Shown piece after piece: positions 1 to 61,618 of a stretch of DNA of 61,618 nt; positions within the stretch are counted from its first letter, which is position 1, and each line of letters opens with the position of its first letter. The DNA comes from a virus. The stretch lies in the IMG/VR virus record IMGVR_UViG_3300017692_000002, positions 1 through 61,618 of that record; one strand, given 5' to 3'. The translations under genes and the position numbers were made by a program. The notes under the pieces were generated by a model. That model was not told the DNA's origin. It saw only the letters and a program-made list of their open reading frames with translations, and searched no databases.

Positions 1-3000
1 CAAGCTGACTTGGATCAAGCATCCTTGGTCAATCAACTGGACATCGAGAAGAACGGTGTACTCGGCACTGCAGTTAACCTGGGTGCTGCTGCTTATTCTG
101 GTTTGTCCCGTATGGCTGGCAATGTGGCTGCTATGCCTGCTGATGCAGTGGCTTATGGCGACCAACTCTCTCTGTCTGAACCAGAGATCCAAGCAGTCAA
201 TCGCTACAAGACAGGTGAAGCCACGCCTGAAGATCTCACACTGATCAATACCCCGAAGGGTATGTACAGTGAACGGGATCATCCTGAAATGATCGCTCGT
301 GCCAAGGCTCAAGCTGTCAAAGATGGCATGCTGAGTCCTCTGCAACTGTTTGAGCGTTCGCAGAAGGCATCTGAGATCTCTCGGAATATCAATCAGTCGT
401 TTGACCGCAGTTCTCTGGTCAATACCTCTGATCGTGCTCAATTCCGTGATGAACTGACCAAGGACTTCGATCCTATTTGGGACAGTGTTGTCACGTCTGC
501 CAAAGCAACAACCAATGGTGACCTATTTGGTGGTGCTTATGGCGCTGCTCGTGGTACAGCACAGCTTCTGAGCAATGCTCTGAAGGCTGGCATCAACAAT
601 CCCACTGCAGTTGCTGAGTATGTTGCAGAGAACATTCCTCAACTGGCTATTGGTGCAGTTCCCAAGGCTGGTGCTGCACTTCTGACAGCTACGAACATCG
701 GTTATGCCTCTGAGAACTATCAGAAAGGCATGGAACAGTACGCTGCTGACAACAATGGTCAGATGCCTGATGAAGCTACGCGTGGAAAGATGGCATTCTT
801 CGCTGCATCTACTGCTCTTGCAGAGCATGCGATGGATGTATCGATGCTCAAGAGCATCAAGGGTGCAGAAGCTGCTGTAGATACCCTGGTCAAGAGCGCA
901 TCTAAGGGTGGTCTTGCTGGTTTGGAACGTGCAGTCAACAAAGCATTGGGTAATGGCTTAGGTGAAGCAGTCACTGAAGGCTATCAGACCTTTGCTGAAG
1001 GTGAAGCTGCATTGATGCCTGCAACTGCACAGGATATCTACGAAGGTGCTGCTATTGGTGGTTTGACGGGTGCTGCGATGGTTGGTGGCCCTGCAATCAC
1101 AGGTGCTGTGGCTTCCACCGTCAAGGATGCGGTGACCTTCCAAGCTGCAGAGCGTGAACCCAGTGCCGGTGAGAAGGCTCAACAAGCCGCCTATGAGGCT
1201 GCTTCGACCACGGGTGATGTCTCTGCCCTGGTAGATCAAAAAGACGTCTCCTACGCCCCGGAAAAGGCTGTGGCGGCGCTCTATGAACATGCCCAGGCAG
1301 ATACGGCTACCCCGGAGATCAAGGAAGCCAACTTCCAGAAGGCTACCGAGATCGTCAGCACCCTCGAAGCAGAGCGTTCGAAGATCAATGCCGCTCTGAA
1401 TCCTGCATCTTCTAAGGAAGTTGAGGAAGCGAAGGCAGAACTTCCCAAGTGGGAAGCGAAACTTGCTGCATTGGATCCTGCAGATACTGAGACTCGGGAG
1501 ATCTATCAGGAAGTCATTGATGAAACCAAGGAAGTTATTGCAACAGGTGATGTTGCAGTAGATCCTAAGGTTGCCAAGCAACTTCAGATTGATCTGAAGA
1601 AGGTTGAAGGTCGTCTGACTGAAGCCAATAAGGTAATGGCTGGATTCAGTACAGAACAAGTCCGTGATATTGATCCAGATACTGAGATTGAAACCATTCA
1701 GAGCAATCCAACGGAAGCTCCGAAGGCTGCAGATCGTCTGATTAATCTCTCTATGGCTGTGCCTGAGAGAGTGGATGCACAGAAGGCATTGGATCTTGCC
1801 AATGATACGAAGAATGGTCTGACTGATACGCAGAGGGATTACCTGCGTAAGTTCTCTGATGCTCGTGTAGCTGAGAATGCGCTCAAGAGCACAGAGAAGG
1901 TATCTCGTGATGTGATGTATGGCTCTGAACCCGGTGCAGTGAACAAGTTCATTGGCATTGAGCAGTACCGTAAGAAGATCACGGAAGCTGTGCAGAAGGG
2001 CAATACAAAGCTGGCTCGTAAAGCCATGTTGTCTTTGGAAACCTTTGCAGAGCAACATCAAGCTAAGGCTGAGTTCGCAGAAGATCTGATTACCCGTGGT
2101 TTGGGTGGACAGATGGTGCGCACTGCGGATGGTCAATGGAAAGAACCATCGACTCGACTGAGTGATGAAGCTATTCGAAAGAATGGCGGATTGACGCTGC
2201 AAACTCCCAAGCTTCCTGTGGCTATTCGTGCTGAATCGAATGCACTGAATGCCGCTGTGCAGGAACTCAATGCTGCTATTGGTTTGAAGAGGAACAATGT
2301 CACACCAATCCGATCGACTCCCCAAGCTCAAGCCGTCGCAACTCAAGAAGCAGCGCCAGCTACAGTCACAGCAACCCCCGTTGCAGAAGTTCCCCGAACC
2401 ACCACAGGAACCAATCCTGTGGAAACCACTAGGCTGAATGATGAAACAACTACTGAATCTGTTCAAACTGTTCCAGAGTCTGAGGCTGCTGTCCAAGAAC
2501 AGGGAGTACCTACCGAGCAATCTCAGGGAGAAGCTGTTCAAGCTGACCAAGTTCCTGAGAAAGTAAGGAACCAGGGTAAGTCGGTTGTCTATGACAAGTC
2601 CACTAAGGATTTGCCGTATCAGCAACGCAATCTGATTGCAGACCACACCACTCAGGATGAAGGTAAGGAAGGATCTGCGTCTGTCCGTCCTCTGGTGGCA
2701 GTGAAGAACTTTGTTTCTTCATTGGCTTCAGGTGAAGTGAAAGTCACTGATTTCTTGAAAGAGAAAGGTGCTCTGTCGTCCAAGCAAGATGCTGCAGTTC
2801 AGATGTTCATTGCCAAGGCAAAGGAATGGAATGCAGATATTGTGAAGGCATTGGTTCGTACCAATACTTCAGACTTCTACTTCAAAGATCCTATCCAGTT
2901 CTTCATTCAAGAAGGAGATGGCAAACTCAATCTGGAACAGAACATTAAGTCTGCCATTACTGGTGTGGCTATGTCGTTCATTTATGAAGAAGCGGCCAAT

Positions 3001-6000
3001 GGACACGCAGCAACTCAGGAGAGTATCAATGCTCTCTTTGGTCGGGATGAGACTCATGAGATCTCGGATCCTGAATGGAGTCGCTTTGGTTTGAAGATGC
3101 TGCCAGAACATTACTGGCGCAATAGCATGGGCAAGAAGGTTGTCCAAGCACTGGGATTGAAGCCCAAAGCAGATGCAGACTTGGCATTGATGTCACGCCT
3201 GGAATCTTCGCTGGGTGCTCATGTGGAAAAGCTGTTGCTTGAGCGTGGCATCATCGCTCGTGAAACGGTGTCTCCTGAAGACATGGCACGTTATCGTGAA
3301 GAAGACCAAGGCAATAACACTGCAGATGCCAACTTCATTCGATTGAACTGGCAAGAGAAGAACAATAAGTTCTCTCTTCCTGCAGAAGCACAGGCTATCA
3401 AAGATGCGCAAGACAGCACCAGCAATATTCTGACGAATCTGCTGGGTGTTGAATCGTCCATCATTGAGCCGTCTCTGACTCCGATTGAATTCCGTCAAGC
3501 AACTCCTGATGGAACGACTGAAGGTGTTCCCAAGCGTCTGAAGCAAGCTGTTGCTGAAAAGAGCAAAGAGAAGAACTATCTTTCCCAAGACAAGTGGAAC
3601 TTGTTGAATGGAATGATGGATAACCTTGCACTTCAGTTGTTTGGTTTCAATGAAGTCACAGACATCAATACCCATCGTGCTAATCAGAAGGGACGACAAG
3701 CCAAAAACGATGGTCTGCAACGTGAGTTCGACCGTTACAAGGCATTTGTCAGTCAAACCCTGAATAACGGCACAGAAGGTGCATTGGATCGTCCTTTCTA
3801 CTTCCCGTACTCTATTTGGAGGCAACAACGGGTAGGTATGGCATCCAATGGATTCAATTCTCAGATGAGCAAGATGCATCGGTATCTGACTCACAAGAAT
3901 TCATGGAAAGCCACGGTTGATACTCAGAATGAAGCATCCTTTGATAGCTTCAAGTTGCGTGTTCTCGAAGGTCTGGGTGTCAAGACGGACAAGCAAGCCA
4001 ATGAGAAGTCATTGCCGATGTTTGAACAGTACTTTGATCCGGCAACGGAGAAAGGTCAGAAGCTCAATGCCGCTATTGCAGCCATCCAGGCTCGCAATGC
4101 AGGAGAAGACCTGTCTGAAGCACAGCAACAAGCCATCGTGACAGGAGTTAAAGAAGGTGGAGAGAACGGCCATACATTGGATGTTCTCTTTGCCATGGCT
4201 TCCTATCGGAGCATGTCTGAAGGTCAAACCACATTTCCAGCCACCATGATGGCTGAAGTGGACGGTGTGAACAACGGTCCTATGCTGAGTTTCATGCTTT
4301 ATGGTGCTGCTGCATCCATTGAAGCCATGTATGACCGACTCAATAAGGGTGGAATGTTTCGTATTGGAGATAAGTTCTCGCAGTACAACGTTTGGCGTGG
4401 ATCAGGTGGTAAGAAAGACCTGTATGAAAGCACTGCAGCCGACATGATCCAAGCTGCACAGGATATCCAAGCCAAGGATCCATCCAAGGTGCCGGTATTC
4501 AATGCAATCTACACTTTCACAGGTGAATTGCAAAAAGCTGGTGGTGAAGTGACCAAGGAAGGTCGCAATATCATCAAGAAGCCTATCAATGCCATTCACT
4601 TTGGCTCTGCAACTCGTCGTGCAGGTCAAAGTATGGCTGAAAGCTTTGTGGACTCCATCTATAAGCGCATGGAGAAGGTTTCGACTTCGCCTGTCGAGAA
4701 GCAAGCTGCACTGGAAACCAACTTGGTCAATGACTTGAACGTCATTCTTTCTGAAGCTGGTTTGAATACCTGGTCTGCCAACACTTCTATTGCAGAACTC
4801 ATGGCTTATGAGTTCAATACCAATGAAGTCAAGGCTATTGAAGGCGTATTCATGAAGAATCTTGGCATGGTTGCCAAGGGAACACTTGAAAACAACTTTA
4901 GGGACTACCTTGAGAAGCGTGACAAGTTCAATCAAGTAGCTCAGGTTACTTTTGGTTTGTACAACGCTGCTTATAAGGGTGCTCGTCGTGACTTTGTTCA
5001 GAAGCTGATTGGTGAAGGAAAGCTTGAAGTCAACAAGAAGGGTACTCCTATCCGTGACTTGACTCGTGCTGAAGAGAAAGAGTTTCAAGACTCTATCGCG
5101 GCCCTCCGGCCGCTCCTACACACAGCAATGTCAAAGAAGGATGGAGATAAGAACTCTGGTCTGATGATTGCAGATCAAGGTACTGCAGTCAGTATGGATG
5201 CAGCCTATGAAGGCAGGACTACCTTTGGAACACCGATTAATGGTGTGACTCAGCGTGGTAAGCCACAGATGTCTTTCACGACTCGTGGCAATGCTCCGAC
5301 CATGGAAGGTCCAGGCGTCGGAATGTCTTCCAAGTCTGTTCACTCGTTCGATAGCTCTATTTCCCATGAGACTCAATTGGGAAATGAGATCTTGAACGTA
5401 CATGATGCTGTTGGTACTGGCTTGAACAACATTCATGACATTGCCAATCAGATCAACTCCCATACTTGGACTGAACTGCTGAACTATTCTCCTTTGACGG
5501 AGATGTATTCCTCTTATATGAGCATGATCACCAATATGGCTGACATGGCTCAGAAGGGAGAACTGTCGGCTCAGACAATGGCTGATGTGAATAAGGTTCT
5601 GGTGGACTTTGTCGCTGCTGATGCCAAGAAGAACAAGGGCGAATCCAACTTCACTCCTGATACTGTGCTTCATACATTGGCTTATCAGATCAAATCTCTC
5701 AGCTATGCGGCTGACAAGATGAAGTTTGACACGATGGCAGAAATGGCATCGATGGATCAGTATGCCTTTGAAGGAGGCAACAAAATCATCACTGATGCTG
5801 ATCGTGCAGAAGCCAAGAAGCGTTCTGATGCATTGGTTAAGGATATTCCTGCTGCTCTGATGAAGCGTCTGGACCGTCTTACTGACATTCTTGGAGGCAA
5901 TACAGACACTTCGGAAGATATCAATGACTTCGAAGGTATGGAAGCTATTGCTGAACCCCTGGCTTCAGTCTGGGGTGAAGTAGGTACACCTACTCAGCAA

Positions 6001-9000
6001 AGCAACGAAGAATTGGTTGAATTCTTTGAAAACAAAGCCAATCCTGCAGCTAAGGATGTGCTGTTCAAGCTCAATGACATGTTGAAGACTCAGACTGATC
6101 GTGTCAGTCAAGTCAATCGTGCCATTGTTCAGCAGTTGGCTAAGTCTATGGACTTGAACATGCCTGTCACTTATGTGACAGCTTCGAATGTTCAGGAACA
6201 GGCAGTTCCGCCCAAGAGTGTTTCGATGGGATGGTTCTCGACGGAAGGTCAACCGACCGTCTATATCCAATCCAATGAGTTCACCCATGGTGCAGTGACA
6301 GTAGAACTGCTTATCCATGAATTGACTCATGCATCGGTGGCACAGATCGTGGCTGATAGCGGTCGGAATGCTGCTGCAACTCGGATCTTGAATGATCTGA
6401 CTGCGCTTCAAGCCAAGGCTGCTCAATATGCAGAAGCCAATGGTCTGAAGTTCAACAGCCCCCTCACCAACATCCAGGAGTTCATTACCTATGGAATGAC
6501 GAACCAAACATTCCAGCGTCAGGTTCTCTCTAAGATCGAACATAAGTCAGCAACTACCAAGAATGTGCTGGTGAAGGGCATGAAGTCCTTCATTGCTCAT
6601 ATTACTGGTTTGCTTTTCAATGGTTCTACCCGCACTGAGCAAGAGATTGCTGAGAACGGTCTGAGTGTTCTGATTGCTAATGTCTCTGGTTTGTATAATG
6701 AAGCCAGCAAAGCTCAGAAGTCTTATTGGACTTCTCTGAACTTGAGCATGGCAGCACAAGTCAATGACTACACAGTCACGGACATTTATGAAGCACTCAA
6801 GAATGGATCAGTAAAGCCTGCATTCAGTGCTCATCTGGAAAGCCTCTTGGATGGCATCGTCTTCAAGCTCCATGGTGCCAATGGATCCATCCATGCCAAT
6901 GCCCTCAAGAAGCAGGCAGGAACGGCCTTGGATGCATGGACGAAGGTTGTGGCTACAGGACAAGCTCCGATGGCTTCCAGCATCGCACAGAGCCCTCTGG
7001 CAGTTTCTGAGGAGGAAAGCTTTGTCACCGATCAGGTGGAAGCCGTCATGCGTTCTGCCCTCACTTCAGGTGAAGCACAGACCAAGCTCGTCTATAAGGA
7101 ACTGCAAGACCTCTACAACGAAGCCAAGAGCATCATCAAGCCGGAGTCCTTCCACAAGGGAGATTGGAGCCAAGCTACCAGCCAGGACAAGCAGATTGCC
7201 CAGGAGAAGCATGACTTCTTCTTCAAGCCCACGGCAGGAAGCAACAAGCAATCGGATTACCTTGCTCGGTTTGCTGCTCTTGGTTTGGGAACTCAAGAGT
7301 TCAACGCTATGTTGAGTGCTCCTACTCAGAGCAATGGTCGTACCATCATGAGTGGTAAGAACATTGCAGAGAAGGTGCAAATTGCCTTTGAGAAGGTACT
7401 TGAATGGTTTGTCTCCAAGGTTACACATACCTTTGAAGGTCAACCGGGTAATGAGAAGCTTCAAGCTCTCGTTGAACAACTTGTTGACATCGAAGCCAAG
7501 CGTAAGATGTCCATTCTCAAGAAGAATACGGGCAATAGCTATACAGAGATCCTTGAAGGCAAGGCTAAGGATTACTCTGATGCTGCAAGAGCCGCTGTGG
7601 TCAAGGCTACACAGACGAACTTTGTTCAGAACTCCAAGAGCGATCTTGTTCGTGGTTTGAACTCGGTAGTTCGTGTGGTTGCCTTGAATAAGGTGAACTC
7701 TTTCATGGATGCCATGCAGATGGTCCGTGATAGCGTGTTCGATCAACGTCAAGATGTGGTGTCTGATGTCATTCAACAGATTAAGGGACCGCGTCAGTCG
7801 ATTGAAGCCCTTCATGCATCCACAAAGACATTGGAGCAAGAACGTAAGGACTTGATTTCCAAGCAGAGCAAGTTGACCTTGGGAGCATTCAAGGATCAGG
7901 GAAAGAATCTGACCACAGAAGCCAAGGCAGCAATCTCAGCCATCGTTCTACGCACCGGAATGCACAACATTCTTGGACGTTACAACGTCAAGGAACTTGA
8001 GCAACTGGTGTCTGACAAGAACTTCTTGAATGCACAGATCAAGAAGGTTGAAGCTGAAGTTACTGGTTTGAATGTCAATATCCGTGGCTTCATGATTAAC
8101 CGTGCCAATGTCTTGGGTAAGTACAAGGCTACTGGACAGGTTAATGATGATCTGTTGCTGATGAACGGCTACAACATTGCTCGTCTATTTGGCACTACTC
8201 AACAAGGCAGGATCTCTGAGCAAGAGTCCCGTCGTATTGAGCCTATCATTGATGCACTGATCACACTGTATTCCATTGAGTACAGCAGTGATACCCATCT
8301 GCAGAACATCAAGAGTGTGTTTGCACAGGAGAATGCACGTAAGGATGAGAATGGTGTGGAATTCCTGTTGGCATTGCATCGTTCCCTGGAAGCTGATGCT
8401 CTGGAACGCAACTTCTCTGGTGTGAAGACACTGATGATGCATGGCTTCCTGCCTGACATCACCAATCCTCAGGTCGATCACAAGGTCGCTACAGAGGCTG
8501 ATGGAGTTGATTTGGAGGAGCAAGGCTATGTGAAGTATGCCCCAGTGCCTTTGGACCCTACAGACCCGGTTTCCGTGCCTCGATTCATCTATGTGATGAA
8601 GGGTGCAGGACTCAATCCGTATGTTTCTGGTGCGATCTCTACCAAGGCCATGAATGCCAAGGGATCCTTCATGGATACCAGCATCACAGGCATGACACCG
8701 GCACAACAAGCCCAGGCGATTCAAGCCATGGAGCAAAAGCGTGCAGCCAGCATTGCCAAGATGTTCAATAGCTCTCCTCGTCCTGATTTGGACAAGGTGA
8801 ATACGACATTCATGGCTCCGGTTCTCAATGAATCCGGTCAGGTGGTGGATTACCGCTACATGATGCGGGAAAACACTAAGGACGTGCTTCTGCAGCGTGA
8901 CAACAGCTTTAACAAGCTGATGGGTGTGTTGTCTGGTTCGATCTTCGACAAAGAGTCTTCGATTGAACAGAATCGTAAGATCGTTAAGGCTTTGTATCAA

Positions 9001-10332
9001 CAATACAAGGCAGACTTCTCGAAGAACACACGTTCTTTCGTGACAGTCTCTGAACGCTCTACAGACCCGGAAGATCGTCAGATTTGGGCCATGATTCCCC
9101 AGCGAACCAAGGATGACATCCGTGCCATCTGGGGAAGGGATGAAATCGTCATCCGCAGAGCAGAAGCCGACATTATCTTTGGCTATCGGAAGCAGTCTTT
9201 TGCTGACATGTTCCGTAAGCTAGATGCTCAAAGGAAAGAGAACAAAGAGCGTGCTTTGACTGGTCAAACGTTGCTGGATGAACTCAATCCCTTTGAGAAG
9301 GTTGCTACTTCTGTGGTTGAGCATACAATGACGCTCTATGCCAGGGTGAGTCTTGGCAAGACACAAGACCAAGCCGAGCGTTGGTCCCGTCGAGCAGCAA
9401 TGGTGATCACCAAAAGTGAACGAGTGTGGCAAGAAGTCATTCGTGAAACCAAGGACATCATTGTGGTGAAGTCAGGTATCGTGCTGTTGGGAAATATCTG
9501 GTCGAACATGACCTTGTTGGCTCTCAATGGTGTTTCTCGTAAGGGAATGGTTGAAGATCAACTGGTTGCTCTGAAGGCTGCTACGGCCTACCAGAATGAC
9601 TCGGAAGAACTCAACCGTTTGAAGACAGCACTTGAGATCGGATATAGCCATGGACAGACACAGGAAGCCAAAGACAGGATCGTGATCCTGGAAGATTCCC
9701 TTGCACGGAATCCTGTGAAGTCTCTGATTGATAAGGGACTGATGCCTACGATTGTGGAAGATGTGTCCTTAGACGAGGATATCTACTCCTACAAGAGCGC
9801 ATTGAGCAAGAAACTGGACAAGTACCAGAGCAAGCTCAACCCAACCATCCGAAACATCGGACGAGGGATCTACATGACCCACGACACCAAGATCTATCAG
9901 AGCTTGAGTCGTATCACGCAGATGTCTGACTTCGTGGCTCGGTATGCACTCTATCAGCACCTGATCAACAAGAAGAATGCACTATCGGAAGCCGATGCAG
10001 TGCAAGAAGCCAGGGATTCATTCATTAACTATGATCTTCCCATGCACAGGAACCTTCAGTACATGGATGACATGGGATTGATGATGTTTACCAAGTACTT
10101 CTTCAGGATTCAGAGAGTGTTGGTGAAGTTGGCTAGGGATAATCCCTTGAGAGTGATGCTTACTGTGGCATTGCAGCACTTCCATGACCTGGGTCCCATC
10201 GTTCTGGATAGCTCTGCTGTAGCTAAGTTGGGAAATAATCCACTGACAACAGGGATTCTTCAGTACCCGATGAGTCTTGACAACTTGGGTACAGTCAAAG
10301 GAATGGAATCTTTGATGAAGATGATGAAGTAA
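1..10332 (+). CDS. N4-type virion RNA polymerase (vRNAP), 5' end outside window
   Basis: This giant protein is packaged in the virion and injected to transcribe early genes. The frame is open at base 1; residue numbers here count from the TTG at base 10 (3440 residues visible). About 100 N-terminal residues are probably missing, judged from remembered similarity to N4 gp50. T7-family motifs lie in the middle third: a TxxGR-like segment WRQQRVG (1270-1276), motif A with D1418 (AEVDGVNNG), motif B with R1519, K1523, F1531 and G1532, and motif C with H1798-D1799 (NVHDAVG). The spacing R-x3-K-x7-F-G matches T7 R627/K631/Y639/G640, except that the Tyr is Phe. An HELTH zinc-protease-like motif lies at 2103-2107. 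The long flanking regions are presumably for packaging and injection. It is the last late gene before a bidirectional terminator. Confidence 0.93.
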   Translation, partial: QADLDQASLVNQLDIEKNGVLGTAVNLGAAAYSGLSRMAGNVAAMPADAVAYGDQLSLSEPEIQAVNRYKTGEATPEDLTLINTPKGMYSERDHPEMIARAKAQAVKDGMLSPLQLFERSQKASEISRNINQSFDRSSLVNTSDRAQFRDELTKDFDPIWDSVVTSAKATTNGDLFGGAYGAARGTAQLLSNALKAGINNPTAVAEYVAENIPQLAIGAVPKAGAALLTATNIGYASENYQKGMEQYAADNNGQMPDEATRGKMAFFAASTALAEHAMDVSMLKSIKGAEAAVDTLVKSASKGGLAGLERAVNKALGNGLGEAVTEGYQTFAEGEAALMPATAQDIYEGAAIGGLTGAAMVGGPAITGAVASTVKDAVTFQAAEREPSAGEKAQQAAYEAASTTGDVSALVDQKDVSYAPEKAVAALYEHAQADTATPEIKEANFQKATEIVSTLEAERSKINAALNPASSKEVEEAKAELPKWEAKLAALDPADTETREIYQEVIDETKEVIATGDVAVDPKVAKQLQIDLKKVEGRLTEANKVMAGFSTEQVRDIDPDTEIETIQSNPTEAPKAADRLINLSMAVPERVDAQKALDLANDTKNGLTDTQRDYLRKFSDARVAENALKSTEKVSRDVMYGSEPGAVNKFIGIEQYRKKITEAVQKGNTKLARKAMLSLETFAEQHQAKAEFAEDLITRGLGGQMVRTADGQWKEPSTRLSDEAIRKNGGLTLQTPKLPVAIRAESNALNAAVQELNAAIGLKRNNVTPIRSTPQAQAVATQEAAPATVTATPVAEVPRTTTGTNPVETTRLNDETTTESVQTVPESEAAVQEQGVPTEQSQGEAVQADQVPEKVRNQGKSVVYDKSTKDLPYQQRNLIADHTTQDEGKEGSASVRPLVAVKNFVSSLASGEVKVTDFLKEKGALSSKQDAAVQMFIAKAKEWNADIVKALVRTNTSDFYFKDPIQFFIQEGDGKLNLEQNIKSAITGVAMSFIYEEAANGHAATQESINALFGRDETHEISDPEWSRFGLKMLPEHYWRNSMGKKVVQALGLKPKADADLALMSRLESSLGAHVEKLLLERGIIARETVSPEDMARYREEDQGNNTADANFIRLNWQEKNNKFSLPAEAQAIKDAQDSTSNILTNLLGVESSIIEPSLTPIEFRQATPDGTTEGVPKRLKQAVAEKSKEKNYLSQDKWNLLNGMMDNLALQLFGFNEVTDINTHRANQKGRQAKNDGLQREFDRYKAFVSQTLNNGTEGALDRPFYFPYSIWRQQRVGMASNGFNSQMSKMHRYLTHKNSWKATVDTQNEASFDSFKLRVLEGLGVKTDKQANEKSLPMFEQYFDPATEKGQKLNAAIAAIQARNAGEDLSEAQQQAIVTGVKEGGENGHTLDVLFAMASYRSMSEGQTTFPATMMAEVDGVNNGPMLSFMLYGAAASIEAMYDRLNKGGMFRIGDKFSQYNVWRGSGGKKDLYESTAADMIQAAQDIQAKDPSKVPVFNAIYTFTGELQKAGGEVTKEGRNIIKKPINAIHFGSATRRAGQSMAESFVDSIYKRMEKVSTSPVEKQAALETNLVNDLNVILSEAGLNTWSANTSIAELMAYEFNTNEVKAIEGVFMKNLGMVAKGTLENNFRDYLEKRDKFNQVAQVTFGLYNAAYKGARRDFVQKLIGEGKLEVNKKGTPIRDLTRAEEKEFQDSIAALRPLLHTAMSKKDGDKNSGLMIADQGTAVSMDAAYEGRTTFGTPINGVTQRGKPQMSFTTRGNAPTMEGPGVGMSSKSVHSFDSSISHETQLGNEILNVHDAVGTGLNNIHDIANQINSHTWTELLNYSPLTEMYSSYMSMITNMADMAQKGELSAQTMADVNKVLVDFVAADAKKNKGESNFTPDTVLHTLAYQIKSLSYAADKMKFDTMAEMASMDQYAFEGGNKIITDADRAEAKKRSDALVKDIPAALMKRLDRLTDILGGNTDTSEDINDFEGMEAIAEPLASVWGEVGTPTQQSNEELVEFFENKANPAAKDVLFKLNDMLKTQTDRVSQVNRAIVQQLAKSMDLNMPVTYVTASNVQEQAVPPKSVSMGWFSTEGQPTVYIQSNEFTHGAVTVELLIHELTHASVAQIVADSGRNAAATRILNDLTALQAKAAQYAEANGLKFNSPLTNIQEFITYGMTNQTFQRQVLSKIEHKSATTKNVLVKGMKSFIAHITGLLFNGSTRTEQEIAENGLSVLIANVSGLYNEASKAQKSYWTSLNLSMAAQVNDYTVTDIYEALKNGSVKPAFSAHLESLLDGIVFKLHGANGSIHANALKKQAGTALDAWTKVVATGQAPMASSIAQSPLAVSEEESFVTDQVEAVMRSALTSGEAQTKLVYKELQDLYNEAKSIIKPESFHKGDWSQATSQDKQIAQEKHDFFFKPTAGSNKQSDYLARFAALGLGTQEFNAMLSAPTQSNGRTIMSGKNIAEKVQIAFEKVLEWFVSKVTHTFEGQPGNEKLQALVEQLVDIEAKRKMSILKKNTGNSYTEILEGKAKDYSDAARAAVVKATQTNFVQNSKSDLVRGLNSVVRVVALNKVNSFMDAMQMVRDSVFDQRQDVVSDVIQQIKGPRQSIEALHASTKTLEQERKDLISKQSKLTLGAFKDQGKNLTTEAKAAISAIVLRTGMHNILGRYNVKELEQLVSDKNFLNAQIKKVEAEVTGLNVNIRGFMINRANVLGKYKATGQVNDDLLLMNGYNIARLFGTTQQGRISEQESRRIEPIIDALITLYSIEYSSDTHLQNIKSVFAQENARKDENGVEFLLALHRSLEADALERNFSGVKTLMMHGFLPDITNPQVDHKVATEADGVDLEEQGYVKYAPVPLDPTDPVSVPRFIYVMKGAGLNPYVSGAISTKAMNAKGSFMDTSITGMTPAQQAQAIQAMEQKRAASIAKMFNSSPRPDLDKVNTTFMAPVLNESGQVVDYRYMMRENTKDVLLQRDNSFNKLMGVLSGSIFDKESSIEQNRKIVKALYQQYKADFSKNTRSFVTVSERSTDPEDRQIWAMIPQRTKDDIRAIWGRDEIVIRRAEADIIFGYRKQSFADMFRKLDAQRKENKERALTGQTLLDELNPFEKVATSVVEHTMTLYARVSLGKTQDQAERWSRRAAMVITKSERVWQEVIRETKDIIVVKSGIVLLGNIWSNMTLLALNGVSRKGMVEDQLVALKAATAYQNDSEELNRLKTALEIGYSHGQTQEAKDRIVILEDSLARNPVKSLIDKGLMPTIVEDVSLDEDIYSYKSALSKKLDKYQSKLNPTIRNIGRGIYMTHDTKIYQSLSRITQMSDFVARYALYQHLINKKNALSEADAVQEARDSFINYDLPMHRNLQYMDDMGLMMFTKYFFRIQRVLVKLARDNPLRVMLTVALQHFHDLGPIVLDSSAVAKLGNNPLTTGILQYPMSLDNLGTVKGMESLMKMMK

Positions 10333-10334
10333 AG

Positions 10335-10363
10335 AAAAAGCCACCTACTTAGGTGGCTTTTTT
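10335..10363. terminator. Bidirectional rho-independent terminator
   Basis: A 7-bp stem (gccacct/aggtggc, 10340-10346 and 10351-10357) has an A-run on the left and a T-run on the right, so it can end vRNAP transcription rightward and the middle operon leftward. It sits at the convergence point of late and middle genes. The last codons and stop of the 10345-10506 gene lie inside it. Confidence 0.9.
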
Positions 10364-10506
10364 AAATCAAACAACAAAGACAACAACATCACAGGATAAG
10401 AAGAAGCAAAAAGCTTCAAGGCTAGATCTGGATCTTGTTTAATAAAGAACCAAGAAGAGGCCCACATTACAACCCCAATTAAGAAGAAAACTATCTTCAT
10501 ATTCAT
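10345..10506 (-). CDS. Small two-helix membrane protein
   Basis: A 53-residue hydrophobic protein with two predicted transmembrane stretches, roughly residues 3-18 and 30-46, and a basic KKPPK tail. I chose the ATG at 10506 because it follows AAAGGAAACC, the ribosome-binding motif seen at several genes here. It is the last gene of the leftward middle transcription unit, and its 3' end overlaps the terminator. The structured leader at 10523-10641 ends 16 bases upstream of its start codon, suggesting control at RNA level. No family recognised; a late-acting membrane or lysis accessory is possible. Confidence 0.65.
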   Translation of the reverse strand: MNMKIVFFLIGVVMWASSWFFIKQDPDLALKLFASSYPVMLLSLLFDLKKPPK

Positions 10507-10522
10507 GGTTTCCTTTATAGGT

Positions 10523-10641
10523 GAGAGTGATCGATGCTTTGGCGGAGATTTGACCAAATTCAGTGCCGTATCGACAGGGCTTTGGTTTATCTCCGCAGCC
10601 TAACCCACATGAAACCAACTTAATCGGATTCATTCACTCTC
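10523..10641 (-). ncRNA. Structured RNA leader (three-way junction)
   Basis: Perfect complementary blocks nest here. P1 pairs 10523-10530 with 10634-10641 (8 bp). P3 pairs 10542-10549 with 10589-10596 (8 bp) and continues as 10553-10558/10581-10586 (6 bp) and 10564-10568/10572-10576 (5 bp, with one G-T pair, loop of 3). A second arm, AATCC/GGGTT, lies between P1 and P3 on the minus strand. No ORF with a ribosome site is present. The minus strand is favoured because the element ends just before the ribosome site of the 10345-10506 gene. It could be a leader, a free small RNA, or part of a larger RNA spanning 10.5-10.9 kb. Confidence 0.6.
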
Positions 10642-10643
10642 GA

Positions 10644-10668
10644 AAATGGGAGGGGCATTTCACCCCTC
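10644..10668 (-). terminator. Hairpin, possible leftward terminator
   Basis: A 6-bp perfect stem (GAGGGG/CCCCTC, 10650-10655 and 10663-10668) is followed on the minus strand by CCATTTT. The short T-run makes it weak. It separates the 10719-10800 element from the 10523-10641 leader. Confidence 0.45.
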
Positions 10669-10718
10669 AGTCTACTTTTAGGTAGTAGATACCTTGGCAA
10701 ACGAAGACTTTAACACCT

Positions 10719-10800
10719 CACAGACGCAGCATATAGGCAACATCTCCGCTCACACTGCGTAGTTGTTGGTTTCTTTCCCACCAACAAAGTCATGCCTGTG
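10719..10800 (-). ncRNA. Second structured RNA element
   Basis: Three perfect helices fit one three-way junction: 10719-10723 with 10796-10800 (5 bp closing), 10763-10770 with 10780-10787 (8 bp) and 10724-10729 with 10755-10760 (6 bp), the last directly abutting the closing helix. No coding potential was seen on either strand. Strand is inferred from the flanking leftward genes. Function unknown. Confidence 0.45.
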
Positions 10801-10846
10801 TTCACCAGAACATTCAGGAATTGAACCTGAAACATACCAATCCTCG

Positions 10847-10887
10847 GCAAGCGAGCAGAATCGAACTGCACTTTCTTTAACGCTTAC
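10847..10887 (-). ncRNA. tRNA-like minihelix (acceptor plus T arm)
   Basis: On the minus strand a 7-bp acceptor-like helix (10881-10887 with 10847-10853, one G-T pair) encloses a 5-bp T stem carrying the loop TTCGATT. The D and anticodon arms are replaced by about ten bases. Its 5' strand overlaps the stop codon of the VWA gene ending at 10884. It may be a decayed tRNA or a tRNA-mimicking element that fixes the mRNA 3' end through RNase P or CCA enzymes. Confidence 0.5.
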
Positions 10888-12245
10888 AGGTACGAGAACC
10901 AGCGATCATCAGCCTTGAAGCCTTCGATCACGGTAGTACCCGGCATTGCGTTGTAGTCTTGCACAGACTTACGCGAACCATTAGCCCAGATCTTCTTCCG
11001 GCCTTCTTGACGTGTCTTGTAGATCACAACCTCACGGCCATTGACTTTCGGAACACGCTTCGTCACCGGAATGGGACTCGGAGTCGGCTTCAGGGTAGGC
11101 TTCGATGCTGCAGTCACAGCAGGAAGTTGCACCACTGCAGGCTTGGCCTCGATCTGTTCCTTGGTTTTCGGCAGATGACGGGTCAACTCCTCATCCGTGA
11201 ACTCCGAACCGATCTCTTCCCAGTAGAGCACGCCAGTTCCACCCACCAGCTTCCGATTGACGGACTCCGATTGGATGAAGATGTCATACTCACCGTGATC
11301 TCCCGGATGCAGACGTGCATTGGCATTCGTAGGCATGCCGAGCATGCTTCGTGCTTCAGCACCGGCGTAGATCTTGCCATTGACACGCTGACGGATGGCG
11401 ATCATCTTGGTATGGCTGACCTTCGACTCACTCTTGGTGAGTTGATAGAAAGCCGAACCCTTCAGATAGCGCATACGGTGCTTCAGGATGAAGTCACGGA
11501 TCTGAATGCCCATGTCTTCCTGCGGAACCACGTACATCGTCACCTTGTTGCTGATATCCGTCAGAGCAGTCACGTCCACATTCTTCGCATCGGTGTAGAA
11601 CGTGGAAGATCCACGAGCACCAGCACTACGAGCGCGAAAATAGTTGCCCACTGCAGATTTAGTCTGCACAGTGGAATCATTCATGCCTTCTTCAGTGGTT
11701 TCCCAGGACTGAATGTTGCCTTCCGGCACACCAAGCAGATTGATGCCTCGTGCTCCCTTGGGAGCCCGGAAAACGAACGTCCAACGCTCAGTCTTCTGCA
11801 GTTGCTTGATCTTGTCGCGCAACATGGAATGGTTCCACTTGGAAGAATCGTTTTCTTCGCCATCAGTGGTGATCATCAGCAGGAAAGACACATCAGGATT
11901 TTCTGCATCAGGCAAACCTTCCAGAAGTTCAATCATGCTACCGATGCCGTCATACATCGGAGTCATTCCGTCACATGCCCAGGAATCGATAGGCTTCAGG
12001 ACGTGGGGATTCGAAATCTGCACCAGACGTTGCACACTTCCAGATCGACCATGACCACGATTACGGCCAATGCCATAGTCATTCAGACCAAAGCCAACAA
12101 CAGACACAACCGTGTCCAGTTCTTCTGCACTTGCAGCATCTTTCACACTCTTCATCAGAATGTTGGAATCCTTGATAGCTGCATGGCGAATCGATGCCAT
12201 TGAGCCGCTATGGTCATTGACAAAGCCAATGTAGTTCTTTTTCAT
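10884..12245 (-). CDS. VWA-domain protein (second VWA of the phage)
   Basis: A 453-residue protein with an N-terminal von Willebrand A domain: the MIDAS motif DHSGS is at residues 11-15, followed by a TPMYDG segment and TTDGEEN. The middle and C-terminal thirds are not recognised; the C-terminus has a Pro/Thr-rich linker and a basic tail. VWA domains bind divalent metal and act as adaptor partners, often of MoxR ATPases. The MoxR gene here lies 32 kb away and has its own VWA partner. The gene follows tRNA-Thr and its terminator, and starts after AAGGAATAAAACC. It has no signal peptide, so it is likely cytoplasmic. Confidence 0.75.
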   Translation of the reverse strand: MKKNYIGFVNDHSGSMASIRHAAIKDSNILMKSVKDAASAEELDTVVSVVGFGLNDYGIGRNRGHGRSGSVQRLVQISNPHVLKPIDSWACDGMTPMYDGIGSMIELLEGLPDAENPDVSFLLMITTDGEENDSSKWNHSMLRDKIKQLQKTERWTFVFRAPKGARGINLLGVPEGNIQSWETTEEGMNDSTVQTKSAVGNYFRARSAGARGSSTFYTDAKNVDVTALTDISNKVTMYVVPQEDMGIQIRDFILKHRMRYLKGSAFYQLTKSESKVSHTKMIAIRQRVNGKIYAGAEARSMLGMPTNANARLHPGDHGEYDIFIQSESVNRKLVGGTGVLYWEEIGSEFTDEELTRHLPKTKEQIEAKPAVVQLPAVTAASKPTLKPTPSPIPVTKRVPKVNGREVVIYKTRQEGRKKIWANGSRKSVQDYNAMPGTTVIEGFKADDRWFSYL

Positions 12246-12268
12246 GGTTTTATTCCTTAATAGACAAG

Positions 12269-12298
12269 AAAAAAGCCACTGAACATTACTTCAGTGGC
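12269..12298 (-). terminator. Rho-independent terminator after tRNA-Thr
   Basis: A 9-bp perfect stem (12275-12283 with 12290-12298) is followed by six T on the minus strand. It lies directly downstream of the tRNA and upstream of the VWA gene. Confidence 0.9.
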
Positions 12299-12306
12299 TT
12301 CATTGA

Positions 12307-12382
12307 TGGTTCCCGAAAACAGATTTGAACTGCTGACCTACTGCTTACAAGGCAGTTGCTCTACCAACTGAGCTATTCGGGA
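12307..12382 (-). tRNA. tRNA-Thr (anticodon UGU), CCA encoded
   Basis: A full cloverleaf of 76 nt: a 7-bp acceptor (TCCCGAA/TTCGGGA), D stem GCTC/GAGC, anticodon stem ACTGC/GCAGT with loop CTTGTAA (anticodon TGT, reads ACA), variable loop AGGTC, T arm AGCAG-TTCAAAT-CTGTT, discriminator A and encoded CCA. It is the only complete tRNA I find. The encoded CCA suggests a source genome that encodes CCA in its tRNAs. Confidence 0.95.
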
Positions 12383-12391
12383 ATGATTCTT

Positions 12392-12577
12392 TTAACTTAC
12401 TTCGTGATCATTGTCTTTTTTAAAGCTGTCTCTGATGATTGCTGCAATGATGAACACTACAAACACAGCAGTCAGAAACAGTCCGACAATAAAGCTTCCT
12501 AGTATTGCCGCAACAATGACACAAAGAACCAAGATGGCTAGGAGAATCCAACCTACCCACTTGATTGCTTCGATCAT
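12392..12577 (-). CDS. Small two-helix membrane protein
   Basis: A 61-residue protein, almost entirely hydrophobic (residues 5-48, two adjacent transmembrane helices), with a charged KKDNDHE tail. It lies between the 12595 gene and tRNA-Thr in the leftward operon. No family recognised. Confidence 0.65.
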   Translation of the reverse strand: MIEAIKWVGWILLAILVLCVIVAAILGSFIVGLFLTAVFVVFIIAAIIRDSFKKDNDHEVS

Positions 12578-12594
12578 CTCAGTTCAACCTGAGA

Positions 12595-13002
12595 TTAGTT
12601 GAACAGGCTGGGTGCAGCAGCACCTTCAGTCTTGGCTTCGTCAGCCGGCTTGTCTTCCGATGCCGTCTCAGCAGCAGCTTCCACAGTAGCCGGTTGAGCA
12701 TCAGCAGACACACCTTCCACGGCATCAGCAGCACCCGTGGCTTCACCTTCGGTGGCCTTCGACACGCGGTCGTTCAGAGCAGCGGCAACCTTCGTCGGAT
12801 GCGGCTTCACCGGCACGTCAGCAGCGCCATAGCCCGGCAGTTCGTTGGGTTCATCGATGCTGATCTTGGCGATCAGACCGTCACCCTTGCGACCTGCGGT
12901 GAACTTGACTTGAACGTCCTTGCCATTGACACCAACGCCCGAAGAACCCAGATGAGCCTTCAGAGCAGCGACGATTTCGGTTTCCTTGAGAGTAACTTGC
13001 AT
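12595..13002 (-). CDS. Small DNA-metabolism-linked protein with C-terminal SLF tail
   Basis: A 135-residue protein. The N-terminal ~75 residues look folded (alternating VTLKETEIVAALKAHLG, VQVKFTAGRKGDGLIAKISI); the rest is a low-complexity Ala/Glu/Asp/Thr linker ending PSLFN. The SSB-like protein at 14488 ends QSLFS after a similar flexible linker, so the two may share a partner-docking peptide, analogous to the tail of bacterial SSB. It follows the resolvase gene. Exact function unknown. Confidence 0.65.
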   Translation of the reverse strand: MQVTLKETEIVAALKAHLGSSGVGVNGKDVQVKFTAGRKGDGLIAKISIDEPNELPGYGAADVPVKPHPTKVAAALNDRVSKATEGEATGAADAVEGVSADAQPATVEAAAETASEDKPADEAKTEGAAAPSLFN

Positions 13003-13011
13003 TTCTTGCTT

Positions 13012-13656
13012 TCAGAGTTGTGCTGTCATCATAGACAGCGTTTGTTGGAACTGTGTACCGGACATCCCGGCATAAATCGCAGCGATCGCATCAGCCATGT
13101 GTTCTGCTTTCGCTGAGGTGAGTATAACTCTATCTTTTCTCGTATGAGTGGGCCAATTTGCTTCTGGATGTTTATTTACAGCCCATTCGATCATTTCTTG
13201 CTTCGTAGCCTCAGGATTCCCTGTTGTTAGACGCTTTACTTCTTTAGGAGTGACTTCATAGAACGGAATCCCGCTTAACCGGAGTGCTCCGAGCACTCCA
13301 ACGCAGATACCATAGCTTGCCATGGCTCTTGCTGATTGGCTTCCGACAGGAACCTCTATGAAGACTGCTTGAGCACCTTTGGATGCTTCCCAAGCACCTT
13401 TTGTAAGCTGATACGCCGACTCGATGTCAAGACTATTCACACGGGTCTGTTTGGCACTGGGAAGATCAGGACAAATGACATCAATGTGATCAATGGTTAA
13501 CTTTTTGCTGTAGATCTCAAGAGTCCCTACAGCAAGACCCCAGTTTCTCATACTGGGATCTTGTCCTACGACTTTAATGTTTCGTAGGAGGGACTTCGTC
13601 GTTGGCTGACTGATTGGATGAATCATCGGTAAGAGCACTCGGTTGGGTGGGACCAA
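13012..13656 (-). CDS. RuvC-like Holliday junction resolvase
   Basis: RNase H-fold nuclease of the RuvC type, expected to cut branched DNA during recombination or before packaging. Acidic residues fit the family: D33 in VVGQDPSMRNWG, E101 in VFIEVPVGSQS, and E185/D189 in AEHMADAIAAIYA near the C-terminus. Numbering uses the ATG at 13656, which overlaps the upstream gene by 83 bases; the ATG at 13626 is an alternative, and the conserved core begins only at residue 28. It lies in the replication operon with SSB. Confidence 0.8.
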   Translation of the reverse strand: MVPPNRVLLPMIHPISQPTTKSLLRNIKVVGQDPSMRNWGLAVGTLEIYSKKLTIDHIDVICPDLPSAKQTRVNSLDIESAYQLTKGAWEASKGAQAVFIEVPVGSQSARAMASYGICVGVLGALRLSGIPFYEVTPKEVKRLTTGNPEATKQEMIEWAVNKHPEANWPTHTRKDRVILTSAKAEHMADAIAAIYAGMSGTQFQQTLSMMTAQL

Positions 13657-14020
13657 ACGGGAGTCTACCGAAATGATTCAAGGCCAGATGGATTCCGAGC
13701 AAGAAACCTTTGCGGAGATCACCTCCGACAACGATTTTCTCAGCATCCTTGCCTGTTTCTGCAATCTCCATCTCCGTTCCTTCAGGAATGGAGAGGAAAT
13801 GACGAGTCATTGCCAGTTGAGCGGAGTGCCACTCATTGAGCAACATGCCGAAGGTATCGACATTGTCAATGAGTACAGGAGTAGGTTGAGCAGCACTTGC
13901 ACGCTGAGACGGAAGAGTATTCCGTTCAACGGCAGGGAACTGCACAACATTGCTCTTGGTTTCTGCTTGATCCTCGACCTCTACTTGAGGAGCTTCAGGA
14001 TTCTTGGTTTCTTCGCTCAC
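13574..14020 (-). CDS. Hypothetical protein in replication operon
   Basis: A 148-residue acidic protein with a low-complexity N-terminus (about 55 residues) and a more ordered second half around residues 58-125 (MLLNEWHSAQLAMTRHFLSI). It overlaps the upstream gene by ATGA and the resolvase by 83 bases. No family recognised. Confidence 0.6.
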   Translation of the reverse strand: MSEETKNPEAPQVEVEDQAETKSNVVQFPAVERNTLPSQRASAAQPTPVLIDNVDTFGMLLNEWHSAQLAMTRHFLSIPEGTEMEIAETGKDAEKIVVGGDLRKGFLLGIHLALNHFGRLPFGPTQPSALTDDSSNQSANDEVPPTKH

Positions 14021-14397
14021 TGCACCGGTCCTCGGGGAAATTCACCCAGAGGAATGATGTGAACACCACTCTCTTCTTCTTCCTTGGATGCTGTCATATC
14101 CAGCAACGTCAGAATGGCAGTACGCATGGCTTTTGCCACAACTTCTGCATCATCCGGTTTGACTCCAACAGTCCTTGCCAGTTCAGGCATTGCAATCGAA
14201 GCCAAATTGAAGAACATGCTCTGATTGCGATCTTGATCTTGCTGACGTTTCTCAACGAATGCCTTGAAGGAGCCTTGAATGGCTTCAGCCAGTCCTTCGG
14301 GCATCGGAGGATGACGTTCACCGCAACCTTCGCATTCCGGGAACTGCTCATCGCCTTCTTCCGGGCCAGTGGGTTCAATCTTGTCGTCTTCTTTCAT
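14017..14397 (-). CDS. Hypothetical protein with CxxC-H motif
   Basis: A 126-residue protein with an acidic N-terminus, then CEGCGERH at residues 22-29, which may be half of a metal site. The rest is mostly helical. The start follows AAGGAAAACC. It is the first gene after the terminator at 14424, in an operon leading to the resolvase. Function unknown. Confidence 0.6.
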   Translation of the reverse strand: MKEDDKIEPTGPEEGDEQFPECEGCGERHPPMPEGLAEAIQGSFKAFVEKRQQDQDRNQSMFFNLASIAMPELARTVGVKPDDAEVVAKAMRTAILTLLDMTASKEEEESGVHIIPLGEFPRGPVQ

Positions 14398-14423
14398 GGT
14401 TTTCCTTGGTTTCAGAGGTCGAT

Positions 14424-14465
14424 AAAAAACCCCGTAGAGCTTGCTTAGAAGCCTTCTACGGGGTT
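14424..14465 (-). terminator. Rho-independent terminator after SSB gene
   Basis: An 11-bp stem (AACCCCGTAGA/TCTACGGGGTT) with a longer loop, followed by a T-run on the minus strand, 22 bases after the SSB stop. Confidence 0.85.
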
Positions 14466-14487
14466 GGCTAGGCTAACCCTTTAGGGA

Positions 14488-15234
14488 TTAGCTGAACAGG
14501 CTCTGAGCCGGTTTCTTGGCGCTTGTGGCACCAGCACCAGGAGCACCGCCCGTCTTGCCAGGAGTCGTCGTCGTGCCCTTGCTGCGCTTGTCACGAACTT
14601 GACCCTTGTTCTTGGTGAGCCAGGTTTCATGGAACGTTGCCTTCTCGGCTTGTCCACGAATCTCAGCCACGGTCATCATGTCACGAGTGCGGAAGATCTT
14701 GTCGATCTCGTTCTCTTCACGCGATTCACCCGTGGGAAGGTACTCACCAGAGGCTTCATCCTTGGCAGTCTTGTCCACAGTCTGACGATGCATGGCAACT
14801 GTGATTTCTTTCTGGAGAAGATCCATCACAACAGGCACCTTGGTCGGCACTTCTGCCTTGGCCTTGGAGTCATAGAGCGAAACACTCTTGTCTTCCGTGT
14901 CCAGTTCAGAGATTTCCTTGCCAACTGCCAGCAGAGCAATGGCATTGGCTTGGTTGAAGCCAGGAAGGTACTGCTTCTCACCGTTCTTGTCTTCGTAGTA
15001 GTTCTTGTTGCCCTTCTTGTCGCCAGAAGTCATCCAGAACTGCGCACGATGTTCGATGTTGTCTTCGGTCTTCATGTGGACATTCAGAGCCAAAGCACCA
15101 CCATCGGACTTCTTGAGGTAAGCCATGGTGATCGTCATCGGATAGATGTCGGTGTCCAGCAGACGAGCACCACCCAAACTGTCACGTTCTTGTTGGATGT
15201 CGTCGGAAGTGGTCAGATTCTTGAGGAGAGACAT
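14488..15234 (-). CDS. Single-stranded DNA-binding protein (N4 gp45-like)
   Basis: A 248-residue protein. The N-terminal ~200 residues resemble my memory of the N4 SSB family (LLDTDIYPMTITMAYLKKS, FWMTSGDKKGNKNYY, LPGFNQANAIALLAVGKE). The C-terminal ~40 residues are a flexible Gly/Ala/Thr/Lys tail ending QSLFS. In N4 this protein coats replicating DNA and activates host RNA polymerase at late promoters, so it would link replication to the rightward late operons. It lies between the RecA-like gene and a terminator. Assignment is by remembered family pattern. Confidence 0.72.
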   Translation of the reverse strand: MSLLKNLTTSDDIQQERDSLGGARLLDTDIYPMTITMAYLKKSDGGALALNVHMKTEDNIEHRAQFWMTSGDKKGNKNYYEDKNGEKQYLPGFNQANAIALLAVGKEISELDTEDKSVSLYDSKAKAEVPTKVPVVMDLLQKEITVAMHRQTVDKTAKDEASGEYLPTGESREENEIDKIFRTRDMMTVAEIRGQAEKATFHETWLTKNKGQVRDKRSKGTTTTPGKTGGAPGAGATSAKKPAQSLFS

Positions 15235-15255
15235 AGTCTTGTTTACTTTCTTGGT

Positions 15256-15990
15256 TTATGCGTAGTATTCACGCAGTCGGTTGATAAGGAATTGCACGTT
15301 GTTGTCAATGAAGGTTTCTTGCTGACTGAACATGCCCAGAGGACCGCGGATCCGCTCATTGACGGTTTCCTTGGTAATCTTTGTCTGATAGACGTATTTG
15401 AAGCCCAATGCTTCCTCTTCAGGAGTGATGATCAGAAGATCATTCTTGAAGTCCTTGAGAGTCTTCAGAGAAACCTTCTTACAAGCCACGATGGTACTGA
15501 AGTAAGCTTCAACACCAGTGCCTTTGGTCGCACCCTTGATAGGAACCTTGGTTTCCATCACCATCTCAGCTTCGTTCTGAGTGTTGGCAGTGTGAGCCAG
15601 GAAGATAACATTCTTCGTAGAAGATGCAACCTTGCTCTGCATCAGGTTCTGGAAATACTGAGCATAGTCACCCCATGCCTTCATCGTATTGGCAGAACCA
15701 ATGACATACTGACTCTCAAACATGTTCATGAGGAAAGTCAGCGTATCGATCACCAGAGTATGGATGTTGGGCTTGGTTTCAGCCGCATCGAACATCTCAT
15801 AGATCTGCAGAGGATCGGTAATCACAAACTGTTTGTCAAAGCGAGCTTTGAAAGGAAGCTTCTTACCAGCTTCACAGTTTGCATACCAGACACCCGCAGG
15901 ATCATCCATGGTCATCAGGGAAGCAGACTTACCCGTTGCAGACTCACCAACAATCAGAACAAGGTTGTCGTTATAGGTAGGTTGTGTCAT
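15256..15990 (-). CDS. RecA/Sak4-like P-loop ATPase (N4 gp43-like position)
   Basis: A 244-residue ATPase with Walker A GESATGKS at residues 15-22 and Walker B TLVIDT (D82). Length and layout fit the RecA-like Sak4/phage NTP-binding proteins used in recombination-dependent replication. I chose the ATG at 15990 over the upstream in-frame ATG because AAAGGAAACC precedes it directly. A GGA-loop hairpin lies 26 bases upstream. It sits between the helicase-primase and SSB genes. Confidence 0.8.
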   Translation of the reverse strand: MTQPTYNDNLVLIVGESATGKSASLMTMDDPAGVWYANCEAGKKLPFKARFDKQFVITDPLQIYEMFDAAETKPNIHTLVIDTLTFLMNMFESQYVIGSANTMKAWGDYAQYFQNLMQSKVASSTKNVIFLAHTANTQNEAEMVMETKVPIKGATKGTGVEAYFSTIVACKKVSLKTLKDFKNDLLIITPEEEALGFKYVYQTKITKETVNERIRGPLGMFSQQETFIDNNVQFLINRLREYYA

Positions 15991-16015
15991 GGTTTCCTTT
16001 GTATTGTTTCGAAAG

Positions 16016-16032
16016 AGGGTGCGGAGCACCCT
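16016..16032 (-). promoter_or_regulatory. GGA-loop hairpin, vRNAP-type promoter candidate
   Basis: A perfect 7-bp stem (AGGGTGC/GCACCCT) with loop GGA on the plus (template) strand, 26 bases upstream of the RecA-like start and with no T-run, so not a normal terminator. N4 vRNAP recognises such hairpins with a 3-base, purine-centred loop. Confidence 0.5.
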
Positions 16033-16042
16033 GCTTATCTAC

Positions 16043-18205
16043 TTATGGTTGCTTCAGGTGAGCCTTGGTGACGCTCACCATGATGGTAGAGAGAATTTCC
16101 ATCTCATCTAGCTTGTCAGGCATCTTGTTGTTCAGATCGAGGATCTTGCTACGTGTCTCATTGAGACTCATGCCAGCTTCAATCAGAATCATGCCATAGC
16201 GCAGCAGCATATTGTTCCTGTTGCCATCACCAGAGTTGTTGAGCACCCATCTTTCGAGGTTGTCCAACGATTGCTGGTTATTCAACAGTTCCTTACGCTT
16301 CTCATTCTTCGAAGTCTTGGGAATGAATGGCAATACATCCAGGGTTTCACCTTCGTTATAGACGTAAATGCCTGCACTGTTAGACAACCACTTACGAGCA
16401 CGTTGATTCGTGCTGCGATCTACATCGAAAGGAAGCCAGTCATAGATGTTAGTCATGAATTCCTTAAAGTCCTTCGCATCCAGCTTCAGTTCGAAGTTGG
16501 TTGGAAGAATGATTCGGAATCGATTCTCATCATCTGTGCTCCGCTTGGTGCTGTACATCAGATACGAATACCCCTTGAGCAAGTTTTCAGCTTGCAGCAT
16601 GGAGATTCCCGTATCGACGTCCACAACCACCAGATTGAAGCCAGGAATGCAATGATCTTCAGTCCGATGGCCTAGACCCTTGTCACCATTGGTCAGATGG
16701 TGAGATATCCAGTGGATATCAGGAGCCTGAGTCATCTTGTGCAGATCAGTGAATGCACAGGTGTCATTGCGATAGTTATGAGCCATCTCAGCACCGTAAG
16801 CAACAATGCACTTGCTCAGATCTGTTTCCTTCAAGGCTTCACCATTGAAGAACTCGATGCCATCGACAAAGGTTCTCTTGATGATGATGTTGTGCCTGTA
16901 GCCATGCGCAATGGCATGCCCCATCAGTTCATTTCTCTTGGTTTGAGGGACGTTATAGAAGGGCAGATCTTCAACCATCTCAGGTTGAGTGACTTCACGC
17001 TTCACAGATACCAGATACTTTGCCAGTTTGACCCATGGACGATCACGTCCAAGCATCGCAGCGAACGCAGCACCGGACTCTTCCACCAACTTGATGGCAC
17101 TATAGACATGCTCATCAGTCAGAGAAGGAGAGTTGTCGATGAATGCGTAAGCACCTGCAAGCTTCAATGCCTTCATGTAGCGATGTTGAAGCTCTGCGCG
17201 CTTGGTTTCTTCATACTCTTCGAGTTCATCTGCCTTTTCATCACAGAGAATCTTGTACTCGATCAGCAGAAGACTGGTGTCTTTCGAAACAATGAGACGT
17301 TTGTTGGCATTGACGATGTCTGCCAGCTTTTCCAAGCGATCAGAGAAGTCTTCCAACCACACATCATTGCTGTTGCTGGTCAGCATGTCATAGACTTCCT
17401 GTGCAGTTCGTCCCTTGGCTTTATTGCCTGCAGAACTGAAACCAAAGAAGCAACGACGAGCATATCCCGTTTCCAACATCGAATAAAGTTCCTCTTCGGA
17501 CTTACCACCATTGAGAAGCTTGGCAGGAGTACCAAACATCATCAGATTGGTAGGAGTACGTCCAACGATTTCCTCATTACGAATGTTGTCTGCCGTATTC
17601 TTGACAAGCTTCTGCTTGATCAAGCCAACGTCATACAGTTCCAGAAATGCAGTGAGAACTTCTACGTTACCGAGAAGATTGGAACCAATCTCATCGATCT
17701 GAAGGTTCAATGCACCGGCATCAGCCATGAGAAGCTTGTGGCGCATCTGCTTGACTGCTGCTGTGGTGCCAGAGTCAAAGCTAAAGAACAGTGAACCGAG
17801 TCCTTCGAACTCTTTCTTCACACGCTTCAGTTCATCCTCAGGATCTACACCCTTGCGCACTGCACGCTTGTGAGCAAGCTTGGGCAGGTTGATCTCTGCC
17901 AGTTCAGGGAATGTCTCTTCAAGGAAACGCTGACGGAACTGGTTCATGACACTGGTTTCAATAATATTGGTCGAGTGACCTTTACCAGAGCCAGAAGAAC
18001 TGAGGTTCATGGCGAACATGTTCACCGGAATCTCACCTCTGTCATGCGTGACCACAGTACACCGCATCATGGATGCAGCAACACTGAAGGTGTAGGCAAC
18101 AAGCACACGAAAGAACAACGGATTGCTGTTCTGAGTCTTGTCACAGAGGATGCTTACCAGCTTCTCAGCATCTGAGTGATAAGCCATTTCTTCAAATGGT
18201 TTCAT
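16043..18205 (-). CDS. Helicase-primase (N4 gp42-like)
   Basis: A 720-residue protein with two parts. The N-terminal half is a P-loop ATPase (SSSGSGKGHS, residues 69-78), followed by a sensor-like FGTPAKLL segment. The C-terminal part looks like an archaeo-eukaryotic-type primase domain: VVVDVDTG with D529/D531, the strand YSTKRS...NRFRIILP, and PFDVDRS with D594/D596 as the third acidic motif. Together these would unwind and prime the replication fork. It starts after TTAACTTTGTAAGGGGCC, similar to the leaders of RNAP1 and RNAP2. Confidence 0.8.
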   Translation of the reverse strand: MKPFEEMAYHSDAEKLVSILCDKTQNSNPLFFRVLVAYTFSVAASMMRCTVVTHDRGEIPVNMFAMNLSSSGSGKGHSTNIIETSVMNQFRQRFLEETFPELAEINLPKLAHKRAVRKGVDPEDELKRVKKEFEGLGSLFFSFDSGTTAAVKQMRHKLLMADAGALNLQIDEIGSNLLGNVEVLTAFLELYDVGLIKQKLVKNTADNIRNEEIVGRTPTNLMMFGTPAKLLNGGKSEEELYSMLETGYARRCFFGFSSAGNKAKGRTAQEVYDMLTSNSNDVWLEDFSDRLEKLADIVNANKRLIVSKDTSLLLIEYKILCDEKADELEEYEETKRAELQHRYMKALKLAGAYAFIDNSPSLTDEHVYSAIKLVEESGAAFAAMLGRDRPWVKLAKYLVSVKREVTQPEMVEDLPFYNVPQTKRNELMGHAIAHGYRHNIIIKRTFVDGIEFFNGEALKETDLSKCIVAYGAEMAHNYRNDTCAFTDLHKMTQAPDIHWISHHLTNGDKGLGHRTEDHCIPGFNLVVVDVDTGISMLQAENLLKGYSYLMYSTKRSTDDENRFRIILPTNFELKLDAKDFKEFMTNIYDWLPFDVDRSTNQRARKWLSNSAGIYVYNEGETLDVLPFIPKTSKNEKRKELLNNQQSLDNLERWVLNNSGDGNRNNMLLRYGMILIEAGMSLNETRSKILDLNNKMPDKLDEMEILSTIMVSVTKAHLKQP

Positions 18206-18214
18206 ATTGGCCCC

Positions 18215-19195
18215 TTACAAAGTTAAATCTCCCGCTCTAATCAAGCGGTCTTTTTGAGTACAAGCATCGAAAGCAGGACAATATCGGCAAGCCATCACAG
18301 TTCCAGGAACTTCACGGACAATGCCAACAGAACCATCTGCAATGCGTTGAAGTTGTGCTTCATGCATCGTGTCAAAGTTCTTTGTACTGCGTTGAGTCTT
18401 CAATGGGTTCTTGTAATACTTGAATTTAGGTTCGCTTCTCCATAGTTCCTCATCAGTACATTCAGGAATGTTGTATTCAGGAGCATCCCAGTACTTCTCG
18501 ATCATCAGTATCTTGGATTCAACGAATCGTTGAGTCTCTTCTACTGGTTTCAGATGAAAAGTCTGAGTCACAAAGCCTTGTGTGGGGTAAGCAGGATTGG
18601 TTCCAACCATTCCTTGCTTCCAGTCCAAGAAGATATGATGAATACGCATATGGTCTTCAGTCACAATCTCAGGATTGAGCCAACGGTACAGACTACCTTG
18701 CATAGTCTGTTTTTCGGCATTAAGCTGCTTCATGTACGACAGAACAGAAGCAGTCTTGAAGTCTTCAACAACACCGTTAAAGACAATGTCATACTTACCT
18801 GTGACACTCCAACCGTTGACCTCTTTAGAGGAACGTTGTTCGATGTATACAGGAATATCTTCAGGATCAAGCTCAGAGGTAGGATTGATCTTGACCAGAT
18901 CAATGACCCGTTGAGGGAATCCCATAGCCTTCATGGCTTCGACGTGGTTCTCTTTCCAAGAACGCTCAATGGCATCATGTACGGCAGAACCGATCCGGTT
19001 CCGAAGCATAGAAGCCAGAGTCACCAAGCCGACATTCGGAGGCAACCGGGAAGGAAGCACAATCTGTCTGATTGGCTTCATCAATGTGGTTGCACTGATG
19101 GTTTTTTCTGTGTTGTCGTAGTCGTACTTATCCGATGCCAGGAATACACCTAGAGCAGTGGGTACAGCTTGGACATTGGTATATCTTGCTGGCAT
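18215..19195 (-). CDS. PD-(D/E)XK exonuclease, RecB/Cas4-like
   Basis: A 326-residue nuclease. The motif GKYDIVFNGVVEDFKT gives D136, D145 and K147, and an upstream GSAVHDAIE helix (H73) is typical of RecB-family nucleases. The C-terminus has CRYCPAFDAC, cysteines that in Cas4/AddB relatives hold an Fe-S cluster, although only three are obvious here. It is expected to process DNA ends or degrade host DNA. It lies directly upstream of the helicase-primase in the replication operon. Confidence 0.8.
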   Translation of the reverse strand: MPARYTNVQAVPTALGVFLASDKYDYDNTEKTISATTLMKPIRQIVLPSRLPPNVGLVTLASMLRNRIGSAVHDAIERSWKENHVEAMKAMGFPQRVIDLVKINPTSELDPEDIPVYIEQRSSKEVNGWSVTGKYDIVFNGVVEDFKTASVLSYMKQLNAEKQTMQGSLYRWLNPEIVTEDHMRIHHIFLDWKQGMVGTNPAYPTQGFVTQTFHLKPVEETQRFVESKILMIEKYWDAPEYNIPECTDEELWRSEPKFKYYKNPLKTQRSTKNFDTMHEAQLQRIADGSVGIVREVPGTVMACRYCPAFDACTQKDRLIRAGDLTL

Positions 19196-19215
19196 AGATC
19201 TCCTTTGAATGATCG

Positions 19216-19236
19216 AAAAAGCTCCCGGAGGGAGCC
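19216..19236 (-). terminator. Rho-independent terminator
   Basis: A 6-bp stem (19221-19226 with 19230-19235) with a 3-base loop and five T on the minus strand, just after the 19243 gene. The template-strand loop is GGA, as in the promoter-like hairpins, so the same sequence could also serve the downstream nuclease operon. Confidence 0.8.
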
Positions 19237-19242
19237 TCTTCT

Positions 19243-19833
19243 TTATTCTTGATTGATTTCAAGCCAGCGATTCAAAGTATCACGAGCTTCTTTGATGTCT
19301 TTGTACTTGGACTTGTTTCCAGTGCGTACTCCAGACAGGAGTAGCTTCTTACTAGCATGTTGAAGCATTCCAGAAGGATCTTGAATGTCAAACAAGTAGT
19401 GGACTGCATAGGTATCTATGTAGTCATAGCCCTCAACAGACTTGTAGTATTGAGGATACTGTGCTGCAAGTGATGCAGGGATCTTCTTGACTGCTTGAGT
19501 CATGGCAGACTCAAGATTCTTCTGCTCTACTTTTGCCCAAAGAGGCACAACAGGATCCATTGGTTGTGTTGAAGGAATCACGCTTCCCATCACCAGAGGT
19601 TGTCCAACAGGAACACCTACTTCACTCAATGGTTTGATCTCTTTTTCCATATCTAAGGTTAGTCTATGTTGTCCAGGAGTTGTGGGATCGACATCTTTCA
19701 AGGTTACTGGACCGTAAGTAGGCTTTTGCTCTCTACGACGCATGTAATCTGCGAAATCTGCATCACAAACAGGGCATAGATCACCTCCGTTTAACACAGG
19801 CCTACCACAACCTGTTGCTTTGCATGTATTCAT
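19243..19833 (-). CDS. Zinc-ribbon protein with DUF3310-like C-terminus
   Basis: A 196-residue protein. The N-terminus has a four-cysteine zinc-binding pattern (C4 and C9 plus a CPVC pair). The C-terminal ~65 residues (HYLFDIQDPSGMLQHASKK, then DIKEARDTLNRWLEI) resemble DUF3310, common in phages and often labelled nucleotide-metabolism related. I chose the ATG at 19833 because GGAAAGAG precedes it. Its neighbour ThyX fits a nucleotide role. Confidence 0.6.
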   Translation of the reverse strand: MNTCKATGCGRPVLNGGDLCPVCDADFADYMRRREQKPTYGPVTLKDVDPTTPGQHRLTLDMEKEIKPLSEVGVPVGQPLVMGSVIPSTQPMDPVVPLWAKVEQKNLESAMTQAVKKIPASLAAQYPQYYKSVEGYDYIDTYAVHYLFDIQDPSGMLQHASKKLLLSGVRTGNKSKYKDIKEARDTLNRWLEINQE

Positions 19834-19865
19834 TAGTACTCTTTCCAACTGATAAGGTTGAGTCG

Positions 19866-19907
19866 AAAAAAAGAGCCGCGTACCCATTGGAATGGGAATA
19901 GCGGCTC
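19866..19907 (-). terminator. Rho-independent terminator after thyX
   Basis: A 7-bp stem (GAGCCGC/GCGGCTC) with internal pairing CCCATT/AATGGG, followed by seven T on the minus strand. It ends leftward thyX transcription. Confidence 0.85.
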
Positions 19908-19986
19908 AAGAGGGGAGACATGGAGAAACTGGCAGGAGCGATTATAGCGCATCTAAGGCAGGAATTTTCCTACCCTGCCTCTGCCC

Positions 19987-20718
19987 TCAGACCAGGGTCA
20001 GCGCCTTCCAGGCGACCGGATAGAGGGGTGCAATGATGTCACCGACCAGACCTGCAAGGTCTTGGCTTTCTTTCTGGGCATGGGAGTCCCGGCGCTGGTT
20101 GAAGTAGTTGGCGAAGGCATAGAGCGATCCGGTCCACACCCAGTTGACCTCGCATCCTTGAGGCAGGATGAAGCGTGCTTGCTCAGGACAAACATCGTCT
20201 TGAATCATGTCAAAGTAGGTTGCTAGGGCATTCTCTGTCTCTCGCATGTAGCGTTTACGCCATTGTTCTCCGAAAGGATGAGCATTTCCGCTGCCTTGCT
20301 TGGCATTTTGTGCCTTACTACGGAAAACTTCAGGAACAAATACCTCAGGTGTGCTGCTGATGTAGCGACGAGACTCTTCGGACTCTACGAAACCAACCTT
20401 GTGCTTGAAGCACTGCACTCGGATAGGGATCGGAGCTTGCATGCGCAAGGTGATCTGGGGATGACCGAATGGAACCCAGTGAGTAGGGGTTTTCTTGAGA
20501 GCTTGAACGATGTTTTCGACATCAGCAAGCTCATGAGTGAGTGACAGATTGAGGATCTGTCGTTCCCAGTCACGCGTACTCATGCCTCGTCCAAGAAATT
20601 GGATGAGACTGTTGTTCTGTTCGTCGGTGTAGTCCTCTGCTCTGCGGTCGAATGACAGACGAGCAAAGTTGGCTATGTCCCGATCTGAGAGATAATGGTT
20701 GACATACTGAGCTTTCAT
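19987..20718 (-). CDS. thyX: Flavin-dependent thymidylate synthase ThyX
   Basis: A 243-residue enzyme that makes dTMP from dUMP using FAD, NADPH and methylene-tetrahydrofolate. The phage-type ThyX signature FKHKVGFVESEESRRY lies at residues 104-119, in place of the cellular RHR-x7-S form. A second block near the C-terminus (WTGSLYAFANYFNQR) is typical of the substrate-binding region. It is a single-gene unit ended by its own terminator, divergent from the tail operon with only 23 bases between starts. Confidence 0.88.
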   Translation of the reverse strand: MKAQYVNHYLSDRDIANFARLSFDRRAEDYTDEQNNSLIQFLGRGMSTRDWERQILNLSLTHELADVENIVQALKKTPTHWVPFGHPQITLRMQAPIPIRVQCFKHKVGFVESEESRRYISSTPEVFVPEVFRSKAQNAKQGSGNAHPFGEQWRKRYMRETENALATYFDMIQDDVCPEQARFILPQGCEVNWVWTGSLYAFANYFNQRRDSHAQKESQDLAGLVGDIIAPLYPVAWKALTLV

Positions 20719-20741
20719 GGTTTCTCTTTCTGGATAATTAA

Positions 20742-22034
20742 ATGGCTACTTCTTCAAAGACTTGTGGAACTGCTGGATGGACAGGCCCATTGCCAGGAGA
20801 TCCTGACAATACATCCATTCTACGTGCCACACCTGCATATGGAGGTATCGATGTCAGTTGGACATTACCTCTTGCGTATCCCTATGCTGTTGCATACGGG
20901 AATATCATGCATAGTTTCACTAACGATAGGAATGCTGCTACATATTTGACATCTCCTTCAGGTAACTTCCACTATGACAAGCGGGAAGACAATGCAGAGC
21001 ATTTCTACTGGCTTGAACTGGTGTCAGTCAATGGTACAAAGGGAGATTGGATTGGTCCTGCATCTGCAAGGGCTAAACCACTGATTGAAAAGGTTATTGA
21101 GGAACTGACTTCGAAGATTGACAAGGGAATGCTTGCTCAGTCTTTGAAAGCTGATCTAGACAAGATCAGTGTGCTTAATGCCAACATGCTCAATGAGATC
21201 AAAGCTCGTGAGAATGAGAACATTTCATTGGCTCAAGCACTGGCTGATGCTACCAGAGGTGTTGCACAGGCACTCACCTTCATTCATACAGAGATCAACT
21301 CTCGTGTAGCTGCAGATGAAGCTATTGCAGAGAAGATTGATCTGGTGGCTGTGACTGCAGGCGGTGATTATGCTGCAGTGACTCAAACCATGAGAGCAGA
21401 TATTGTCAATCTGCAGTCTCAGACTGGTATTGCACGTACAGACATCAATTGGCTGGGTGATAGATCTCGTGCAATGGGTGCTCTGTGGAATGCACAGGTC
21501 AATGTGAATGGTTTGATTGGTGGTTTCGGGGTTTTCAACGATGGTCAGTTTGTTGAAGCTGGCTTCGATGTGGATACTTTCTGGGTTGGTCGCACAGGAG
21601 CCAACAAGAGGAAGCCATTCATTATCCAAGATGGAACTACATACCTTGATGATGCTGTCATTCGTCAGCTTGTATTCTCTAAACTGAGAGATGAAGCAGG
21701 CGCATTCATTGTTGAGAATGGTCGAGTCAAGGCTGATTACATCACTATTGGTTTTGCACAGATTCAACGTGCCAATATTGCTGATCTTGCTGTAGATCGT
21801 CTTCGTATTGCTGATGAGGCAGTCAATACAAGCAAGATTGAGCCAGGAGCAATCACTGTTGCTGCTTTTGCTCAGTCACCTGATCGTTTTGTGCATACTT
21901 ATGCGGGTCAAGGTGGTCACATCTATATCAATAATCTGGACAGTGGCGGTGGACTGTTGGTGTTTGATCTTGCTGCTAGTGGCAGTATTGAAATCAGTAC
22001 TAAGAGTACTGTGAGTACGGATGGGGGTGAATAA
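20742..22034 (+). CDS. Tail fibre protein, lambda J C-terminal (DUF1983)-like
   Basis: A 430-residue structural protein. Residues ~25-110 look like a fibronectin-III-type domain (IDVSWTLPLAYPYAVAYG); then a long helical segment; then the DUF1983 pattern typical of the C-terminus of siphovirus J tip proteins (GLIGGFGVFNDGQFVEAGF, VNTSKIEPGAIT). The C-terminal ~60 residues may form a tip domain. Acquisition of a siphovirus-type domain by a podovirus suggests horizontal exchange in the adsorption region. It is the first gene of the rightward tail/lysis cluster; only a weak GGA ribosome site precedes the ATG. Confidence 0.75.
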   Translation: MATSSKTCGTAGWTGPLPGDPDNTSILRATPAYGGIDVSWTLPLAYPYAVAYGNIMHSFTNDRNAATYLTSPSGNFHYDKREDNAEHFYWLELVSVNGTKGDWIGPASARAKPLIEKVIEELTSKIDKGMLAQSLKADLDKISVLNANMLNEIKARENENISLAQALADATRGVAQALTFIHTEINSRVAADEAIAEKIDLVAVTAGGDYAAVTQTMRADIVNLQSQTGIARTDINWLGDRSRAMGALWNAQVNVNGLIGGFGVFNDGQFVEAGFDVDTFWVGRTGANKRKPFIIQDGTTYLDDAVIRQLVFSKLRDEAGAFIVENGRVKADYITIGFAQIQRANIADLAVDRLRIADEAVNTSKIEPGAITVAAFAQSPDRFVHTYAGQGGHIYINNLDSGGGLLVFDLAASGSIEISTKSTVSTDGGE

Positions 22035-22246
22035 TGGCTGAATTCGTTACGATTCCCGGCAAAGTAGAGTTCTTTATTTATAGAAATGAAGTGCTTGTCA
22101 GCAGTGGAACTTTCTTAGGCTCTAAACAAGTGCCTTACAACCCTCCTCCTGGACCTGCGAACTATCGAATCTCGTTCAATGTTCGTGGTGAGTATGGAGG
22201 AACTTCATCTAATCGAACTTGCATGGTTCTAGGATTCCGCAGATGA
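22034..22246 (+). CDS. Small tail-cluster protein
   Basis: A 70-residue beta-rich protein (VTIPGKVEFFIYRNEVLVSS) lying between two tail genes. Its start follows the upstream stop closely and it overlaps the next gene by ATGA. No family recognised; a fibre accessory or chaperone is possible. Confidence 0.6.
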   Translation: MAEFVTIPGKVEFFIYRNEVLVSSGTFLGSKQVPYNPPPGPANYRISFNVRGEYGGTSSNRTCMVLGFRR

Positions 22247-22857
22247 CTGAAACTATCGTTACTCATCAAGAGATCACGCTTTATGACCCAGAAACTGGAA
22301 AAATTGAGTGTATTACTTCTGTTCAACTACCTTTGGGAGTGACATTTGCTACTGCTACTAAGGAACAGTTGTTCCGTGCATATCAAGCCAATGTTGATGC
22401 TACTGGTTTTCAGTATGTGCTCGGTACTCCCCCAAAGGGCAACATGCGTGTGGTTGATGGACAGTTTGAAGACATTCCGTTAGCAACCACTCCGCTTTCA
22501 GACATCAAGGATGCTCGATGGGACAGCATGAAAGCCAAGCGTGATGCTTTGGAAGCTTATGCCTTTCCCTACATGGGGAAGATGCTTCAGTCCGATGAGC
22601 GCAGTGTGATACGACTAAACACTTCCATTCAGGACGCTCAGATTGCACAATCGACGGGTGGATCTTTCGATCCTGTCTTGTGGCAATGTCTCGATAACAC
22701 GGGCTTGCTGCTTGATATGGATGGCTTTCTTGGCATTCCTGCTGCATTGAAAGCACATTCATTGAATCTGTTCACCATCGCCCAGCAATTGCGTGCTCGT
22801 ATCTATGATGCGACAACTCCTGAGGAAGTGGCGGCAATACATTGGCCCACTACTTAA
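22243..22857 (+). CDS. DUF4376-containing tail protein
   Basis: A 204-residue protein counted from the ATG at 22243 (ATGA overlap with the previous gene). The C-terminal ~110 residues (WDSMKAKRDALEAYAFPY ... TPEEVAAIHWPT) match the DUF4376 pattern common in phage tail-fibre clusters, often as assembly or tip-associated proteins. Confidence 0.7.
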   Translation: MTETIVTHQEITLYDPETGKIECITSVQLPLGVTFATATKEQLFRAYQANVDATGFQYVLGTPPKGNMRVVDGQFEDIPLATTPLSDIKDARWDSMKAKRDALEAYAFPYMGKMLQSDERSVIRLNTSIQDAQIAQSTGGSFDPVLWQCLDNTGLLLDMDGFLGIPAALKAHSLNLFTIAQQLRARIYDATTPEEVAAIHWPTT

Positions 22858-22872
22858 TCTCAAGGAACAATT

Positions 22873-24021
22873 ATGCTGATCCCTGTAGATTTCCACTTCA
22901 TCTTGCCCAATGGAAGACCATTGGAGTATGCATTTGTGGAGATCCAACTATCTCGATCTGGCTTTGACCTTCAAGATTCGGGAGTTCTCATGCCTACGCC
23001 ATTGGTTGTTAAAACCAATGAGTATGGGCAGGTAACTGTCAATCTTTGGTCAACGATGGAGGAGTACCACGTTACTGTTGAGGATCCTGACAGCGATGCT
23101 GTGCTGCACTACAAGTTTGTGGTGCCTGAGACACCTACTGCGGGTGTTCATGTCCGTATGCAGGACATCGTTGTTGATGGACGTCAAGACAATACCCAGG
23201 TAGATGCTTCTATCCTGGTTCAAGTCATGGCTGCTAAGGCAGAAGCCATTAAAGCAAGAACTGCTGCGATGGATGCTGCTCGTGCTGCGGCTGAGTCTGC
23301 TAAAGCTATTGGTTTGTCTGTTGATGAGTACGCAACTGCTGCAGTTCGTTTGCTCATTAAGGATGCGGTCAAGTCTGCCAGTACAACCTACTCTAGTAAC
23401 CAGATTGATGCTGTCATTGCTCAAGCAATGAGTGCAGTCAAGCTGGAACTTCAAGGTGATGCTGCAGGTGCTCTGGCTGCATTCAAAGAGTTGCAGGCTC
23501 AGTTGGAAGCAAATGCTCCTCTGACTGATTTGGTGCTGCAGTCTTTGGGTACTCGACTGAGTTTTGGAGGTGATCAATCACTGACTGAACCTCAGAAGCT
23601 GCAGATCTACAAGAATCTGGGGATTCCGAATCTGGCTTCGATTGTGGGCAGAATGATGCCTCCGATTGAGGATGGCAAGTCGGGAGACATCATCTGGTGG
23701 CGTGCTACAGGCCCTGTATGGGCGCCTGCACCCACGGGAACGTCCACGACAGCACCTACTCCGGCTCCTCCTGCGCCTGCTCCTAGCCCTTCTACACCGG
23801 CACCGTCTCCCAGTACACCGTCTGAAGACGAGGCCTTGTATGCATTGCTGACTCAGGAAGCCATTGCAGCGAAGGCTTTGCTGGGAACTTATGTTACTCA
23901 GCTTGGTTTGGCTGGTAATATCGACACTGATCCAGATGAAGTGCAGTACGAAGCTTTGACTCTCGAAGCAACTAAGGCTTACACCACGCTGTCTGGTTAT
24001 AAAGTTCAACTGCAGATTTAA
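22873..24021 (+). CDS. Tail fibre protein with coiled-coil and Pro-rich linker
   Basis: A 382-residue protein. The N-terminal ~85 residues look like a beta-sandwich attachment domain (VDFHFILPNGRPLEYAFVEI). An Ala-rich helical coiled-coil region follows (~110-235), then a Pro/Ser/Thr/Ala linker (~285-318) and a short helical C-terminal domain. The same linker style occurs in the large fibre at 24249, suggesting joint assembly. The start follows an AAGGAA ribosome site. Confidence 0.65.
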   Translation: MLIPVDFHFILPNGRPLEYAFVEIQLSRSGFDLQDSGVLMPTPLVVKTNEYGQVTVNLWSTMEEYHVTVEDPDSDAVLHYKFVVPETPTAGVHVRMQDIVVDGRQDNTQVDASILVQVMAAKAEAIKARTAAMDAARAAAESAKAIGLSVDEYATAAVRLLIKDAVKSASTTYSSNQIDAVIAQAMSAVKLELQGDAAGALAAFKELQAQLEANAPLTDLVLQSLGTRLSFGGDQSLTEPQKLQIYKNLGIPNLASIVGRMMPPIEDGKSGDIIWWRATGPVWAPAPTGTSTTAPTPAPPAPAPSPSTPAPSPSTPSEDEALYALLTQEAIAAKALLGTYVTQLGLAGNIDTDPDEVQYEALTLEATKAYTTLSGYKVQLQI

Positions 24022-24032
24022 TTGGATTAACC

Positions 24033-24221
24033 ATGGCTACTGAATCATTTGCCACAGAAGCTGGTCAACTGGCTGCATTGAAGACTCAGATCATTGCAGC
24101 TATCGCTGATTTCACATCGACCAATGCTGCAAAGATGCAGTACGTCTCTGAGTGCAAGACTTCGGCAGAAACAGCAGATAACAATCGTAAAGCACTGCAA
24201 GACAAGATTGCAGGTCGCTAA
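24033..24221 (+). CDS. Small helical tail-cluster protein
   Basis: A 62-residue Ala-rich helical protein between the two long fibre genes. Composition resembles the N-terminal helices of the 24249 protein. No family recognised. Confidence 0.55.
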   Translation: MATESFATEAGQLAALKTQIIAAIADFTSTNAAKMQYVSECKTSAETADNNRKALQDKIAGR

Positions 24222-24248
24222 TTTTCAACATTCTTTAAGAAAGTATTC

Positions 24249-27200
24249 ATGACTGCATCCGCTGCACGTACTGCGCTTGCCGAAACCATGGCAAAAGCGC
24301 AAGAGGTGATGACGCTGCTGAATTCTCGTACTGCCGTTGAAAAAGCAGCACAAGAGACATGCCGGCAGTATTCCGTTGCCTCGAAAACGAATGCAGACAC
24401 TACAACTGCCAATTTGGCAGCTTGGGTGGCTGCTCAACCGACTGGTGGTGGCGGAACTGCGCCTGCACCGGCTCCTGTTCCGTCTCCAGCACCTGCGCCA
24501 TCGACTCCGGGCACAACTCTGCCTGATGGTGTGACTTCTGCTGCACCGACCACAGACAAAGCCAGCTATGTCCCTGGTGAGACTGCTTCTGTCTCGGCAA
24601 AGCTGACTGTGACGGGTAAGGCTACAACTGCACGAGTGATCATCGCAGTTCGTTCGCCTGTCAACAGCAATGGTATGCGTCCCTATCACACTCTCTATGA
24701 TCAAGAGAATGTTCCGATGGGTGTTGGTGTTCTCACCTTCAATGCAACCTACAAGTTCCCTGCTGATGTGCTCCTGGGTGCATGGGAGTTCTATGTTGCT
24801 TACCTTCTGCCTGATGGTTCTTGGTTTAACAGCCTGAACACTTCGGTGAATGTGGCTGCTGCAGCGATCACTCCTGCTCCTTCGCCTACCAACCCGGTAA
24901 CTTTCCCGACAACGGAAGCAGTTGCCAATGAAGGCGGTGCTTTCACTCTGACGAAGCCAGAGATTGTCAAGTTCCTGAGTCCTTCTTCTGGTTTGGGCTA
25001 TCAAAAGTTGCTCGGTGCAGGTACTTTCCCCTGCAATACCGGCTACTTCGGTGAGCCTGCCTTTGGTGAAGTCAAGAAGTGCTACATCAAGCAAGCTTCT
25101 GAGACGGCTTCTCTGCCGGCTCCGATCATCAATACCAATCAGATCGATGGTACTGCTGGTGGTAGCACTGCTGGTTTCGTTGAAGGCGGTACAGGTACAA
25201 CTGTTCCGACCAATGCCAACCTCTTTGACGTGATTCGCGTTGAAGGCAACAGCATTTCTCAGAGTGCAGGCAACAATCCGAATGCTTGGCCGAAGCAACT
25301 GGGTGTTCTTCTTGGTTCCGATGTGGTTGTGACCAGCTATGCGCTGTCTTCTACCACTTTGGTTCAGATGAAGGACAACTATGGTGCTGGTGACCACGCT
25401 GGCGGTAACTTTGTCACTGGCAAGCGCAATCTGTGTATCCTTGGCCCGTCTGCGACCAATGACTTCACACAGAACAACGCAAGCATTGCATCTCTTCAGT
25501 TCAACCTGAAGACATTCTTTGACAAAGCCAAGGCAACTGGCTACACCGTCTGGGACTCGACAGAACTGCCGCGTGCTATCTCTGCTGAGTACACGCAGGA
25601 GATGGAAGACAAGCGAGTTCAACTCAATGCTTGGAAACGTGCGAACTGGGCTACCTATTGCCACAAACTGATCGACTTTGAGTCGGTTGTGACATTGGCT
25701 ATGCTCTACGATGGCATTCATCCGGGTGATAACCCTGGTGCGAAGGTCATGGCTGAGTTTGTCTATCCGATGGTTCGGACAACCACTGCTTCCCCGGCTC
25801 CTGCACCTAGCGTGTCGTACTTCAAGCCTGATGTCGTCATCTTTGAAGGTGACAGCATCCCTCAGGCTTACGGTGTCGAGCTTGGTGGCATGGCTTATCG
25901 TTGGAAGGCTCTGGACGGCAACAACAACGCTCAGATCATCAACATTGCACGAGAAGGTTCTACCTGCCGTGACATCGATGATGACTTTAACGCTGATGGC
26001 AGCGGTGGTATCGATACAGGTCCGGGTGCAGTCTTTGTTGCAAACAAAGTCAATGCTGTGGTGCTGATGATCGGTACTAACGATCTGGCAAACAGCAATA
26101 CGTCGCTGAGTGCGTTTACAAACCACATGAAGAGTCTTTCTACGAAGACCCGTGCTCGTGGTGCGAAGTTCTGGCTGCAAACCATCCTTAAGCGTGCTGA
26201 TGCCAACTGGGATGCCACCAAGGAAGCCTTGCGTGTTCAACTGAACAACTGGATTCTTGCTGGTGGTGAAGGCTATTTGGATGGTTTCATTAACAATGAG
26301 AACGTTGCAAACAACACAACCAACTTCAAGGATGGAATCCATCCGACTCCTGCTGGTAATGACCTGATTGCTGCAAACATTGATGCTGCATTCAAAGCCA
26401 AGACGGTTACTTCCACATCTCCTGCTCCGGCACCCGCTCCTTCGACGGGAACGCCTACTATCCTGAATTCGGATGGTACTGTGAACGTGGATCTGTGGAC
26501 TGCCATGGCTGCGAAGCTCTCCAGTGTGGAAGGCATGCGTTACCGCTACGGTGAAGCTGCTCCGAACGTTCCGAACCGAACCATGTGGTATCAGCCGGGT
26601 AATCATCCCTGGCCGCAAGACATTGTCGGCACTCACTCGGGTGAATGGCAGCATGGTACGTTCACTGTGTACACAGATGGCTATTTCATGGGTGGTGACT
26701 TCGCGTCTAACTCCCTGATCGTGTCTTATGTGGCGGATGATCCGAATGCACGTATCGGTGTGACTGCTCTGCAATGCACTTCCACAGACCACGGTACTTT
26801 CACACAGAAGCCTGAGCTTCCGTGGGTGTACTACGGTGGTGGACTGGACGCAGAAGAAACTTTGTACTGGAAGCTTCCGCCTCAGAACAAGGTTGTGAAG
26901 AATCCCACATGTTCTGCGAACGCTTTGGGCAAACCCGGTTGGGCTGTGCAGCCAATCCAATGTTTCCAGAATGGATTCATGGCAACTGCTGGCTTCAACA
27001 CGATGAAGAACAAGTCTTCGTGCCAACTGCCGAGTGGACTGGTGCCTTCTTGTATCTCTGTGACTTCCTCCAATGAATTTGCATTGGTGGGTTGCTGGGA
27101 TACGACCAACAAGCGTGGTGTGGTGGCTGTTGTGTCCCTTTGCGGACTTGGACACGCTGCAACGATCCAGAATCAAGATTCTGGTGAAGCGAATGGCTGG

Positions 27201-28271
27201 TGGGGTGAATGGAACGAAGCACATCCTGGACTTCCGAACCTGGGCAACCTTGTGTTCATGAAGTGCATCGGTGTGGTTCCTCTTCCGGGCATGATGGCTC
27301 CGACTGAGATCACTTCGACCACTCACCATAGCCGTTTCGGTTATCTGGATGGTTCGCCGGGTGAGCCTTCGTTTGGCAACATGAAGTTCAACAACAGTGG
27401 TGGTGAAGACCGTCGTCGTCGCTTCATCCCTGGCGGTGACCTCAATCGTGCGGTTGTAAAGCAAGGTGAATGCCTTGTGATCTCCAAGAGCGAAAAGAAA
27501 GCCATCTGGATCAACCTGAAGCCTCTGTTCGACTTCAATAACTACTACTACTTCAGCGATAGCCGTAGCCGTTACGAAGAAACTCGTAACATTGGTTTGA
27601 ATGCCGGTCAATGGCCGTACACCTTCACTGAGCAGCCTTCTCAGATTCCGACCATCACCAAGACGATGACGTTTGATGATGAGCCGACTTCTGTGTTCAT
27701 GGCTCCCTATGCGAAGCAAGAATCCTGGCGCCAAGCTTGGATTACCTTCAAGGGAGGCAAGTGCCGGGTGTTCAACACGGGTGGTGTGAACGATACCGGC
27801 AATGCTGCAGCCAAGGTGGAAGTGGGTAACTTCGACGTGGGTCCGAATTGCACCAAGATCACTTGGGTCAAGGAAAAGGCTCGTAGTCCTAGCACTCAAG
27901 CAGGTCTTGTGCCGGAACACACCCGTCAACTGTTGTTCTGTATTCGTGGAGAAGCCGCTATCAAGTGGTTCGACATGAATTCAAACAACACCAGTGCGAC
28001 TGAGCGTCGGAAGTTCCAAGATCCGCGAGTGATTGACCCGATCAGCGTTGTTGACTCGGACAACCACGGTGGAGAACACTATGTCTCTTCGATCATCGAC
28101 TTCAACGGCCGTTGTGTTCACAATGTCCGCTGGGGTGACATGATCATGTGGACATACCCCGAGAAGACTCGCATCAAGATGGGTGCCAATGGCACTGATC
28201 CTTTCGAGTACTGCGGTAAGTATGACTTCAAGGGTTATCCCTTCATCGGCTGTACAGCCAACGTCTCTTAA
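24249..28271 (+). CDS. Large tail fibre with two SGNH hydrolase domains
   Basis: A 1340-residue protein, probably a receptor-processing fibre. It has a helical N-terminus, a Pro-rich linker (~75-90), an immunoglobulin-like segment, then two SGNH/GDSL-esterase-like domains. The first has S335 in VEGNSIS, PSATND and D488/H491 (DGIHPGD). The second has S536 in FEGDSIP, GTND (609-612) and D695/H698 (DGIHPTPAG). A further Pro-rich linker leads to a ~620-residue C-terminal region of unknown, beta-looking fold. SGNH domains on phage fibres usually de-O-acetylate surface polysaccharides. Domain one has GNS in place of GDS. Last gene before a terminator. Confidence 0.8.
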   Translation: MTASAARTALAETMAKAQEVMTLLNSRTAVEKAAQETCRQYSVASKTNADTTTANLAAWVAAQPTGGGGTAPAPAPVPSPAPAPSTPGTTLPDGVTSAAPTTDKASYVPGETASVSAKLTVTGKATTARVIIAVRSPVNSNGMRPYHTLYDQENVPMGVGVLTFNATYKFPADVLLGAWEFYVAYLLPDGSWFNSLNTSVNVAAAAITPAPSPTNPVTFPTTEAVANEGGAFTLTKPEIVKFLSPSSGLGYQKLLGAGTFPCNTGYFGEPAFGEVKKCYIKQASETASLPAPIINTNQIDGTAGGSTAGFVEGGTGTTVPTNANLFDVIRVEGNSISQSAGNNPNAWPKQLGVLLGSDVVVTSYALSSTTLVQMKDNYGAGDHAGGNFVTGKRNLCILGPSATNDFTQNNASIASLQFNLKTFFDKAKATGYTVWDSTELPRAISAEYTQEMEDKRVQLNAWKRANWATYCHKLIDFESVVTLAMLYDGIHPGDNPGAKVMAEFVYPMVRTTTASPAPAPSVSYFKPDVVIFEGDSIPQAYGVELGGMAYRWKALDGNNNAQIINIAREGSTCRDIDDDFNADGSGGIDTGPGAVFVANKVNAVVLMIGTNDLANSNTSLSAFTNHMKSLSTKTRARGAKFWLQTILKRADANWDATKEALRVQLNNWILAGGEGYLDGFINNENVANNTTNFKDGIHPTPAGNDLIAANIDAAFKAKTVTSTSPAPAPAPSTGTPTILNSDGTVNVDLWTAMAAKLSSVEGMRYRYGEAAPNVPNRTMWYQPGNHPWPQDIVGTHSGEWQHGTFTVYTDGYFMGGDFASNSLIVSYVADDPNARIGVTALQCTSTDHGTFTQKPELPWVYYGGGLDAEETLYWKLPPQNKVVKNPTCSANALGKPGWAVQPIQCFQNGFMATAGFNTMKNKSSCQLPSGLVPSCISVTSSNEFALVGCWDTTNKRGVVAVVSLCGLGHAATIQNQDSGEANGWWGEWNEAHPGLPNLGNLVFMKCIGVVPLPGMMAPTEITSTTHHSRFGYLDGSPGEPSFGNMKFNNSGGEDRRRRFIPGGDLNRAVVKQGECLVISKSEKKAIWINLKPLFDFNNYYYFSDSRSRYEETRNIGLNAGQWPYTFTEQPSQIPTITKTMTFDDEPTSVFMAPYAKQESWRQAWITFKGGKCRVFNTGGVNDTGNAAAKVEVGNFDVGPNCTKITWVKEKARSPSTQAGLVPEHTRQLLFCIRGEAAIKWFDMNSNNTSATERRKFQDPRVIDPISVVDSDNHGGEHYVSSIIDFNGRCVHNVRWGDMIMWTYPEKTRIKMGANGTDPFEYCGKYDFKGYPFIGCTANVS

Positions 28272-28323
28272 GCTGAACGCACCCTGACTCACAAGGTCGG
28301 GTGTTTCACTTAAGTTACTTGTA

Positions 28324-28371
28324 AGCGGATTCTGACAAGGGTAACAACCCCTCTGTTAGAATTCGCTTTTC
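28324..28371 (+). terminator. Terminator between tail and lysis genes
   Basis: A long imperfect hairpin pairs GCGGATTCTGACA with TGTTAGAATTCGC around a TAACAA loop, followed by four T. The short T-run may allow read-through to the lysis genes. Confidence 0.65.
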
Positions 28372-28400
28372 CACAACTGAGCCATCCAGAGCCAAACAAT

Positions 28401-28841
28401 ATGCCTACAGTAACTGCCGGCGTAGCTGTTGGAACCTCTATCGTCACCTATCCCATAGCAGTGGCGATTGGAGTCCCTGACTCATTAGCACTTCCTGTTG
28501 CAGTTGCTGCGGCTGGTGGAGCTTCATGGGCCATGACCAACCGTGAACGCATCAAAGAATGGGGTGTTGGCCCCATCATTTCCATTATCTTTTCATGGGT
28601 TTTCTCTTGGATGTTCGGCGTACTGTTCGGTCCAATTGCCGGCGCTGTCCTTCTTTCATGGCTTCCTATCTCCTACGCTTCGATCGTCCATAACGGAGCC
28701 CTGTCAGTAGGACTAGCCCTGATATTTGCAGCACTAGCAATCAGTCATATTCTTCCTGTTGTCACTGCATTTGCACGCAAAAAGGTAGATTCAATGACTT
28801 CCTCGAACAATTCCACAAACACCCCGGATGGAACACCATGA
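28401..28841 (+). CDS. Multi-pass membrane protein, holin candidate
   Basis: A 146-residue protein with about four hydrophobic segments (roughly residues 5-45, 58-80, 82-95 and 103-122) and a polar Ser/Asn/Thr tail. It is the first gene of the lysis cassette, before another membrane protein, the endolysin and the spanins, with ATGA overlap to the next gene. It is larger than most holins and could be a holin or antiholin. Confidence 0.6.
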   Translation: MPTVTAGVAVGTSIVTYPIAVAIGVPDSLALPVAVAAAGGASWAMTNRERIKEWGVGPIISIIFSWVFSWMFGVLFGPIAGAVLLSWLPISYASIVHNGALSVGLALIFAALAISHILPVVTAFARKKVDSMTSSNNSTNTPDGTP

Positions 28842-29161
28842 GCTTCTACTCAATAATGATCTTTTTGCAAGGGATCACTGGAATCACCATCGTGTGCGCT
28901 TCTGTGGTCCTGACTGCAATGGGTACTGATAAACAGTCCCCATTCATTCAGAAAGCTATCCTTTCTGGTTTAGCTATCTGGGGTATTTGGTTTGCATGGC
29001 TTGCTGTTCATGGTCAACATGACAGTGTGCCTGCTGTAGCTCTTGGAGCCACAGTTGCATTCCTGATCATCCGCAATGGCAAGCGTATTGTGGGTCTTCT
29101 TCACGGTGAAACGTGGAATCCCAATCGTCATCATCCCATCAGCATGCCTCCGGTGAACTAA
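28838..29161 (+). CDS. Holin candidate (three transmembrane segments)
   Basis: A 107-residue protein with hydrophobic stretches at roughly residues 5-27, 42-58 and 63-80 and a basic, polar C-terminus, typical of a three-helix holin. It lies directly before the endolysin with a TAATG overlap, the usual holin-endolysin coupling. Confidence 0.7.
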   Translation: MSFYSIMIFLQGITGITIVCASVVLTAMGTDKQSPFIQKAILSGLAIWGIWFAWLAVHGQHDSVPAVALGATVAFLIIRNGKRIVGLLHGETWNPNRHHPISMPPVN

Positions 29162-29643
29162 TGCTCGACTTCAATACCTGTTTTGACCGTCTCATTGGAC
29201 ATGAAGGCGGATATGTCAACAATCCGAAGGATCCTGGTGGTGAAACCAATTGGGGTATCTCTAAACGGAGCTATCCCAATATCAACATCAAGACTCTGAC
29301 CAGAGATGCTGCGAAGTTGCTCTACAAGAAAGACTTCTGGGATCGAGTCAACGCTGACAAGATGCTTCCGTCATTGGCTTACCAAGCCTTTGACTTTGCA
29401 GTCAACTCTGGGATTGAAACAGCTATCCGCTATCTTCAGCGAGCACTCAAGGTGGCTGATGATGGTTACTGGGGTCCGGCAACCATGTCTGCACTCAAGG
29501 AAGCCAATGAGACAGACATTCTCATGCTCTATCTTGCAGAGCGTCTGGACTTTATGACTAAGCTGACGAACTGGGAAAACGCTTCCAGAGGGTGGTCCCG
29601 TAGGATCGCCACAAACCTCCGCTACGCTGCGCAGGATGCCTGA
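29161..29643 (+). CDS. Endolysin, glycoside hydrolase family 108
   Basis: A 160-residue lysozyme of the N-acetylmuramidase GH108 family, also used by N4. The N-terminal signature HEGGYVNNPKDPGGETNWG places the catalytic E15; the C-terminal half is a peptidoglycan-binding-type domain (DGYWGPATMSALKE). I chose the start at 29161, which overlaps the holin stop, rather than an upstream in-frame ATG. No signal peptide, so it depends on a holin. Confidence 0.9.
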   Translation: MLDFNTCFDRLIGHEGGYVNNPKDPGGETNWGISKRSYPNINIKTLTRDAAKLLYKKDFWDRVNADKMLPSLAYQAFDFAVNSGIETAIRYLQRALKVADDGYWGPATMSALKEANETDILMLYLAERLDFMTKLTNWENASRGWSRRIATNLRYAAQDA

Positions 29644-29999
29644 TGCTGGGTAGCTATTCCAAGGCTGTCAAAATCGCCACTGGGCTCGTCCTGGTGGCTT
29701 TTTTCTGTGGTCTGCTCTATGGGGCTTACCAGCTTGGTCGAGAAACCAAGCAAGGGGAATGGGATGCTTCTGATCTGGCTACGGCTGAATCCAGGCAAGA
29801 GATTGTTGAAGCTGCTGCACGCAAGATTGCAAAGATAGAGGTGAAGAGTGAAACAATCATCAAGCCAATACAAAAAGAGATCCGTACTAACACTGTTTAT
29901 GCTCAGTGTAAGCATTCTCCTGACCAGTTGCGGAACCTTAATGAACTCATCGGAGTTGGCGTTGGTATCCTGCCCGGAACCCTCTCCATTGGCAGATGA
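29643..29999 (+). CDS. Rz-like inner-membrane spanin
   Basis: A 118-residue protein with a single N-terminal transmembrane helix (~residues 8-31) and a charged, helical periplasmic part, the layout of an i-spanin. It follows the endolysin with a 1-base overlap and overlaps the lipoprotein gene at 29848 in another frame. Confidence 0.8.
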   Translation: MLGSYSKAVKIATGLVLVAFFCGLLYGAYQLGRETKQGEWDASDLATAESRQEIVEAAARKIAKIEVKSETIIKPIQKEIRTNTVYAQCKHSPDQLRNLNELIGVGVGILPGTLSIGR

Positions 30000-30084
30000 T
30001 TCCTTTGGAGCTACAACAGACAAGCTAGTCTGGTACATAGTGAACTACAACAAGTGTCGAGCAGTGGCACTCAAGCAAGAATAA
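29848..30084 (+). CDS. Rz1-like outer-membrane spanin lipoprotein
   Basis: A 78-residue protein with a basic N-terminus, a hydrophobic signal and a lipobox ending LLTSC (Cys at about residue 28). It overlaps the last 152 bases of the Rz gene in a different frame and extends beyond it, a common spanin arrangement. Together they would fuse inner and outer membranes at lysis. Confidence 0.78.
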   Translation: MKQSSSQYKKRSVLTLFMLSVSILLTSCGTLMNSSELALVSCPEPSPLADDSFGATTDKLVWYIVNYNKCRAVALKQE

Positions 30085-30107
30085 AGGCTCCCTAGGGAGC
30101 CTTTTTC
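30085..30107. terminator. Terminator of the lysis operon (bidirectional-capable)
   Basis: A palindrome aaggctccc/gggagcctt with five T on the right and AATAAA on the left. It ends rightward lysis transcription and lies at the convergent end of the leftward 30107 gene. Confidence 0.85.
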
Positions 30108-30340
30108 TATTCCTGAGGGAACCTACGTTCCTGAATAGTGATTTCCTTGAGCTTCCTTCTCGCATTCCCACACATCATGCAAGAGCACAGTGCTGGAGTA
30201 TGCAAAGCCATGCCAATCTGCTTTTCTGTCATTGGCTTAGCATAGTTTGAAGGATAACTACGTCCCCAGTAGTTCTTACGATTCTTCTTGAGACGTTCAT
30301 TGTCTGCTCTACGTTGAGCGCGAGAAGGTTGGTCTTTCAT
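30107..30340 (-). CDS. Small conserved phage protein with CxxC motif
   Basis: A 77-residue basic protein. LCSCMMCGNARRKL (around residues 51-64) is a pattern I know from many small phage proteins of unknown function and suggests a metal site. It is the last gene of the leftward 30-33 kb cluster. Confidence 0.7.
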   Translation of the reverse strand: MKDQPSRAQRRADNERLKKNRKNYWGRSYPSNYAKPMTEKQIGMALHTPALCSCMMCGNARRKLKEITIQERRFPQE

Positions 30341-30558
30341 ATAAGCTTTCGTTTGATCTGATCTGTCTTGTTTTCTATGTGAGTTCCTATCTTTGCCAGA
30401 GCATTGATAGGAGGTTGAACCAAGACAGGACGCTTAAATGGAACATTCCTGCCTAAGTTGATACCGCTCTTATACAAAGGGCTGAATGGAGATATAACCT
30501 TCTTTGGTATCCCATTTACCCCAGTAATATCGTCCTCTGTCTTCTTCATCTGATACAA
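30337..30558 (-). CDS. Hypothetical protein
   Basis: A 73-residue basic protein with ATGA overlap to the next gene. Its start lies within the upstream gene (89-base overlap in another frame); an internal TTG near 30475 would remove most of the overlap. No family recognised. Confidence 0.4.
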   Translation of the reverse strand: MYQMKKTEDDITGVNGIPKKVISPFSPLYKSGINLGRNVPFKRPVLVQPPINALAKIGTHIENKTDQIKRKLI

Positions 30559-30817
30559 GATTCCACATTTGATCTAAGTGCCTTATTCCTATCGCTTTAT
30601 CTTGCCAATACATCAGTCCTTTCGTAGTTCGGTCCCATACAAATAGACTTCTTATGCATGAAGAAGGCTTTTCTCTAGTAAAAACATCAACAAAAGGAGT
30701 TTCTTTGTGTATTTGTTCTACTGCCTCAATTGTCAACTCATGGTCAATGCCAAAGGCAAGCATTCTATCAAACAATAGACACTGTACTGGTGTCCAGATC
30801 TTGTCAGTTGGGAACAT
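30470..30817 (-). CDS. FxW-family protein, paralog 1
   Basis: A 115-residue protein. It shares with its two upstream neighbours the core SLFVWDRTTKGLMYWQDKA, a pattern F-x-W-x(2)-[TS]-x(2)-G-x(2)-[YF]-W, and a following helix ending in MWNLV. Similar motifs occur in small phage proteins of unknown function. It overlaps the upstream gene by 14 bases. Confidence 0.65.
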   Translation of the reverse strand: MFPTDKIWTPVQCLLFDRMLAFGIDHELTIEAVEQIHKETPFVDVFTREKPSSCIRSLFVWDRTTKGLMYWQDKAIGIRHLDQMWNLVSDEEDRGRYYWGKWDTKEGYISIQPFV

Positions 30818-31100
30818 GATCTTCTCCCGTCAGTAGTTTCCACATATTTTCTATTTTTAGGGCTTTATCATGTTCTTCTTGCCAGAAGTACTGACCTTCT
30901 TCTGTATCTGACCAGATAAAAGAATCTAGCAATAGTTTATTGCCTTTAAGATTAAGGAGCAATCTAGTTCCGACATATTTGCAGTAGCTTGCTGCTAGTT
31001 CTGCAATATGAGGATCAATGCCAAATTTAATCAGATTCTCTTCGTAGATTTGTTGCCCAATGTTCCAATGCTCTCTTGGAACTTTTACTGTTCTTGTCAT
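30804..31100 (-). CDS. FxW-family protein, paralog 2
   Basis: A 98-residue protein from the ATG at 31100 (GGAG ribosome site eight bases before it). Core motif SFIWSDTEEGQYFWQEEHD, then MWKLL, as in the 30470 protein. Its first 25 codons overlap the end of the next paralog in a different frame. Function unknown. Confidence 0.65.
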   Translation of the reverse strand: MTRTVKVPREHWNIGQQIYEENLIKFGIDPHIAELAASYCKYVGTRLLLNLKGNKLLLDSFIWSDTEEGQYFWQEEHDKALKIENMWKLLTGEDHVPN

Positions 31101-31374
31101 TGTTTGTTTCTCCACTGGCTTTTGGAACTTTTTGTTCAAGGACAGCCGCGTTAATAGCGATGGTCGCCCAGAAATGAACTCCTTCATTGGATTGCCCCCA
31201 TGAAAAGCTTCTTTGCAGAAGCTTTGCCGCAGAGCCTCGTTCAAGATAAGGAATAGAAGCAAGAACGCTTTCTTTAGCGTTTCTTGCTGCCATGAAAGCC
31301 AACACCTCAGGCACACCCTTGTTCTCAAGGGCATTCCTTAGCTTGTTCTGTAAAGGTCTGAGGTATTTGTTCAT
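31027..31374 (-). CDS. FxW-family protein, paralog 3
   Basis: A 115-residue protein with the core RSFSWGQSNEGVHFWATIA. It diverges after that core and ends in a polar Lys/Ser tail overlapping paralog 2. The ATG at 31374 follows TAAACC. Together the three form a small tandem duplication. Confidence 0.6.
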   Translation of the reverse strand: MNKYLRPLQNKLRNALENKGVPEVLAFMAARNAKESVLASIPYLERGSAAKLLQRSFSWGQSNEGVHFWATIAINAAVLEQKVPKASGETNNDKNSKSSKRALEHWATNLRRESD

Positions 31375-31377
31375 GGT

Positions 31378-31638
31378 TTAGGCACTTACATGATGGTATT
31401 CAGCCATACGGAGAATATTGATGTCCTCTTTGATGGTGTCTCGCTTGGCTCGAAGACGTTTCAGCTTTCCAGCTTCAACCTCGAAGTTGCGATCTTGATA
31501 CCGCATGACATCTCGATCTCCAAGAGCTTGAGCACCCACGCTGCAAGCCAGGGTAGTTGCACAGTTGGCTTTCGCCAATGCAACACGTTCATTCCAGAAC
31601 TTGAGACGGATCTCAAGCAAGTTGATTTGTGTAGTCAT
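31378..31638 (-). CDS. Hypothetical helical protein
   Basis: An 86-residue, mostly helical, Arg/Lys-rich protein (FWNERVALAKANC, KLKRLRAKRDTIKEDINIL). I chose the ATG at 31638, coupled to the upstream stop by ATGA. Function unknown. Confidence 0.6.
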   Translation of the reverse strand: MTTQINLLEIRLKFWNERVALAKANCATTLACSVGAQALGDRDVMRYQDRNFEVEAGKLKRLRAKRDTIKEDINILRMAEYHHVSA

Positions 31639-31907
31639 GATTTGTTGTGATAAGTTTTTAAGCATTCCAAGATATCTTTGAATGCATTGAATTTTTCTAC
31701 AAGAGAAAAGCATTTTTCGTGATAGTCAAAAACAAGTGCTCTTGCTTTTTCAATCTCCAACTCATCTCCTACGATTTGCCATTGATTGAGAACAGCAAGA
31801 GAAGTCCCAAGACTGGCGTTGTATTTTGCAATACGACGCTCAAGTCTTCGGATTTCACGATTGATCTCAACCATTCGGGAAGGATCAAGATACCAACTGA
31901 CGCTCAT
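31635..31907 (-). CDS. Hypothetical helical protein
   Basis: A 90-residue protein predicted as coiled helices (MVEINREIRRLERRIAKYNA). It overlaps both neighbours by ATGA, which supports it as part of a translationally coupled chain. Function unknown. Confidence 0.65.
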   Translation of the reverse strand: MSVSWYLDPSRMVEINREIRRLERRIAKYNASLGTSLAVLNQWQIVGDELEIEKARALVFDYHEKCFSLVEKFNAFKDILECLKTYHNKS

Positions 31908-32040
31908 GCGAGTTTCCTAACAATCCAGGGAACAATAAGAAGGGAGAGGATTGCTGCAAGAGAGAATCCTGCTCCCCACATGAAACCATCAAAGAACTTC
32001 AACAGTCTTTGAAGCAGGAACAGTTGTACTTCAACTTTCA
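31904..32040 (-). CDS. Tiny membrane protein
   Basis: A 45-residue ORF with one clear transmembrane helix (about residues 23-40, GAGFSLAAILSLLIVPWIV). It exactly fills the gap between its neighbours, overlapping both by a few bases (ATGA downstream), good evidence that it is translated despite its size. Confidence 0.65.
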
Positions 32041-32295
32041 TTTTTTATCCTCAATTGAAATAGACATACTGGCTGCGATACGTCTTGTGGCAAGAACAAA
32101 ATCAGTTCCTTCTTTTTCACCATAGACATGGACTAATCGATCAGCGAGCCAACTCAGGAACTTGTAATCGTCTCTGGTAATACTCAAAAGATCAATTGGA
32201 CCAACTTCAGTACCCTCAGGCACATCCTTTGCAGGAAATACTGCAATAGTCCATGCATCAGTTCCAGGCATTGCACCTACAGTTGCTTTAATCAT
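32038..32295 (-). CDS. Hypothetical protein
   Basis: An 85-residue protein with no membrane segment; middle part LLSITRDDYKFLSWLADRL. It is coupled to both neighbours by short stop/start overlaps. Function unknown. Confidence 0.6.
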   Translation of the reverse strand: MIKATVGAMPGTDAWTIAVFPAKDVPEGTEVGPIDLLSITRDDYKFLSWLADRLVHVYGEKEGTDFVLATRRIAASMSISIEDKK

Positions 32296-32486
32296 TTTTT
32301 ATCCTTGTAAACCACAGGAAAAGGCCAATCAGATTCTTTCTCACATTCTTTTTTGCCACGAACCCAAGACTCAAAGTCTTGTGGATGAGTAGTCATCTGC
32401 TGAGACTGAATCCAGTCTCGATAAAGACGCTGATACTCTTTTGGAGTCAGAACTACGTCAGGTTCTTTGGCGATTTTAATGCTCAT
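32292..32486 (-). CDS. Hypothetical protein
   Basis: A 64-residue charged protein (LTPKEYQRLYRDWIQSQQ), ATGA overlap with the next gene. Function unknown. Confidence 0.6.
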   Translation of the reverse strand: MSIKIAKEPDVVLTPKEYQRLYRDWIQSQQMTTHPQDFESWVRGKKECEKESDWPFPVVYKDKK

Positions 32487-32487
32487 G

Positions 32488-32982
32488 TCACTTGGCTTCC
32501 TTCTTGGGCCACCCAGCCTTGCTCAGATCAGCCATCAAATTGGCGACTGCAGGAAGTGTGCGACAGGTCTTCTCTTCCTCTGCAGGAAGGTACTTACCGA
32601 ACTCAGGAAGCAGTTCCAGCAATGCTTTGCTGGTAGTACAGCCATAGGCTGCTGCTTTGAGCTTGGTTTCGAGATCCTTTCGTTGGGTATCTTGTGCATC
32701 TTTCAGATCCTTGATCTTCTGGATTGCAACTTGATCTTTCACCGGAAGGTGTTCTTGACGATCACCGAAGTATGGCGTGTAAACGCCATAGAAAGAACCA
32801 GAACGGCTGTTGAGGTATCGAGACAGCACAGGATCTGTAGCCAGTTCCTTGATCTTCGGAGGAAGAGTGGAATGCAGGCTTTTACGAACCATGTCTTGAA
32901 TCTGTTGCGAATAATCCTTTTGAGGAACGTCATTCATCACGGACTTGACGAATGCATCACGAATGTAGTTGGTCAGTTTCAT
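32488..32982 (-). CDS. Possible Nmad5-like protein
   Basis: A 164-residue protein beginning MKLTNYIRDAFVKSVMNDVP, a pattern I associate with the phage family labelled nucleotide modification associated domain 5. The middle has a conserved-looking LPPKIKELATDPVLSRYL. No modification enzymes are evident nearby, so the label says little about role. The ribosome site is weak. Confidence 0.5.
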   Translation of the reverse strand: MKLTNYIRDAFVKSVMNDVPQKDYSQQIQDMVRKSLHSTLPPKIKELATDPVLSRYLNSRSGSFYGVYTPYFGDRQEHLPVKDQVAIQKIKDLKDAQDTQRKDLETKLKAAAYGCTTSKALLELLPEFGKYLPAEEEKTCRTLPAVANLMADLSKAGWPKKEAK

Positions 32983-33097
32983 ATTTCTCTTTCATTTGAA
33001 GGTTGAAGTAATAACGAGCACCTAACCTGTTGGCTAACCAACGGCTCAGTGCCCGACAATCATCTTGAAGAAGGCCCGGAGGCCAACCTGTGATCAT
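32957..33097 (-). CDS. Tiny phage protein (GWPPGLLQDD type)
   Basis: A 46-residue ORF beginning MITGWPPGLLQDDCRALSRW. The pattern PPGLLQDD-x-R-x-LSRW recurs in small proteins of many phages, which supports translation. It is coupled to the upstream gene by ATGA and overlaps the downstream start. Function unknown. Confidence 0.6.
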   Translation of the reverse strand: MITGWPPGLLQDDCRALSRWLANRLGARYYFNLQMKEKYETDQLHS

Positions 33098-33255
33098 TTC
33101 TTTTTCTTACGCTCAGGAATGTCGCGTTCTCCGAACGCTGTGTAGAGCAAAAGAAACCAAGTAGCTAATCTCAAGCTACCTTCAGTTCCTGTCTTGTCAT
33201 GTACTGCAGCGTAGTGCTTGTACCAACCCATACGGGTTACGGGATAGTTCTTCAT
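33094..33255 (-). CDS. Small hypothetical protein after DNA polymerase
   Basis: A 53-residue basic protein with start ATG at 33255, overlapping the DNA polymerase stop (ATGA). It ends in a Lys-rich tail. The longer in-frame start would lie deep inside the polymerase gene and is rejected. Function unknown. Confidence 0.55.
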   Translation of the reverse strand: MKNYPVTRMGWYKHYAAVHDKTGTEGSLRLATWFLLLYTAFGERDIPERKKKK

Positions 33256-35909
33256 TTTGGTTTCTGTGCATCTGCTTCTTTCAAAGCTTTCTCCATGTAA
33301 TATTGCTTCATGCCTTTCTCGCATGTCTCAATGATGGTTTGTTGATCTGCATCGTTAGGCAAGGTAATACCATTGCTCCAGTCCGGCCAAAAGATATCCA
33401 GAGCAGCACCAATCTTGACAGTATCGTGGGCAATTTCAGGAAGTTCTTGCCAACTCATTGCCTTGATCAGATGTCTGTTCACCCATTCGGTGATCTCTGT
33501 GTTGTTTCGCCACACGATGTAGATAGCATCATGGATGAGTGCTACTGGCTTGATGTCCAGACGATAGGGAGAGTCCCATACTTCTTTCATGAAAGCCACA
33601 GCCGCACGATTGTTGAGCATGCAATAGGATTGACCCATTGCATTACCAGCGGTACGACCTTCAGCAGCCGCAGCAGAGGGCATTGCACCCGCCCCAAAGA
33701 CGACTTGATGCAGCAGGGGTGTCCTTACCCTCAGACCGAATGCAACCGTCACATAGCCATCTTTGGAGGCTTGCTGAAGCCTCTTTTCAATGTACTCATC
33801 AGATACCTTGTACAGATGGTGATAGTTGGCTTCGATCTTCTTCGCCAAATCAGGATGCATACCCAGGTTAGCTACCAGAGTACGCCATGTGCCCTGATAA
33901 GTCAGTGCAAAGGTAGGAATCTTGGATTCCTGACGATAGTGAGGATACTTCTTCTTAATAGAGTTGATGTCTTGTACAGAGTCTCCAATATCAGGCATAT
34001 GTTCGGAGTAATAGCTCTTGGCTCGCAGACAGTGACCGTCGAAACCTTCGGTGTACACCTTGAGTTTGTTAGGATCCTTGGATGTGAGTGCAGAGATATA
34101 GTCTTCCAATGAATTGAAGTCAGCACCACCGAACAACCATCCTGGAGGAGCTTTGAAGCAAGATTTGATCAGCTTGCCATAAGCAGAGGTTGCAGGAAGG
34201 TTCTGCAGATTGGGTTCACTGGAACTGAGTCGTCCAGAGACTGTGCCATTAAGGTTGAATGAGCCATGAAGCCAAACAATCCCATCACCTTTATCCAATG
34301 CTTCTTCGAACGCTGGAATGAAGGTATTGAGGATCTTTGATACTCCACCGTATTCGATGAGTGCTTTGAGAATGTCAATGAACTCTGGAACAGTAGTGTG
34401 GTTGATCAGCTTTTTAAGCGTATCAGCACCCGTTGCAGGTTGCTTGGTGTCTGTGTAGTCAATGACTGGCAGACCCATCTTCTCATAGAGAAGTTTTTGA
34501 AGCTGTGGACCGCTGTTTGGATTGAAATGGACATCACTGAAAGCAGACAACGGATGTTGTTTGACCTTCAGTTTGGCATTGGCAGCAATCATTGCATTCT
34601 GCTGCACAATCAGATCATACATTTGGATGTATGGACTGTTCTTAATGATGTCCAGTTGCTTCTGTTCAATAACTTGAAGCTCTGCTTTGACTTCTCGGAC
34701 CCTGACAGGATCCAGAGGCATGCCGCATAGCTCAGTCTGGATGATCATCTTCTGACTAGGAAGCATCAACTGTTGATAGATGTTCAACTGTTGGTCTGCA
34801 ACCATGATTGGATAGTACTTTTCCTTCACATAGTTGGTGGACATTGCATCCACCAAGTTATAGCGAAGGAGTTCATCCAATGGGATCAATCGGATGTCTT
34901 TGATGTCATCCTTAGCCCAGTTACCTGCAAACTCATGAGCCAGTGATTTCAAAGCAAGCACATTACCCACACATGAGTTGGTCGCCAGATAGGCAATGAT
35001 CTTGGTATCGTCCATGTTCTTACACATGACGTTCAAACCAGCCAACATACCTTCCATGTCCAGCAGATTCTTCATCCACAGTTCATAAATCAGGATCTTC
35101 ACGTCATAACCTGCGTTATGCCATGTGATTCTGCCTTGATAGAACTTGAAGAAGTCTCTGAGCAACGCACGAACATCTTCATTCTTCTGCTGATAGCCGT
35201 AGTAGCCCTCATCAGGACGTACTGCATACTCCAGATAGTCCACAGGAAAGGCAACACCACTGTGCTTGTCGGTAGAAAAGGCAATCGTACCGATACCTGC
35301 CTTGTTGAACTTCAGAGAGAAAGCTTCAATGTCAGCAGAGATCTCTGGTTCCTTCAGAAGTCCCAGCAATGCCTTCTTGATTTCCTCAATGGTCTTCGGA
35401 TAGCTGGCATTACGTACCACCAAGCTACCTGGGGGTACATACTGACGATTGATGGAATCACAGAGGGTACTGGTACTCATCGTCAGCTTGGATTGAATCT
35501 CAGGGTTGTAGAACAACGCTTGGTAGTTCACACTGAGAATGACCTTGAGGTCTTCGAATCCTTTCATTTTGCATGGCATCACATAGCCGTGATGCGGTTC
35601 TGCCTTGTTGACTCCGGCAAGAACCTTAAAGTAGTAGGTGTCTGTAACCAAGACATGCTCTACTTTGTTTTCTTTCAACAAAGGCAACAAGACTTCCAGT
35701 TGTTCCTTAATGAACTTGACTGGAGCCTTGTTGACCTCGTTATAAGGAATAGGGAATGCAATCACATCTCCCAGACTGACACTCCTGCGATGGTCTTCGA
35801 GCAGTGGTTTGACATAATGGGAGTAGATACCTCCTCGATCAAAGGCTGTAGGCTTGGTCAGCACCGCAATAGGATACGATTCTGAAGCCTCATATGAGAT
35901 GGATTGCAT
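33252..35909 (-). CDS. DNA polymerase, family A, with 3'-5' exonuclease (N4 gp39-like)
   Basis: The replicative polymerase, 885 residues from the ATG at 35909. The exonuclease motif I is ISADIEAF (D193, E195), followed by TWHNAGYD. The polymerase domain has NLQNLPATSAYG, motif A GGADFNSLE (D597) and motif C LIHDAIY (D794). The upstream in-frame ATG at 35996 lies inside the preceding gene and is less likely. No 5' nuclease domain. It lies downstream of the helicase and a 172-residue gene, matching N4 gp37-gp39 order. Confidence 0.92.
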   Translation of the reverse strand: MQSISYEASESYPIAVLTKPTAFDRGGIYSHYVKPLLEDHRRSVSLGDVIAFPIPYNEVNKAPVKFIKEQLEVLLPLLKENKVEHVLVTDTYYFKVLAGVNKAEPHHGYVMPCKMKGFEDLKVILSVNYQALFYNPEIQSKLTMSTSTLCDSINRQYVPPGSLVVRNASYPKTIEEIKKALLGLLKEPEISADIEAFSLKFNKAGIGTIAFSTDKHSGVAFPVDYLEYAVRPDEGYYGYQQKNEDVRALLRDFFKFYQGRITWHNAGYDVKILIYELWMKNLLDMEGMLAGLNVMCKNMDDTKIIAYLATNSCVGNVLALKSLAHEFAGNWAKDDIKDIRLIPLDELLRYNLVDAMSTNYVKEKYYPIMVADQQLNIYQQLMLPSQKMIIQTELCGMPLDPVRVREVKAELQVIEQKQLDIIKNSPYIQMYDLIVQQNAMIAANAKLKVKQHPLSAFSDVHFNPNSGPQLQKLLYEKMGLPVIDYTDTKQPATGADTLKKLINHTTVPEFIDILKALIEYGGVSKILNTFIPAFEEALDKGDGIVWLHGSFNLNGTVSGRLSSSEPNLQNLPATSAYGKLIKSCFKAPPGWLFGGADFNSLEDYISALTSKDPNKLKVYTEGFDGHCLRAKSYYSEHMPDIGDSVQDINSIKKKYPHYRQESKIPTFALTYQGTWRTLVANLGMHPDLAKKIEANYHHLYKVSDEYIEKRLQQASKDGYVTVAFGLRVRTPLLHQVVFGAGAMPSAAAAEGRTAGNAMGQSYCMLNNRAAVAFMKEVWDSPYRLDIKPVALIHDAIYIVWRNNTEITEWVNRHLIKAMSWQELPEIAHDTVKIGAALDIFWPDWSNGITLPNDADQQTIIETCEKGMKQYYMEKALKEADAQKPK

Positions 35910-35919
35910 GATTGTTGGC

Positions 35920-36438
35920 TTAAGTAATAAGGTTCCACATTGCCCTTGCACAGAGCAATTCGTAACCTTGTTGATGATCTTGCTTGATTTTAGCAATCTG
36001 TTCAGGCGTCATCTTAGGCATTTGCATGTTGGGAACTTCTGAAGTTTCTCCATGCAAGAACTCTGGTAAAAGAGCGTACAAATCATCAAAGAGATTTGTT
36101 TTCATCAAGATACTGCTGAAGTAGTTAGCCACTAGTGGCTTTTCAAACAACTGAATCTCGTTGAACTCTCTTACAAGTTTATCTGCTATGGGGTAGAGTT
36201 CCCTGTGAAGCCTATTCGTGATCTTTTGTCCTTTAATCCTTGGTTCATAGATATAAGCTTCTCCTTTGAATATGAAAGACAGATGCTTAAGAGTGCAAAT
36301 CTGGCAGTTTCTGACTGCAAGTTGCTTTAACTCTTGGTTTGTCTTTTGAATCAGAGGCCTGTACAGAGCAGATAACCATCTTTCCTGAAGAATCATTCTC
36401 TGCCCTGGACCATCTCCAATGACATAGCTTTCTGACAT
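35920..36438 (-). CDS. Hypothetical protein between helicase and polymerase
   Basis: A 172-residue protein, basic N-terminal half and helical C-terminus (MTPEQIAKIKQDHQQGYELL). It occupies the position of N4 gp38, between helicase and DNA polymerase genes, so a replication role is plausible but not shown. It starts 2 bases after the helicase stop. Confidence 0.65.
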   Translation of the reverse strand: MSESYVIGDGPGQRMILQERWLSALYRPLIQKTNQELKQLAVRNCQICTLKHLSFIFKGEAYIYEPRIKGQKITNRLHRELYPIADKLVREFNEIQLFEKPLVANYFSSILMKTNLFDDLYALLPEFLHGETSEVPNMQMPKMTPEQIAKIKQDHQQGYELLCARAMWNLIT

Positions 36439-36440
36439 GA

Positions 36441-37691
36441 TCAGCCAAGATCACCTGTGAAGGTAACCCTGTTCCTTGCACGAGAAGGACCAACATACAG
36501 CATGCGATAGACAGAATCCAGATTCTTGCAACGGTTGATGTCATCGAGGTCGATGAACACTTCACCATAGGTAGAACCTTGAGACTTATTGATGGTCTGT
36601 GCAAAGACTGCACGTAGATCAATCCATGTATCATTGATGGTTTGTAGTACCAAGATCTCATTCTTGGAACGAGCCAACTTGATGCGTTCCTTCACATCAA
36701 TGGGATTCTCAGGGCGGAAAGCCAGCATTCCATTCACAGTGAAGTACTTACCCTGAACTCCATGCTCATAGGTGAGGTCACTGATGTCAGTGATATGCAC
36801 TAATGCATCTGTCTTGATGCCTTGCTTGCCAATCTGAACAAAGCTGTTGTTGACTGCATAGTCTCCCTTCTGGAAGTGAGCTACACCACTGCGATGTTCA
36901 TTGATGAACTGGTTGTATTCGATGACTCGCTTGTTAGTCCAAGCCAGTACCTTCGAATCCTTGTAAGTCCATTCAGATCGGCCAAACTCTTGCAGAACTT
37001 CTGCATTGAAGTCATCACGATTGAGGTGACGAATGATGATGCCATCAGGACGGAACTTCGGAGGCTCACCTGTATTGACTGAGTGACGGAATACCGTTGC
37101 CAAGTCAATGATGGGATTGCCTTCTGCCTGTCGAACCACCTTGGTAAGCTCTGCACTGGGAAAGTTGGCATCAAATACCGGAGTGTTGAACGCATTCACA
37201 GTCCTCAACTGAGCAGGATCGCCTACGAAGATGATCTTGCAACCTCTGGTTTGCTTGAAGATCAGACTCAGCAGTTCTGGATCAATGTAACTGGCCTCAT
37301 CAATGAAGAGAATGCAGTCACTTTGCTCAGTGTTGGGACGAACCTTGAGGCTTGTCTTACCAGTGCTGTAGTCTGTATGAACACGCAAACCAAGAAAGGA
37401 ATGGATGGTGTTTGCATCCATTCCACTGATCTCAGCCAAGTTTTCTGCAGCCTTGTTGGTGGTTGCAGTCAATTCGATGCGATATTCCTTGTGAGAAGGA
37501 TCCACCAGACGTGCCATCTTGGTGAATCGTGGAATGTCATCGATGATCTTGCGAACAAGAGTCGATTTACCGCAGCCTGAATAGCCTTTGAGCACAAAGA
37601 CCGATTCGCTGGGGTCCATCAGGAAGTTATGGATCTTTTCCATGGCGACTTCCTGATCTGCGGTCAGGGTGATGTTGTCAATGTTGTCCAT
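36441..37691 (-). CDS. SF1B DNA helicase, Dda/RecD2-like (N4 gp37-like)
   Basis: A 416-residue 5'-3' helicase. Walker A GYSGCGKST at 36-44, Walker B LFIDEAS with D131/E132, motif III GDPAQL (157-162), a C-terminal motif TINKSQGSTYGEVFIDLDD and motif VI-like YVGPSRA. Size fits the Dda group. The start follows AAAGGAAACCAGTAA. It heads the helicase-polymerase operon. Confidence 0.9.
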   Translation of the reverse strand: MDNIDNITLTADQEVAMEKIHNFLMDPSESVFVLKGYSGCGKSTLVRKIIDDIPRFTKMARLVDPSHKEYRIELTATTNKAAENLAEISGMDANTIHSFLGLRVHTDYSTGKTSLKVRPNTEQSDCILFIDEASYIDPELLSLIFKQTRGCKIIFVGDPAQLRTVNAFNTPVFDANFPSAELTKVVRQAEGNPIIDLATVFRHSVNTGEPPKFRPDGIIIRHLNRDDFNAEVLQEFGRSEWTYKDSKVLAWTNKRVIEYNQFINEHRSGVAHFQKGDYAVNNSFVQIGKQGIKTDALVHITDISDLTYEHGVQGKYFTVNGMLAFRPENPIDVKERIKLARSKNEILVLQTINDTWIDLRAVFAQTINKSQGSTYGEVFIDLDDINRCKNLDSVYRMLYVGPSRARNRVTFTGDLG

Positions 37692-37704
37692 TTACTGGTT
37701 TCCT

Positions 37705-38859
37705 TTAATATTTGTCGTGTTCCATCTCATAGTGAATGACTTCACCGAACTGAGCTTGGAAACCCTTGTTGTCATGAATCACCCAGACAGTGGGAACTGT
37801 GGTCTGCGGACCATGGAAGTAAAAGCCACCATCAGTCATCACCAGCAGTGCTTGAGGACGATGATCGTCAGCCCACTTCAGCACAGGCTCAATGATCGTA
37901 CCTCCACGGCCAGTGAACTTGACCTTCATCAGATCCATTACAGACTTGATGATATGAATGCTGCAAATCTTGGTATCGAACTGGAGCAGAGTGATCTTGT
38001 TTGGTTTCAGCATCTTGAGAATGCCGTTCACCTCACTGACGATACGCTTGAAGTCGTCATCAGACACCGAACCAGAGATATCCACTGCAATTGCCAGATC
38101 CATGAGCTTTCGGCCATGCATACTGGGCAGATAATGCTGTGGCATGAATCTACGATTAGGAAGACGGAAGCTGTAGTCACTCTTGTCGAATGACTTGAAG
38201 AACTTACGCAGAATCGAATACCAAGGCAGCTTCGGATTGAGAAGATTGTCCAGATACAGTTCCACATCACCAGGAATGGTGCCAGGAGCATCATTGCTCT
38301 GCTTGGATTGTTGTGCAGCACGAACCAGCACTTCACGAACATGCTGTGTGTGTTCTGCCAGAGAACCGCTGGGAACAGGCATCAAGTCAGACATGTAGTC
38401 GCCTTGAGGATTCTCAGGCAGAAGACTGTAGATTTTCTCTGCAGTCATGCCTTCATACTTCTCATCGTAGAGATGAGGATCAGGCAATTCCAACTTTGCC
38501 TTATGGATCTGCAAGTTAATGCAGTAATCCGCAGCACGATTCCATTTATCTTGACTACGAGCACCTATACGGCCCATATGGTCATAGGCAACGTGCTGAG
38601 ATTCATGAACCAGAACACCTACCCGTTGAGCAGGTGTAATGGACAGAAACCACTCACTATTGAGAAAAAGATCTCTGCCATTAGTGGCAGCACGATGGGG
38701 ACACTTGGGATCATCCCACACAACCCGCAAGCTCATCAGAATGCTGCTGAAGAATGCAGTATTGGGCTTCTGCATCAGAGCAATCTTGGCTCTGTTGAGT
38801 TCTCGGACAGCAGTGGGATTGATTTGCTTGGTTTGAGTGGGTTGTGCGACTTGCGACAT
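37705..38859 (-). CDS. VWA-like protein with metallopeptidase motif (N4 gp25-like)
   Basis: A 384-residue protein of the DUF2201 type: an N-terminal zincin-like domain with HESQH at 85-89 (VLVHESQHVAYDH) and a C-terminal VWA domain with MIDAS DISGS at 260-264 and MTDGGF downstream. N4 gp24 (MoxR) and gp25 (VWA) form an ATPase/adaptor pair; here MoxR is 5 kb upstream on the same strand. A GGA-loop hairpin precedes it by 42 bases. Confidence 0.82.
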   Translation of the reverse strand: MSQVAQPTQTKQINPTAVRELNRAKIALMQKPNTAFFSSILMSLRVVWDDPKCPHRAATNGRDLFLNSEWFLSITPAQRVGVLVHESQHVAYDHMGRIGARSQDKWNRAADYCINLQIHKAKLELPDPHLYDEKYEGMTAEKIYSLLPENPQGDYMSDLMPVPSGSLAEHTQHVREVLVRAAQQSKQSNDAPGTIPGDVELYLDNLLNPKLPWYSILRKFFKSFDKSDYSFRLPNRRFMPQHYLPSMHGRKLMDLAIAVDISGSVSDDDFKRIVSEVNGILKMLKPNKITLLQFDTKICSIHIIKSVMDLMKVKFTGRGGTIIEPVLKWADDHRPQALLVMTDGGFYFHGPQTTVPTVWVIHDNKGFQAQFGEVIHYEMEHDKY

Positions 38860-38900
38860 GATTGTCCTATTGAAAAGGGATGTGGATTTTAAAGGGTAAG

Positions 38901-38915
38901 AGCGCAGGATGCGCT
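38901..38915 (-). promoter_or_regulatory. GGA-loop hairpin, vRNAP-type promoter candidate
   Basis: A perfect 6-bp stem (AGCGCA/TGCGCT) with loop GGA on the plus strand, 42 bases upstream of the VWA metallopeptidase gene. There is no T-run, so a terminator is unlikely. Confidence 0.5.
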
Positions 38916-38930
38916 TTGAAGGTTTATTAC

Positions 38931-39389
38931 TTATTCAGTAACAAGTTTCTTCATTAAGTACGTTTTTCTGTACTCAAGTTGATTATCCCAAGGCAGATTC
39001 TTAGATACTGCGATTCTTTGGTTAATTAGCTTACGTAAAGCATCATGATCATCAATGATTCGTTGAAGTTCTCCTAAACCAATAGAGAAACCGCTGTCAT
39101 CACATACATTTAGAAGAACAACATCACCATGCTCAGAAAATCTTGCACTATTGGTTTGAGCTTCAAAGTCATGGCCTGCTTCATGCCAAGAATCGTAAGG
39201 GATTCCTGCATTTTCTAGAGCTTTAAGGCACTGAAGTTCACCATAGTTAACTTCTTCATATACATAAGTGACCAGAGGAATAGAATTTGTAAGATCTTCC
39301 TCTACTTCACGAGTATATGGAACAATGTCTTCAGCTTCTGTTCTGAGAGCAGCAGGAACCGTCAACCTTACTTGAAGACGAGTTCCCAT
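38931..39389 (-). CDS. Hypothetical protein
   Basis: A 152-residue acidic protein: LVTYVYEEVNYGELQCLKAL, a WHEAGHDFEAQTNSARF segment, and a helical C-terminus with basic end. It resembles small alpha/beta proteins of mobile elements, but I cannot name the family. Last gene before the hairpin at 38901. Confidence 0.6.
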   Translation of the reverse strand: MGTRLQVRLTVPAALRTEAEDIVPYTREVEEDLTNSIPLVTYVYEEVNYGELQCLKALENAGIPYDSWHEAGHDFEAQTNSARFSEHGDVVLLNVCDDSGFSIGLGELQRIIDDHDALRKLINQRIAVSKNLPWDNQLEYRKTYLMKKLVTE

Positions 39390-39391
39390 GA

Positions 39392-39592
39392 TTAACTCAC
39401 ATTGTTAGAGAAGCCTTTTGCAATGGGCAACGCTGCACCAGTTGCACGAGCATCCAGAGTCTTGATCGATTCTTGGTAATACTCTTTCATCTTGCGATGA
39501 TAGAGTTCTTGGCTTTCATGAACCAGAAGATTCCGTTCGGCCTCTTCCAGATTGCGTTGTGCAATATCTTTTGCTTTTGGTTTGAAAAACAT
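39392..39592 (-). CDS. Small helical phage protein
   Basis: A 66-residue protein with a long amphipathic helix (RNLEEAERNLLVHESQ ... YHRKMKEYY), a pattern common in small phage proteins. Tightly packed between neighbours. Function unknown. Confidence 0.6.
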   Translation of the reverse strand: MFFKPKAKDIAQRNLEEAERNLLVHESQELYHRKMKEYYQESIKTLDARATGAALPIAKGFSNNVS

Positions 39593-39594
39593 GA

Positions 39595-39801
39595 TTAATC
39601 GTCCGATTCTTTGAATTCGAGGAAACGTCCAGAGAACTCTGAATGTTCGTTGTAAATAGTAGGAATGGTGCCCCTACCAAAGCCTTGTTTAATCTTCAGA
39701 CCTTTAGGCAATGTCTCAAGATACTCAACTAACTTTCCAACTGTATGGAAAGTCTTTTCTTTATAGTCGGGGCCTTGAAGATACTTCTTCTTTCTTGCCA
39801 T
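39595..39801 (-). CDS. Small hypothetical protein
   Basis: A 68-residue protein with a basic N-terminus and the segment VGKLVEYLETLPKGLKIKQGF. Its 5' end overlaps the tiny membrane protein at 39761 by 41 bases. Function unknown. Confidence 0.6.
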   Translation of the reverse strand: MARKKKYLQGPDYKEKTFHTVGKLVEYLETLPKGLKIKQGFGRGTIPTIYNEHSEFSGRFLEFKESDD

Positions 39802-39928
39802 CTTGGTGCTCCTTGATGTGCTTCAGAAGCTCAATGATCTTGTCATATCGCTCTGAGAGAATGTTGATACCCATCATGATGCCTAATGTGCAGACAACAA
39901 TGATGACTGCAAGCCAAGCCAGATCCAT
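39761..39928 (-). CDS. Tiny membrane protein
   Basis: A 55-residue ORF with one N-terminal transmembrane helix (residues 3-20, LAWLAVIIVVCTLGIMMG) and a charged helical tail. Its start overlaps the upstream stop (TAATG), and it fills the gap before the 39595 gene. Function unknown. Confidence 0.6.
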   Translation of the reverse strand: MDLAWLAVIIVVCTLGIMMGINILSERYDKIIELLKHIKEHQDGKKEEVSSRPRL

Positions 39929-40218
39929 TACTTCACCTCATTGGGCAAAGACAGGAGATTCTGAAGTTGCTTTTCAAGATGCATCATCTTGGTTGCAAAC
40001 TCAAGACGTTCTTGAGCCATTTTTGCTTCAAGAGCTTTGATCTTGTCTGTGGTGGGATCGTAGTCATCAGGAACTTCGATCTCGATGGTTTCTTCACGAA
40101 CAATTGTTATGCCACTGATTTCAGTTGGCTTGAATGAATAGAAAGTGAACTTGAATGGTTCCTCTTGATTCCATTCTTGTTCATAATGAACGATGTACCC
40201 AGGTACTTTGACTTTCAT
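39928..40218 (-). CDS. Hypothetical protein with coiled-coil tail
   Basis: A 96-residue protein with a beta-rich first half and a C-terminal coiled coil (KALEAKMAQERLEFATKMM). The ATG at 40218 follows a perfect AGGAGG. It is the first gene after a terminator. Function unknown. Confidence 0.65.
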   Translation of the reverse strand: MKVKVPGYIVHYEQEWNQEEPFKFTFYSFKPTEISGITIVREETIEIEVPDDYDPTTDKIKALEAKMAQERLEFATKMMHLEKQLQNLLSLPNEVK

Positions 40219-40233
40219 GAGTCCTCCTAAATG

Positions 40234-40257
40234 AAAAAGGACTCCGTAGAGTCCTTT
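40234..40257 (-). terminator. Rho-independent terminator after SPFH gene
   Basis: A 6-bp stem GGACTC/GAGTCC with a 4-base loop and five T on the minus strand. Confidence 0.85.
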
Positions 40258-40259
40258 GG

Positions 40260-41126
40260 TTACTTGACGTTGATAAACGGTGCGGATGCACCGCTGGTGA
40301 CGTACTGAGGAAGTTTGCCATCCCATTTCTTGATGGCTTCCAGTTGAACGTAGCCTTGACCACCACTCTTCTCCACTGCAGCCGATTGAATGGCAATTGC
40401 TTTGGCTTCACCTTCAGCTTGCGAGATTCGTGCATCAGCTTCGAACTTGACACGCTTCAGGTTGTTCTCTGCAGTCTGAGCCTTTTGGTTTGCAGTGACC
40501 TTCTCTTCGATTGCAGCATCGAATGCACGACTGAAGCCAAAGTTCACCATATTGACGGTCTGAACCATCAGATGATACTGCTTGAGACGATTGTTGATCG
40601 CCACAGTGATAGCAGTTGAGACTGCAGCACGTTCAGTGATCAACTGTTCTGCGGTGTACTGTGCAACCACAGACTTGAACGTCTCATACATGGCAGGAAC
40701 CACGAAAGCATTCTCATATTCCTGGCTTGGATTGAGAATGAACAGTTCACGCACCTTGGAAGGATCCACATGGTAATTCAGAGTCAGGTCTGAATGAATG
40801 ACCTGCATATCCTTCGATGCAGCCTCACTCTTGGTGGCTGCAGCGACGTCCATACCCAAGTTGACCTTGTGAACATCCTGCCACGGGAAGATGAAGTGAC
40901 CGCCTTCAGGCAGTACCTGAGTGGACACCTTACCGAACGTGGTAACGACACCAGCATGTGATGCAGGAACCACAGTGAACATGGATGTACCGAAGCACAC
41001 CAGTCCAATTGCAAGCAGAAGCAAACTGCCGCCTCGGACGTACCGACGATGTGCAGGCAATGCGAACATTGCTGTGAGGAAGATGATCACTGCGATGACC
41101 ATGAATGCGATAGAGAGGAAGAACAT
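40260..41126 (-). CDS. SPFH/prohibitin-like membrane protein
   Basis: A 288-residue protein of the stomatin/prohibitin/HflK (SPFH) superfamily. Two N-terminal hydrophobic segments (about 2-20 and 32-52), then the SPFH core (GVVTTFGKVSTQVLPEGGHF ... FPWQDVHKVNLGMD), then a long coiled coil (AEGEAKAIAIQSAAVE). Cellular relatives build membrane scaffolds and regulate proteases. It lies directly downstream of a secreted Gly/Gln-rich protein, separated by a terminator. A role in superinfection exclusion or membrane remodelling is possible, but that is inference. Confidence 0.85.
   Translation of the reverse strand: MFFLSIAFMVIAVIIFLTAMFALPAHRRYVRGGSLLLLAIGLVCFGTSMFTVVPASHAGVVTTFGKVSTQVLPEGGHFIFPWQDVHKVNLGMDVAAATKSEAASKDMQVIHSDLTLNYHVDPSKVRELFILNPSQEYENAFVVPAMYETFKSVVAQYTAEQLITERAAVSTAITVAINNRLKQYHLMVQTVNMVNFGFSRAFDAAIEEKVTANQKAQTAENNLKRVKFEADARISQAEGEAKAIAIQSAAVEKSGGQGYVQLEAIKKWDGKLPQYVTSGASAPFINVK
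40278..40293 (-). promoter_or_regulatory. Hairpin in end of SPFH gene, promoter-like
   Basis: CGGTGC/GCACCG 6-bp stem with loop GGAT on the plus strand, inside the last codons of the SPFH gene and just before its terminator. The four-base loop makes it a weaker vRNAP-promoter candidate. Confidence 0.3.
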
Positions 41127-41150
41127 GTTTACTTTCTTGGTTTGGAATTG

Positions 41151-41172
41151 AAAAAGCCCTCCGAAGAGGGCC
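41151..41172 (-). terminator. Rho-independent terminator
   Basis: A 6-bp stem GCCCTC/GAGGGC with a UUCG tetraloop and five T on the minus strand, between the secreted protein gene and the SPFH gene. Confidence 0.88.
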
Positions 41173-41177
41173 TGGAT

Positions 41178-42215
41178 TCACTTAATTTGAGTATTACTCA
41201 AACCAGTAATGCTGGAACTACCTTCGTTTCGGCAGATGTTTTGTACAGGAATGCAAGGCTTGGGCTTTGGGGCCACATAGACCTTCGGCTTGGGAGGACG
41301 CGGCTTCGGTGCAGCAATCACAGTCTTCTGTTCGATCTTGATCCATTGGACATATCGTTCCCGATAAGTACAAGGAAAGACCTCATATTGACTTGCTTGC
41401 TGTTGGAAAGAACCTGAACCAGACACGCCAAGACTGCCGCCAGTCGTTTCATGAGCACCAAAGATGTTCAAGCCACGGTTTGTACTGGAACTCAGCACTG
41501 CACCATTGCCATACACTTCATGTCCACCCATGCGTTGACCGACAACAGCACGTCGTCCATCAGGATCAGTGCCCCAAATATCAATGATCTCGAAGGGTTC
41601 ACCAATCGAACCATCCCAGTTGTAGTAAACCGGAAGGATTCGATCACGGAAACCCAATCGATGCTCATAGACACCGCCAAAGGGACCGAATGACAGCACA
41701 GTCACGGGTTCAGTGATCTTGTGTACCCGTGCATCACAACGTCGAATGAGTTGAGTCATGATTGCAGTGGGAACAGTGGATGCTTGTGCATTGAATGCAG
41801 GCAATCCCCAAGCAGTAAACGTGCTCTTGTAGTTTCCACTCGATCCAGTCGAAATGTTGTTCACATTCTGACTGGTTTGACCTTGGCCCTGACGTTGTTG
41901 TTGTGCTTGTTGTTGCTCTTGGGACAAGCCCAGATCGCCACCGATGCCAGAAGCGTTCACAGGCCCTGTAGAGACGGTTGCACCGCCTCCGAAGCCCAGA
42001 GCTTCAGCACCAGCGATGCCGACTCCTACGCCTCCTCCACCCCCGCCACCACCACCTGCGTTGTTGGTTGTGGCTCCTGGCTGACCGGGAAGAATGCAAT
42101 CCGGCCAGGAACTGTGAGGCGCTCCATTCTTGCAGTCTGTGGCAAAAGCCACGCAGGATGCTGCTGCCAACACCGCGAATGCAGCAATGCTGCGGAAAGA
42201 CTTGTATTTAGTCAT
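41178..42215 (-). CDS. Secreted Gly/Gln-rich protein
   Basis: A 345-residue protein with a clear signal peptide (about residues 1-26, cleavage near AFA-TDC), a Gly run (~55-66), a Gln-rich stretch (~100-112), a middle domain with scattered cysteines and a C-terminal Pro/Lys-rich region ending with two more cysteines. It is expected in the periplasm or envelope. I know no family. It is the last gene of a leftward run from 43348 and sits just upstream of the SPFH gene. Its 3' end contains an 8+1+8 perfect palindrome at 41186-41102 downstream order (bases 41186-41202). Confidence 0.7.
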   Translation of the reverse strand: MTKYKSFRSIAAFAVLAAASCVAFATDCKNGAPHSSWPDCILPGQPGATTNNAGGGGGGGGGVGVGIAGAEALGFGGGATVSTGPVNASGIGGDLGLSQEQQQAQQQRQGQGQTSQNVNNISTGSSGNYKSTFTAWGLPAFNAQASTVPTAIMTQLIRRCDARVHKITEPVTVLSFGPFGGVYEHRLGFRDRILPVYYNWDGSIGEPFEIIDIWGTDPDGRRAVVGQRMGGHEVYGNGAVLSSSTNRGLNIFGAHETTGGSLGVSGSGSFQQQASQYEVFPCTYRERYVQWIKIEQKTVIAAPKPRPPKPKVYVAPKPKPCIPVQNICRNEGSSSITGLSNTQIK

Positions 42216-42792
42216 CTGATACCTTTACTTCAATGACAAATGTCGTGTTTTCTTCAGCGAGTTCTCGCTGAAGTTCTTCTTTTTCCAGTTCTTTACTGCG
42301 AGCCTCAGTAATGATATTTTTCAAAACCAAAAAATCACGAAGACGCTTCAGAAAGATGGCTTTTCCTTGCTTCTTCTTATCTTCATCAGTACTGACGTAC
42401 TTGAAGAGTGATTCAGACTCTGCAATACTGATTCCAAAGAAGAATGCTCCTGCATCTCCACCCAGCTTTTGATTTCCGTTAGGAGTGATAAACAGTGGAT
42501 AGCCACTGCTTGGATGAACAGTCAGGCCTGCATCATTGAATTCAGGATAAGCAGATGCCCAACCCAGAGCACAGGCTGCACTACCACAACCATGGCCCTG
42601 TTCTTTGATAAGACGGCCAACAGCATGCTTTTTCAGGTCTTCATTGTTGACATTGGTTTGAACACCAAAGCCACTGCCTACAACACCTTTGGTTCCATCA
42701 GTTCTCCACGCAGACATATAGACAATGCTGCGAGGAATACCTGCCATGATCGAATAAAGGGTACGAAGACGCTCGATATGTACTTGTTCCAT
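42208..42792 (-). CDS. MEQVHIERL-family protein, paralog 1
   Basis: A 194-residue protein starting at the ATG at 42792 (GGAAA ribosome site). Its N-terminus is nearly identical to the next gene upstream (MEQVHIERLRTLYS-MAGIP), and both have a CGSAACALGWASAYPEF-like block common in small phage proteins. The C-terminus is a charged helix. Function unknown; no signal peptide. Confidence 0.7.
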   Translation of the reverse strand: MEQVHIERLRTLYSIMAGIPRSIVYMSAWRTDGTKGVVGSGFGVQTNVNNEDLKKHAVGRLIKEQGHGCGSAACALGWASAYPEFNDAGLTVHPSSGYPLFITPNGNQKLGGDAGAFFFGISIAESESLFKYVSTDEDKKKQGKAIFLKRLRDFLVLKNIITEARSKELEKEELQRELAEENTTFVIEVKVSDD

Positions 42793-42793
42793 T

Positions 42794-43348
42794 TCAGTTT
42801 CCAATCACATAGGTTGCAATCTTGTCCTTTTCAGCTTGAATGGCTTCAAGCTTGATCAGTTCTTCATTGCGTTGTTGAGTAATGATCCTTGTATTTACCA
42901 AAAGCTTACGAAGACGCGCCAAAAAGATATCTTTCTGGTTTTTGCTAGGAATTTGATTGTTTTCTCTCCAGTTAGTTGGAGCAAACAGTTGAGATGCTTC
43001 ATTTTCGGAAATTCCAAAGAAACTTCCGATGGCTTCCCAGTTCTCGTAGTTACCAAAGGCCGGATGACCTGCAATGTCCATGTGCAATCCTGCTTCCTTG
43101 AACTCAGGGTAGGCAGTAGCCCAGCCAATCGCACAAGCAGCCGTATTACAGAGATGATTCTCATCATTGACATCATGAGCCAGTTGTTGAACAGACTGTT
43201 CAAGCAACTTTTCATCAGGCATTCGGTTATTTGCATAACCTTCGTTAGCATGTTCTGATCGCCACACAGACATATACACTACTCGTGCAGGAATGCCTGC
43301 CATCATCGAGTAGAGAGTACGCAGTCGTTCAATGTGAACTTGTTCCAT
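42794..43348 (-). CDS. MEQVHIERL-family protein, paralog 2
   Basis: A 184-residue paralog of the 42208 protein, sharing the N-terminal 20 residues almost exactly and the block CNTAACAIGWATAYPEFKEA, then GSFFGISENEASQLF. The 1-base gap to the downstream paralog shows a tandem duplication. The start follows AAGAAG. Confidence 0.7.
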   Translation of the reverse strand: MEQVHIERLRTLYSMMAGIPARVVYMSVWRSEHANEGYANNRMPDEKLLEQSVQQLAHDVNDENHLCNTAACAIGWATAYPEFKEAGLHMDIAGHPAFGNYENWEAIGSFFGISENEASQLFAPTNWRENNQIPSKNQKDIFLARLRKLLVNTRIITQQRNEELIKLEAIQAEKDKIATYVIGN

Positions 43349-43353
43349 GTTTT

Positions 43354-43455
43354 TTACTTCTTAAAAAGTGTTTTGATGAAGTTGAGGACAAGAGCCATCA
43401 ACGATGTTTGTTTCTGATCAACATGACGTTGATCAATGCGTGTGTTGTTGTTCAT
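43354..43455 (-). CDS. Tiny protein of 33 residues
   Basis: A 33-residue ORF (polar N-terminus, hydrophobic C-terminus ALVLNFIKTLFKK) overlapping the upstream stop as ATGA and ending just before the ribosome site of the next gene. Position suggests translation; no family. Confidence 0.45.
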   Translation of the reverse strand: MNNNTRIDQRHVDQKQTSLMALVLNFIKTLFKK

Positions 43456-43619
43456 TTGGTTTCGCCACAATAAGAGCACTGCTTTTCATGTGCTCTCATG
43501 CTTACCTTGCAACGACGACAGTAGTGATAAGGCTTGTAGTCCTCATCAGCTTCATCATCGAATGGATAGTCAACTGGAGAGTTGCTTGCCTCCAGAGTCT
43601 TGAGCAGTAGCTTGAACAT
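43452..43619 (-). CDS. Small zinc-ribbon protein
   Basis: A 55-residue protein with YCRRCKVSM ... KQCSYCGETK, a two-CxxC zinc ribbon at the C-terminus, and an acidic middle. The start at 43619 overlaps the upstream gene by 50 bases in another frame. Function unknown; binding nucleic acid or protein is possible. Confidence 0.6.
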   Translation of the reverse strand: MFKLLLKTLEASNSPVDYPFDDEADEDYKPYHYCRRCKVSMRAHEKQCSYCGETK

Positions 43620-43947
43620 ACAGTTCTTCCTTTGCTTCATTGATTCGTTGAATCAAGTCCTTCACTGCATACCATGCACGACGAGTACGAGAATCGTCAT
43701 ACGACTCTTTTCCACTCGGATGTACATAGATAGCTACAGAGAAGTTCCGTTTGATACACCAGACTTCGAACAAAGTCTGTAGAGATTCTTCTGGCTCATG
43801 CAACAGAGTAGGATTGTTCTCATGGAGATCAATGAACATCTGTGCTGATAGAGCAAGGATCCTGTTTTGTTTATTGGATTCTTGCTTTAGATGCTCCTCA
43901 AGAAGATTCTTGATCAGCATCAGTCCCATTTCTTTGGTGTTACTCAT
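43570..43947 (-). CDS. Hypothetical protein
   Basis: A 125-residue, largely helical protein (MSNTKEMGLMLIKNLLEEHL). It is the first gene after the MoxR gene's 3' hairpin, and its 3' end overlaps the zinc-ribbon gene. Function unknown. Confidence 0.6.
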   Translation of the reverse strand: MSNTKEMGLMLIKNLLEEHLKQESNKQNRILALSAQMFIDLHENNPTLLHEPEESLQTLFEVWCIKRNFSVAIYVHPSGKESYDDSRTRRAWYAVKDLIQRINEAKEELYVQATAQDSGGKQLSS

Positions 43948-43977
43948 ATAAAGTGTCCTGCAGTAGTACTAATTACC

Positions 43978-44003
43978 CACATCATAGGTTTCCCTATGAT
44001 GTG
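43978..44003 (-). terminator. Strong hairpin after MoxR gene, no T-run
   Basis: An 11-bp perfect stem (CACATCATAGG/CCTATGATGTG) whose minus-strand loop is GAAA, a stable GNRA tetraloop, 13 bases after the MoxR stop. Without a T-run it may be a phage-polymerase terminator or an mRNA 3'-end stabiliser. Confidence 0.55.
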
Positions 44004-44015
44004 ACTTCATACTAA

Positions 44016-45032
44016 TCAGTACAGGTACTCTTTGCCAGCCTTGGCAACCCATTCCACCATTGCCGGAACACGCCACAGTTCCTTGTCACGGCGAACCATG
44101 TCACGAACCGTGATCACCTGAAACTCAGCCGGCATCCGGTTGATGAACTTCAGCATTTCAGCGATGTTGTCCTTGGTTGCATGATGGCTGAGAGCACCAG
44201 TCAGTGCATAGAGCACACTGGGATCTTCCGACACGCGGATGTTGGCAGGATCCTTCATGATGTCTGCCATGTTCGGCAGTTCCAGATACACCTTGGTATA
44301 GGCGTTGAACTCTGCACCGACACCTTCGGAAAGAGCACCAGCCATCAGCGGGAAGAAGTCAATGCTGCCAGGAGGAGCGAGCTTCATCAGCTTGTTGGCA
44401 AATGCCCAGGTACGAGGACATGCATACGTCAGATCCTCATGATTGGGCTTGAAGGTGTAGATGTGATCTGGCTTGAACTGCAGATACGACGTGATCATGG
44501 GAGAAATGTCGTTCTTTGCTGCCCAATTGAGCCATTCCGGCAGATCCACCACCAGTTCCATATGAACCAGACGAGACTGCATGGCAGTACTGGTTTCATT
44601 GACGATGGCGCCGTCATCTTCCTTGTTGCCTGCACAGACGATGAAGACACGATCATGGAGCTTGAACTTGCCCACACGACGATCCAGAACCAGCTTGTAT
44701 GCAGCAGCTTGCACGCTCAGTGGTGCAGAGTTGAACTCATCCAGGAAGAGAACCCAACCATTCTTGCCTTCTGGCAGTTCATCGGTTTCCAGGGGGAAGG
44801 TGTCCATGGGAGCATAGCCAGCACGGTCACCAGTGAACTTGGGGAAGCCATTGAGGTCAGTCGGATCCGATTGACTGAGACGCATGTCAATGACTTCGAA
44901 ATTGTTTTCACGAGCAATGCCGTGAACGATGTCGGACTTACCCAGACCAGGGCTTCCACGCAGCATGGGAACCATACCGGCGTTGAAACAGACCTTGATC
45001 ATGGAGATGGCTTGAGAAACTTTGATGTGCAT
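44016..45032 (-). CDS. MoxR-type AAA+ ATPase (N4 gp24-like)
   Basis: A 338-residue AAA+ ATPase from the ATG at 45032. Walker A GSPGLGKS at 26-33, Walker B LFLDEFN (D98, E99), and CAGNKEDDG as the sensor 1 region. MoxR proteins work with VWA partners to remodel complexes; the VWA metallopeptidase at 37705 is the N4-type partner. A longer in-frame start would overlap the upstream gene and a terminator, so it is rejected. Confidence 0.88.
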   Translation of the reverse strand: MHIKVSQAISMIKVCFNAGMVPMLRGSPGLGKSDIVHGIARENNFEVIDMRLSQSDPTDLNGFPKFTGDRAGYAPMDTFPLETDELPEGKNGWVLFLDEFNSAPLSVQAAAYKLVLDRRVGKFKLHDRVFIVCAGNKEDDGAIVNETSTAMQSRLVHMELVVDLPEWLNWAAKNDISPMITSYLQFKPDHIYTFKPNHEDLTYACPRTWAFANKLMKLAPPGSIDFFPLMAGALSEGVGAEFNAYTKVYLELPNMADIMKDPANIRVSEDPSVLYALTGALSHHATKDNIAEMLKFINRMPAEFQVITVRDMVRRDKELWRVPAMVEWVAKAGKEYLY

Positions 45033-45074
45033 GATAGTTGTACTTAAAGTACTATGTTTGATTGACTTGAAATG

Positions 45075-45097
45075 AAAAAGGGGACCGAAGTCCCCTT
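45075..45097 (-). terminator. Rho-independent terminator upstream of MoxR gene
   Basis: A 6-bp stem GGGGAC/GTCCCC with UUCG loop and five T on the minus strand, after the 45118 gene. A second small hairpin (TGAGTC-GATA-GACTCA) overlaps that gene's stop codon. Confidence 0.88.
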
Positions 45098-45117
45098 GTA
45101 AAACTGAGTCTATCGAC

Positions 45118-45531
45118 TCATTCCAGAGCGCGGAGGCGCTCTTGCAGTTCTTCTTCAGTAAGACCTGCCAGCTTCTCGTTCTGCTTGGATTCCAGCAGAC
45201 CCTTGAGCTTTTCACGCTCATTCTGCTTACGCAGAGCATCCTTCTTGGCATCAAGCTCGGCTTGCTTCACAGCAATGATGTGCTTGATGATGTCCAGCTT
45301 CAACTGTGCTTCATCCCGTGCCTTGGAAGGCGCAGCATTGACAAAGTTGACCTGTTCATGGCTCTTGAGTTCTTCCAAAGCCAGCACTGCACACGAATTG
45401 AGGTCCGTGTTGCTGGTTCGATGGATCAAAGCCAGATCCCACAGATCATCCATGTGAATCATGCCATGACCAAGGGTACGGAACTTCAGCTTGGCGCGAG
45501 AACCTTGTTCGAAGATATTTTGTTCAGACAT
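45118..45531 (-). CDS. Conserved phage protein upstream of MoxR
   Basis: A 137-residue protein. The N-terminal half (AKLKFRTLGHGMIHMDDLWDLAL) is a pattern I know from many phages next to early genes; the C-terminal half is a charged coiled coil (KKDALRKQNEREKLKGLLES). Function unknown. Its last codons contain the hairpin at 45125. Confidence 0.7.
   Translation of the reverse strand: MSEQNIFEQGSRAKLKFRTLGHGMIHMDDLWDLALIHRTSNTDLNSCAVLALEELKSHEQVNFVNAAPSKARDEAQLKLDIIKHIIAVKQAELDAKKDALRKQNEREKLKGLLESKQNEKLAGLTEEELQERLRALE
45125..45142 (-). promoter_or_regulatory. Hairpin at end of gene, promoter-like
   Basis: AGAGCGC/GCGCTCT 7-bp stem with loop GGAG on the plus strand, inside the last codons of the 45118 gene and upstream of the terminator and MoxR gene. 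Similar hairpins precede the terminators at 40234 and 49370. The four-base loop lowers confidence. Confidence 0.3.
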
Positions 45532-45541
45532 TGTTGTACTT

Positions 45542-47623
45542 TCAGAAAGAAACGTTGTAAACCTGGCGCTTACCGCCAGAAGAAACCATCAGAGTAACAG
45601 AGTCACCCTTGGTCGAAGAGATGCCAACACCAGACAGTTGTTCATCTCCAATGGGATCACACTTGCTCTTGTCACCCAGCATTTCGAACACCTTGCGATG
45701 TTGTTCCAGGCTTGGCTTCAAGAATTCGTTGTAGATACCACGAGTGCGCTCAGGATTCTTACATCCTTCGAGCAGGAAGAACATATGTTCATTGCCGATC
45801 TTCTGATCATCCCAGAAGTTGGGACTACGCATGATCGTCTTCACCTTCACATACTTCTCCGTCTCAATGCCCCAGACTTCAGTAGAAGACTTGGAATGAG
45901 GAAGCTTGTGTTCGATACTGAACGTATCACCCTTCTTCATGAGAACAGCAACGGTAACCCATTCCTTGTTTCCCATTTTCTTCGGGTAATCGTACTCGAA
46001 CACCTGACCACCAAACTCAATCTCAGCCTTGAAGCCAGCTTCAGTCGGATTGCGCAGTTGCCAGTTGTGGATCTTGCAGATGTATTGACCATCTGGAAGC
46101 TTCTTCATGTCAGGGAACGTGATGTTCTCCACAGGAATGTACCCACGAGGAGCTTCAGCCGTGTAATCCACGTCTTGAATACCACCAGAAGCATAGTGCT
46201 TCCGATGATTCCATCCCACTCGTTCAGCCGAACCATAGGAGTCTCCAGGCTTGCTCTCCACAGCAACACCACTTCCCGGCATGAACACATGAAGATCCAT
46301 CAGAGAGGCATTGCGTCGATCTTCATGGTTCCATGAATGAGTGAAACGCAGCACACCACCGACAGAACCACCACGAGCTTGCACTTGTTGACGCATGAAT
46401 GAGTCAGCAATGTTGCCATGGTAGCTCCAACCGAAGTCATTGCCCCACTTGAACAGCTTGGATGGATCTTGTGGATCCAGATGAATCGGAGCCGTCAACG
46501 AAACCAAGTTCGACTGAAGACCATTCTTCATCATGAGTTCAATGGACTCTGCCACAGGAGCAACAGTCTTCATGAACTCTTCCAGCTTCATCTTCTGTTC
46601 AACACCCGTAGTCTTGACCTTGGCTTCACTCATGGATTCAAGAACACCCAGAGCACCGGCACTGCGCAGCTTCCCACGGGAGCCACGATCCACCCAGAGG
46701 ACGTTGTTGAGGGTCACATCGCTCATGGTAGCGAACCGACGATCCAGGGAATCCTCCAGCCCCAGGTCTTGGATCTGCTTGAGCGCAGCCTTGACCATGG
46801 ACGGGGTTACCAGCGCCGTGGTACGCTTGTAGTTCTGCGGTGCCACCTTGGCCTCAAACGAGCCCACAGCAGCCTCCAGGCTCTTGCCTTCGGAGAGATC
46901 CACCAGCAGCGTACCGATGGCAGTGTTTCGGATTCGTGCCCCTGCATCACGGGCATGGCTCCAGACGAAGTCTTCACCATTCGAAGTCAGAGCAGCATAT
47001 TTTTTCTTAAGGTCTTGGAACGACCTGACGGATGAAGCGTGCTCGGCTCCACGGTAGATGGCATTCTCAGCGATCAAGTTGCTGACATCAGTCACCACTG
47101 AATCGGGAATCTCCGTCAAACCACGACGAAATACCTGCACATCAGATGCATAAGCACCCATTTCAGTACCAACTTCATTGGTACGATGCTTTGGTGCAAC
47201 TTGTGCATGGAAGTGATTCCAACGCTTCATCTGACCATCTTCAAGACGCTCCAGATTGAACATTGCACCGTACTTGTCTTCCTTGGTTTTGAAGAGTGCA
47301 GTGATGGGCGCTTCTTCAACAAAGATGCTCATACGAGCAGCCACCAAGTTGTAAGGATACTGAAGACCTTTCATCTGATCCCAAACAGTGATTCGTTGAC
47401 CATCAACAATGGCAACCAGACCACCGATGTTCTTCACGAAGTTCCTGCAGCACGAGCAATCATGCTCAGTACGCTCACGAAAGATGGGATTGGTGCCTTC
47501 AGGAAACGACTTCAGATATATATCCCAGAGTTCATCACCTGAGAGAGTCCTGAACAACGTATGCTCTTGCATTGCGTTGAACTGTTGATGGACTTGAATA
47601 GAAAATACTTGAAAATCGGACAT
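45542..47623 (-). CDS. Large MoxR-associated protein with DUF2135-like region
   Basis: A 693-residue cytoplasmic-looking protein. The N-terminal third has HDCSCCRNFVKNIGGLVAI, a possible metal site. The C-terminal third (TGVLRFTH-like strand, NASLMDLHVFMPGSGV, VDYTAEAPRGYIPVENITF, LPDGQYICKIHNWQLR) has the strand order and residues of DUF2135/YfaP beta-sandwich domains, which accompany VWA and MoxR genes in bacteria. I infer it is the third component of the MoxR-VWA system. It lies two genes upstream of MoxR. Family naming is uncertain. Confidence 0.65.
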   Translation of the reverse strand: MSDFQVFSIQVHQQFNAMQEHTLFRTLSGDELWDIYLKSFPEGTNPIFRERTEHDCSCCRNFVKNIGGLVAIVDGQRITVWDQMKGLQYPYNLVAARMSIFVEEAPITALFKTKEDKYGAMFNLERLEDGQMKRWNHFHAQVAPKHRTNEVGTEMGAYASDVQVFRRGLTEIPDSVVTDVSNLIAENAIYRGAEHASSVRSFQDLKKKYAALTSNGEDFVWSHARDAGARIRNTAIGTLLVDLSEGKSLEAAVGSFEAKVAPQNYKRTTALVTPSMVKAALKQIQDLGLEDSLDRRFATMSDVTLNNVLWVDRGSRGKLRSAGALGVLESMSEAKVKTTGVEQKMKLEEFMKTVAPVAESIELMMKNGLQSNLVSLTAPIHLDPQDPSKLFKWGNDFGWSYHGNIADSFMRQQVQARGGSVGGVLRFTHSWNHEDRRNASLMDLHVFMPGSGVAVESKPGDSYGSAERVGWNHRKHYASGGIQDVDYTAEAPRGYIPVENITFPDMKKLPDGQYICKIHNWQLRNPTEAGFKAEIEFGGQVFEYDYPKKMGNKEWVTVAVLMKKGDTFSIEHKLPHSKSSTEVWGIETEKYVKVKTIMRSPNFWDDQKIGNEHMFFLLEGCKNPERTRGIYNEFLKPSLEQHRKVFEMLGDKSKCDPIGDEQLSGVGISSTKGDSVTLMVSSGGKRQVYNVSF

Positions 47624-47625
47624 GA

Positions 47626-47838
47626 CTATCCTTTAACTGTGTTGTGGATGGTTGATAGAACTGAAACCAACTGGTTTCGAGAGACAATGGGCAACTGAGT
47701 CTCAGCATACTGAATAGCTTCATCTAAGTTGCCGAGGGTAGGATACAAACTCTTGTCAGTACCCTTATTCACCGCCCGGATGGGCGGATCTTCTGCTTTA
47801 ACGGTGGATGATGTCGATGGGACGGATGATGGGTTCAT
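47626..47838 (-). CDS. Small hypothetical protein
   Basis: A 70-residue protein from the ATG at 47838 (GGAAG ribosome site), Ser/Thr-rich N-terminus and helical C-terminus (LDEAIQYAETQL). It contains in its coding region a CCGCCC-GGAT-GGGCGG hairpin (47772-47787). Overlaps the HTH gene's 3' end by 41 bases. Function unknown. Confidence 0.55.
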   Translation of the reverse strand: MNPSSVPSTSSTVKAEDPPIRAVNKGTDKSLYPTLGNLDEAIQYAETQLPIVSRNQLVSVLSTIHNTVKG

Positions 47839-48229
47839 TATTCTTTGCTTCCTTGTGTTGTTGGCTGACTTGTCCTGCAATTTTTGCCAGGATAACCAAA
47901 CCACTGGTATAGAAATGTCTTGCAAGTTCTTCCTGAGTGCAGCTATCCAGATACCTTTGCACATTCTCAGGAGTGAGTGCAGGAGTAGCGAGCACATCAG
48001 CAAGCTTCTTGGCTGTCAGCCTGTACTTCTTCACCACAGCAATCATCTTGGCATTTTCCACAGTCATGCGTAGATGGATGGGATGAATACTCTGTTCTTC
48101 CAAGATCCTCCGAACAGAACGTTCAGAGATCTTGTAAGCATCAGCAAGATCCTTGTTGGTGAACTTGCCAGTGGCATGAAGCTTACCAATGCGAGCTTTT
48201 GTTTCAGAGGGAATGGTTTTCTTTGTCAT
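47798..48229 (-). CDS. Helix-turn-helix DNA-binding protein
   Basis: A 143-residue protein. Residues ~8-45 (ETKARIGKLHATGKFTNKDLADAYKISERSVRRIL, split here as KARIGKLHATGK and ADAYKISERSVRRIL) are a clear homeodomain/transposase-like helix-turn-helix. The rest is helical. No catalytic motif, so a transcription regulator rather than a transposase. It lies between RNAP2 and the MoxR region, so it may tune the early-to-middle switch. Confidence 0.7.
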   Translation of the reverse strand: MTKKTIPSETKARIGKLHATGKFTNKDLADAYKISERSVRRILEEQSIHPIHLRMTVENAKMIAVVKKYRLTAKKLADVLATPALTPENVQRYLDSCTQEELARHFYTSGLVILAKIAGQVSQQHKEAKNNEPIIRPIDIIHR

Positions 48230-48234
48230 TTGGT

Positions 48235-48669
48235 TTACTTTCGTTTGTGATATGGGAGTTGATCGTTCTTGTAGCGTGCTTTCTTCTTTCCAGTTGCAAT
48301 ACTGCCGTAGCTATCAGAAACATACTGCCTTATGCTGATTTCAGGCATAGGCCAGTAGCCGCAACCAAGCTTTTCACCTAACTGTTCAGGACTGTCAAAT
48401 ACATCACGTATATAGATACGATGTTTGATGTGTTCTTCCCATTCTGGTTTGAATTCTCTAACCATCAAACCATTATGAAAACCAAAACCTTTAATTTTGG
48501 TATCTGAAACCAGAAACTGAACACGTCTCAGTCCTTCGTGGGTTCTAACATCAATATTAGGCACAACTACATGATCAAACTCCTCTCCATTCAGGAGAAC
48601 TTCCATTCTCCAGGTAGAGTAGTCGATCCATCTCTCAGAGTGTGTGGGTGTTTCAATGTCCACGTTCAA
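48235..48669 (-). CDS. Hypothetical protein
   Basis: A 144-residue protein, beta-rich N-terminal part (WRMEVLLNGEEFDHVVVPN) and a basic C-terminus. Overlaps the upstream gene by 17 bases. Function unknown. Confidence 0.6.
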   Translation of the reverse strand: MNVDIETPTHSERWIDYSTWRMEVLLNGEEFDHVVVPNIDVRTHEGLRRVQFLVSDTKIKGFGFHNGLMVREFKPEWEEHIKHRIYIRDVFDSPEQLGEKLGCGYWPMPEISIRQYVSDSYGSIATGKKKARYKNDQLPYHKRK

Positions 48670-49081
48670 TTGCCTTTATACTTTGAACACCAAGGTGTGC
48701 AAGTTCTATTTGCACCATTGCTGCCATGGCAACCAAGGTATCTATCACATACTTAGCACCAACACGTTGTTCTAACTCTTGAATGTCAGAAAACCTGTCT
48801 GTAATGACACAAGAAGTGTCCCTATATTGAGGTATATGCGGTGCAGTAGGTATTACGTACAAAACACTACCAAACATCTGTGTTCTAAGCACTTCCTTTG
48901 TACTTAAGTCAGTATCTTCCGATACAAAGTACAGATTACGTGCCTTCTCTCCTGTAAGTAGCTCCTTCATCTTGTACTCTTGTAGAGTCATGTGAGGAAG
49001 GTTCTCCAGGAAGCGGATCCACTCATGGGAGGACATGCGTTGAGTCATCGCTTCACCATAATGAGTTAGGGTATAGGCCAT
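48653..49081 (-). CDS. Hypothetical protein
   Basis: A 142-residue alpha/beta protein (LYFVSEDTDLSTKEVLRT, SVLYVIPTAPHIPQY). First gene of the block downstream of the small membrane protein at 49164. An AT-rich inverted repeat (CAAAAA-TCGA-CTTTTTG) lies just upstream at 49090-49106. Function unknown. Confidence 0.6.
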   Translation of the reverse strand: MAYTLTHYGEAMTQRMSSHEWIRFLENLPHMTLQEYKMKELLTGEKARNLYFVSEDTDLSTKEVLRTQMFGSVLYVIPTAPHIPQYRDTSCVITDRFSDIQELEQRVGAKYVIDTLVAMAAMVQIELAHLGVQSIKAIERGH

Positions 49082-49163
49082 ACATAGTCAAAAATCGACT
49101 TTTTGAAAAGTTAGGATATCGGTTTGAGAAGTTTTAGAAGTCTGCTGAGACTTCTCCAGACTT

Positions 49164-49355
49164 CTACTTGGGAGGTCGAGAAGACCTCTTGTACCGGGCT
49201 GCAGAGATCATGCAGACGGCATATACCACAAACATGGCGAACTTCAAAGGGAAGAACAGAAGCCATGAAACCAAGCACCAGATCCAATAGAAGAGTGCGC
49301 AAATCAATATGACGGGCCATGCAATCAAATGCATGAGCAATTCTTTAAATCTCAT
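49164..49355 (-). CDS. Small multi-helix membrane protein
   Basis: A 63-residue hydrophobic, Trp/Phe-rich protein (two or three helices between residues 8 and 52) with a basic tail RYKRSSRPPK. It follows the RNAP2 terminator. Its coding end and the bases after it hold several small inverted repeats (AGAAGT/ACTTCT). Function unknown; N4-like phages put host-inhibiting genes here, but that is only context. Confidence 0.6.
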   Translation of the reverse strand: MRFKELLMHLIAWPVILICALFYWIWCLVSWLLFFPLKFAMFVVYAVCMISAARYKRSSRPPK

Positions 49356-49369
49356 TCTTGTTTCCTAAT

Positions 49370-49404
49370 AAAAAAATAGCCCCGTATCCTTTCGGATACG
49401 GAGC
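49370..49404 (-). terminator. Rho-independent terminator after RNAP2
   Basis: An 8-bp stem CCGTATCC/GGATACGG with minus-strand GAAA loop and a seven-T run, 34 bases after the RNAP2 stop. Confidence 0.9.
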
Positions 49405-49416
49405 CTGTTCGATGAA

Positions 49417-49431
49417 GCGCCCGGAGGGCGC
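49417..49431 (-). promoter_or_regulatory. GGA-loop hairpin between RNAP2 and its terminator
   Basis: A perfect 6-bp stem GCGCCC/GGGCGC with loop GGA on the plus strand. Shape and orientation match a vRNAP promoter, but the terminator at 49370 lies immediately downstream of the expected start, so its role is unclear. Confidence 0.4.
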
Positions 49432-49437
49432 GCTCAA

Positions 49438-50685
49438 TCAGCAGAGTGCATAGTTGCTTTCACGGATCTTGTCACCAAGATTGTCAATGAACTTGTCAAA
49501 CTTGAATGGAGTGCCCGTGATCTGAGTGATCAGGTCGTCCAGCAGATTGCTATCCGCCAGATCAGCCATGATTTCCTTGTAGTGATAGCGAACCCAGTTG
49601 ATGTTGTTCGCATGAGCCTTGAACTCATCATGAATAGTGACGAGTTCGAATGGCTTGTGCTGCAGCATGGATTGCATGATCGAAGCCAGCTTCTCCAGAT
49701 GCTTATCAGACAACTGAGCCACATTCACTCCATTCAGATAGGGTGCAATCACCACATCAGCAACCGTAGAACGGTTGTATTGTTGAATGTAGTAGCTGAC
49801 CTTCTCATCAATGGTTTGAACAGCTTGATCAGTGCCCATAATACGAGCACGAATCTCGCTTTGCACCACAGCATATGCATTCATGATCATTTTCAGATCA
49901 TAGTTGCAACGACGATGCATGGTTCTCAGCACATAACCATCGACCGAATGCACCACATTGGCTGCATTGCTCAGACCCTTCTCCTGTCCTTCATTCTCAT
50001 AGAACTCATAAGTGAATGTGCTGTGGTCCAGTTCATCCACTTCCAAGCGCACTTGACGCTTGTTCATCACCTTCACCTTGGCATCGTAGCCATCAGGCAG
50101 CTTCCATTCATGGCTTAGTGCCCATGCTTGCCAGCTTTCCAGAAGAATCTGCAGCAGTTCCCATGCTCCAGGTGCTACTTCATGCACAGCCTGATAGAAA
50201 GCATTCAGTTCAGGCGTACCTTCACCAAACAGCTTCTTCGGCTCTGCCTTGGAGCCATAGAGCACCGTCATGACAGCCTGCTTGGCGTCATCACGCTTCA
50301 CGGCAGCCAGTCCACCCAGGAGCCTGCGCATGGCATCTGTGACCTCCGTATAGGCGTCTGCACGCTTATTCGGATCCACCATGCCAGTAGCCCTGGCACC
50401 GCTCTCACAGCCCGTCAGAACGCTCATAACCTGCATTCCCGAGCATGCACCATCCACACCCACCAAATGGCCTGTAGGGAGCTTCTGTTGGGCTTTACGG
50501 ATGGCTCCGACAGCCTTCACATACAGCGGACGATCCTTCAGCTTGACGCCTGCACTGAAGGATTCCAGCACATCAATGTTGTCTCGACCCCATTGAATGC
50601 GATCTTCGAACTCTTTCTTGTCCAAGCCATAGGCATTGGCAGCATCAATCAGCAAATACTCAAAGCCAGTGTAAGTCTTGAACAT
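49438..50685 (-). CDS. RNA polymerase subunit RNAP2 (N4 gp16-like)
   Basis: A 415-residue protein carrying the catalytic palm and fingers of a T7-type RNA polymerase. Motif A VGVDGACSGMQ (D78), motif B with R131, K135, Y143 and G144 (AVMTVLYGS), and motif C TIHDEF (D353). With RNAP1 it forms the heterodimeric polymerase for middle genes. Unlike the vRNAP it keeps Tyr at the sugar-sensing site. A GAA-loop hairpin lies 35 bases upstream of the ATG, and AGGAG is the ribosome site. Confidence 0.92.
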   Translation of the reverse strand: MFKTYTGFEYLLIDAANAYGLDKKEFEDRIQWGRDNIDVLESFSAGVKLKDRPLYVKAVGAIRKAQQKLPTGHLVGVDGACSGMQVMSVLTGCESGARATGMVDPNKRADAYTEVTDAMRRLLGGLAAVKRDDAKQAVMTVLYGSKAEPKKLFGEGTPELNAFYQAVHEVAPGAWELLQILLESWQAWALSHEWKLPDGYDAKVKVMNKRQVRLEVDELDHSTFTYEFYENEGQEKGLSNAANVVHSVDGYVLRTMHRRCNYDLKMIMNAYAVVQSEIRARIMGTDQAVQTIDEKVSYYIQQYNRSTVADVVIAPYLNGVNVAQLSDKHLEKLASIMQSMLQHKPFELVTIHDEFKAHANNINWVRYHYKEIMADLADSNLLDDLITQITGTPFKFDKFIDNLGDKIRESNYALC

Positions 50686-50719
50686 ATTGTTCTCCTATTA
50701 AGTTAATGATCCAGGGAAA

Positions 50720-50730
50720 GGCGGAACGCC
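50720..50730 (-). promoter_or_regulatory. vRNAP-type early promoter of RNAP2
   Basis: A hairpin GGCG-GAA-CGCC on the template (plus) strand, 35 bases upstream of the RNAP2 start, with loop size and purine centre as in N4 early promoters. Expected transcription start is about 11 bases left of the loop. Confidence 0.65.
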
Positions 50731-50734
50731 GTGG

Positions 50735-50935
50735 TTACTTCAACAACAGATAAGCCATGAGAACAGCAGGAGGGACTAGTTCGTTTTCTTCTCCAAAAGG
50801 TATGTAGACAGGATCTTCATTTACCCAATGCCACCAGTCACCGTCATATTCCCAGTAGTCTGGGTATGTATTCATGGCTTCATCAGCAGCTATGTCTAGA
50901 TACTCTCCACTTTCTAGAAATATGAAGTATTTCAT
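50735..50935 (-). CDS. Array protein 16 (short paralog family)
   Basis: A 66-residue member of the tandem family. It keeps the aromatic core (NTYPDYWEYDGDWWHWVNED) and a C-terminal VPPAVLMAYLLLK, a diverged form of the family's FPxxFRMALLLLG ending. Coupled to member 15 by an ATGA overlap. Last member before the RNAP2 promoter. Function unknown. Confidence 0.65.
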   Translation of the reverse strand: MKYFIFLESGEYLDIAADEAMNTYPDYWEYDGDWWHWVNEDPVYIPFGEENELVPPAVLMAYLLLK

Positions 50936-51123
50936 GTTTCTTTCAAGATAAGAGCAGCCATCTTCACAGCAGCAGGTATTTCTGAGTCATAGATATACAC
51001 TAGATTACCTTCTTTATTAAGGAAGTAGAACCTAGTGGAATCGACACAGAAATAGCAATCTCTGTACCATCCTTGATCATCAGGTTGTGCCATGGAACCA
51101 TCAGCATTGATCCATAGAGTCAT
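50932..51123 (-). CDS. Array protein 15
   Basis: A 63-residue diverged family member; ends EIPAAVKMAALILKET. ATGA overlap with both neighbours. Function unknown. Confidence 0.65.
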   Translation of the reverse strand: MTLWINADGSMAQPDDQGWYRDCYFCVDSTRFYFLNKEGNLVYIYDSEIPAAVKMAALILKET

Positions 51124-51404
51124 GATCGTTCATGTATCAATGAGGCCATCAATACTGTGCTGTTAGGTCTGAAGATGAACTTTGAATAGCCATTTGAATC
51201 CACTTTCCACCAAAATTCCAGCATTGCATGGATATAGCAATTAGTTAACAGGGTATCTTGCAGTTTATCTGGGATCTCTATGACAGAACCATCAAATCCA
51301 TAAACAACATTGGGTGTTCCAAATATTCTTAGAACTGTGTGTTTTTCATGATTATCTGGATCAGTATCGTCAATAGGAAGATCTATGTATCGTTCATCGT
51401 GCAT
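51120..51404 (-). CDS. Array protein 14
   Basis: A 94-residue diverged member; the C-terminal helix is FRPNSTVLMASLIHERS and lacks the usual Pro-x-x-F. It has a longer acidic N-terminus. ATGA overlap with member 15. Function unknown. Confidence 0.62.
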   Translation of the reverse strand: MHDERYIDLPIDDTDPDNHEKHTVLRIFGTPNVVYGFDGSVIEIPDKLQDTLLTNCYIHAMLEFWWKVDSNGYSKFIFRPNSTVLMASLIHERS

Positions 51405-51413
51405 ATATACCTT

Positions 51414-51656
51414 TCATCCATTGATATAGTATTTAGGCGTCAGTATTAGTGCAGCCACACGAACAAGTTCAGGAATATTATTTTCATCTTGTATTGACAA
51501 ATCATTGTTATCTTCAGGGAGCCAATACCATATAGTTACTTCTTTTCTTCTTATTCTGCAATAACAGTTCAACATTCTTCCTGTATTATCTTCTACGGCT
51601 TCTGTACCATCCTTATTGATGTGAATAACATCGAATGACATAACATCACCTGACAA
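51414..51656 (-). CDS. Array protein 13
   Basis: An 80-residue member. Core VTIWYWLPEDN, C-terminal NIPELVRVAALILTPK with a short extension. Overlaps member 12 by 11 bases. Function unknown. Confidence 0.65.
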   Translation of the reverse strand: MSGDVMSFDVIHINKDGTEAVEDNTGRMLNCYCRIRRKEVTIWYWLPEDNNDLSIQDENNIPELVRVAALILTPKYYING

Positions 51657-51882
51657 TCATCATTGCTATGCGGATAGCCCTGGGAATGTTGTCATCCTTC
51701 ATGTTGTAGGCTTTACCATTCTTCCTGATCCACTTCCATTGCTGGTTTCCTGCTACATCCACTGTGTATTCGTAGCATTCAATCAGTGGATCCACATTGA
51801 CCTGAAGCAATGTGCCATCTCTCTTGAAGTAGTAGCACTGAACACTTTGCCATTGAGGCAGCTTTGAGTAGTTAATCTTCAT
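51646..51882 (-). CDS. Array protein 12
   Basis: A 78-residue member: CYYFKRDGTLLQVNVDPLIE, then QWKWIRKNGKAY and the ending NIPRAIRIAMMIVR. The N-terminal strand with xxDG resembles member 11. Function unknown. Confidence 0.65.
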   Translation of the reverse strand: MKINYSKLPQWQSVQCYYFKRDGTLLQVNVDPLIECYEYTVDVAGNQQWKWIRKNGKAYNMKDDNIPRAIRIAMMIVR

Positions 51883-52090
51883 CTAATTCTCCAGTTATAA
51901 GTAAAGCCATTTGAATGGGTTGAGGGAGATCACTCTCATTTATAAGAACTACACTCGTGTTTTTCTTGTACACCCATTCTTTGAAGATGTTTCGGTAGTA
52001 AACATCATTCAAATCACTAGTTTGCCAAGAAGAGACAGTAGATGTTCCATCTGGATTCCAATACTGTCGTTTTTGATATTTCCATGTCAT
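51872..52090 (-). CDS. Array protein 11
   Basis: A 72-residue member: QYWNPDGTSTVSSWQTSDL, KEWVYKKN and the ending DLPQPIQMALLITGELDED. It keeps MALL at the family position. Function unknown. Confidence 0.66.
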   Translation of the reverse strand: MTWKYQKRQYWNPDGTSTVSSWQTSDLNDVYYRNIFKEWVYKKNTSVVLINESDLPQPIQMALLITGELDED

Positions 52091-52094
52091 ATAT

Positions 52095-52313
52095 TTACCC
52101 CATGATTAAGACCATCATTTGAAGTTCTTTAGGAACATCTTCTAAGTCAAGCTGACAGAGGTTGTTCCTTGTCCATGTAAACCAGCTTCCAGAGGAAGGA
52201 GTTCTATCCCTGTAGAACAAATAGCACCCATCAGGAAGACTTGGAAAGCGTAGATATTGAAGATCTATTTCTTCATAGAGCAGTCCTGCATAGAAGATGG
52301 TGCATTCCTTCAT
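52095..52313 (-). CDS. Array protein 10
   Basis: A 72-residue member from the ATG at 52313, just after the stop of the broken copy. Ends DVPKELQMMVLIMG. N-terminal IFYAGLLYEEIDLQYLRFP fits the family's first strands. Function unknown. Confidence 0.65.
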   Translation of the reverse strand: MKECTIFYAGLLYEEIDLQYLRFPSLPDGCYLFYRDRTPSSGSWFTWTRNNLCQLDLEDVPKELQMMVLIMG

Positions 52314-52314
52314 G

Positions 52315-52590
52315 TTATTCCTTTGGTTTGACACCCATGAGCATCATCTTCATCTTGAAATAGCCAAGATCTTCATCAGGAATGTTTGCATCTCTGATCC
52401 ATTTGAGTCTTTCAGTTAGTTGTTGATGAAACCAACGACCCCTTTCGGGACTTACCTTTGATTCTTTTATCTAATCATAGATATAGCATGCCTTCTCAGG
52501 CATTCCATGCCCTTCAGCAACAGTGAAGAGTTCCTTGGTTTCAGGATCCATACACACGAATCTTGTGTTTGGCGTGACGTCAATCATCAT
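52315..52590 (-). pseudogene. Array copy 9, interrupted by in-frame TAG
   Basis: The reading frame of 92 codons starts with ATGA overlap to member 8, encodes VTPNTRFVCMDPETKELF, meets TAG at codon 40 (52471-52473) and continues open in the same frame through WIRDANIPDEDLGYFKMKMM to LMGVKPKE and TAA. Everything except the one codon is intact, so it is a very recent pseudogene, a suppressed/read-through gene, or two short proteins. Confidence 0.7.
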
Positions 52591-52850
52591 TGAATCCCCA
52601 TGATTAATAGAGCCATTCGAAAGTCAGATGGAAATTGTTCGAAAGGAATGGATTTCCACCCACCTACATAGTCCCCTTCTTTATGTGGCAATGTTTCCAT
52701 CATTCCATAACGAAGTTCAGAGGAATCATCTGAAGTATCTAGGAGATACTTGTTTCTAAGATGGGTAGGAAATACATTTCCCCAAGTAGTCTCAACTACC
52801 TGACCGTTATCCCAAATGTATATAGGATATCTATCATATATGTCTCTCAT
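52587..52850 (-). CDS. Array protein 8
   Basis: An 87-residue core-type member: YIWDNGQVVETTWG, LRYGMMETLP, GGWKSIPFEQFPSDFRMALLIMGIQ in parts. All three family blocks are present. ATGA overlap downstream. Function unknown. Confidence 0.75.
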   Translation of the reverse strand: MRDIYDRYPIYIWDNGQVVETTWGNVFPTHLRNKYLLDTSDDSSELRYGMMETLPHKEGDYVGGWKSIPFEQFPSDFRMALLIMGIQ

Positions 52851-53164
52851 TTAACCCCCAGTAGCATTAAAGCCATTCGAAAACCAGCAGGAAACTGATA
52901 CATTGGAATATGTACCCAGTAAGAATGAGGATCCAATTCACTAAGCTCATCAGCATCCAACTGTTTTCTATATTCAGGATGCTTGAATACATACATTCCT
53001 TCTGTCCAGCCAGAAGTCCTTTTATGAGCCATTCCTGCGTCATAGCAGAAACAATCCACGACAGGATCTGTTTTCTTGATCTCTGCAGATGCATCATCTC
53101 CGCATTGATATGCAAACTCATGCATCTGATCATCTTTCCAGTAATACAAGATACCGTTGATCAT
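52847..53164 (-). CDS. Array protein 7 (longest member)
   Basis: A 105-residue member: YYWKDDQMHEFAYQ, CFCYDAGMA, YWVHIPMYQFPAGFRMALM. An insertion of about 15 residues lies in the middle block. ATGA and TAATG couplings on its two sides. Function unknown. Confidence 0.75.
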   Translation of the reverse strand: MINGILYYWKDDQMHEFAYQCGDDASAEIKKTDPVVDCFCYDAGMAHKRTSGWTEGMYVFKHPEYRKQLDADELSELDPHSYWVHIPMYQFPAGFRMALMLLGVK

Positions 53165-53403
53165 TATTGAACTCCTAAGATAAGTAATGCCATTCTGAAA
53201 TCTACTGGAAAGTTTTCCAGTGGAACGTGCATCCAGTATCTATTAGCAGTTGGATAGAAGATTCCATACCTATTAGAAGTCTTCTCACAGTTTGCATCAA
53301 CACAATACAGTGATCGAATGCTTTGAACATGGTCTAAGTCCCTTTCGACTTCTTCTACTTGGTTGTTTCTCCAAACATAGAATATGTTTCTGGTTTCAAT
53401 CAT
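53164..53403 (-). CDS. Array protein 6
   Basis: A 79-residue core-type member: FYVWRNNQVEEVERDL, LYCVDANCEKTSNRYGIFY, YWMHVPLENFPVDFRMALL, then ILGVQ. Function unknown. Confidence 0.76.
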   Translation of the reverse strand: MIETRNIFYVWRNNQVEEVERDLDHVQSIRSLYCVDANCEKTSNRYGIFYPTANRYWMHVPLENFPVDFRMALLILGVQ

Positions 53404-53666
53404 GTGATTCCTAACAACAAAAGTGCCATTCTGAAATCATGAGGAAAGTCCTCAAAAGGCACACTGACCCACTTATTTTGAACATCCTCTTGTTGATGCT
53501 TGGCTTCGTAAACACCGTATCTTGATAAGTGTCCTTGTTCAAAAAAGTTATCAATACAAAAACAATTTAGGTATTGATTGTCGTTTTCAAGAAAGTCTTC
53601 CCAACTTACATCCACAACTTGAGAGTCTTTCCAGAAGTATTGGTTAGTTTCATTGTTGTCTCTCAT
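53400..53666 (-). CDS. Array protein 5
   Basis: An 88-residue core-type member: YFWKDSQVVDVSWEDF, CFCIDNFFEQGHLSRYGVYE, VPFEDFPHDFRMALLLLGIT. ATGA overlaps on both sides. Function unknown. Confidence 0.76.
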   Translation of the reverse strand: MRDNNETNQYFWKDSQVVDVSWEDFLENDNQYLNCFCIDNFFEQGHLSRYGVYEAKHQQEDVQNKWVSVPFEDFPHDFRMALLLLGIT

Positions 53667-53923
53667 GTGATTCCTAACAGTAGTAAAGACATGCGGAACT
53701 CAGCAGGGAACTGTTCAAATGGAACATGTTTCCAACCAAGTTCAAAACGCCCATTTATATAGTCCATCTCCTTAAACATTCCATAACGTTCATCAGGAGC
53801 TTGTCGGCCTATATCCACCATGAGATGGTCTCCCCATTTATTTCGTGTGGCATCAGATACAAAGATCTTGCAAGTCAGTTCAACAACTTGGTTGTTCTTC
53901 CACATATATCCATAGATCATCAT
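53663..53923 (-). CDS. Array protein 4
   Basis: An 86-residue core-type member: YMWKNNQVVELTCKIF, LMVDIGRQAPDERYGMFKE, VPFEQFPAEFRMSLLLLGIT. ATGA overlaps on both sides. Function unknown. Confidence 0.76.
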   Translation of the reverse strand: MMIYGYMWKNNQVVELTCKIFVSDATRNKWGDHLMVDIGRQAPDERYGMFKEMDYINGRFELGWKHVPFEQFPAEFRMSLLLLGIT

Positions 53924-54153
53924 TGCACTCCCATCAATAAAAGAGACATTCTGAACTCTGGTGATAATTGTTCAAATGGAATGTGAACCCATTCAATGAT
54001 TGGTCCAGTTTGTTCATATATTCCATACCTGTATTCAGCAAGAGTAACCGCGGTATCAACACATTGCATGTTGAATCTTTCAGGGCCAATTATCTGATCT
54101 ACTTCAATGACTTGGCTTCCATCCCAGTAATAGGACATTGGATGTAATTTCAT
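53920..54153 (-). CDS. Array protein 3
   Basis: A 77-residue core-type member: YYWDGSQVIEVDQI, MQCVDTAVTLAEYRYGIYE, WVHIPFEQLSPEFRMSLLL, then MGVQ. Function unknown. Confidence 0.76.
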   Translation of the reverse strand: MKLHPMSYYWDGSQVIEVDQIIGPERFNMQCVDTAVTLAEYRYGIYEQTGPIIEWVHIPFEQLSPEFRMSLLLMGVQ

Positions 54154-54353
54154 TCGTCGGTTCCTAAAAATAACAGTGCTAGTTGGAAGTCTTTAGGGAA
54201 GTCTTCCAAAGGTACATGGTTCCATACAGCATTTTCTTTCCAGAACCCATACCTCCCCTCAGGATCTTCAAATGCAAGATCAACATAAGGTGTTGTATCT
54301 GGCAATGCAATTGTTTTATGCATTCTTCCTTCAAGCCAATAAAGATATCTCAT
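54150..54353 (-). CDS. Array protein 2
   Basis: A 67-residue compact member: YWLEGRMHKTIALPD, EDPEGRYGFWKE, VPLEDFPKDFQLALLFLGT. ATGA overlaps on both sides. Function unknown. Confidence 0.75.
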   Translation of the reverse strand: MRYLYWLEGRMHKTIALPDTTPYVDLAFEDPEGRYGFWKENAVWNHVPLEDFPKDFQLALLFLGTDE

Positions 54354-54577
54354 GTGATCCCCAAAATAAGAAGTGCCATTCGAAACTCCACAGGGAAGTC
54401 ATCGAATGGCACATGAGTCCAACCGCCTTCTGTCTTCCAGTTTCCATATCTCATATCTGGCCGCTTGAAGCCAAGATCTATGACAAACAGGCCCTTGATA
54501 GCTTCATGAACATCCTCTGTTTCAACAGCTTGTTCACCATCCCAATAGATGTATTCACCTTCATCAGATTGGTTCAC
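54350..54577 (-). CDS. Array protein 1
   Basis: A 75-residue core-type member directly downstream of RNAP1 (overlap of stop and start): YIYWDGEQAVETEDV, FVIDLGFKRPDMRYGNWK, VPFDDFPVEFRMALLILGIT. Translational coupling to RNAP1 suggests co-expression with the polymerase. Function unknown. Confidence 0.77.
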   Translation of the reverse strand: MNQSDEGEYIYWDGEQAVETEDVHEAIKGLFVIDLGFKRPDMRYGNWKTEGGWTHVPFDDFPVEFRMALLILGIT

Positions 54578-55479
54578 GGCACACCATCCACGATCTCTTC
54601 ATTAGCCAGTTCCAGCATGGCTTTCTTGAAGCCAGTACCTTGCGTGGTGATGTGATAGCCTGAAGCGTAGATACGGCCTCTCTTGTCGTTCTTGTGAGTC
54701 AGATAGAACTTGTTGCCTTGCTCCACCATTAGCATGTAGAACTCATAGCTTTGACGCTTGAAGTTAATCCAGTTCTGATGCTGCTCAGGTGTTTCAAACT
54801 CGAATGTAGGTTCCTCTTCGAAGCTAGATACGAAATCCGTATCAATCCGCAGAGCTACCTTGTTCATCTTGTTCAGAACATCCAAACAGATGTCTCCATC
54901 ATGATGATTCCCAGATCCAAGGATCAATGAATCATTGTGAGTGAGGTATCCACTGGAATAGTTGTGAGTCAGTTCCAATGGTTCACACACCATCGGAGGC
55001 AGATACTCACTGTTCCTGATGAATTCGAGCAAGTTCTCAGGCATATACAGCCTTGAAATCACCATCAAGCTGGCTTGCTTGGACACCTTGTTAATGTCGA
55101 ATGCATCGGTATCGCACAGCACAGCGAGCATTTCAGCCACCGTAAGGATGGCTGCAACCCGATCATTGAACCCCAGCCTGCTTGCAAGCTTGGCAGTCAC
55201 CGAGGTAAACAACTCAGCCCGCTGCACATAGGCAATACCCACGAAAATGTCAGTCACCAATTCCTTGATGTCCAACACCTTCAACTGAGACACACGCTCA
55301 TTCTTCGAAGCGTAGTACTCAGAGCCCATGTATTCCTCAATCAACTCCACACCATGGAGAACCTTTTCCATGTTCTCTTCATTGGTTTCAATCGCATGGC
55401 GAATCTTCACGTCAATGTGCTTCCTGTTGAAGCGCATTTCGTTCATCTCTTGCATAGCAATCTGCTTGATCGTGTCCAT
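54574..55479 (-). CDS. RNA polymerase subunit RNAP1 (N4 gp15-like)
   Basis: A 301-residue N-terminal part of a split T7-type polymerase. The helical N-terminal region leads to the TxxGR-type motif at about residues 264-271 (NDKRGRIYASG), preceded by KFYLTHK. It pairs with RNAP2 to transcribe middle genes. It starts after AAGGAG, 36 bases downstream of a GAA-loop hairpin promoter. The next gene is the first of the paralog array, overlapping its stop. Confidence 0.9.
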   Translation of the reverse strand: MDTIKQIAMQEMNEMRFNRKHIDVKIRHAIETNEENMEKVLHGVELIEEYMGSEYYASKNERVSQLKVLDIKELVTDIFVGIAYVQRAELFTSVTAKLASRLGFNDRVAAILTVAEMLAVLCDTDAFDINKVSKQASLMVISRLYMPENLLEFIRNSEYLPPMVCEPLELTHNYSSGYLTHNDSLILGSGNHHDGDICLDVLNKMNKVALRIDTDFVSSFEEEPTFEFETPEQHQNWINFKRQSYEFYMLMVEQGNKFYLTHKNDKRGRIYASGYHITTQGTGFKKAMLELANEEIVDGVP

Positions 55480-55514
55480 GTTGGACTCCTTGTAAAGTTA
55501 ATACACCACAGACA

Positions 55515-55525
55515 GTGCGAAGCAC
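55515..55525 (-). promoter_or_regulatory. vRNAP-type early promoter of RNAP1
   Basis: Hairpin GTGC-GAA-GCAC on the template (plus) strand. The same 11-base core occurs at 56875 and 58649 and a one-base variant at 58129, with flanks of the type ccacagAcaGTGC or ccacgGATaGTGC. Placement 36 bases before the RNAP1 start fits an N4-type early promoter. Confidence 0.7.
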
Positions 55526-55532
55526 GTTTATC

Positions 55533-55754
55533 TCAAGAAAAGATCAATAAAGCCATCCTTGCCCACCTAGGAACTTCTTCATCTGTAATGGCATACAAGT
55601 TATTGCCCATTGTTTTATTTACTATGAACCATTGATGAGATGGTCCTACTTCTCCATATAGATAGCTGCCTACTGGATAATAGGATGGATCTTTATCTGT
55701 AGGTATTTCTTCATACTCGCCTTCAGCTATGAAAGCCAATCGTTTATTAGCCAT
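55533..55754 (-). CDS. Array-family protein upstream of RNAP1 (B)
   Basis: A 73-residue diverged family member: PVGSYLYGEVGPSHQWFIV and the ending EVPRWARMALLIFS. It lies on the other side of the RNAP1 promoter from the main array. Function unknown. Confidence 0.65.
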   Translation of the reverse strand: MANKRLAFIAEGEYEEIPTDKDPSYYPVGSYLYGEVGPSHQWFIVNKTMGNNLYAITDEEVPRWARMALLIFS

Positions 55755-55757
55755 AGA

Positions 55758-55979
55758 TCACTTCAATAACAACATAGTCATTTGAATCCATTGAGGAACA
55801 TTTTCAGACTTAACAGTTCTTACCCAAGCATGTGCATCTTGAATCAAGAACCATTCATCTACCCCCATACTTTCATATCTTCTATAGATATAAGTACCAA
55901 AAGGGAGATTTTTTGGGTTCTCTAGCTTTTTCACCTCATAATGTGTCTGATCAGGTAGAAATATGATTATCTTGCTCAT
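55758..55979 (-). CDS. Array-family protein upstream of RNAP1 (A)
   Basis: A 73-residue diverged member, clearly closest to B: PFGTYIYRRYESMGVDEWFLI and NVPQWIQMTMLLLK. Three-base gap to B. Function unknown. Confidence 0.65.
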   Translation of the reverse strand: MSKIIIFLPDQTHYEVKKLENPKNLPFGTYIYRRYESMGVDEWFLIQDAHAWVRTVKSENVPQWIQMTMLLLK

Positions 55980-56169
55980 ATATCAACTCAATTCCATGTT
56001 TGTTGATCAGATCGACACTATAGATATCAGTGTCGATGACCTTACCACCTGGATACCTGAGTACCCACAGTCCCCAATACTCAGGATCTTCATCATCTCT
56101 GGAGATAGTGAAGCCTTCAGTATTGATGAACTGTTCTTTACTGGTTTGTTTAAATTGTTTGCTTGCCAT
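55951..56169 (-). CDS. Small hypothetical early protein
   Basis: A 72-residue protein from the ATG at 56169; central GLWVLRYPGGKVIDTDIY. It overlaps both neighbours. Lacks the array C-terminal motif. Function unknown. Confidence 0.6.
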   Translation of the reverse strand: MASKQFKQTSKEQFINTEGFTISRDDEDPEYWGLWVLRYPGGKVIDTDIYSVDLINKHGIELIYEQDNHIST

Positions 56170-56356
56170 CTTTAGTTCCAAAAGCTTTCTTCATAAGTTC
56201 TTTCAGTTTCTTCTGGCTGTCTGCACAACCTGTGCAGTAAGGATGGCTGGCATAGCTGCCATAGTTGCCAATCAATGCACCGCATTGAAGACAATCGTCG
56301 TTGTACACATGGTTCTTTCCATATGAACGAATGAACTGAGATCTGCGTAACGTCAT
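56150..56356 (-). CDS. Small zinc-ribbon early protein
   Basis: A 68-residue basic protein with CLQCGALIG ... YCTGCADSQ, a two-CxxC zinc ribbon, and a Lys-rich helical tail. A hairpin promoter candidate (56399) lies 43 bases upstream. Early zinc ribbons in phages may bind host polymerase or nucleic acid, but nothing here shows that. Confidence 0.65.
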   Translation of the reverse strand: MTLRRSQFIRSYGKNHVYNDDCLQCGALIGNYGSYASHPYCTGCADSQKKLKELMKKAFGTKDGKQTI

Positions 56357-56398
56357 GTCTGTCTATCTCTTTCTTTGCTTAGAAGGACTGGTTTATAG

Positions 56399-56418
56399 AA
56401 GCGCACGGATGTGCGCTT
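56399..56418 (-). promoter_or_regulatory. Hairpin promoter candidate
   Basis: An 8-bp perfect stem AAGCGCAC/GTGCGCTT with loop GGAT on the plus strand, no T-run, upstream of the zinc-ribbon gene. The four-base loop differs from the GAA set. Confidence 0.4.
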
Positions 56419-56463
56419 GAGTTTTGCTGTCTTTGCTAATGACTGCCTTATCCACTTGGGCAT

Positions 56464-56498
56464 AAAAAAACCTGCACACACCCGAAGGTATGTGCAGG
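56464..56498 (-). terminator. Strong rho-independent terminator
   Basis: A 12- to 13-bp stem (CCTGCACACACC/GGTATGTGCAGG with G-T pair) and seven T on the minus strand, after the 56517 gene. It separates two early transcription units. Confidence 0.92.
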
Positions 56499-56516
56499 CA
56501 TTCATCCAACCCCAAC

Positions 56517-56810
56517 TCAGTCCATGTCGAACTCAGCAGCCTCGCCGGTGGCAGGTGCATTGAATTCCACGATCAGCTTCGCAGCCAACGTTTCCACATT
56601 GGCAGGATCAGCCTTCAGCCATTCCACGAGCTTCTTCTGACGCTCATTGCTGTCCACCAGCGCCAGGTAACCCAGCTTGATCTTCGCACCCGAACGATCC
56701 TTGAGATAGAAGTTCAGGTAGCCCGAACCCTTCTCATAGCCAGCGGTATTGCCAGCAGCACCCTTGCCAGCGTTCGATTGAGCAGCAGCATTTCCAACAT
56801 TACGAGCCAT
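56517..56810 (-). CDS. Conserved small early phage protein
   Basis: A 97-residue protein: Ala/Gly/Asn-rich N-terminus, then GYLNFYLKDRSGAKIKLGYL, SNERQKKLVEWLKADPANVE and an acidic C-terminus. This pattern is widespread in phage early regions without known function. The ATG at 56810 fits the AAGAGG ribosome site better than an upstream GTG. Confidence 0.72.
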   Translation of the reverse strand: MARNVGNAAAQSNAGKGAAGNTAGYEKGSGYLNFYLKDRSGAKIKLGYLALVDSNERQKKLVEWLKADPANVETLAAKLIVEFNAPATGEAAEFDMD

Positions 56811-56874
56811 TTGATTCACCTCTTAAATAAGAACATATAAATAAGACACACCACCATTGATGCATCCACGGATA

Positions 56875-56885
56875 GTGCGAAGCAC
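56875..56885 (-). promoter_or_regulatory. vRNAP-type early promoter
   Basis: Hairpin GTGC-GAA-GCAC on the plus strand, flanked by ccacggata and ggtatt, 65 bases upstream of the 56517-56810 gene. Same core as the RNAP1 promoter. Confidence 0.65.
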
Positions 56886-56898
56886 GGTATTCGGTATT

Positions 56899-57018
56899 TC
56901 AACCTCTCCAAGCCATCATCACGCCTGTTGCTACTGCACAGACGATCACACCCAATGCAGGCCAACGCTCAGGGAACTGAGACATGTAGCCTTTGAATCT
57001 GCGATACAGATCAGTCAT
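56899..57018 (-). CDS. Tiny membrane protein
   Basis: A 39-residue ORF, basic N-terminus (MTDLYRRFKGYMSQFPERWP) and one transmembrane helix (ALGVIVCAVATGVMMAW). ATGA overlap with the upstream gene. It ends just before the promoter at 56875. Function unknown. Confidence 0.6.
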   Translation of the reverse strand: MTDLYRRFKGYMSQFPERWPALGVIVCAVATGVMMAWRG

Positions 57019-57227
57019 TGCTTTCTCTCCGAGTAGTTGATTCCATATCCCTTGTGAGGCTGCAGCTTGCCTTCCATGAACAGGTCGGTAGCTTGTTCCT
57101 CAGTGATATCTCCAATGAAGGAGATCGTTGCCCTCTTGGCTTCATGAGGCACAAATGGTTGTGGATACCTTTTACAGATGTTCCACACCACAGCACCATT
57201 GGGCATTTCATAAGTTAACATATACAT
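57015..57227 (-). CDS. Small hypothetical early protein
   Basis: A 70-residue protein (GAVVWNICKRYPQPFVPH; ISFIGDITEEQATDLFMEG). The leader ATTTAACTTGTAACAAGGAG resembles those of RNAP1 and the helicase-primase. Function unknown. Confidence 0.62.
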   Translation of the reverse strand: MYMLTYEMPNGAVVWNICKRYPQPFVPHEAKRATISFIGDITEEQATDLFMEGKLQPHKGYGINYSERKQ

Positions 57228-57263
57228 TACACGATACTCCTTGTTACAAGTTAAATTGGCCCA

Positions 57264-57485
57264 TTAATAGGCCTTAACAAAGACCTCACGATCGATGATC
57301 AATTGCTCAATCATCTTGTTTTGTTCTTCCATTGTCAGAGGATATTCCCAGTACAACGGATTCACACAGTTCATGCGAAGGTAAGAACCTCCTTTATCGT
57401 GCAAAGCACGATTAGCAATACAGTGTGCAGCGCCAATGGATTGAGTAGGAACATTACGTTCCTTGAATGTGTAATAGATGGACAT
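57264..57485 (-). CDS. Small hypothetical early protein
   Basis: A 73-residue protein with no recognised motif (CIANRALHDKGGSYLRMNC). Two bases after the upstream stop. Downstream lies a GGCC-N8-GGCC inverted repeat. Function unknown. Confidence 0.6.
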   Translation of the reverse strand: MSIYYTFKERNVPTQSIGAAHCIANRALHDKGGSYLRMNCVNPLYWEYPLTMEEQNKMIEQLIIDREVFVKAY

Positions 57486-57487
57486 GA

Positions 57488-57874
57488 TCAGAGAGGATTG
57501 ATGGCTTCACGGATCAGAAGACTGAACCACATTTCTGTAATTCTTCCTTCTGCGTATTCCCAGCCCCATTCAGTACCTAGTCCAGCCATTGCAAGATGAT
57601 TTGGAACACTATTTTGAACAATAAGCGGATTGAACCACCACATTGCATCAAGCAATAGAGCTTCACGAGTCTCTTCAATCTCCATCAGTGCTTCACGCAC
57701 CAGGAGACAGAACCACGAGTCAGCTTCGTCGGTTGCATATTCTTCCCAACCAAATGCATTAACAGCAGTGAACTGCTTAAGGTTGTGCTGAATCTCCATG
57801 TCATATTTTCCTCTAGCGAAGAAGAATTCAGCATCATAGAGAAATGCATCAGCAAGATTGTCAATAGTGAACAT
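57488..57874 (-). CDS. Early protein with internal duplication
   Basis: A 128-residue protein in which WEEYATDEADSWFCLLVREAL and WEYAEGRITEMWFSLLIREAI are two copies of one ~20-residue block, each followed or preceded by an acidic helix. Acidic overall. Function unknown. Confidence 0.62.
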   Translation of the reverse strand: MFTIDNLADAFLYDAEFFFARGKYDMEIQHNLKQFTAVNAFGWEEYATDEADSWFCLLVREALMEIEETREALLLDAMWWFNPLIVQNSVPNHLAMAGLGTEWGWEYAEGRITEMWFSLLIREAINPL

Positions 57875-57883
57875 GATTGATCC

Positions 57884-58048
57884 TTAGAGTGAACGAATGT
57901 TGTTGTCGATGATTGCCAGAGCAGTCATGCATCCAGCAATGTAGAGCGCATCTGCTTGCGCAGCAGCGAGTAGAGAGACTTCGATGTTGTGTTCCATCTC
58001 TTCATAGGAGAGGACATAGAAGTCGGTAGAAGTGTCAGAGGTGTTCAT
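57884..58048 (-). CDS. Small hypothetical early protein
   Basis: A 54-residue protein from the ATG at 58048 (SYEEMEHNIEVSLLAAAQAD). Upstream in-frame ATG at 58087 is possible. Promoter hairpin 58129 lies upstream. Function unknown. Confidence 0.55.
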   Translation of the reverse strand: MNTSDTSTDFYVLSYEEMEHNIEVSLLAAAQADALYIAGCMTALAIIDNNIRSL

Positions 58049-58128
58049 GAGAACTTTCAGAGAAGTGTTGAGGTAACAGAAAGACACAGATAGTTAGGAT
58101 ATCGTCCTTGTATCGGTATCCAGGGATA

Positions 58129-58139
58129 GTACGAAGTAC
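58129..58139 (-). promoter_or_regulatory. vRNAP-type early promoter
   Basis: Hairpin GTAC-GAA-GTAC on the plus strand, flanked by cagggata and gggata, about 80 bases upstream of the 57884-58048 gene. Stem bases differ from 55515 but pairing is kept, which supports a functional hairpin. Confidence 0.65.
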
Positions 58140-58287
58140 GGGATAGGAGGAATGGTTAGGGAGTAAACATGAGCATTTACTCATCTCTCTTCACTTTTGC
58201 TCTATTCCTCAGCATATGAGCAAAGCTTTACTCTCTTTCTATCTAATAACTGACTATCTCTCAGTGTATGAGTGTTGTGTTGTGTAG

Positions 58288-58315
58288 AAAAAAACCTAAC
58301 CTACTCCGTAGAGTA
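58288..58315 (-). terminator. Rho-independent terminator candidate
   Basis: Minus strand TACTC-TACG-GAGTA hairpin, then GGTTAGG and seven T, after the 58332 gene. The stem is short and separated from the T-run. Confidence 0.55.
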
Positions 58316-58331
58316 AATTAAGTAGAGCAGC

Positions 58332-58574
58332 TTAAGCCGCTTCGATGGTCTTCTGTTCCAGAGACAGAGCCTTTGCACGAGCCATGTTCATCTTGGAGAC
58401 CTTGATGTCACGATCAGCCTTGCTTTGATCAGCGAATGCACCAGCAGATTGCTCTGCTACGGTAGCCAGAGACTCGATAGCCTTAGCACCCTTGTTAGCT
58501 GCACTGAACAGCGTGGTGATAGCCTCACAGCCTTGGTTGATCATGGTGATGAAGGGAGCGATAGCCTTGAGCAT
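58332..58574 (-). CDS. First early gene, small helical protein
   Basis: An 80-residue Ala/Lys-rich helical protein from the ATG at 58574 (AAGGA ribosome site): INQGCEAITTLFSAANKGAK. It is the first leftward gene, behind the 58649 promoter. Function unknown. Confidence 0.62.
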   Translation of the reverse strand: MLKAIAPFITMINQGCEAITTLFSAANKGAKAIESLATVAEQSAGAFADQSKADRDIKVSKMNMARAKALSLEQKTIEAA

Positions 58575-58648
58575 GTTGAATATCCTTAAGAGAGTGATGG
58601 GATGCATGGTTAATCCCATGTATATACACGGCACTATTGCCACAGTGA

Positions 58649-58659
58649 GTGCGAAGCAC
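58649..58659 (-). promoter_or_regulatory. vRNAP-type early promoter, rightmost
   Basis: Hairpin GTGC-GAA-GCAC on the plus strand, flanked by ccacagtga, 75 bases upstream of the first early gene. A decayed relative (ggatatatGACGAAGTAC) lies at about 58727-58741. Confidence 0.65.
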
Positions 58660-58913
58660 AGTACATACGAAGAACAACATCACATTGCGTACACACTATG
58701 AAGGTGGGGTAGGGTCACAGCAGTGGATATATGACGAAGTACCGGGGGGGTAGTCGGGTTGAGTTGAGGTTGAGGTGATAGTCCTACTCTCATACTTCAC
58801 TACAACTTTTCCCAAAACCCTGCAGTAACACTTTCTTCTCTCTACACTCTCAAAAAATATTGCATAAAACTATGCTCTAATCCTGGGCATCTACCATATC
58901 CTCCCTATATCCT
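58660..58913. other. Non-coding divergent control region
   Basis: About 250 bases between leftward early and rightward late genes. It holds a degenerate GAA hairpin near 58731, a G-rich stretch with GTTGAG repeats (58742-58780), a pyrimidine-rich run and a possible late promoter at 58873. No ORF with a ribosome site. In N4 the corresponding position is the genome terminus. Confidence 0.5.
58873..58881 (+). promoter_or_regulatory. Possible late promoter (extended -10)
   Basis: TGCTCTAAT matches an extended -10 (TGnTATAAT) at all but one position, 33 bases before the first late gene; no good -35. N4 late promoters are weak host sigma-70 types needing SSB. Weak evidence on its own. Confidence 0.35.
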
Positions 58914-59630
58914 ATGTCTGCTCTTGCTCCTCTCACTATTGAAGTCTTTCAGCGCGCTCTACCTGCAAAAGTCTCAAAGAATGTAGATCAACAGGTCATC
59001 GATCTTGTCAATCAGACGTTATCTGATCCTGATATGTATGAGGTCTATAGAGACAACCTGCTCTCATACACGAGCGTCATGAGTGACGGTCGGTTTAAAA
59101 TCGATAGCTATGTATCTGCGGTTAAGTATGTGAGCCATAAGCTACTGGGAGATAGCAACATCCAAGCTTTCACCAAGACTTTCCCAGATAAATACGCTAG
59201 ATACATCCAGAACGGTACTTCTGCCAAAGACATTGCATCTTATGTAGGTGCATACAATGGCAGTAAGTTGGTTAACTTGATCTTTGCTCAGACACTTGTA
59301 CCTGTACATGTGCTCAATCAAGATCTTTATCAGAAGGCACTCAATGTGCAAGCTGAATTGATGTTGACTGCTAAGAGTGAGAAGGTCAGAACGGATGCAG
59401 CCAATAGTCTCTTGACTCAGTTGAAGATGCCTGAAACCAAGAAGGTTGAATTGGAGATCTCTGCTAAGGAAGACAGTTCTATCGCAGCATTGCGCGAAGC
59501 AACACAGCAATTGGTAGCACAACAACGGTTGGCTATTCAATCTGGTTCATCCAGTGCCCTGGATATTGCTCATATGAAGGTTGTTGCTGATAGCAGAGAT
59601 GTTATAGATGTGGAAACCAAGGTTAAGTAA
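58914..59630 (+). CDS. N4 gp69-like protein, possible small terminase
   Basis: A 238-residue, mostly helical protein at the start of the late operon, three genes before the terminase ATPase. N4 has a similar-sized gene (gp69) upstream of the large terminase; a small-terminase role is usually suggested. The C-terminus has a coiled segment (IAALREATQQLVAQQRLAIQ). Function inferred from position. Confidence 0.55.
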   Translation: MSALAPLTIEVFQRALPAKVSKNVDQQVIDLVNQTLSDPDMYEVYRDNLLSYTSVMSDGRFKIDSYVSAVKYVSHKLLGDSNIQAFTKTFPDKYARYIQNGTSAKDIASYVGAYNGSKLVNLIFAQTLVPVHVLNQDLYQKALNVQAELMLTAKSEKVRTDAANSLLTQLKMPETKKVELEISAKEDSSIAALREATQQLVAQQRLAIQSGSSSALDIAHMKVVADSRDVIDVETKVK

Positions 59631-59670
59631 GCTTTCTTTCTTGGTTTCCTCTTATTTAGGAGGTAGCCTC

Positions 59671-59829
59671 GTGCTTAACCTGTTTGCGATGTCGTTTTGT
59701 GCTGTAAGGGCCTTGATTCCTGCATTGTTGCTTGGAGGCTTTGCCTCTATGTATTGCAGGGATGGGGGTCTGTTCATTGCAGTGCTGGTGTTCCTTGTTC
59801 GTTTTGAAAGGCTCACCGAAGGGATGTAA
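59671..59829 (+). CDS. Small membrane protein, GTG start
   Basis: A 52-residue hydrophobic protein (two helices, about 4-22 and 31-43). The GTG at 59671 follows AGGAGGT with six bases spacing, which decides the start. Function unknown; it sits among packaging genes. Confidence 0.6.
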   Translation: MLNLFAMSFCAVRALIPALLLGGFASMYCRDGGLFIAVLVFLVRFERLTEGM

Positions 59830-59891
59830 GGATTCCGTGCAAACCAAGTAAACTCCATGAAAGTACTTGCTTGGTTTGTATAGGAATAGTA

Positions 59892-60653
59892 ATGAACACT
59901 ACTGTGAAGAATCCCTTTGCTGTGGCACTTGAGAAGGAAGGTGTCACGGGAAAGCTGGCAGATGTTGCTTGGAGCATCTATAGCCAGGAAAGTGGTCGAG
60001 GAAGGAACACAAAGACCTCTAATGCAGGGGCTGTAGGTGGGATGCAGGTCATTCCCACAACATTTGCTGAAGTGGCGGATAAAGATTGGGACATCAAGGA
60101 TCCTGAACACAACGCCAGAGCAGGAATCCGCTACATCAAGAAGCTGGACAAGATGGCTGGTGGTGATCCTGCACTCATTGGTGCGGGGTATTACGGTGGT
60201 CCTGGCGGTTTACAGAAGGCCAAGCAGGGGATTGCTGTGGCTGATCCACGAAATCCCAATGCCCCGAACACGCTTCAATATGGTCAGCAGGTCGCATCCA
60301 GGGTGAATGGATCCAAGGCACCTACTGAGAAGGCCGTAGAGGCTCCACAAGCGATTGATTTGCCCGACATGCCCAAGGGTGGGGCATTGCCTGAGGAGGC
60401 GCTTAGGGAGCCTGTGATGGCTTTGAAGGGCGGTTCCTATGCGATGGATGACTGGGCCAAGTTCAATGCGGCTCTGGGTCAGCAGGAGGTACAACCTGCA
60501 GTTGTAGCGCAGGGGTCTTATATTCCGTTGCCGAATATGGAGAGTGCATTGGGCAGCAATGGCTACTATGCAATGGCGAACTATGGTGCAAGTCCCAGGG
60601 TTCCAGCACAGAGAGTGAAACCATTCAAGGGATGGACAGGATTTAATGTATGA
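59892..60653 (+). CDS. Lytic transglycosylase (SLT-like), probably virion-associated
   Basis: A 253-residue protein. N-terminal SLT domain: SQESGRG gives the catalytic E33, then GAVGGMQVIPTTF and the helix ARAGIRYIKKL, and GYYGGPGG. The C-terminal ~110 residues are Pro/Gly/Ala-rich and unrecognised. With no signal peptide it is likely carried in the virion to open the cell wall during DNA entry. Start at 59892 (AGGAAT site). ATGA overlap with the terminase gene. Confidence 0.82.
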   Translation: MNTTVKNPFAVALEKEGVTGKLADVAWSIYSQESGRGRNTKTSNAGAVGGMQVIPTTFAEVADKDWDIKDPEHNARAGIRYIKKLDKMAGGDPALIGAGYYGGPGGLQKAKQGIAVADPRNPNAPNTLQYGQQVASRVNGSKAPTEKAVEAPQAIDLPDMPKGGALPEEALREPVMALKGGSYAMDDWAKFNAALGQQEVQPAVVAQGSYIPLPNMESALGSNGYYAMANYGASPRVPAQRVKPFKGWTGFNV

Positions 60654-61615
60654 ATGAGCTAGAACTGTTCAGTCCTAAGAGTGTTGAAGACTACTTGAAT
60701 AGTACGGATTACAAGGTTGATCCGAACTATGTGCCTTCAGAGTTTGCTCTTGGTTTCGTGAACTTCATCAAGATGGTGAATGGCACACAGGGGGAGGAAC
60801 ATAAGACTCCTGTGGTGCATTTCAGGATGCTGGACACCATTACTGAGGGAGGAACCAAGATTATTAACTTGTGTCATCGTGGAGTTGCAAAGACTACCGT
60901 GATGGCTGAGTATTTGTTCTTGTATATCGCTACTTATGGGAATCTTCCTGGTTTCAGGATGATTAATCTTGCGTTGTATGTGTCTGACTCCATTGAGAAC
61001 GGGGTGAAGAACATGCGCAAGAACTTGGAGTATCGATGGGAGAACTCAGACTTCTTGAAGATGTATGTGCCTAAGTCGAAGTTCACGGACATTCGATGGG
61101 AGTTTGAGAATGCAGATGGTCATGTCTTCATTGTGAAGGGGTATGGTGCGAAGACTGGTGTTCGTGGAGCCAAGGAACTAGGTACTCGTCCACAGTTGGC
61201 GGTACTTGATGACTTAATTAGCGATGAGGATGCACGTTCTGCCACTGTGATTGCTGCTGTGGAAGATACAGTCTATAAGGCTGTGAACTATGCGCTTCAT
61301 CCCACGAAGAACCTGATCATCTGGTCTGGTACACCATTCAATGCCAAGGATCCTTTGTATAAGGCAGTGGAATCTGGTGCATGGGCAGTCAATGTGTTCC
61401 CTGTGTGTGAAGTGTTTCCTTGTGCAGAGGAAGATTTCAGGGGAAGTTGGCCGGATCGCTTTACTTATAAGTATGTGAAGGATCAGTATGACAATGCAGT
61501 GAAGGTGGGCAAGATTGAGACATTGAACCAAGAGTTGATGTTTCGAATCATATCTGCAGAAGATAGCATGGTGCAAGATGCGGAAAATGCTTGTTACAAG
61601 ATTGATCTGGTGTAG
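60650..61615 (+). CDS. Terminase large subunit, ATPase part only (N4 gp68-like)
   Basis: A 321-residue ATPase domain: Walker A CHRGVAKT at 75-82 (T4/T7-type variant), Walker B LAVLDD (D187, D188), and SGTPF (motif III) near 228-232. The frame ends at TAG (61613-61615) just after TLNQELMFRIISAEDSMVQD, the point where the RNase H-like nuclease domain starts in relatives. About 200 residues are missing. Either an intron/endonuclease insertion, a split gene, or an in-frame TAG; the window ends three bases later. Confidence 0.85.
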   Translation: MNELELFSPKSVEDYLNSTDYKVDPNYVPSEFALGFVNFIKMVNGTQGEEHKTPVVHFRMLDTITEGGTKIINLCHRGVAKTTVMAEYLFLYIATYGNLPGFRMINLALYVSDSIENGVKNMRKNLEYRWENSDFLKMYVPKSKFTDIRWEFENADGHVFIVKGYGAKTGVRGAKELGTRPQLAVLDDLISDEDARSATVIAAVEDTVYKAVNYALHPTKNLIIWSGTPFNAKDPLYKAVESGAWAVNVFPVCEVFPCAEEDFRGSWPDRFTYKYVKDQYDNAVKVGKIETLNQELMFRIISAEDSMVQDAENACYKIDLV

Positions 61616-61618
61616 AAG

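What the first reader, a model, noticed from the sequence alone, without database searches (positions are those of the whole stretch)
50735..55979. Array of about 18 short coupled paralogs around the split RNA polymerase genes
Between RNAP2 and RNAP1 lie 16 consecutive short frames (63-105 codons, one broken), plus two more relatives just upstream of RNAP1. Most core members share three blocks: an N-terminal [YF]-x-W-x(2)-[NGS]-Q-V-x-E strand, a middle RYG[IMV] strand, and a C-terminal [VI]P-[FL]-E-x-FP-x(2)-FRMALL-[LI]-[LM]G helix. Most are joined by ATGA overlaps, and member 1 overlaps the RNAP1 stop, so all are coupled to polymerase expression. Identity is highest next to RNAP1 and falls toward RNAP2, as expected for repeated duplication with old copies drifting. 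I know no named family. Possible roles are a diversifying set of host-protein inhibitors (anti-defence) or adaptors for the RNAP1/RNAP2 enzyme; both are inference.
Basis: partly seen in the sequence, partly recalled or inferred. Interest (0 to 1): 0.92.

Follow-up and report, generated by a model that had tools for sequence, protein, structure and literature searches.

The report
Small-protein array inside phage polymerase operon
This N4-like phage carries 18 related, fast-changing small genes (one broken) packed around and between the two genes for its split RNA polymerase; relatives carry from none to about 17 copies at the same spot, so the spot looks like a gene-cassette nursery, probably for proteins aimed at the bacterial host.

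Summary
The window is an N4-like phage. Sixteen short frames lie between RNAP1 and RNAP2 (one with an in-frame TAG) and two lie just upstream of RNAP1. In a leave-one-out test using window members only, all 17 intact proteins rank first against 5,782 decoys, 15 of them at E<1e-3. The family has no convincing Pfam, PHROG, NCBIfam, PADLOC or PDB match. It is not private to this phage: an iterated profile finds 150 members in 52 of 95 N4-like loci, all but two directly upstream of RNAP1 or between RNAP1 and RNAP2. Models of two divergent members are confident and share one strand/helix order. The C-terminal helix motif is selected as protein, but its last Leu-Gly also encodes the next gene's Shine-Dalgarno sequence. 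Copy number is labile, single genes come and go exactly at the RNAP1/RNAP2 junction, and the gap diverges between phages whose flanks are about 90% identical. RNAP2-side copies belong largely to an older subfamily, not drifted copies of RNAP1-side ones. Best reading: a hypervariable, co-translated cassette array of early accessory proteins, most likely host-directed; polymerase adaptors are the main rival. Cassette behaviour is shown; function is inferred.

The parts
55758..55979 (-). upstream member u0, 73 aa (type B-like)
   Evidence: LOO E 2e-6; type B profile 21.6 bits
55533..55754 (-). upstream member u1, 73 aa (type B-like)
   Evidence: LOO E 7e-6; type B profile 19.5 bits; AF2 model pLDDT 89.1, pTM 0.76
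54574..55479 (-). RNAP1, small subunit of the N4-type heterodimeric RNA polymerase (host gene of the operon)
   Evidence: phrog_2166 E 1.2e-101
54350..54577 (-). member 1, 75 aa, GTG start overlapping the RNAP1 stop; type A
   Evidence: LOO E 1e-17; type A 52 bits
54150..54353 (-). member 2, 67 aa; type A
   Evidence: LOO E 2e-7; type A 36 bits
53920..54153 (-). member 3, 77 aa; type A
   Evidence: LOO E 2e-11; type A 38 bits
53663..53923 (-). member 4, 86 aa; type A
   Evidence: LOO E 6e-13; type A 56 bits
53400..53666 (-). member 5, 88 aa; type A; modelled
   Evidence: LOO E 2e-20; AF2 pLDDT 88.7, pTM 0.77
53164..53403 (-). member 6, 79 aa; type A
   Evidence: LOO E 6e-17; type A 64.5 bits
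52847..53164 (-). member 7, 105 aa; type A with a central insertion, lacks RYG
   Evidence: LOO E 3e-10; type A 27 bits
52587..52850 (-). member 8, 87 aa; type A
   Evidence: LOO E 8e-18; type A 49 bits
52320..52590 (-). member 9, interrupted by one in-frame TAG after codon 39; the frame continues to a family-like end (NIPDEDLGYFKMKMMLMG)
   Evidence: by eye only, no profile test on the broken frame
52095..52334 (-). member 10, 79 aa; type B, related to the RNAP2-side member of other phages
   Evidence: type B 41 bits; iterated profile E 1e-16
51872..52090 (-). member 11, 72 aa, divergent
   Evidence: LOO E 2e-4
51646..51882 (-). member 12, 78 aa, divergent, basic (pI 9.4)
   Evidence: LOO E 6e-9; pI
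51414..51656 (-). member 13, 80 aa, divergent
   Evidence: LOO E 8e-5
51120..51404 (-). member 14, 94 aa, the least certain relative
   Evidence: LOO E 0.4, still rank 1 of 5783
50932..51123 (-). member 15, 63 aa
   Evidence: LOO E 7e-7
50735..50935 (-). member 16, 66 aa, very acidic (net charge -12)
   Evidence: LOO E 0.037, rank 1 of 5783
49438..50685 (-). RNAP2, large subunit of the polymerase; end of the operon
   Evidence: phrog_2051 E 8.7e-149
56470..56499 (-). intrinsic terminator-like hairpin upstream of the unit
   Evidence: 13-bp stem plus T run
49378..49405 (-). intrinsic terminator-like hairpin downstream of RNAP2
   Evidence: 12-bp stem plus T run; the only other sense-strand call inside the unit is a weak 5-bp stem at 52438-52451

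Best explanation
The array is a hypervariable cassette locus of early accessory genes built into the polymerase operon. Each cassette encodes a 63-105 aa alpha/beta protein; divergent members are predicted with the same fold order (beta-hairpin, optional helices, three strands, C-terminal helix). Many carry at their 3' end, inside the codons of the conserved C-terminal helix, the Shine-Dalgarno sequence and often the start codon of the next gene, so a cassette can be added, lost or swapped while the chain of coupled translation from RNAP1 to RNAP2 stays intact. New copies arise by duplication and are exchanged between phages. The proteins are probably made early, with the polymerase subunits, and most likely act on host targets (takeover or counter-defence): one scaffold, with variable loops and termini giving different targets. 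Shown here: family membership, location, coupling signals, cassette gain, loss and replacement, shared predicted fold. Inferred: early expression (from N4 biology), the route of exchange, and host-directed function.
For: Paralogy: (shuffled and reversed decoys no better than E 0.45 and 3.5). Location: 150 members in 52 of 95 loci, none on the other strand, all but two beside RNAP1 or in the gap; whole-record search of 14 phages finds matches clustered only there. Copy number 0 to about 17: L104 has a 17-ORF gap, L108 11 ORFs, and the phCDa type carries its array upstream of RNAP1. On the RNAP1 tree, presence in the gap needs 12 changes, at least 5 forced by starred branches. Exact one-gene present/absent difference at the RNAP1/RNAP2 junction, L085 vs L087. 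Local hypervariability: L012/L014/L019 have RNAP1, RNAP2 and upstream DNA 87-94% identical but gaps only 51-73%. Dual coding: terminal Gly is GGA/GGG in 49 of 60 against 260 of 747 elsewhere, p 1e-12; gene ends pair with anti-SD better than synonymous resamples (0 of 200 as good in other contigs, 4 of 200 in the window), with no effect in internal control segments. One fold order. Dispensable: about a dozen relatives have RNAP1 and RNAP2 under 50 nt apart with no member found in the searched region. The array is AT-rich, 40% against 47% GC. That phage early genes often act on the host is the view of PMC3915230 on N4-like phages.
Against: No direct functional evidence and no match to a known anti-defence or takeover protein. 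dN/dS shows no positive selection. Confinement to the polymerase locus over large divergence is unusual for general accessory genes and would also suit a polymerase-linked role. Host unknown. Early expression in this phage rests on analogy with N4.
Confidence: 0.55

Rival explanations
1. The small proteins are interchangeable adaptors or specificity factors of the RNAP1/RNAP2 polymerase, binding it through the conserved C-terminal helix and differing in the part that contacts DNA or other factors (N4 RNAPII is known to need a helper, gp2).
For: Members are found only beside the polymerase genes in divergent N4-like phages; translational coupling to RNAP1 and along the array; conserved C-terminal motif against a variable rest.
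Against: Relatives with closely similar RNAP1 have no member in the searched region and RNAP1/RNAP2 nearly abutting; single-gene presence/absence between close relatives; 16 coupled adaptors for one enzyme would be hard to rationalise; the helix motif may simply be the core of the fold.
Confidence: 0.2
2. The gap is a neutral or selfish insertion site: genes land and duplicate there because homing endonucleases and recombination act on the split polymerase gene, with little benefit to the phage.
For: HNH-endonuclease-like ORFs sit in the gap of L039, L082, L125, and unrelated small genes occupy it in other phages (L098, pVa5, phi50-12); one member here carries a nonsense codon.
Against: dN/dS is clearly below 1 in all orthologue pairs with measurable dS, reading frames stay open in 17 of 18 copies, and fold order and C-terminal motif are kept at 20-40% identity, so the products are selected.
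Confidence: 0.12
3. The array mainly sets timing or stoichiometry: a long coupled spacer delays or lowers RNAP2 relative to RNAP1, or many copies give a high dose of one function.
For: Coupled translation and size variation of the gap from a few nt to 4.7 kb.
Against: Amino-acid sequence is under purifying selection and the copies differ by about 50-80%, unlike dosage copies; the phCDa group keeps its array upstream of RNAP1.
Confidence: 0.08

Closest known systems
Small genes inserted between RNAP1 and RNAP2 of N4-like phages (noted in PMC3915230; LUZ7 gp21, Litunavirus ORF20-22, PHROGs 8597, 8144, 30755)
   Same: Same place, size and strand; the Litunavirus ORFs share the C-terminal helix signal with type B (hhalign 86.6%, 18 columns)
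   Different: Described only as hypothetical insertions; no family, array or cassette behaviour reported in the papers read; one to four genes rather than sixteen
Early array upstream of RNAP1 in Pseudomonas phage phCDa (MH382836, hypothetical proteins phCDa_38-48)
   Same: Coupled small ORFs, five of which the iterated profile accepts at E<1e-3, with ends of the form VPE-h-h-[RK]-h-A-x-h-L
   Different: Array lies before RNAP1, not in the gap; profile-profile link to type A and type B is weak (P 0.0026 and 0.00085)
Paralog arrays of Vibrio phage phi50-12 (four ORFs between RNAP1 and RNAP2, six after RNAP2)
   Same: Coupled tandem paralogs at the same locus (LOO E mostly 1e-7 to 1e-16)
   Different: Unrelated protein families (hhalign probability under 1% against types A and B): the architecture, not the family, is shared
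Host-takeover and anti-defence gene clusters of phage early regions (general knowledge)
   Same: Small, AT-rich, dispensable, quickly replaced genes next to conserved early genes
   Different: Usually mixed unrelated families; here one family repeated up to 16-17 times; function untested

Membership tests
N4-like phage (Schitoviridae) | split RNAP1/RNAP2 polymerase | tested here: met
   phrog_2166 and phrog_2051 matches; RNAP1 homologues in 425 phage records, N4 itself included
N4-like phage (Schitoviridae) | giant virion RNA polymerase of about 3,500 aa | tested here: inconclusive
   A 3,443-codon open frame at 1-10332 fits in length but was not searched by profile
Small-protein family of this array | profile similarity among members | tested here: met
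   (15 of 17 at E<1e-3, all rank 1), controls
Small-protein family of this array | common fold | tested here: inconclusive
   two divergent members, pLDDT 89, same strand/helix order; no direct superposition was run, both models used family alignments, and the weakest members were not modelled
Known Pfam, PHROG, NCBIfam or PADLOC family | significant profile match | tested here: not met
   best matches E 0.008 or worse, single members, no consistency
Known solved fold | clear structural match | tested here: inconclusive
   no Foldseek E below 0.4, best VIA Z 3.6; in the viral library three weak hits are N4-like phage proteins (phCDa, phi176, SBP1)
Anti-defence or host-takeover protein | inhibits a host or defence protein | not testable with these tools
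   no homologue of known function; needs experiment
RNA polymerase adaptor | binds RNAP1/RNAP2 | not testable with these tools
   no complex prediction available; members absent from a number of relatives
Gene family under positive selection | dN/dS above 1 | tested here: not met
   0.03-0.64 across orthologue pairs (whole gene, Nei-Gojobori); site-wise selection not tested

The most novel reading that the evidence does not exclude
The locus is a cassette-exchange system: the conserved gene end, dual-coded as helix and ribosome-binding site, acts as a standard connector that lets N4-like phages swap a repertoire of single-scaffold binding proteins, each copy recognising a different host or defence protein (or retargeting the split polymerase).
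Probability: 0.2. Interest if true: 0.85.

Novelty: new variant of a known kind. Interest (0 to 1): 0.66.

Why it matters
Small genes between RNAP1 and RNAP2 had been noticed, but not as one large, unnamed protein family with its own cassette logic. If host-directed, these arrays hold well over a hundred variants of one small scaffold, in a place that can be found in N4-like genomes from the polymerase genes alone: a practical source of candidates for screening host inhibitors and counter-defence proteins, and a clean system for studying how phages swap genes without breaking an essential operon.

Tried and rejected
Pfam, PHROG, NCBIfam, PADLOC and PDB sequence searches of members: no consistent match. 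tblastn of a core member in 50,697 phage records: none. Foldseek and VIA against PDB: only weak, mixed hits (GYF, MbtH-like, CDI complex chains), not used. Stop-codon reassignment for the broken member: TAG ends 6 of 81 non-overlapping ORFs in the window, so a nonsense change or a sequence error is likelier. Tree of members: mostly unresolved (69 columns), used only for grouping. pVa5-type gap genes with KMExLL-like ends looked similar by eye but are not detectably related to each other or to this family. In one search two ORF coordinates (one in L108, one in phCDa) were mistyped and contain stops; their leave-one-out values are ignored. Literature: no description of the family found in the papers searched; only open-licence papers were searchable.
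Full report
Setting. The window is a 61,618-base virus record from IMG/VR. RNAP1 (54574-55479) and RNAP2 (49438-50685) are confirmed as the two subunits of the N4-type polymerase; a 3,443-codon frame at 1-10332 fits the virion polymerase in length. The closest isolated phages are Pseudomonas and enterobacterial Schitoviridae at about 45-52% identity in RNAP1.

Observation. Are they relatives? I built a profile from all window members but one and searched for the one left out among 5,782 reversed decoys. All 17 intact members ranked first; 15 had E below 1e-3, members at 51120 and 50735 being weaker. The eighteenth, at about 52320-52590, is interrupted by one TAG and then continues to a family-like end. 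The three motifs are real but belong to the eight RNAP1-side copies; the others keep mainly the C-terminal P-x-x-x-[RK]-h-x-x-L-[LI] end. Strong terminator-like hairpins lie at 56470-56499 and 49378-49405; between them the only sense-strand call is one weak 5-bp stem, so the array and both polymerase genes probably form one transcription unit.

Relatives. RNAP1 searches brought in N4-like contigs. The RNAP1-RNAP2 distance runs from 3 nt to 4.7 kb. An iterated profile, with shuffled and reversed controls that reach no better than E 0.45 and 3.5, finds 150 members in 52 of 95 non-redundant loci. None is on the opposite strand, and all but two lie directly upstream of RNAP1 or between the two genes. 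The iteration had not fully converged when stopped, so the count is approximate. These loci cover at most 7-8 kb on either side of RNAP1; a search of 14 whole records found matches clustered only there. L104 carries a 17-ORF array in its gap (8 accepted by the profile at E<1e-3, the rest by their ends and by leave-one-out within the set), L108 one of 11, and the group of the isolated phage phCDa carries its array before RNAP1. Links to the L108, Litunavirus and phCDa arrays are weaker and often limited to the C-terminal helix.

Two subfamilies. Profiles built without the window separate type A (ends FP-x-EFR-x(3)-LLLLG) and type B (ends [DE]VPKEL). They are related over 70 columns (hhalign 92%). 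In the window the eight RNAP1-side copies are type A (27-64 bits) and 52095-52334 is type B (41 bits). Order A then B recurs in about ten other contigs. So the decline of identity towards RNAP2 mainly reflects two old groups plus an eight-fold presence of type A here, not simple ageing. The member tree is too short to resolve more, though window copies do cluster on it (10 changes against 15.1 shuffled).

Fold. Models of a type A member and of an upstream type B-like member reach pLDDT 89 and pTM 0.76-0.77 with the same order: two strands, a helical or loop stretch, three strands, C-terminal helix. No clear match exists among solved structures. Three of the top sixteen viral-library hits are small proteins of N4-like phages (phCDa, phi176, SBP1), all weak.

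What the conserved end does. Codons of the FRMALL part vary freely while the residues are kept, so it is selected as protein. The final Leu-Gly is different: its glycine is GGA or GGG in 49 of 60 cases against 260 of 747 glycines elsewhere in the same genes (p 1e-12), giving TTAGGA or TTGGGG just before the next ATG. Gene ends pair with the anti-Shine-Dalgarno sequence better than synonymous resamples (0 of 200 as good in other contigs, 4 of 200 in the window), and internal stretches show nothing. A gene end is therefore often also the ribosome-binding site of its neighbour.

Turnover. On the RNAP1 tree, presence in the gap changes at least 12 times by parsimony, 5 forced by well-supported branches. 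L085 and L087 differ by exactly one member between the RNAP1 stop and the RNAP2 leader; L097 and L098 differ likewise by an unrelated gene. L012, L014 and L019 are 87-94% identical in RNAP1, RNAP2 and upstream DNA but only 51-73% in the gap, with some genes nearly identical and others replaced. Orthologous members evolve faster than RNAP1 in most pairs but stay under purifying selection. HNH-endonuclease-like genes share the gap in several phages, a possible engine of turnover. Vibrio phage phi50-12 has built two unrelated paralog arrays at the same locus.

Function. The proteins look selected, are absent from a number of close relatives, small, mostly acidic in this window, and sit in the polymerase operon, which is early in N4. 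Early genes of N4-like phages are commonly read as host-interaction genes (PMC3915230). This fits a host-directed repertoire on a common scaffold better than polymerase subunits, but the strict attachment to the polymerase genes keeps the adaptor reading alive. No experiment or homologue decides it.

Novelty. Insertion of small genes between RNAP1 and RNAP2 is on record (PMC3915230). I found no description of a single expanded family, of its fold, of the dual-coded end, or of cassette exchange in the papers searched. I therefore call it a new variant of a known kind, a hypervariable early accessory locus.

Noticed in passing
L062 (MN584918, Vibrio phage phi50-12) 5105-5878 and 7179-8547: Two further tandem paralog sets, unrelated to this family and to each other, lie between RNAP1 and RNAP2 and after RNAP2.
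   Followed up: partly
L039 about 8863-9555, L082 7923-8600, L125 7965-8627: HNH/homing-endonuclease-like ORFs (judged by sequence, not profile-tested) sit in the RNAP1-RNAP2 gap; L100 4203-4838 may be another.
   Followed up: no
window 52320-52590: Single in-frame TAG in one array member; TAG serves as a stop elsewhere in the window, so nonsense mutation or sequence error rather than recoding.
   Followed up: partly
L047-L049 and L064 (pVa5-type Vibrio phages), RNAP1-RNAP2 gap: Small coupled ORFs with 8-nt overlaps and similar KMExLL-like ends but no detectable kinship; the ends may be shaped by start/stop overlap and Shine-Dalgarno constraints.
   Followed up: partly
L055 (Acinetobacter phage XC38) 5554-7628 and L059 (pYD6-A) 8031-9333: RNAP2 is annotated in two separate pieces, suggesting an intron or insertion in the polymerase gene itself.
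   Followed up: no
window 50735-55979: The array is AT-rich (40% GC against 47% for the window).
   Followed up: no
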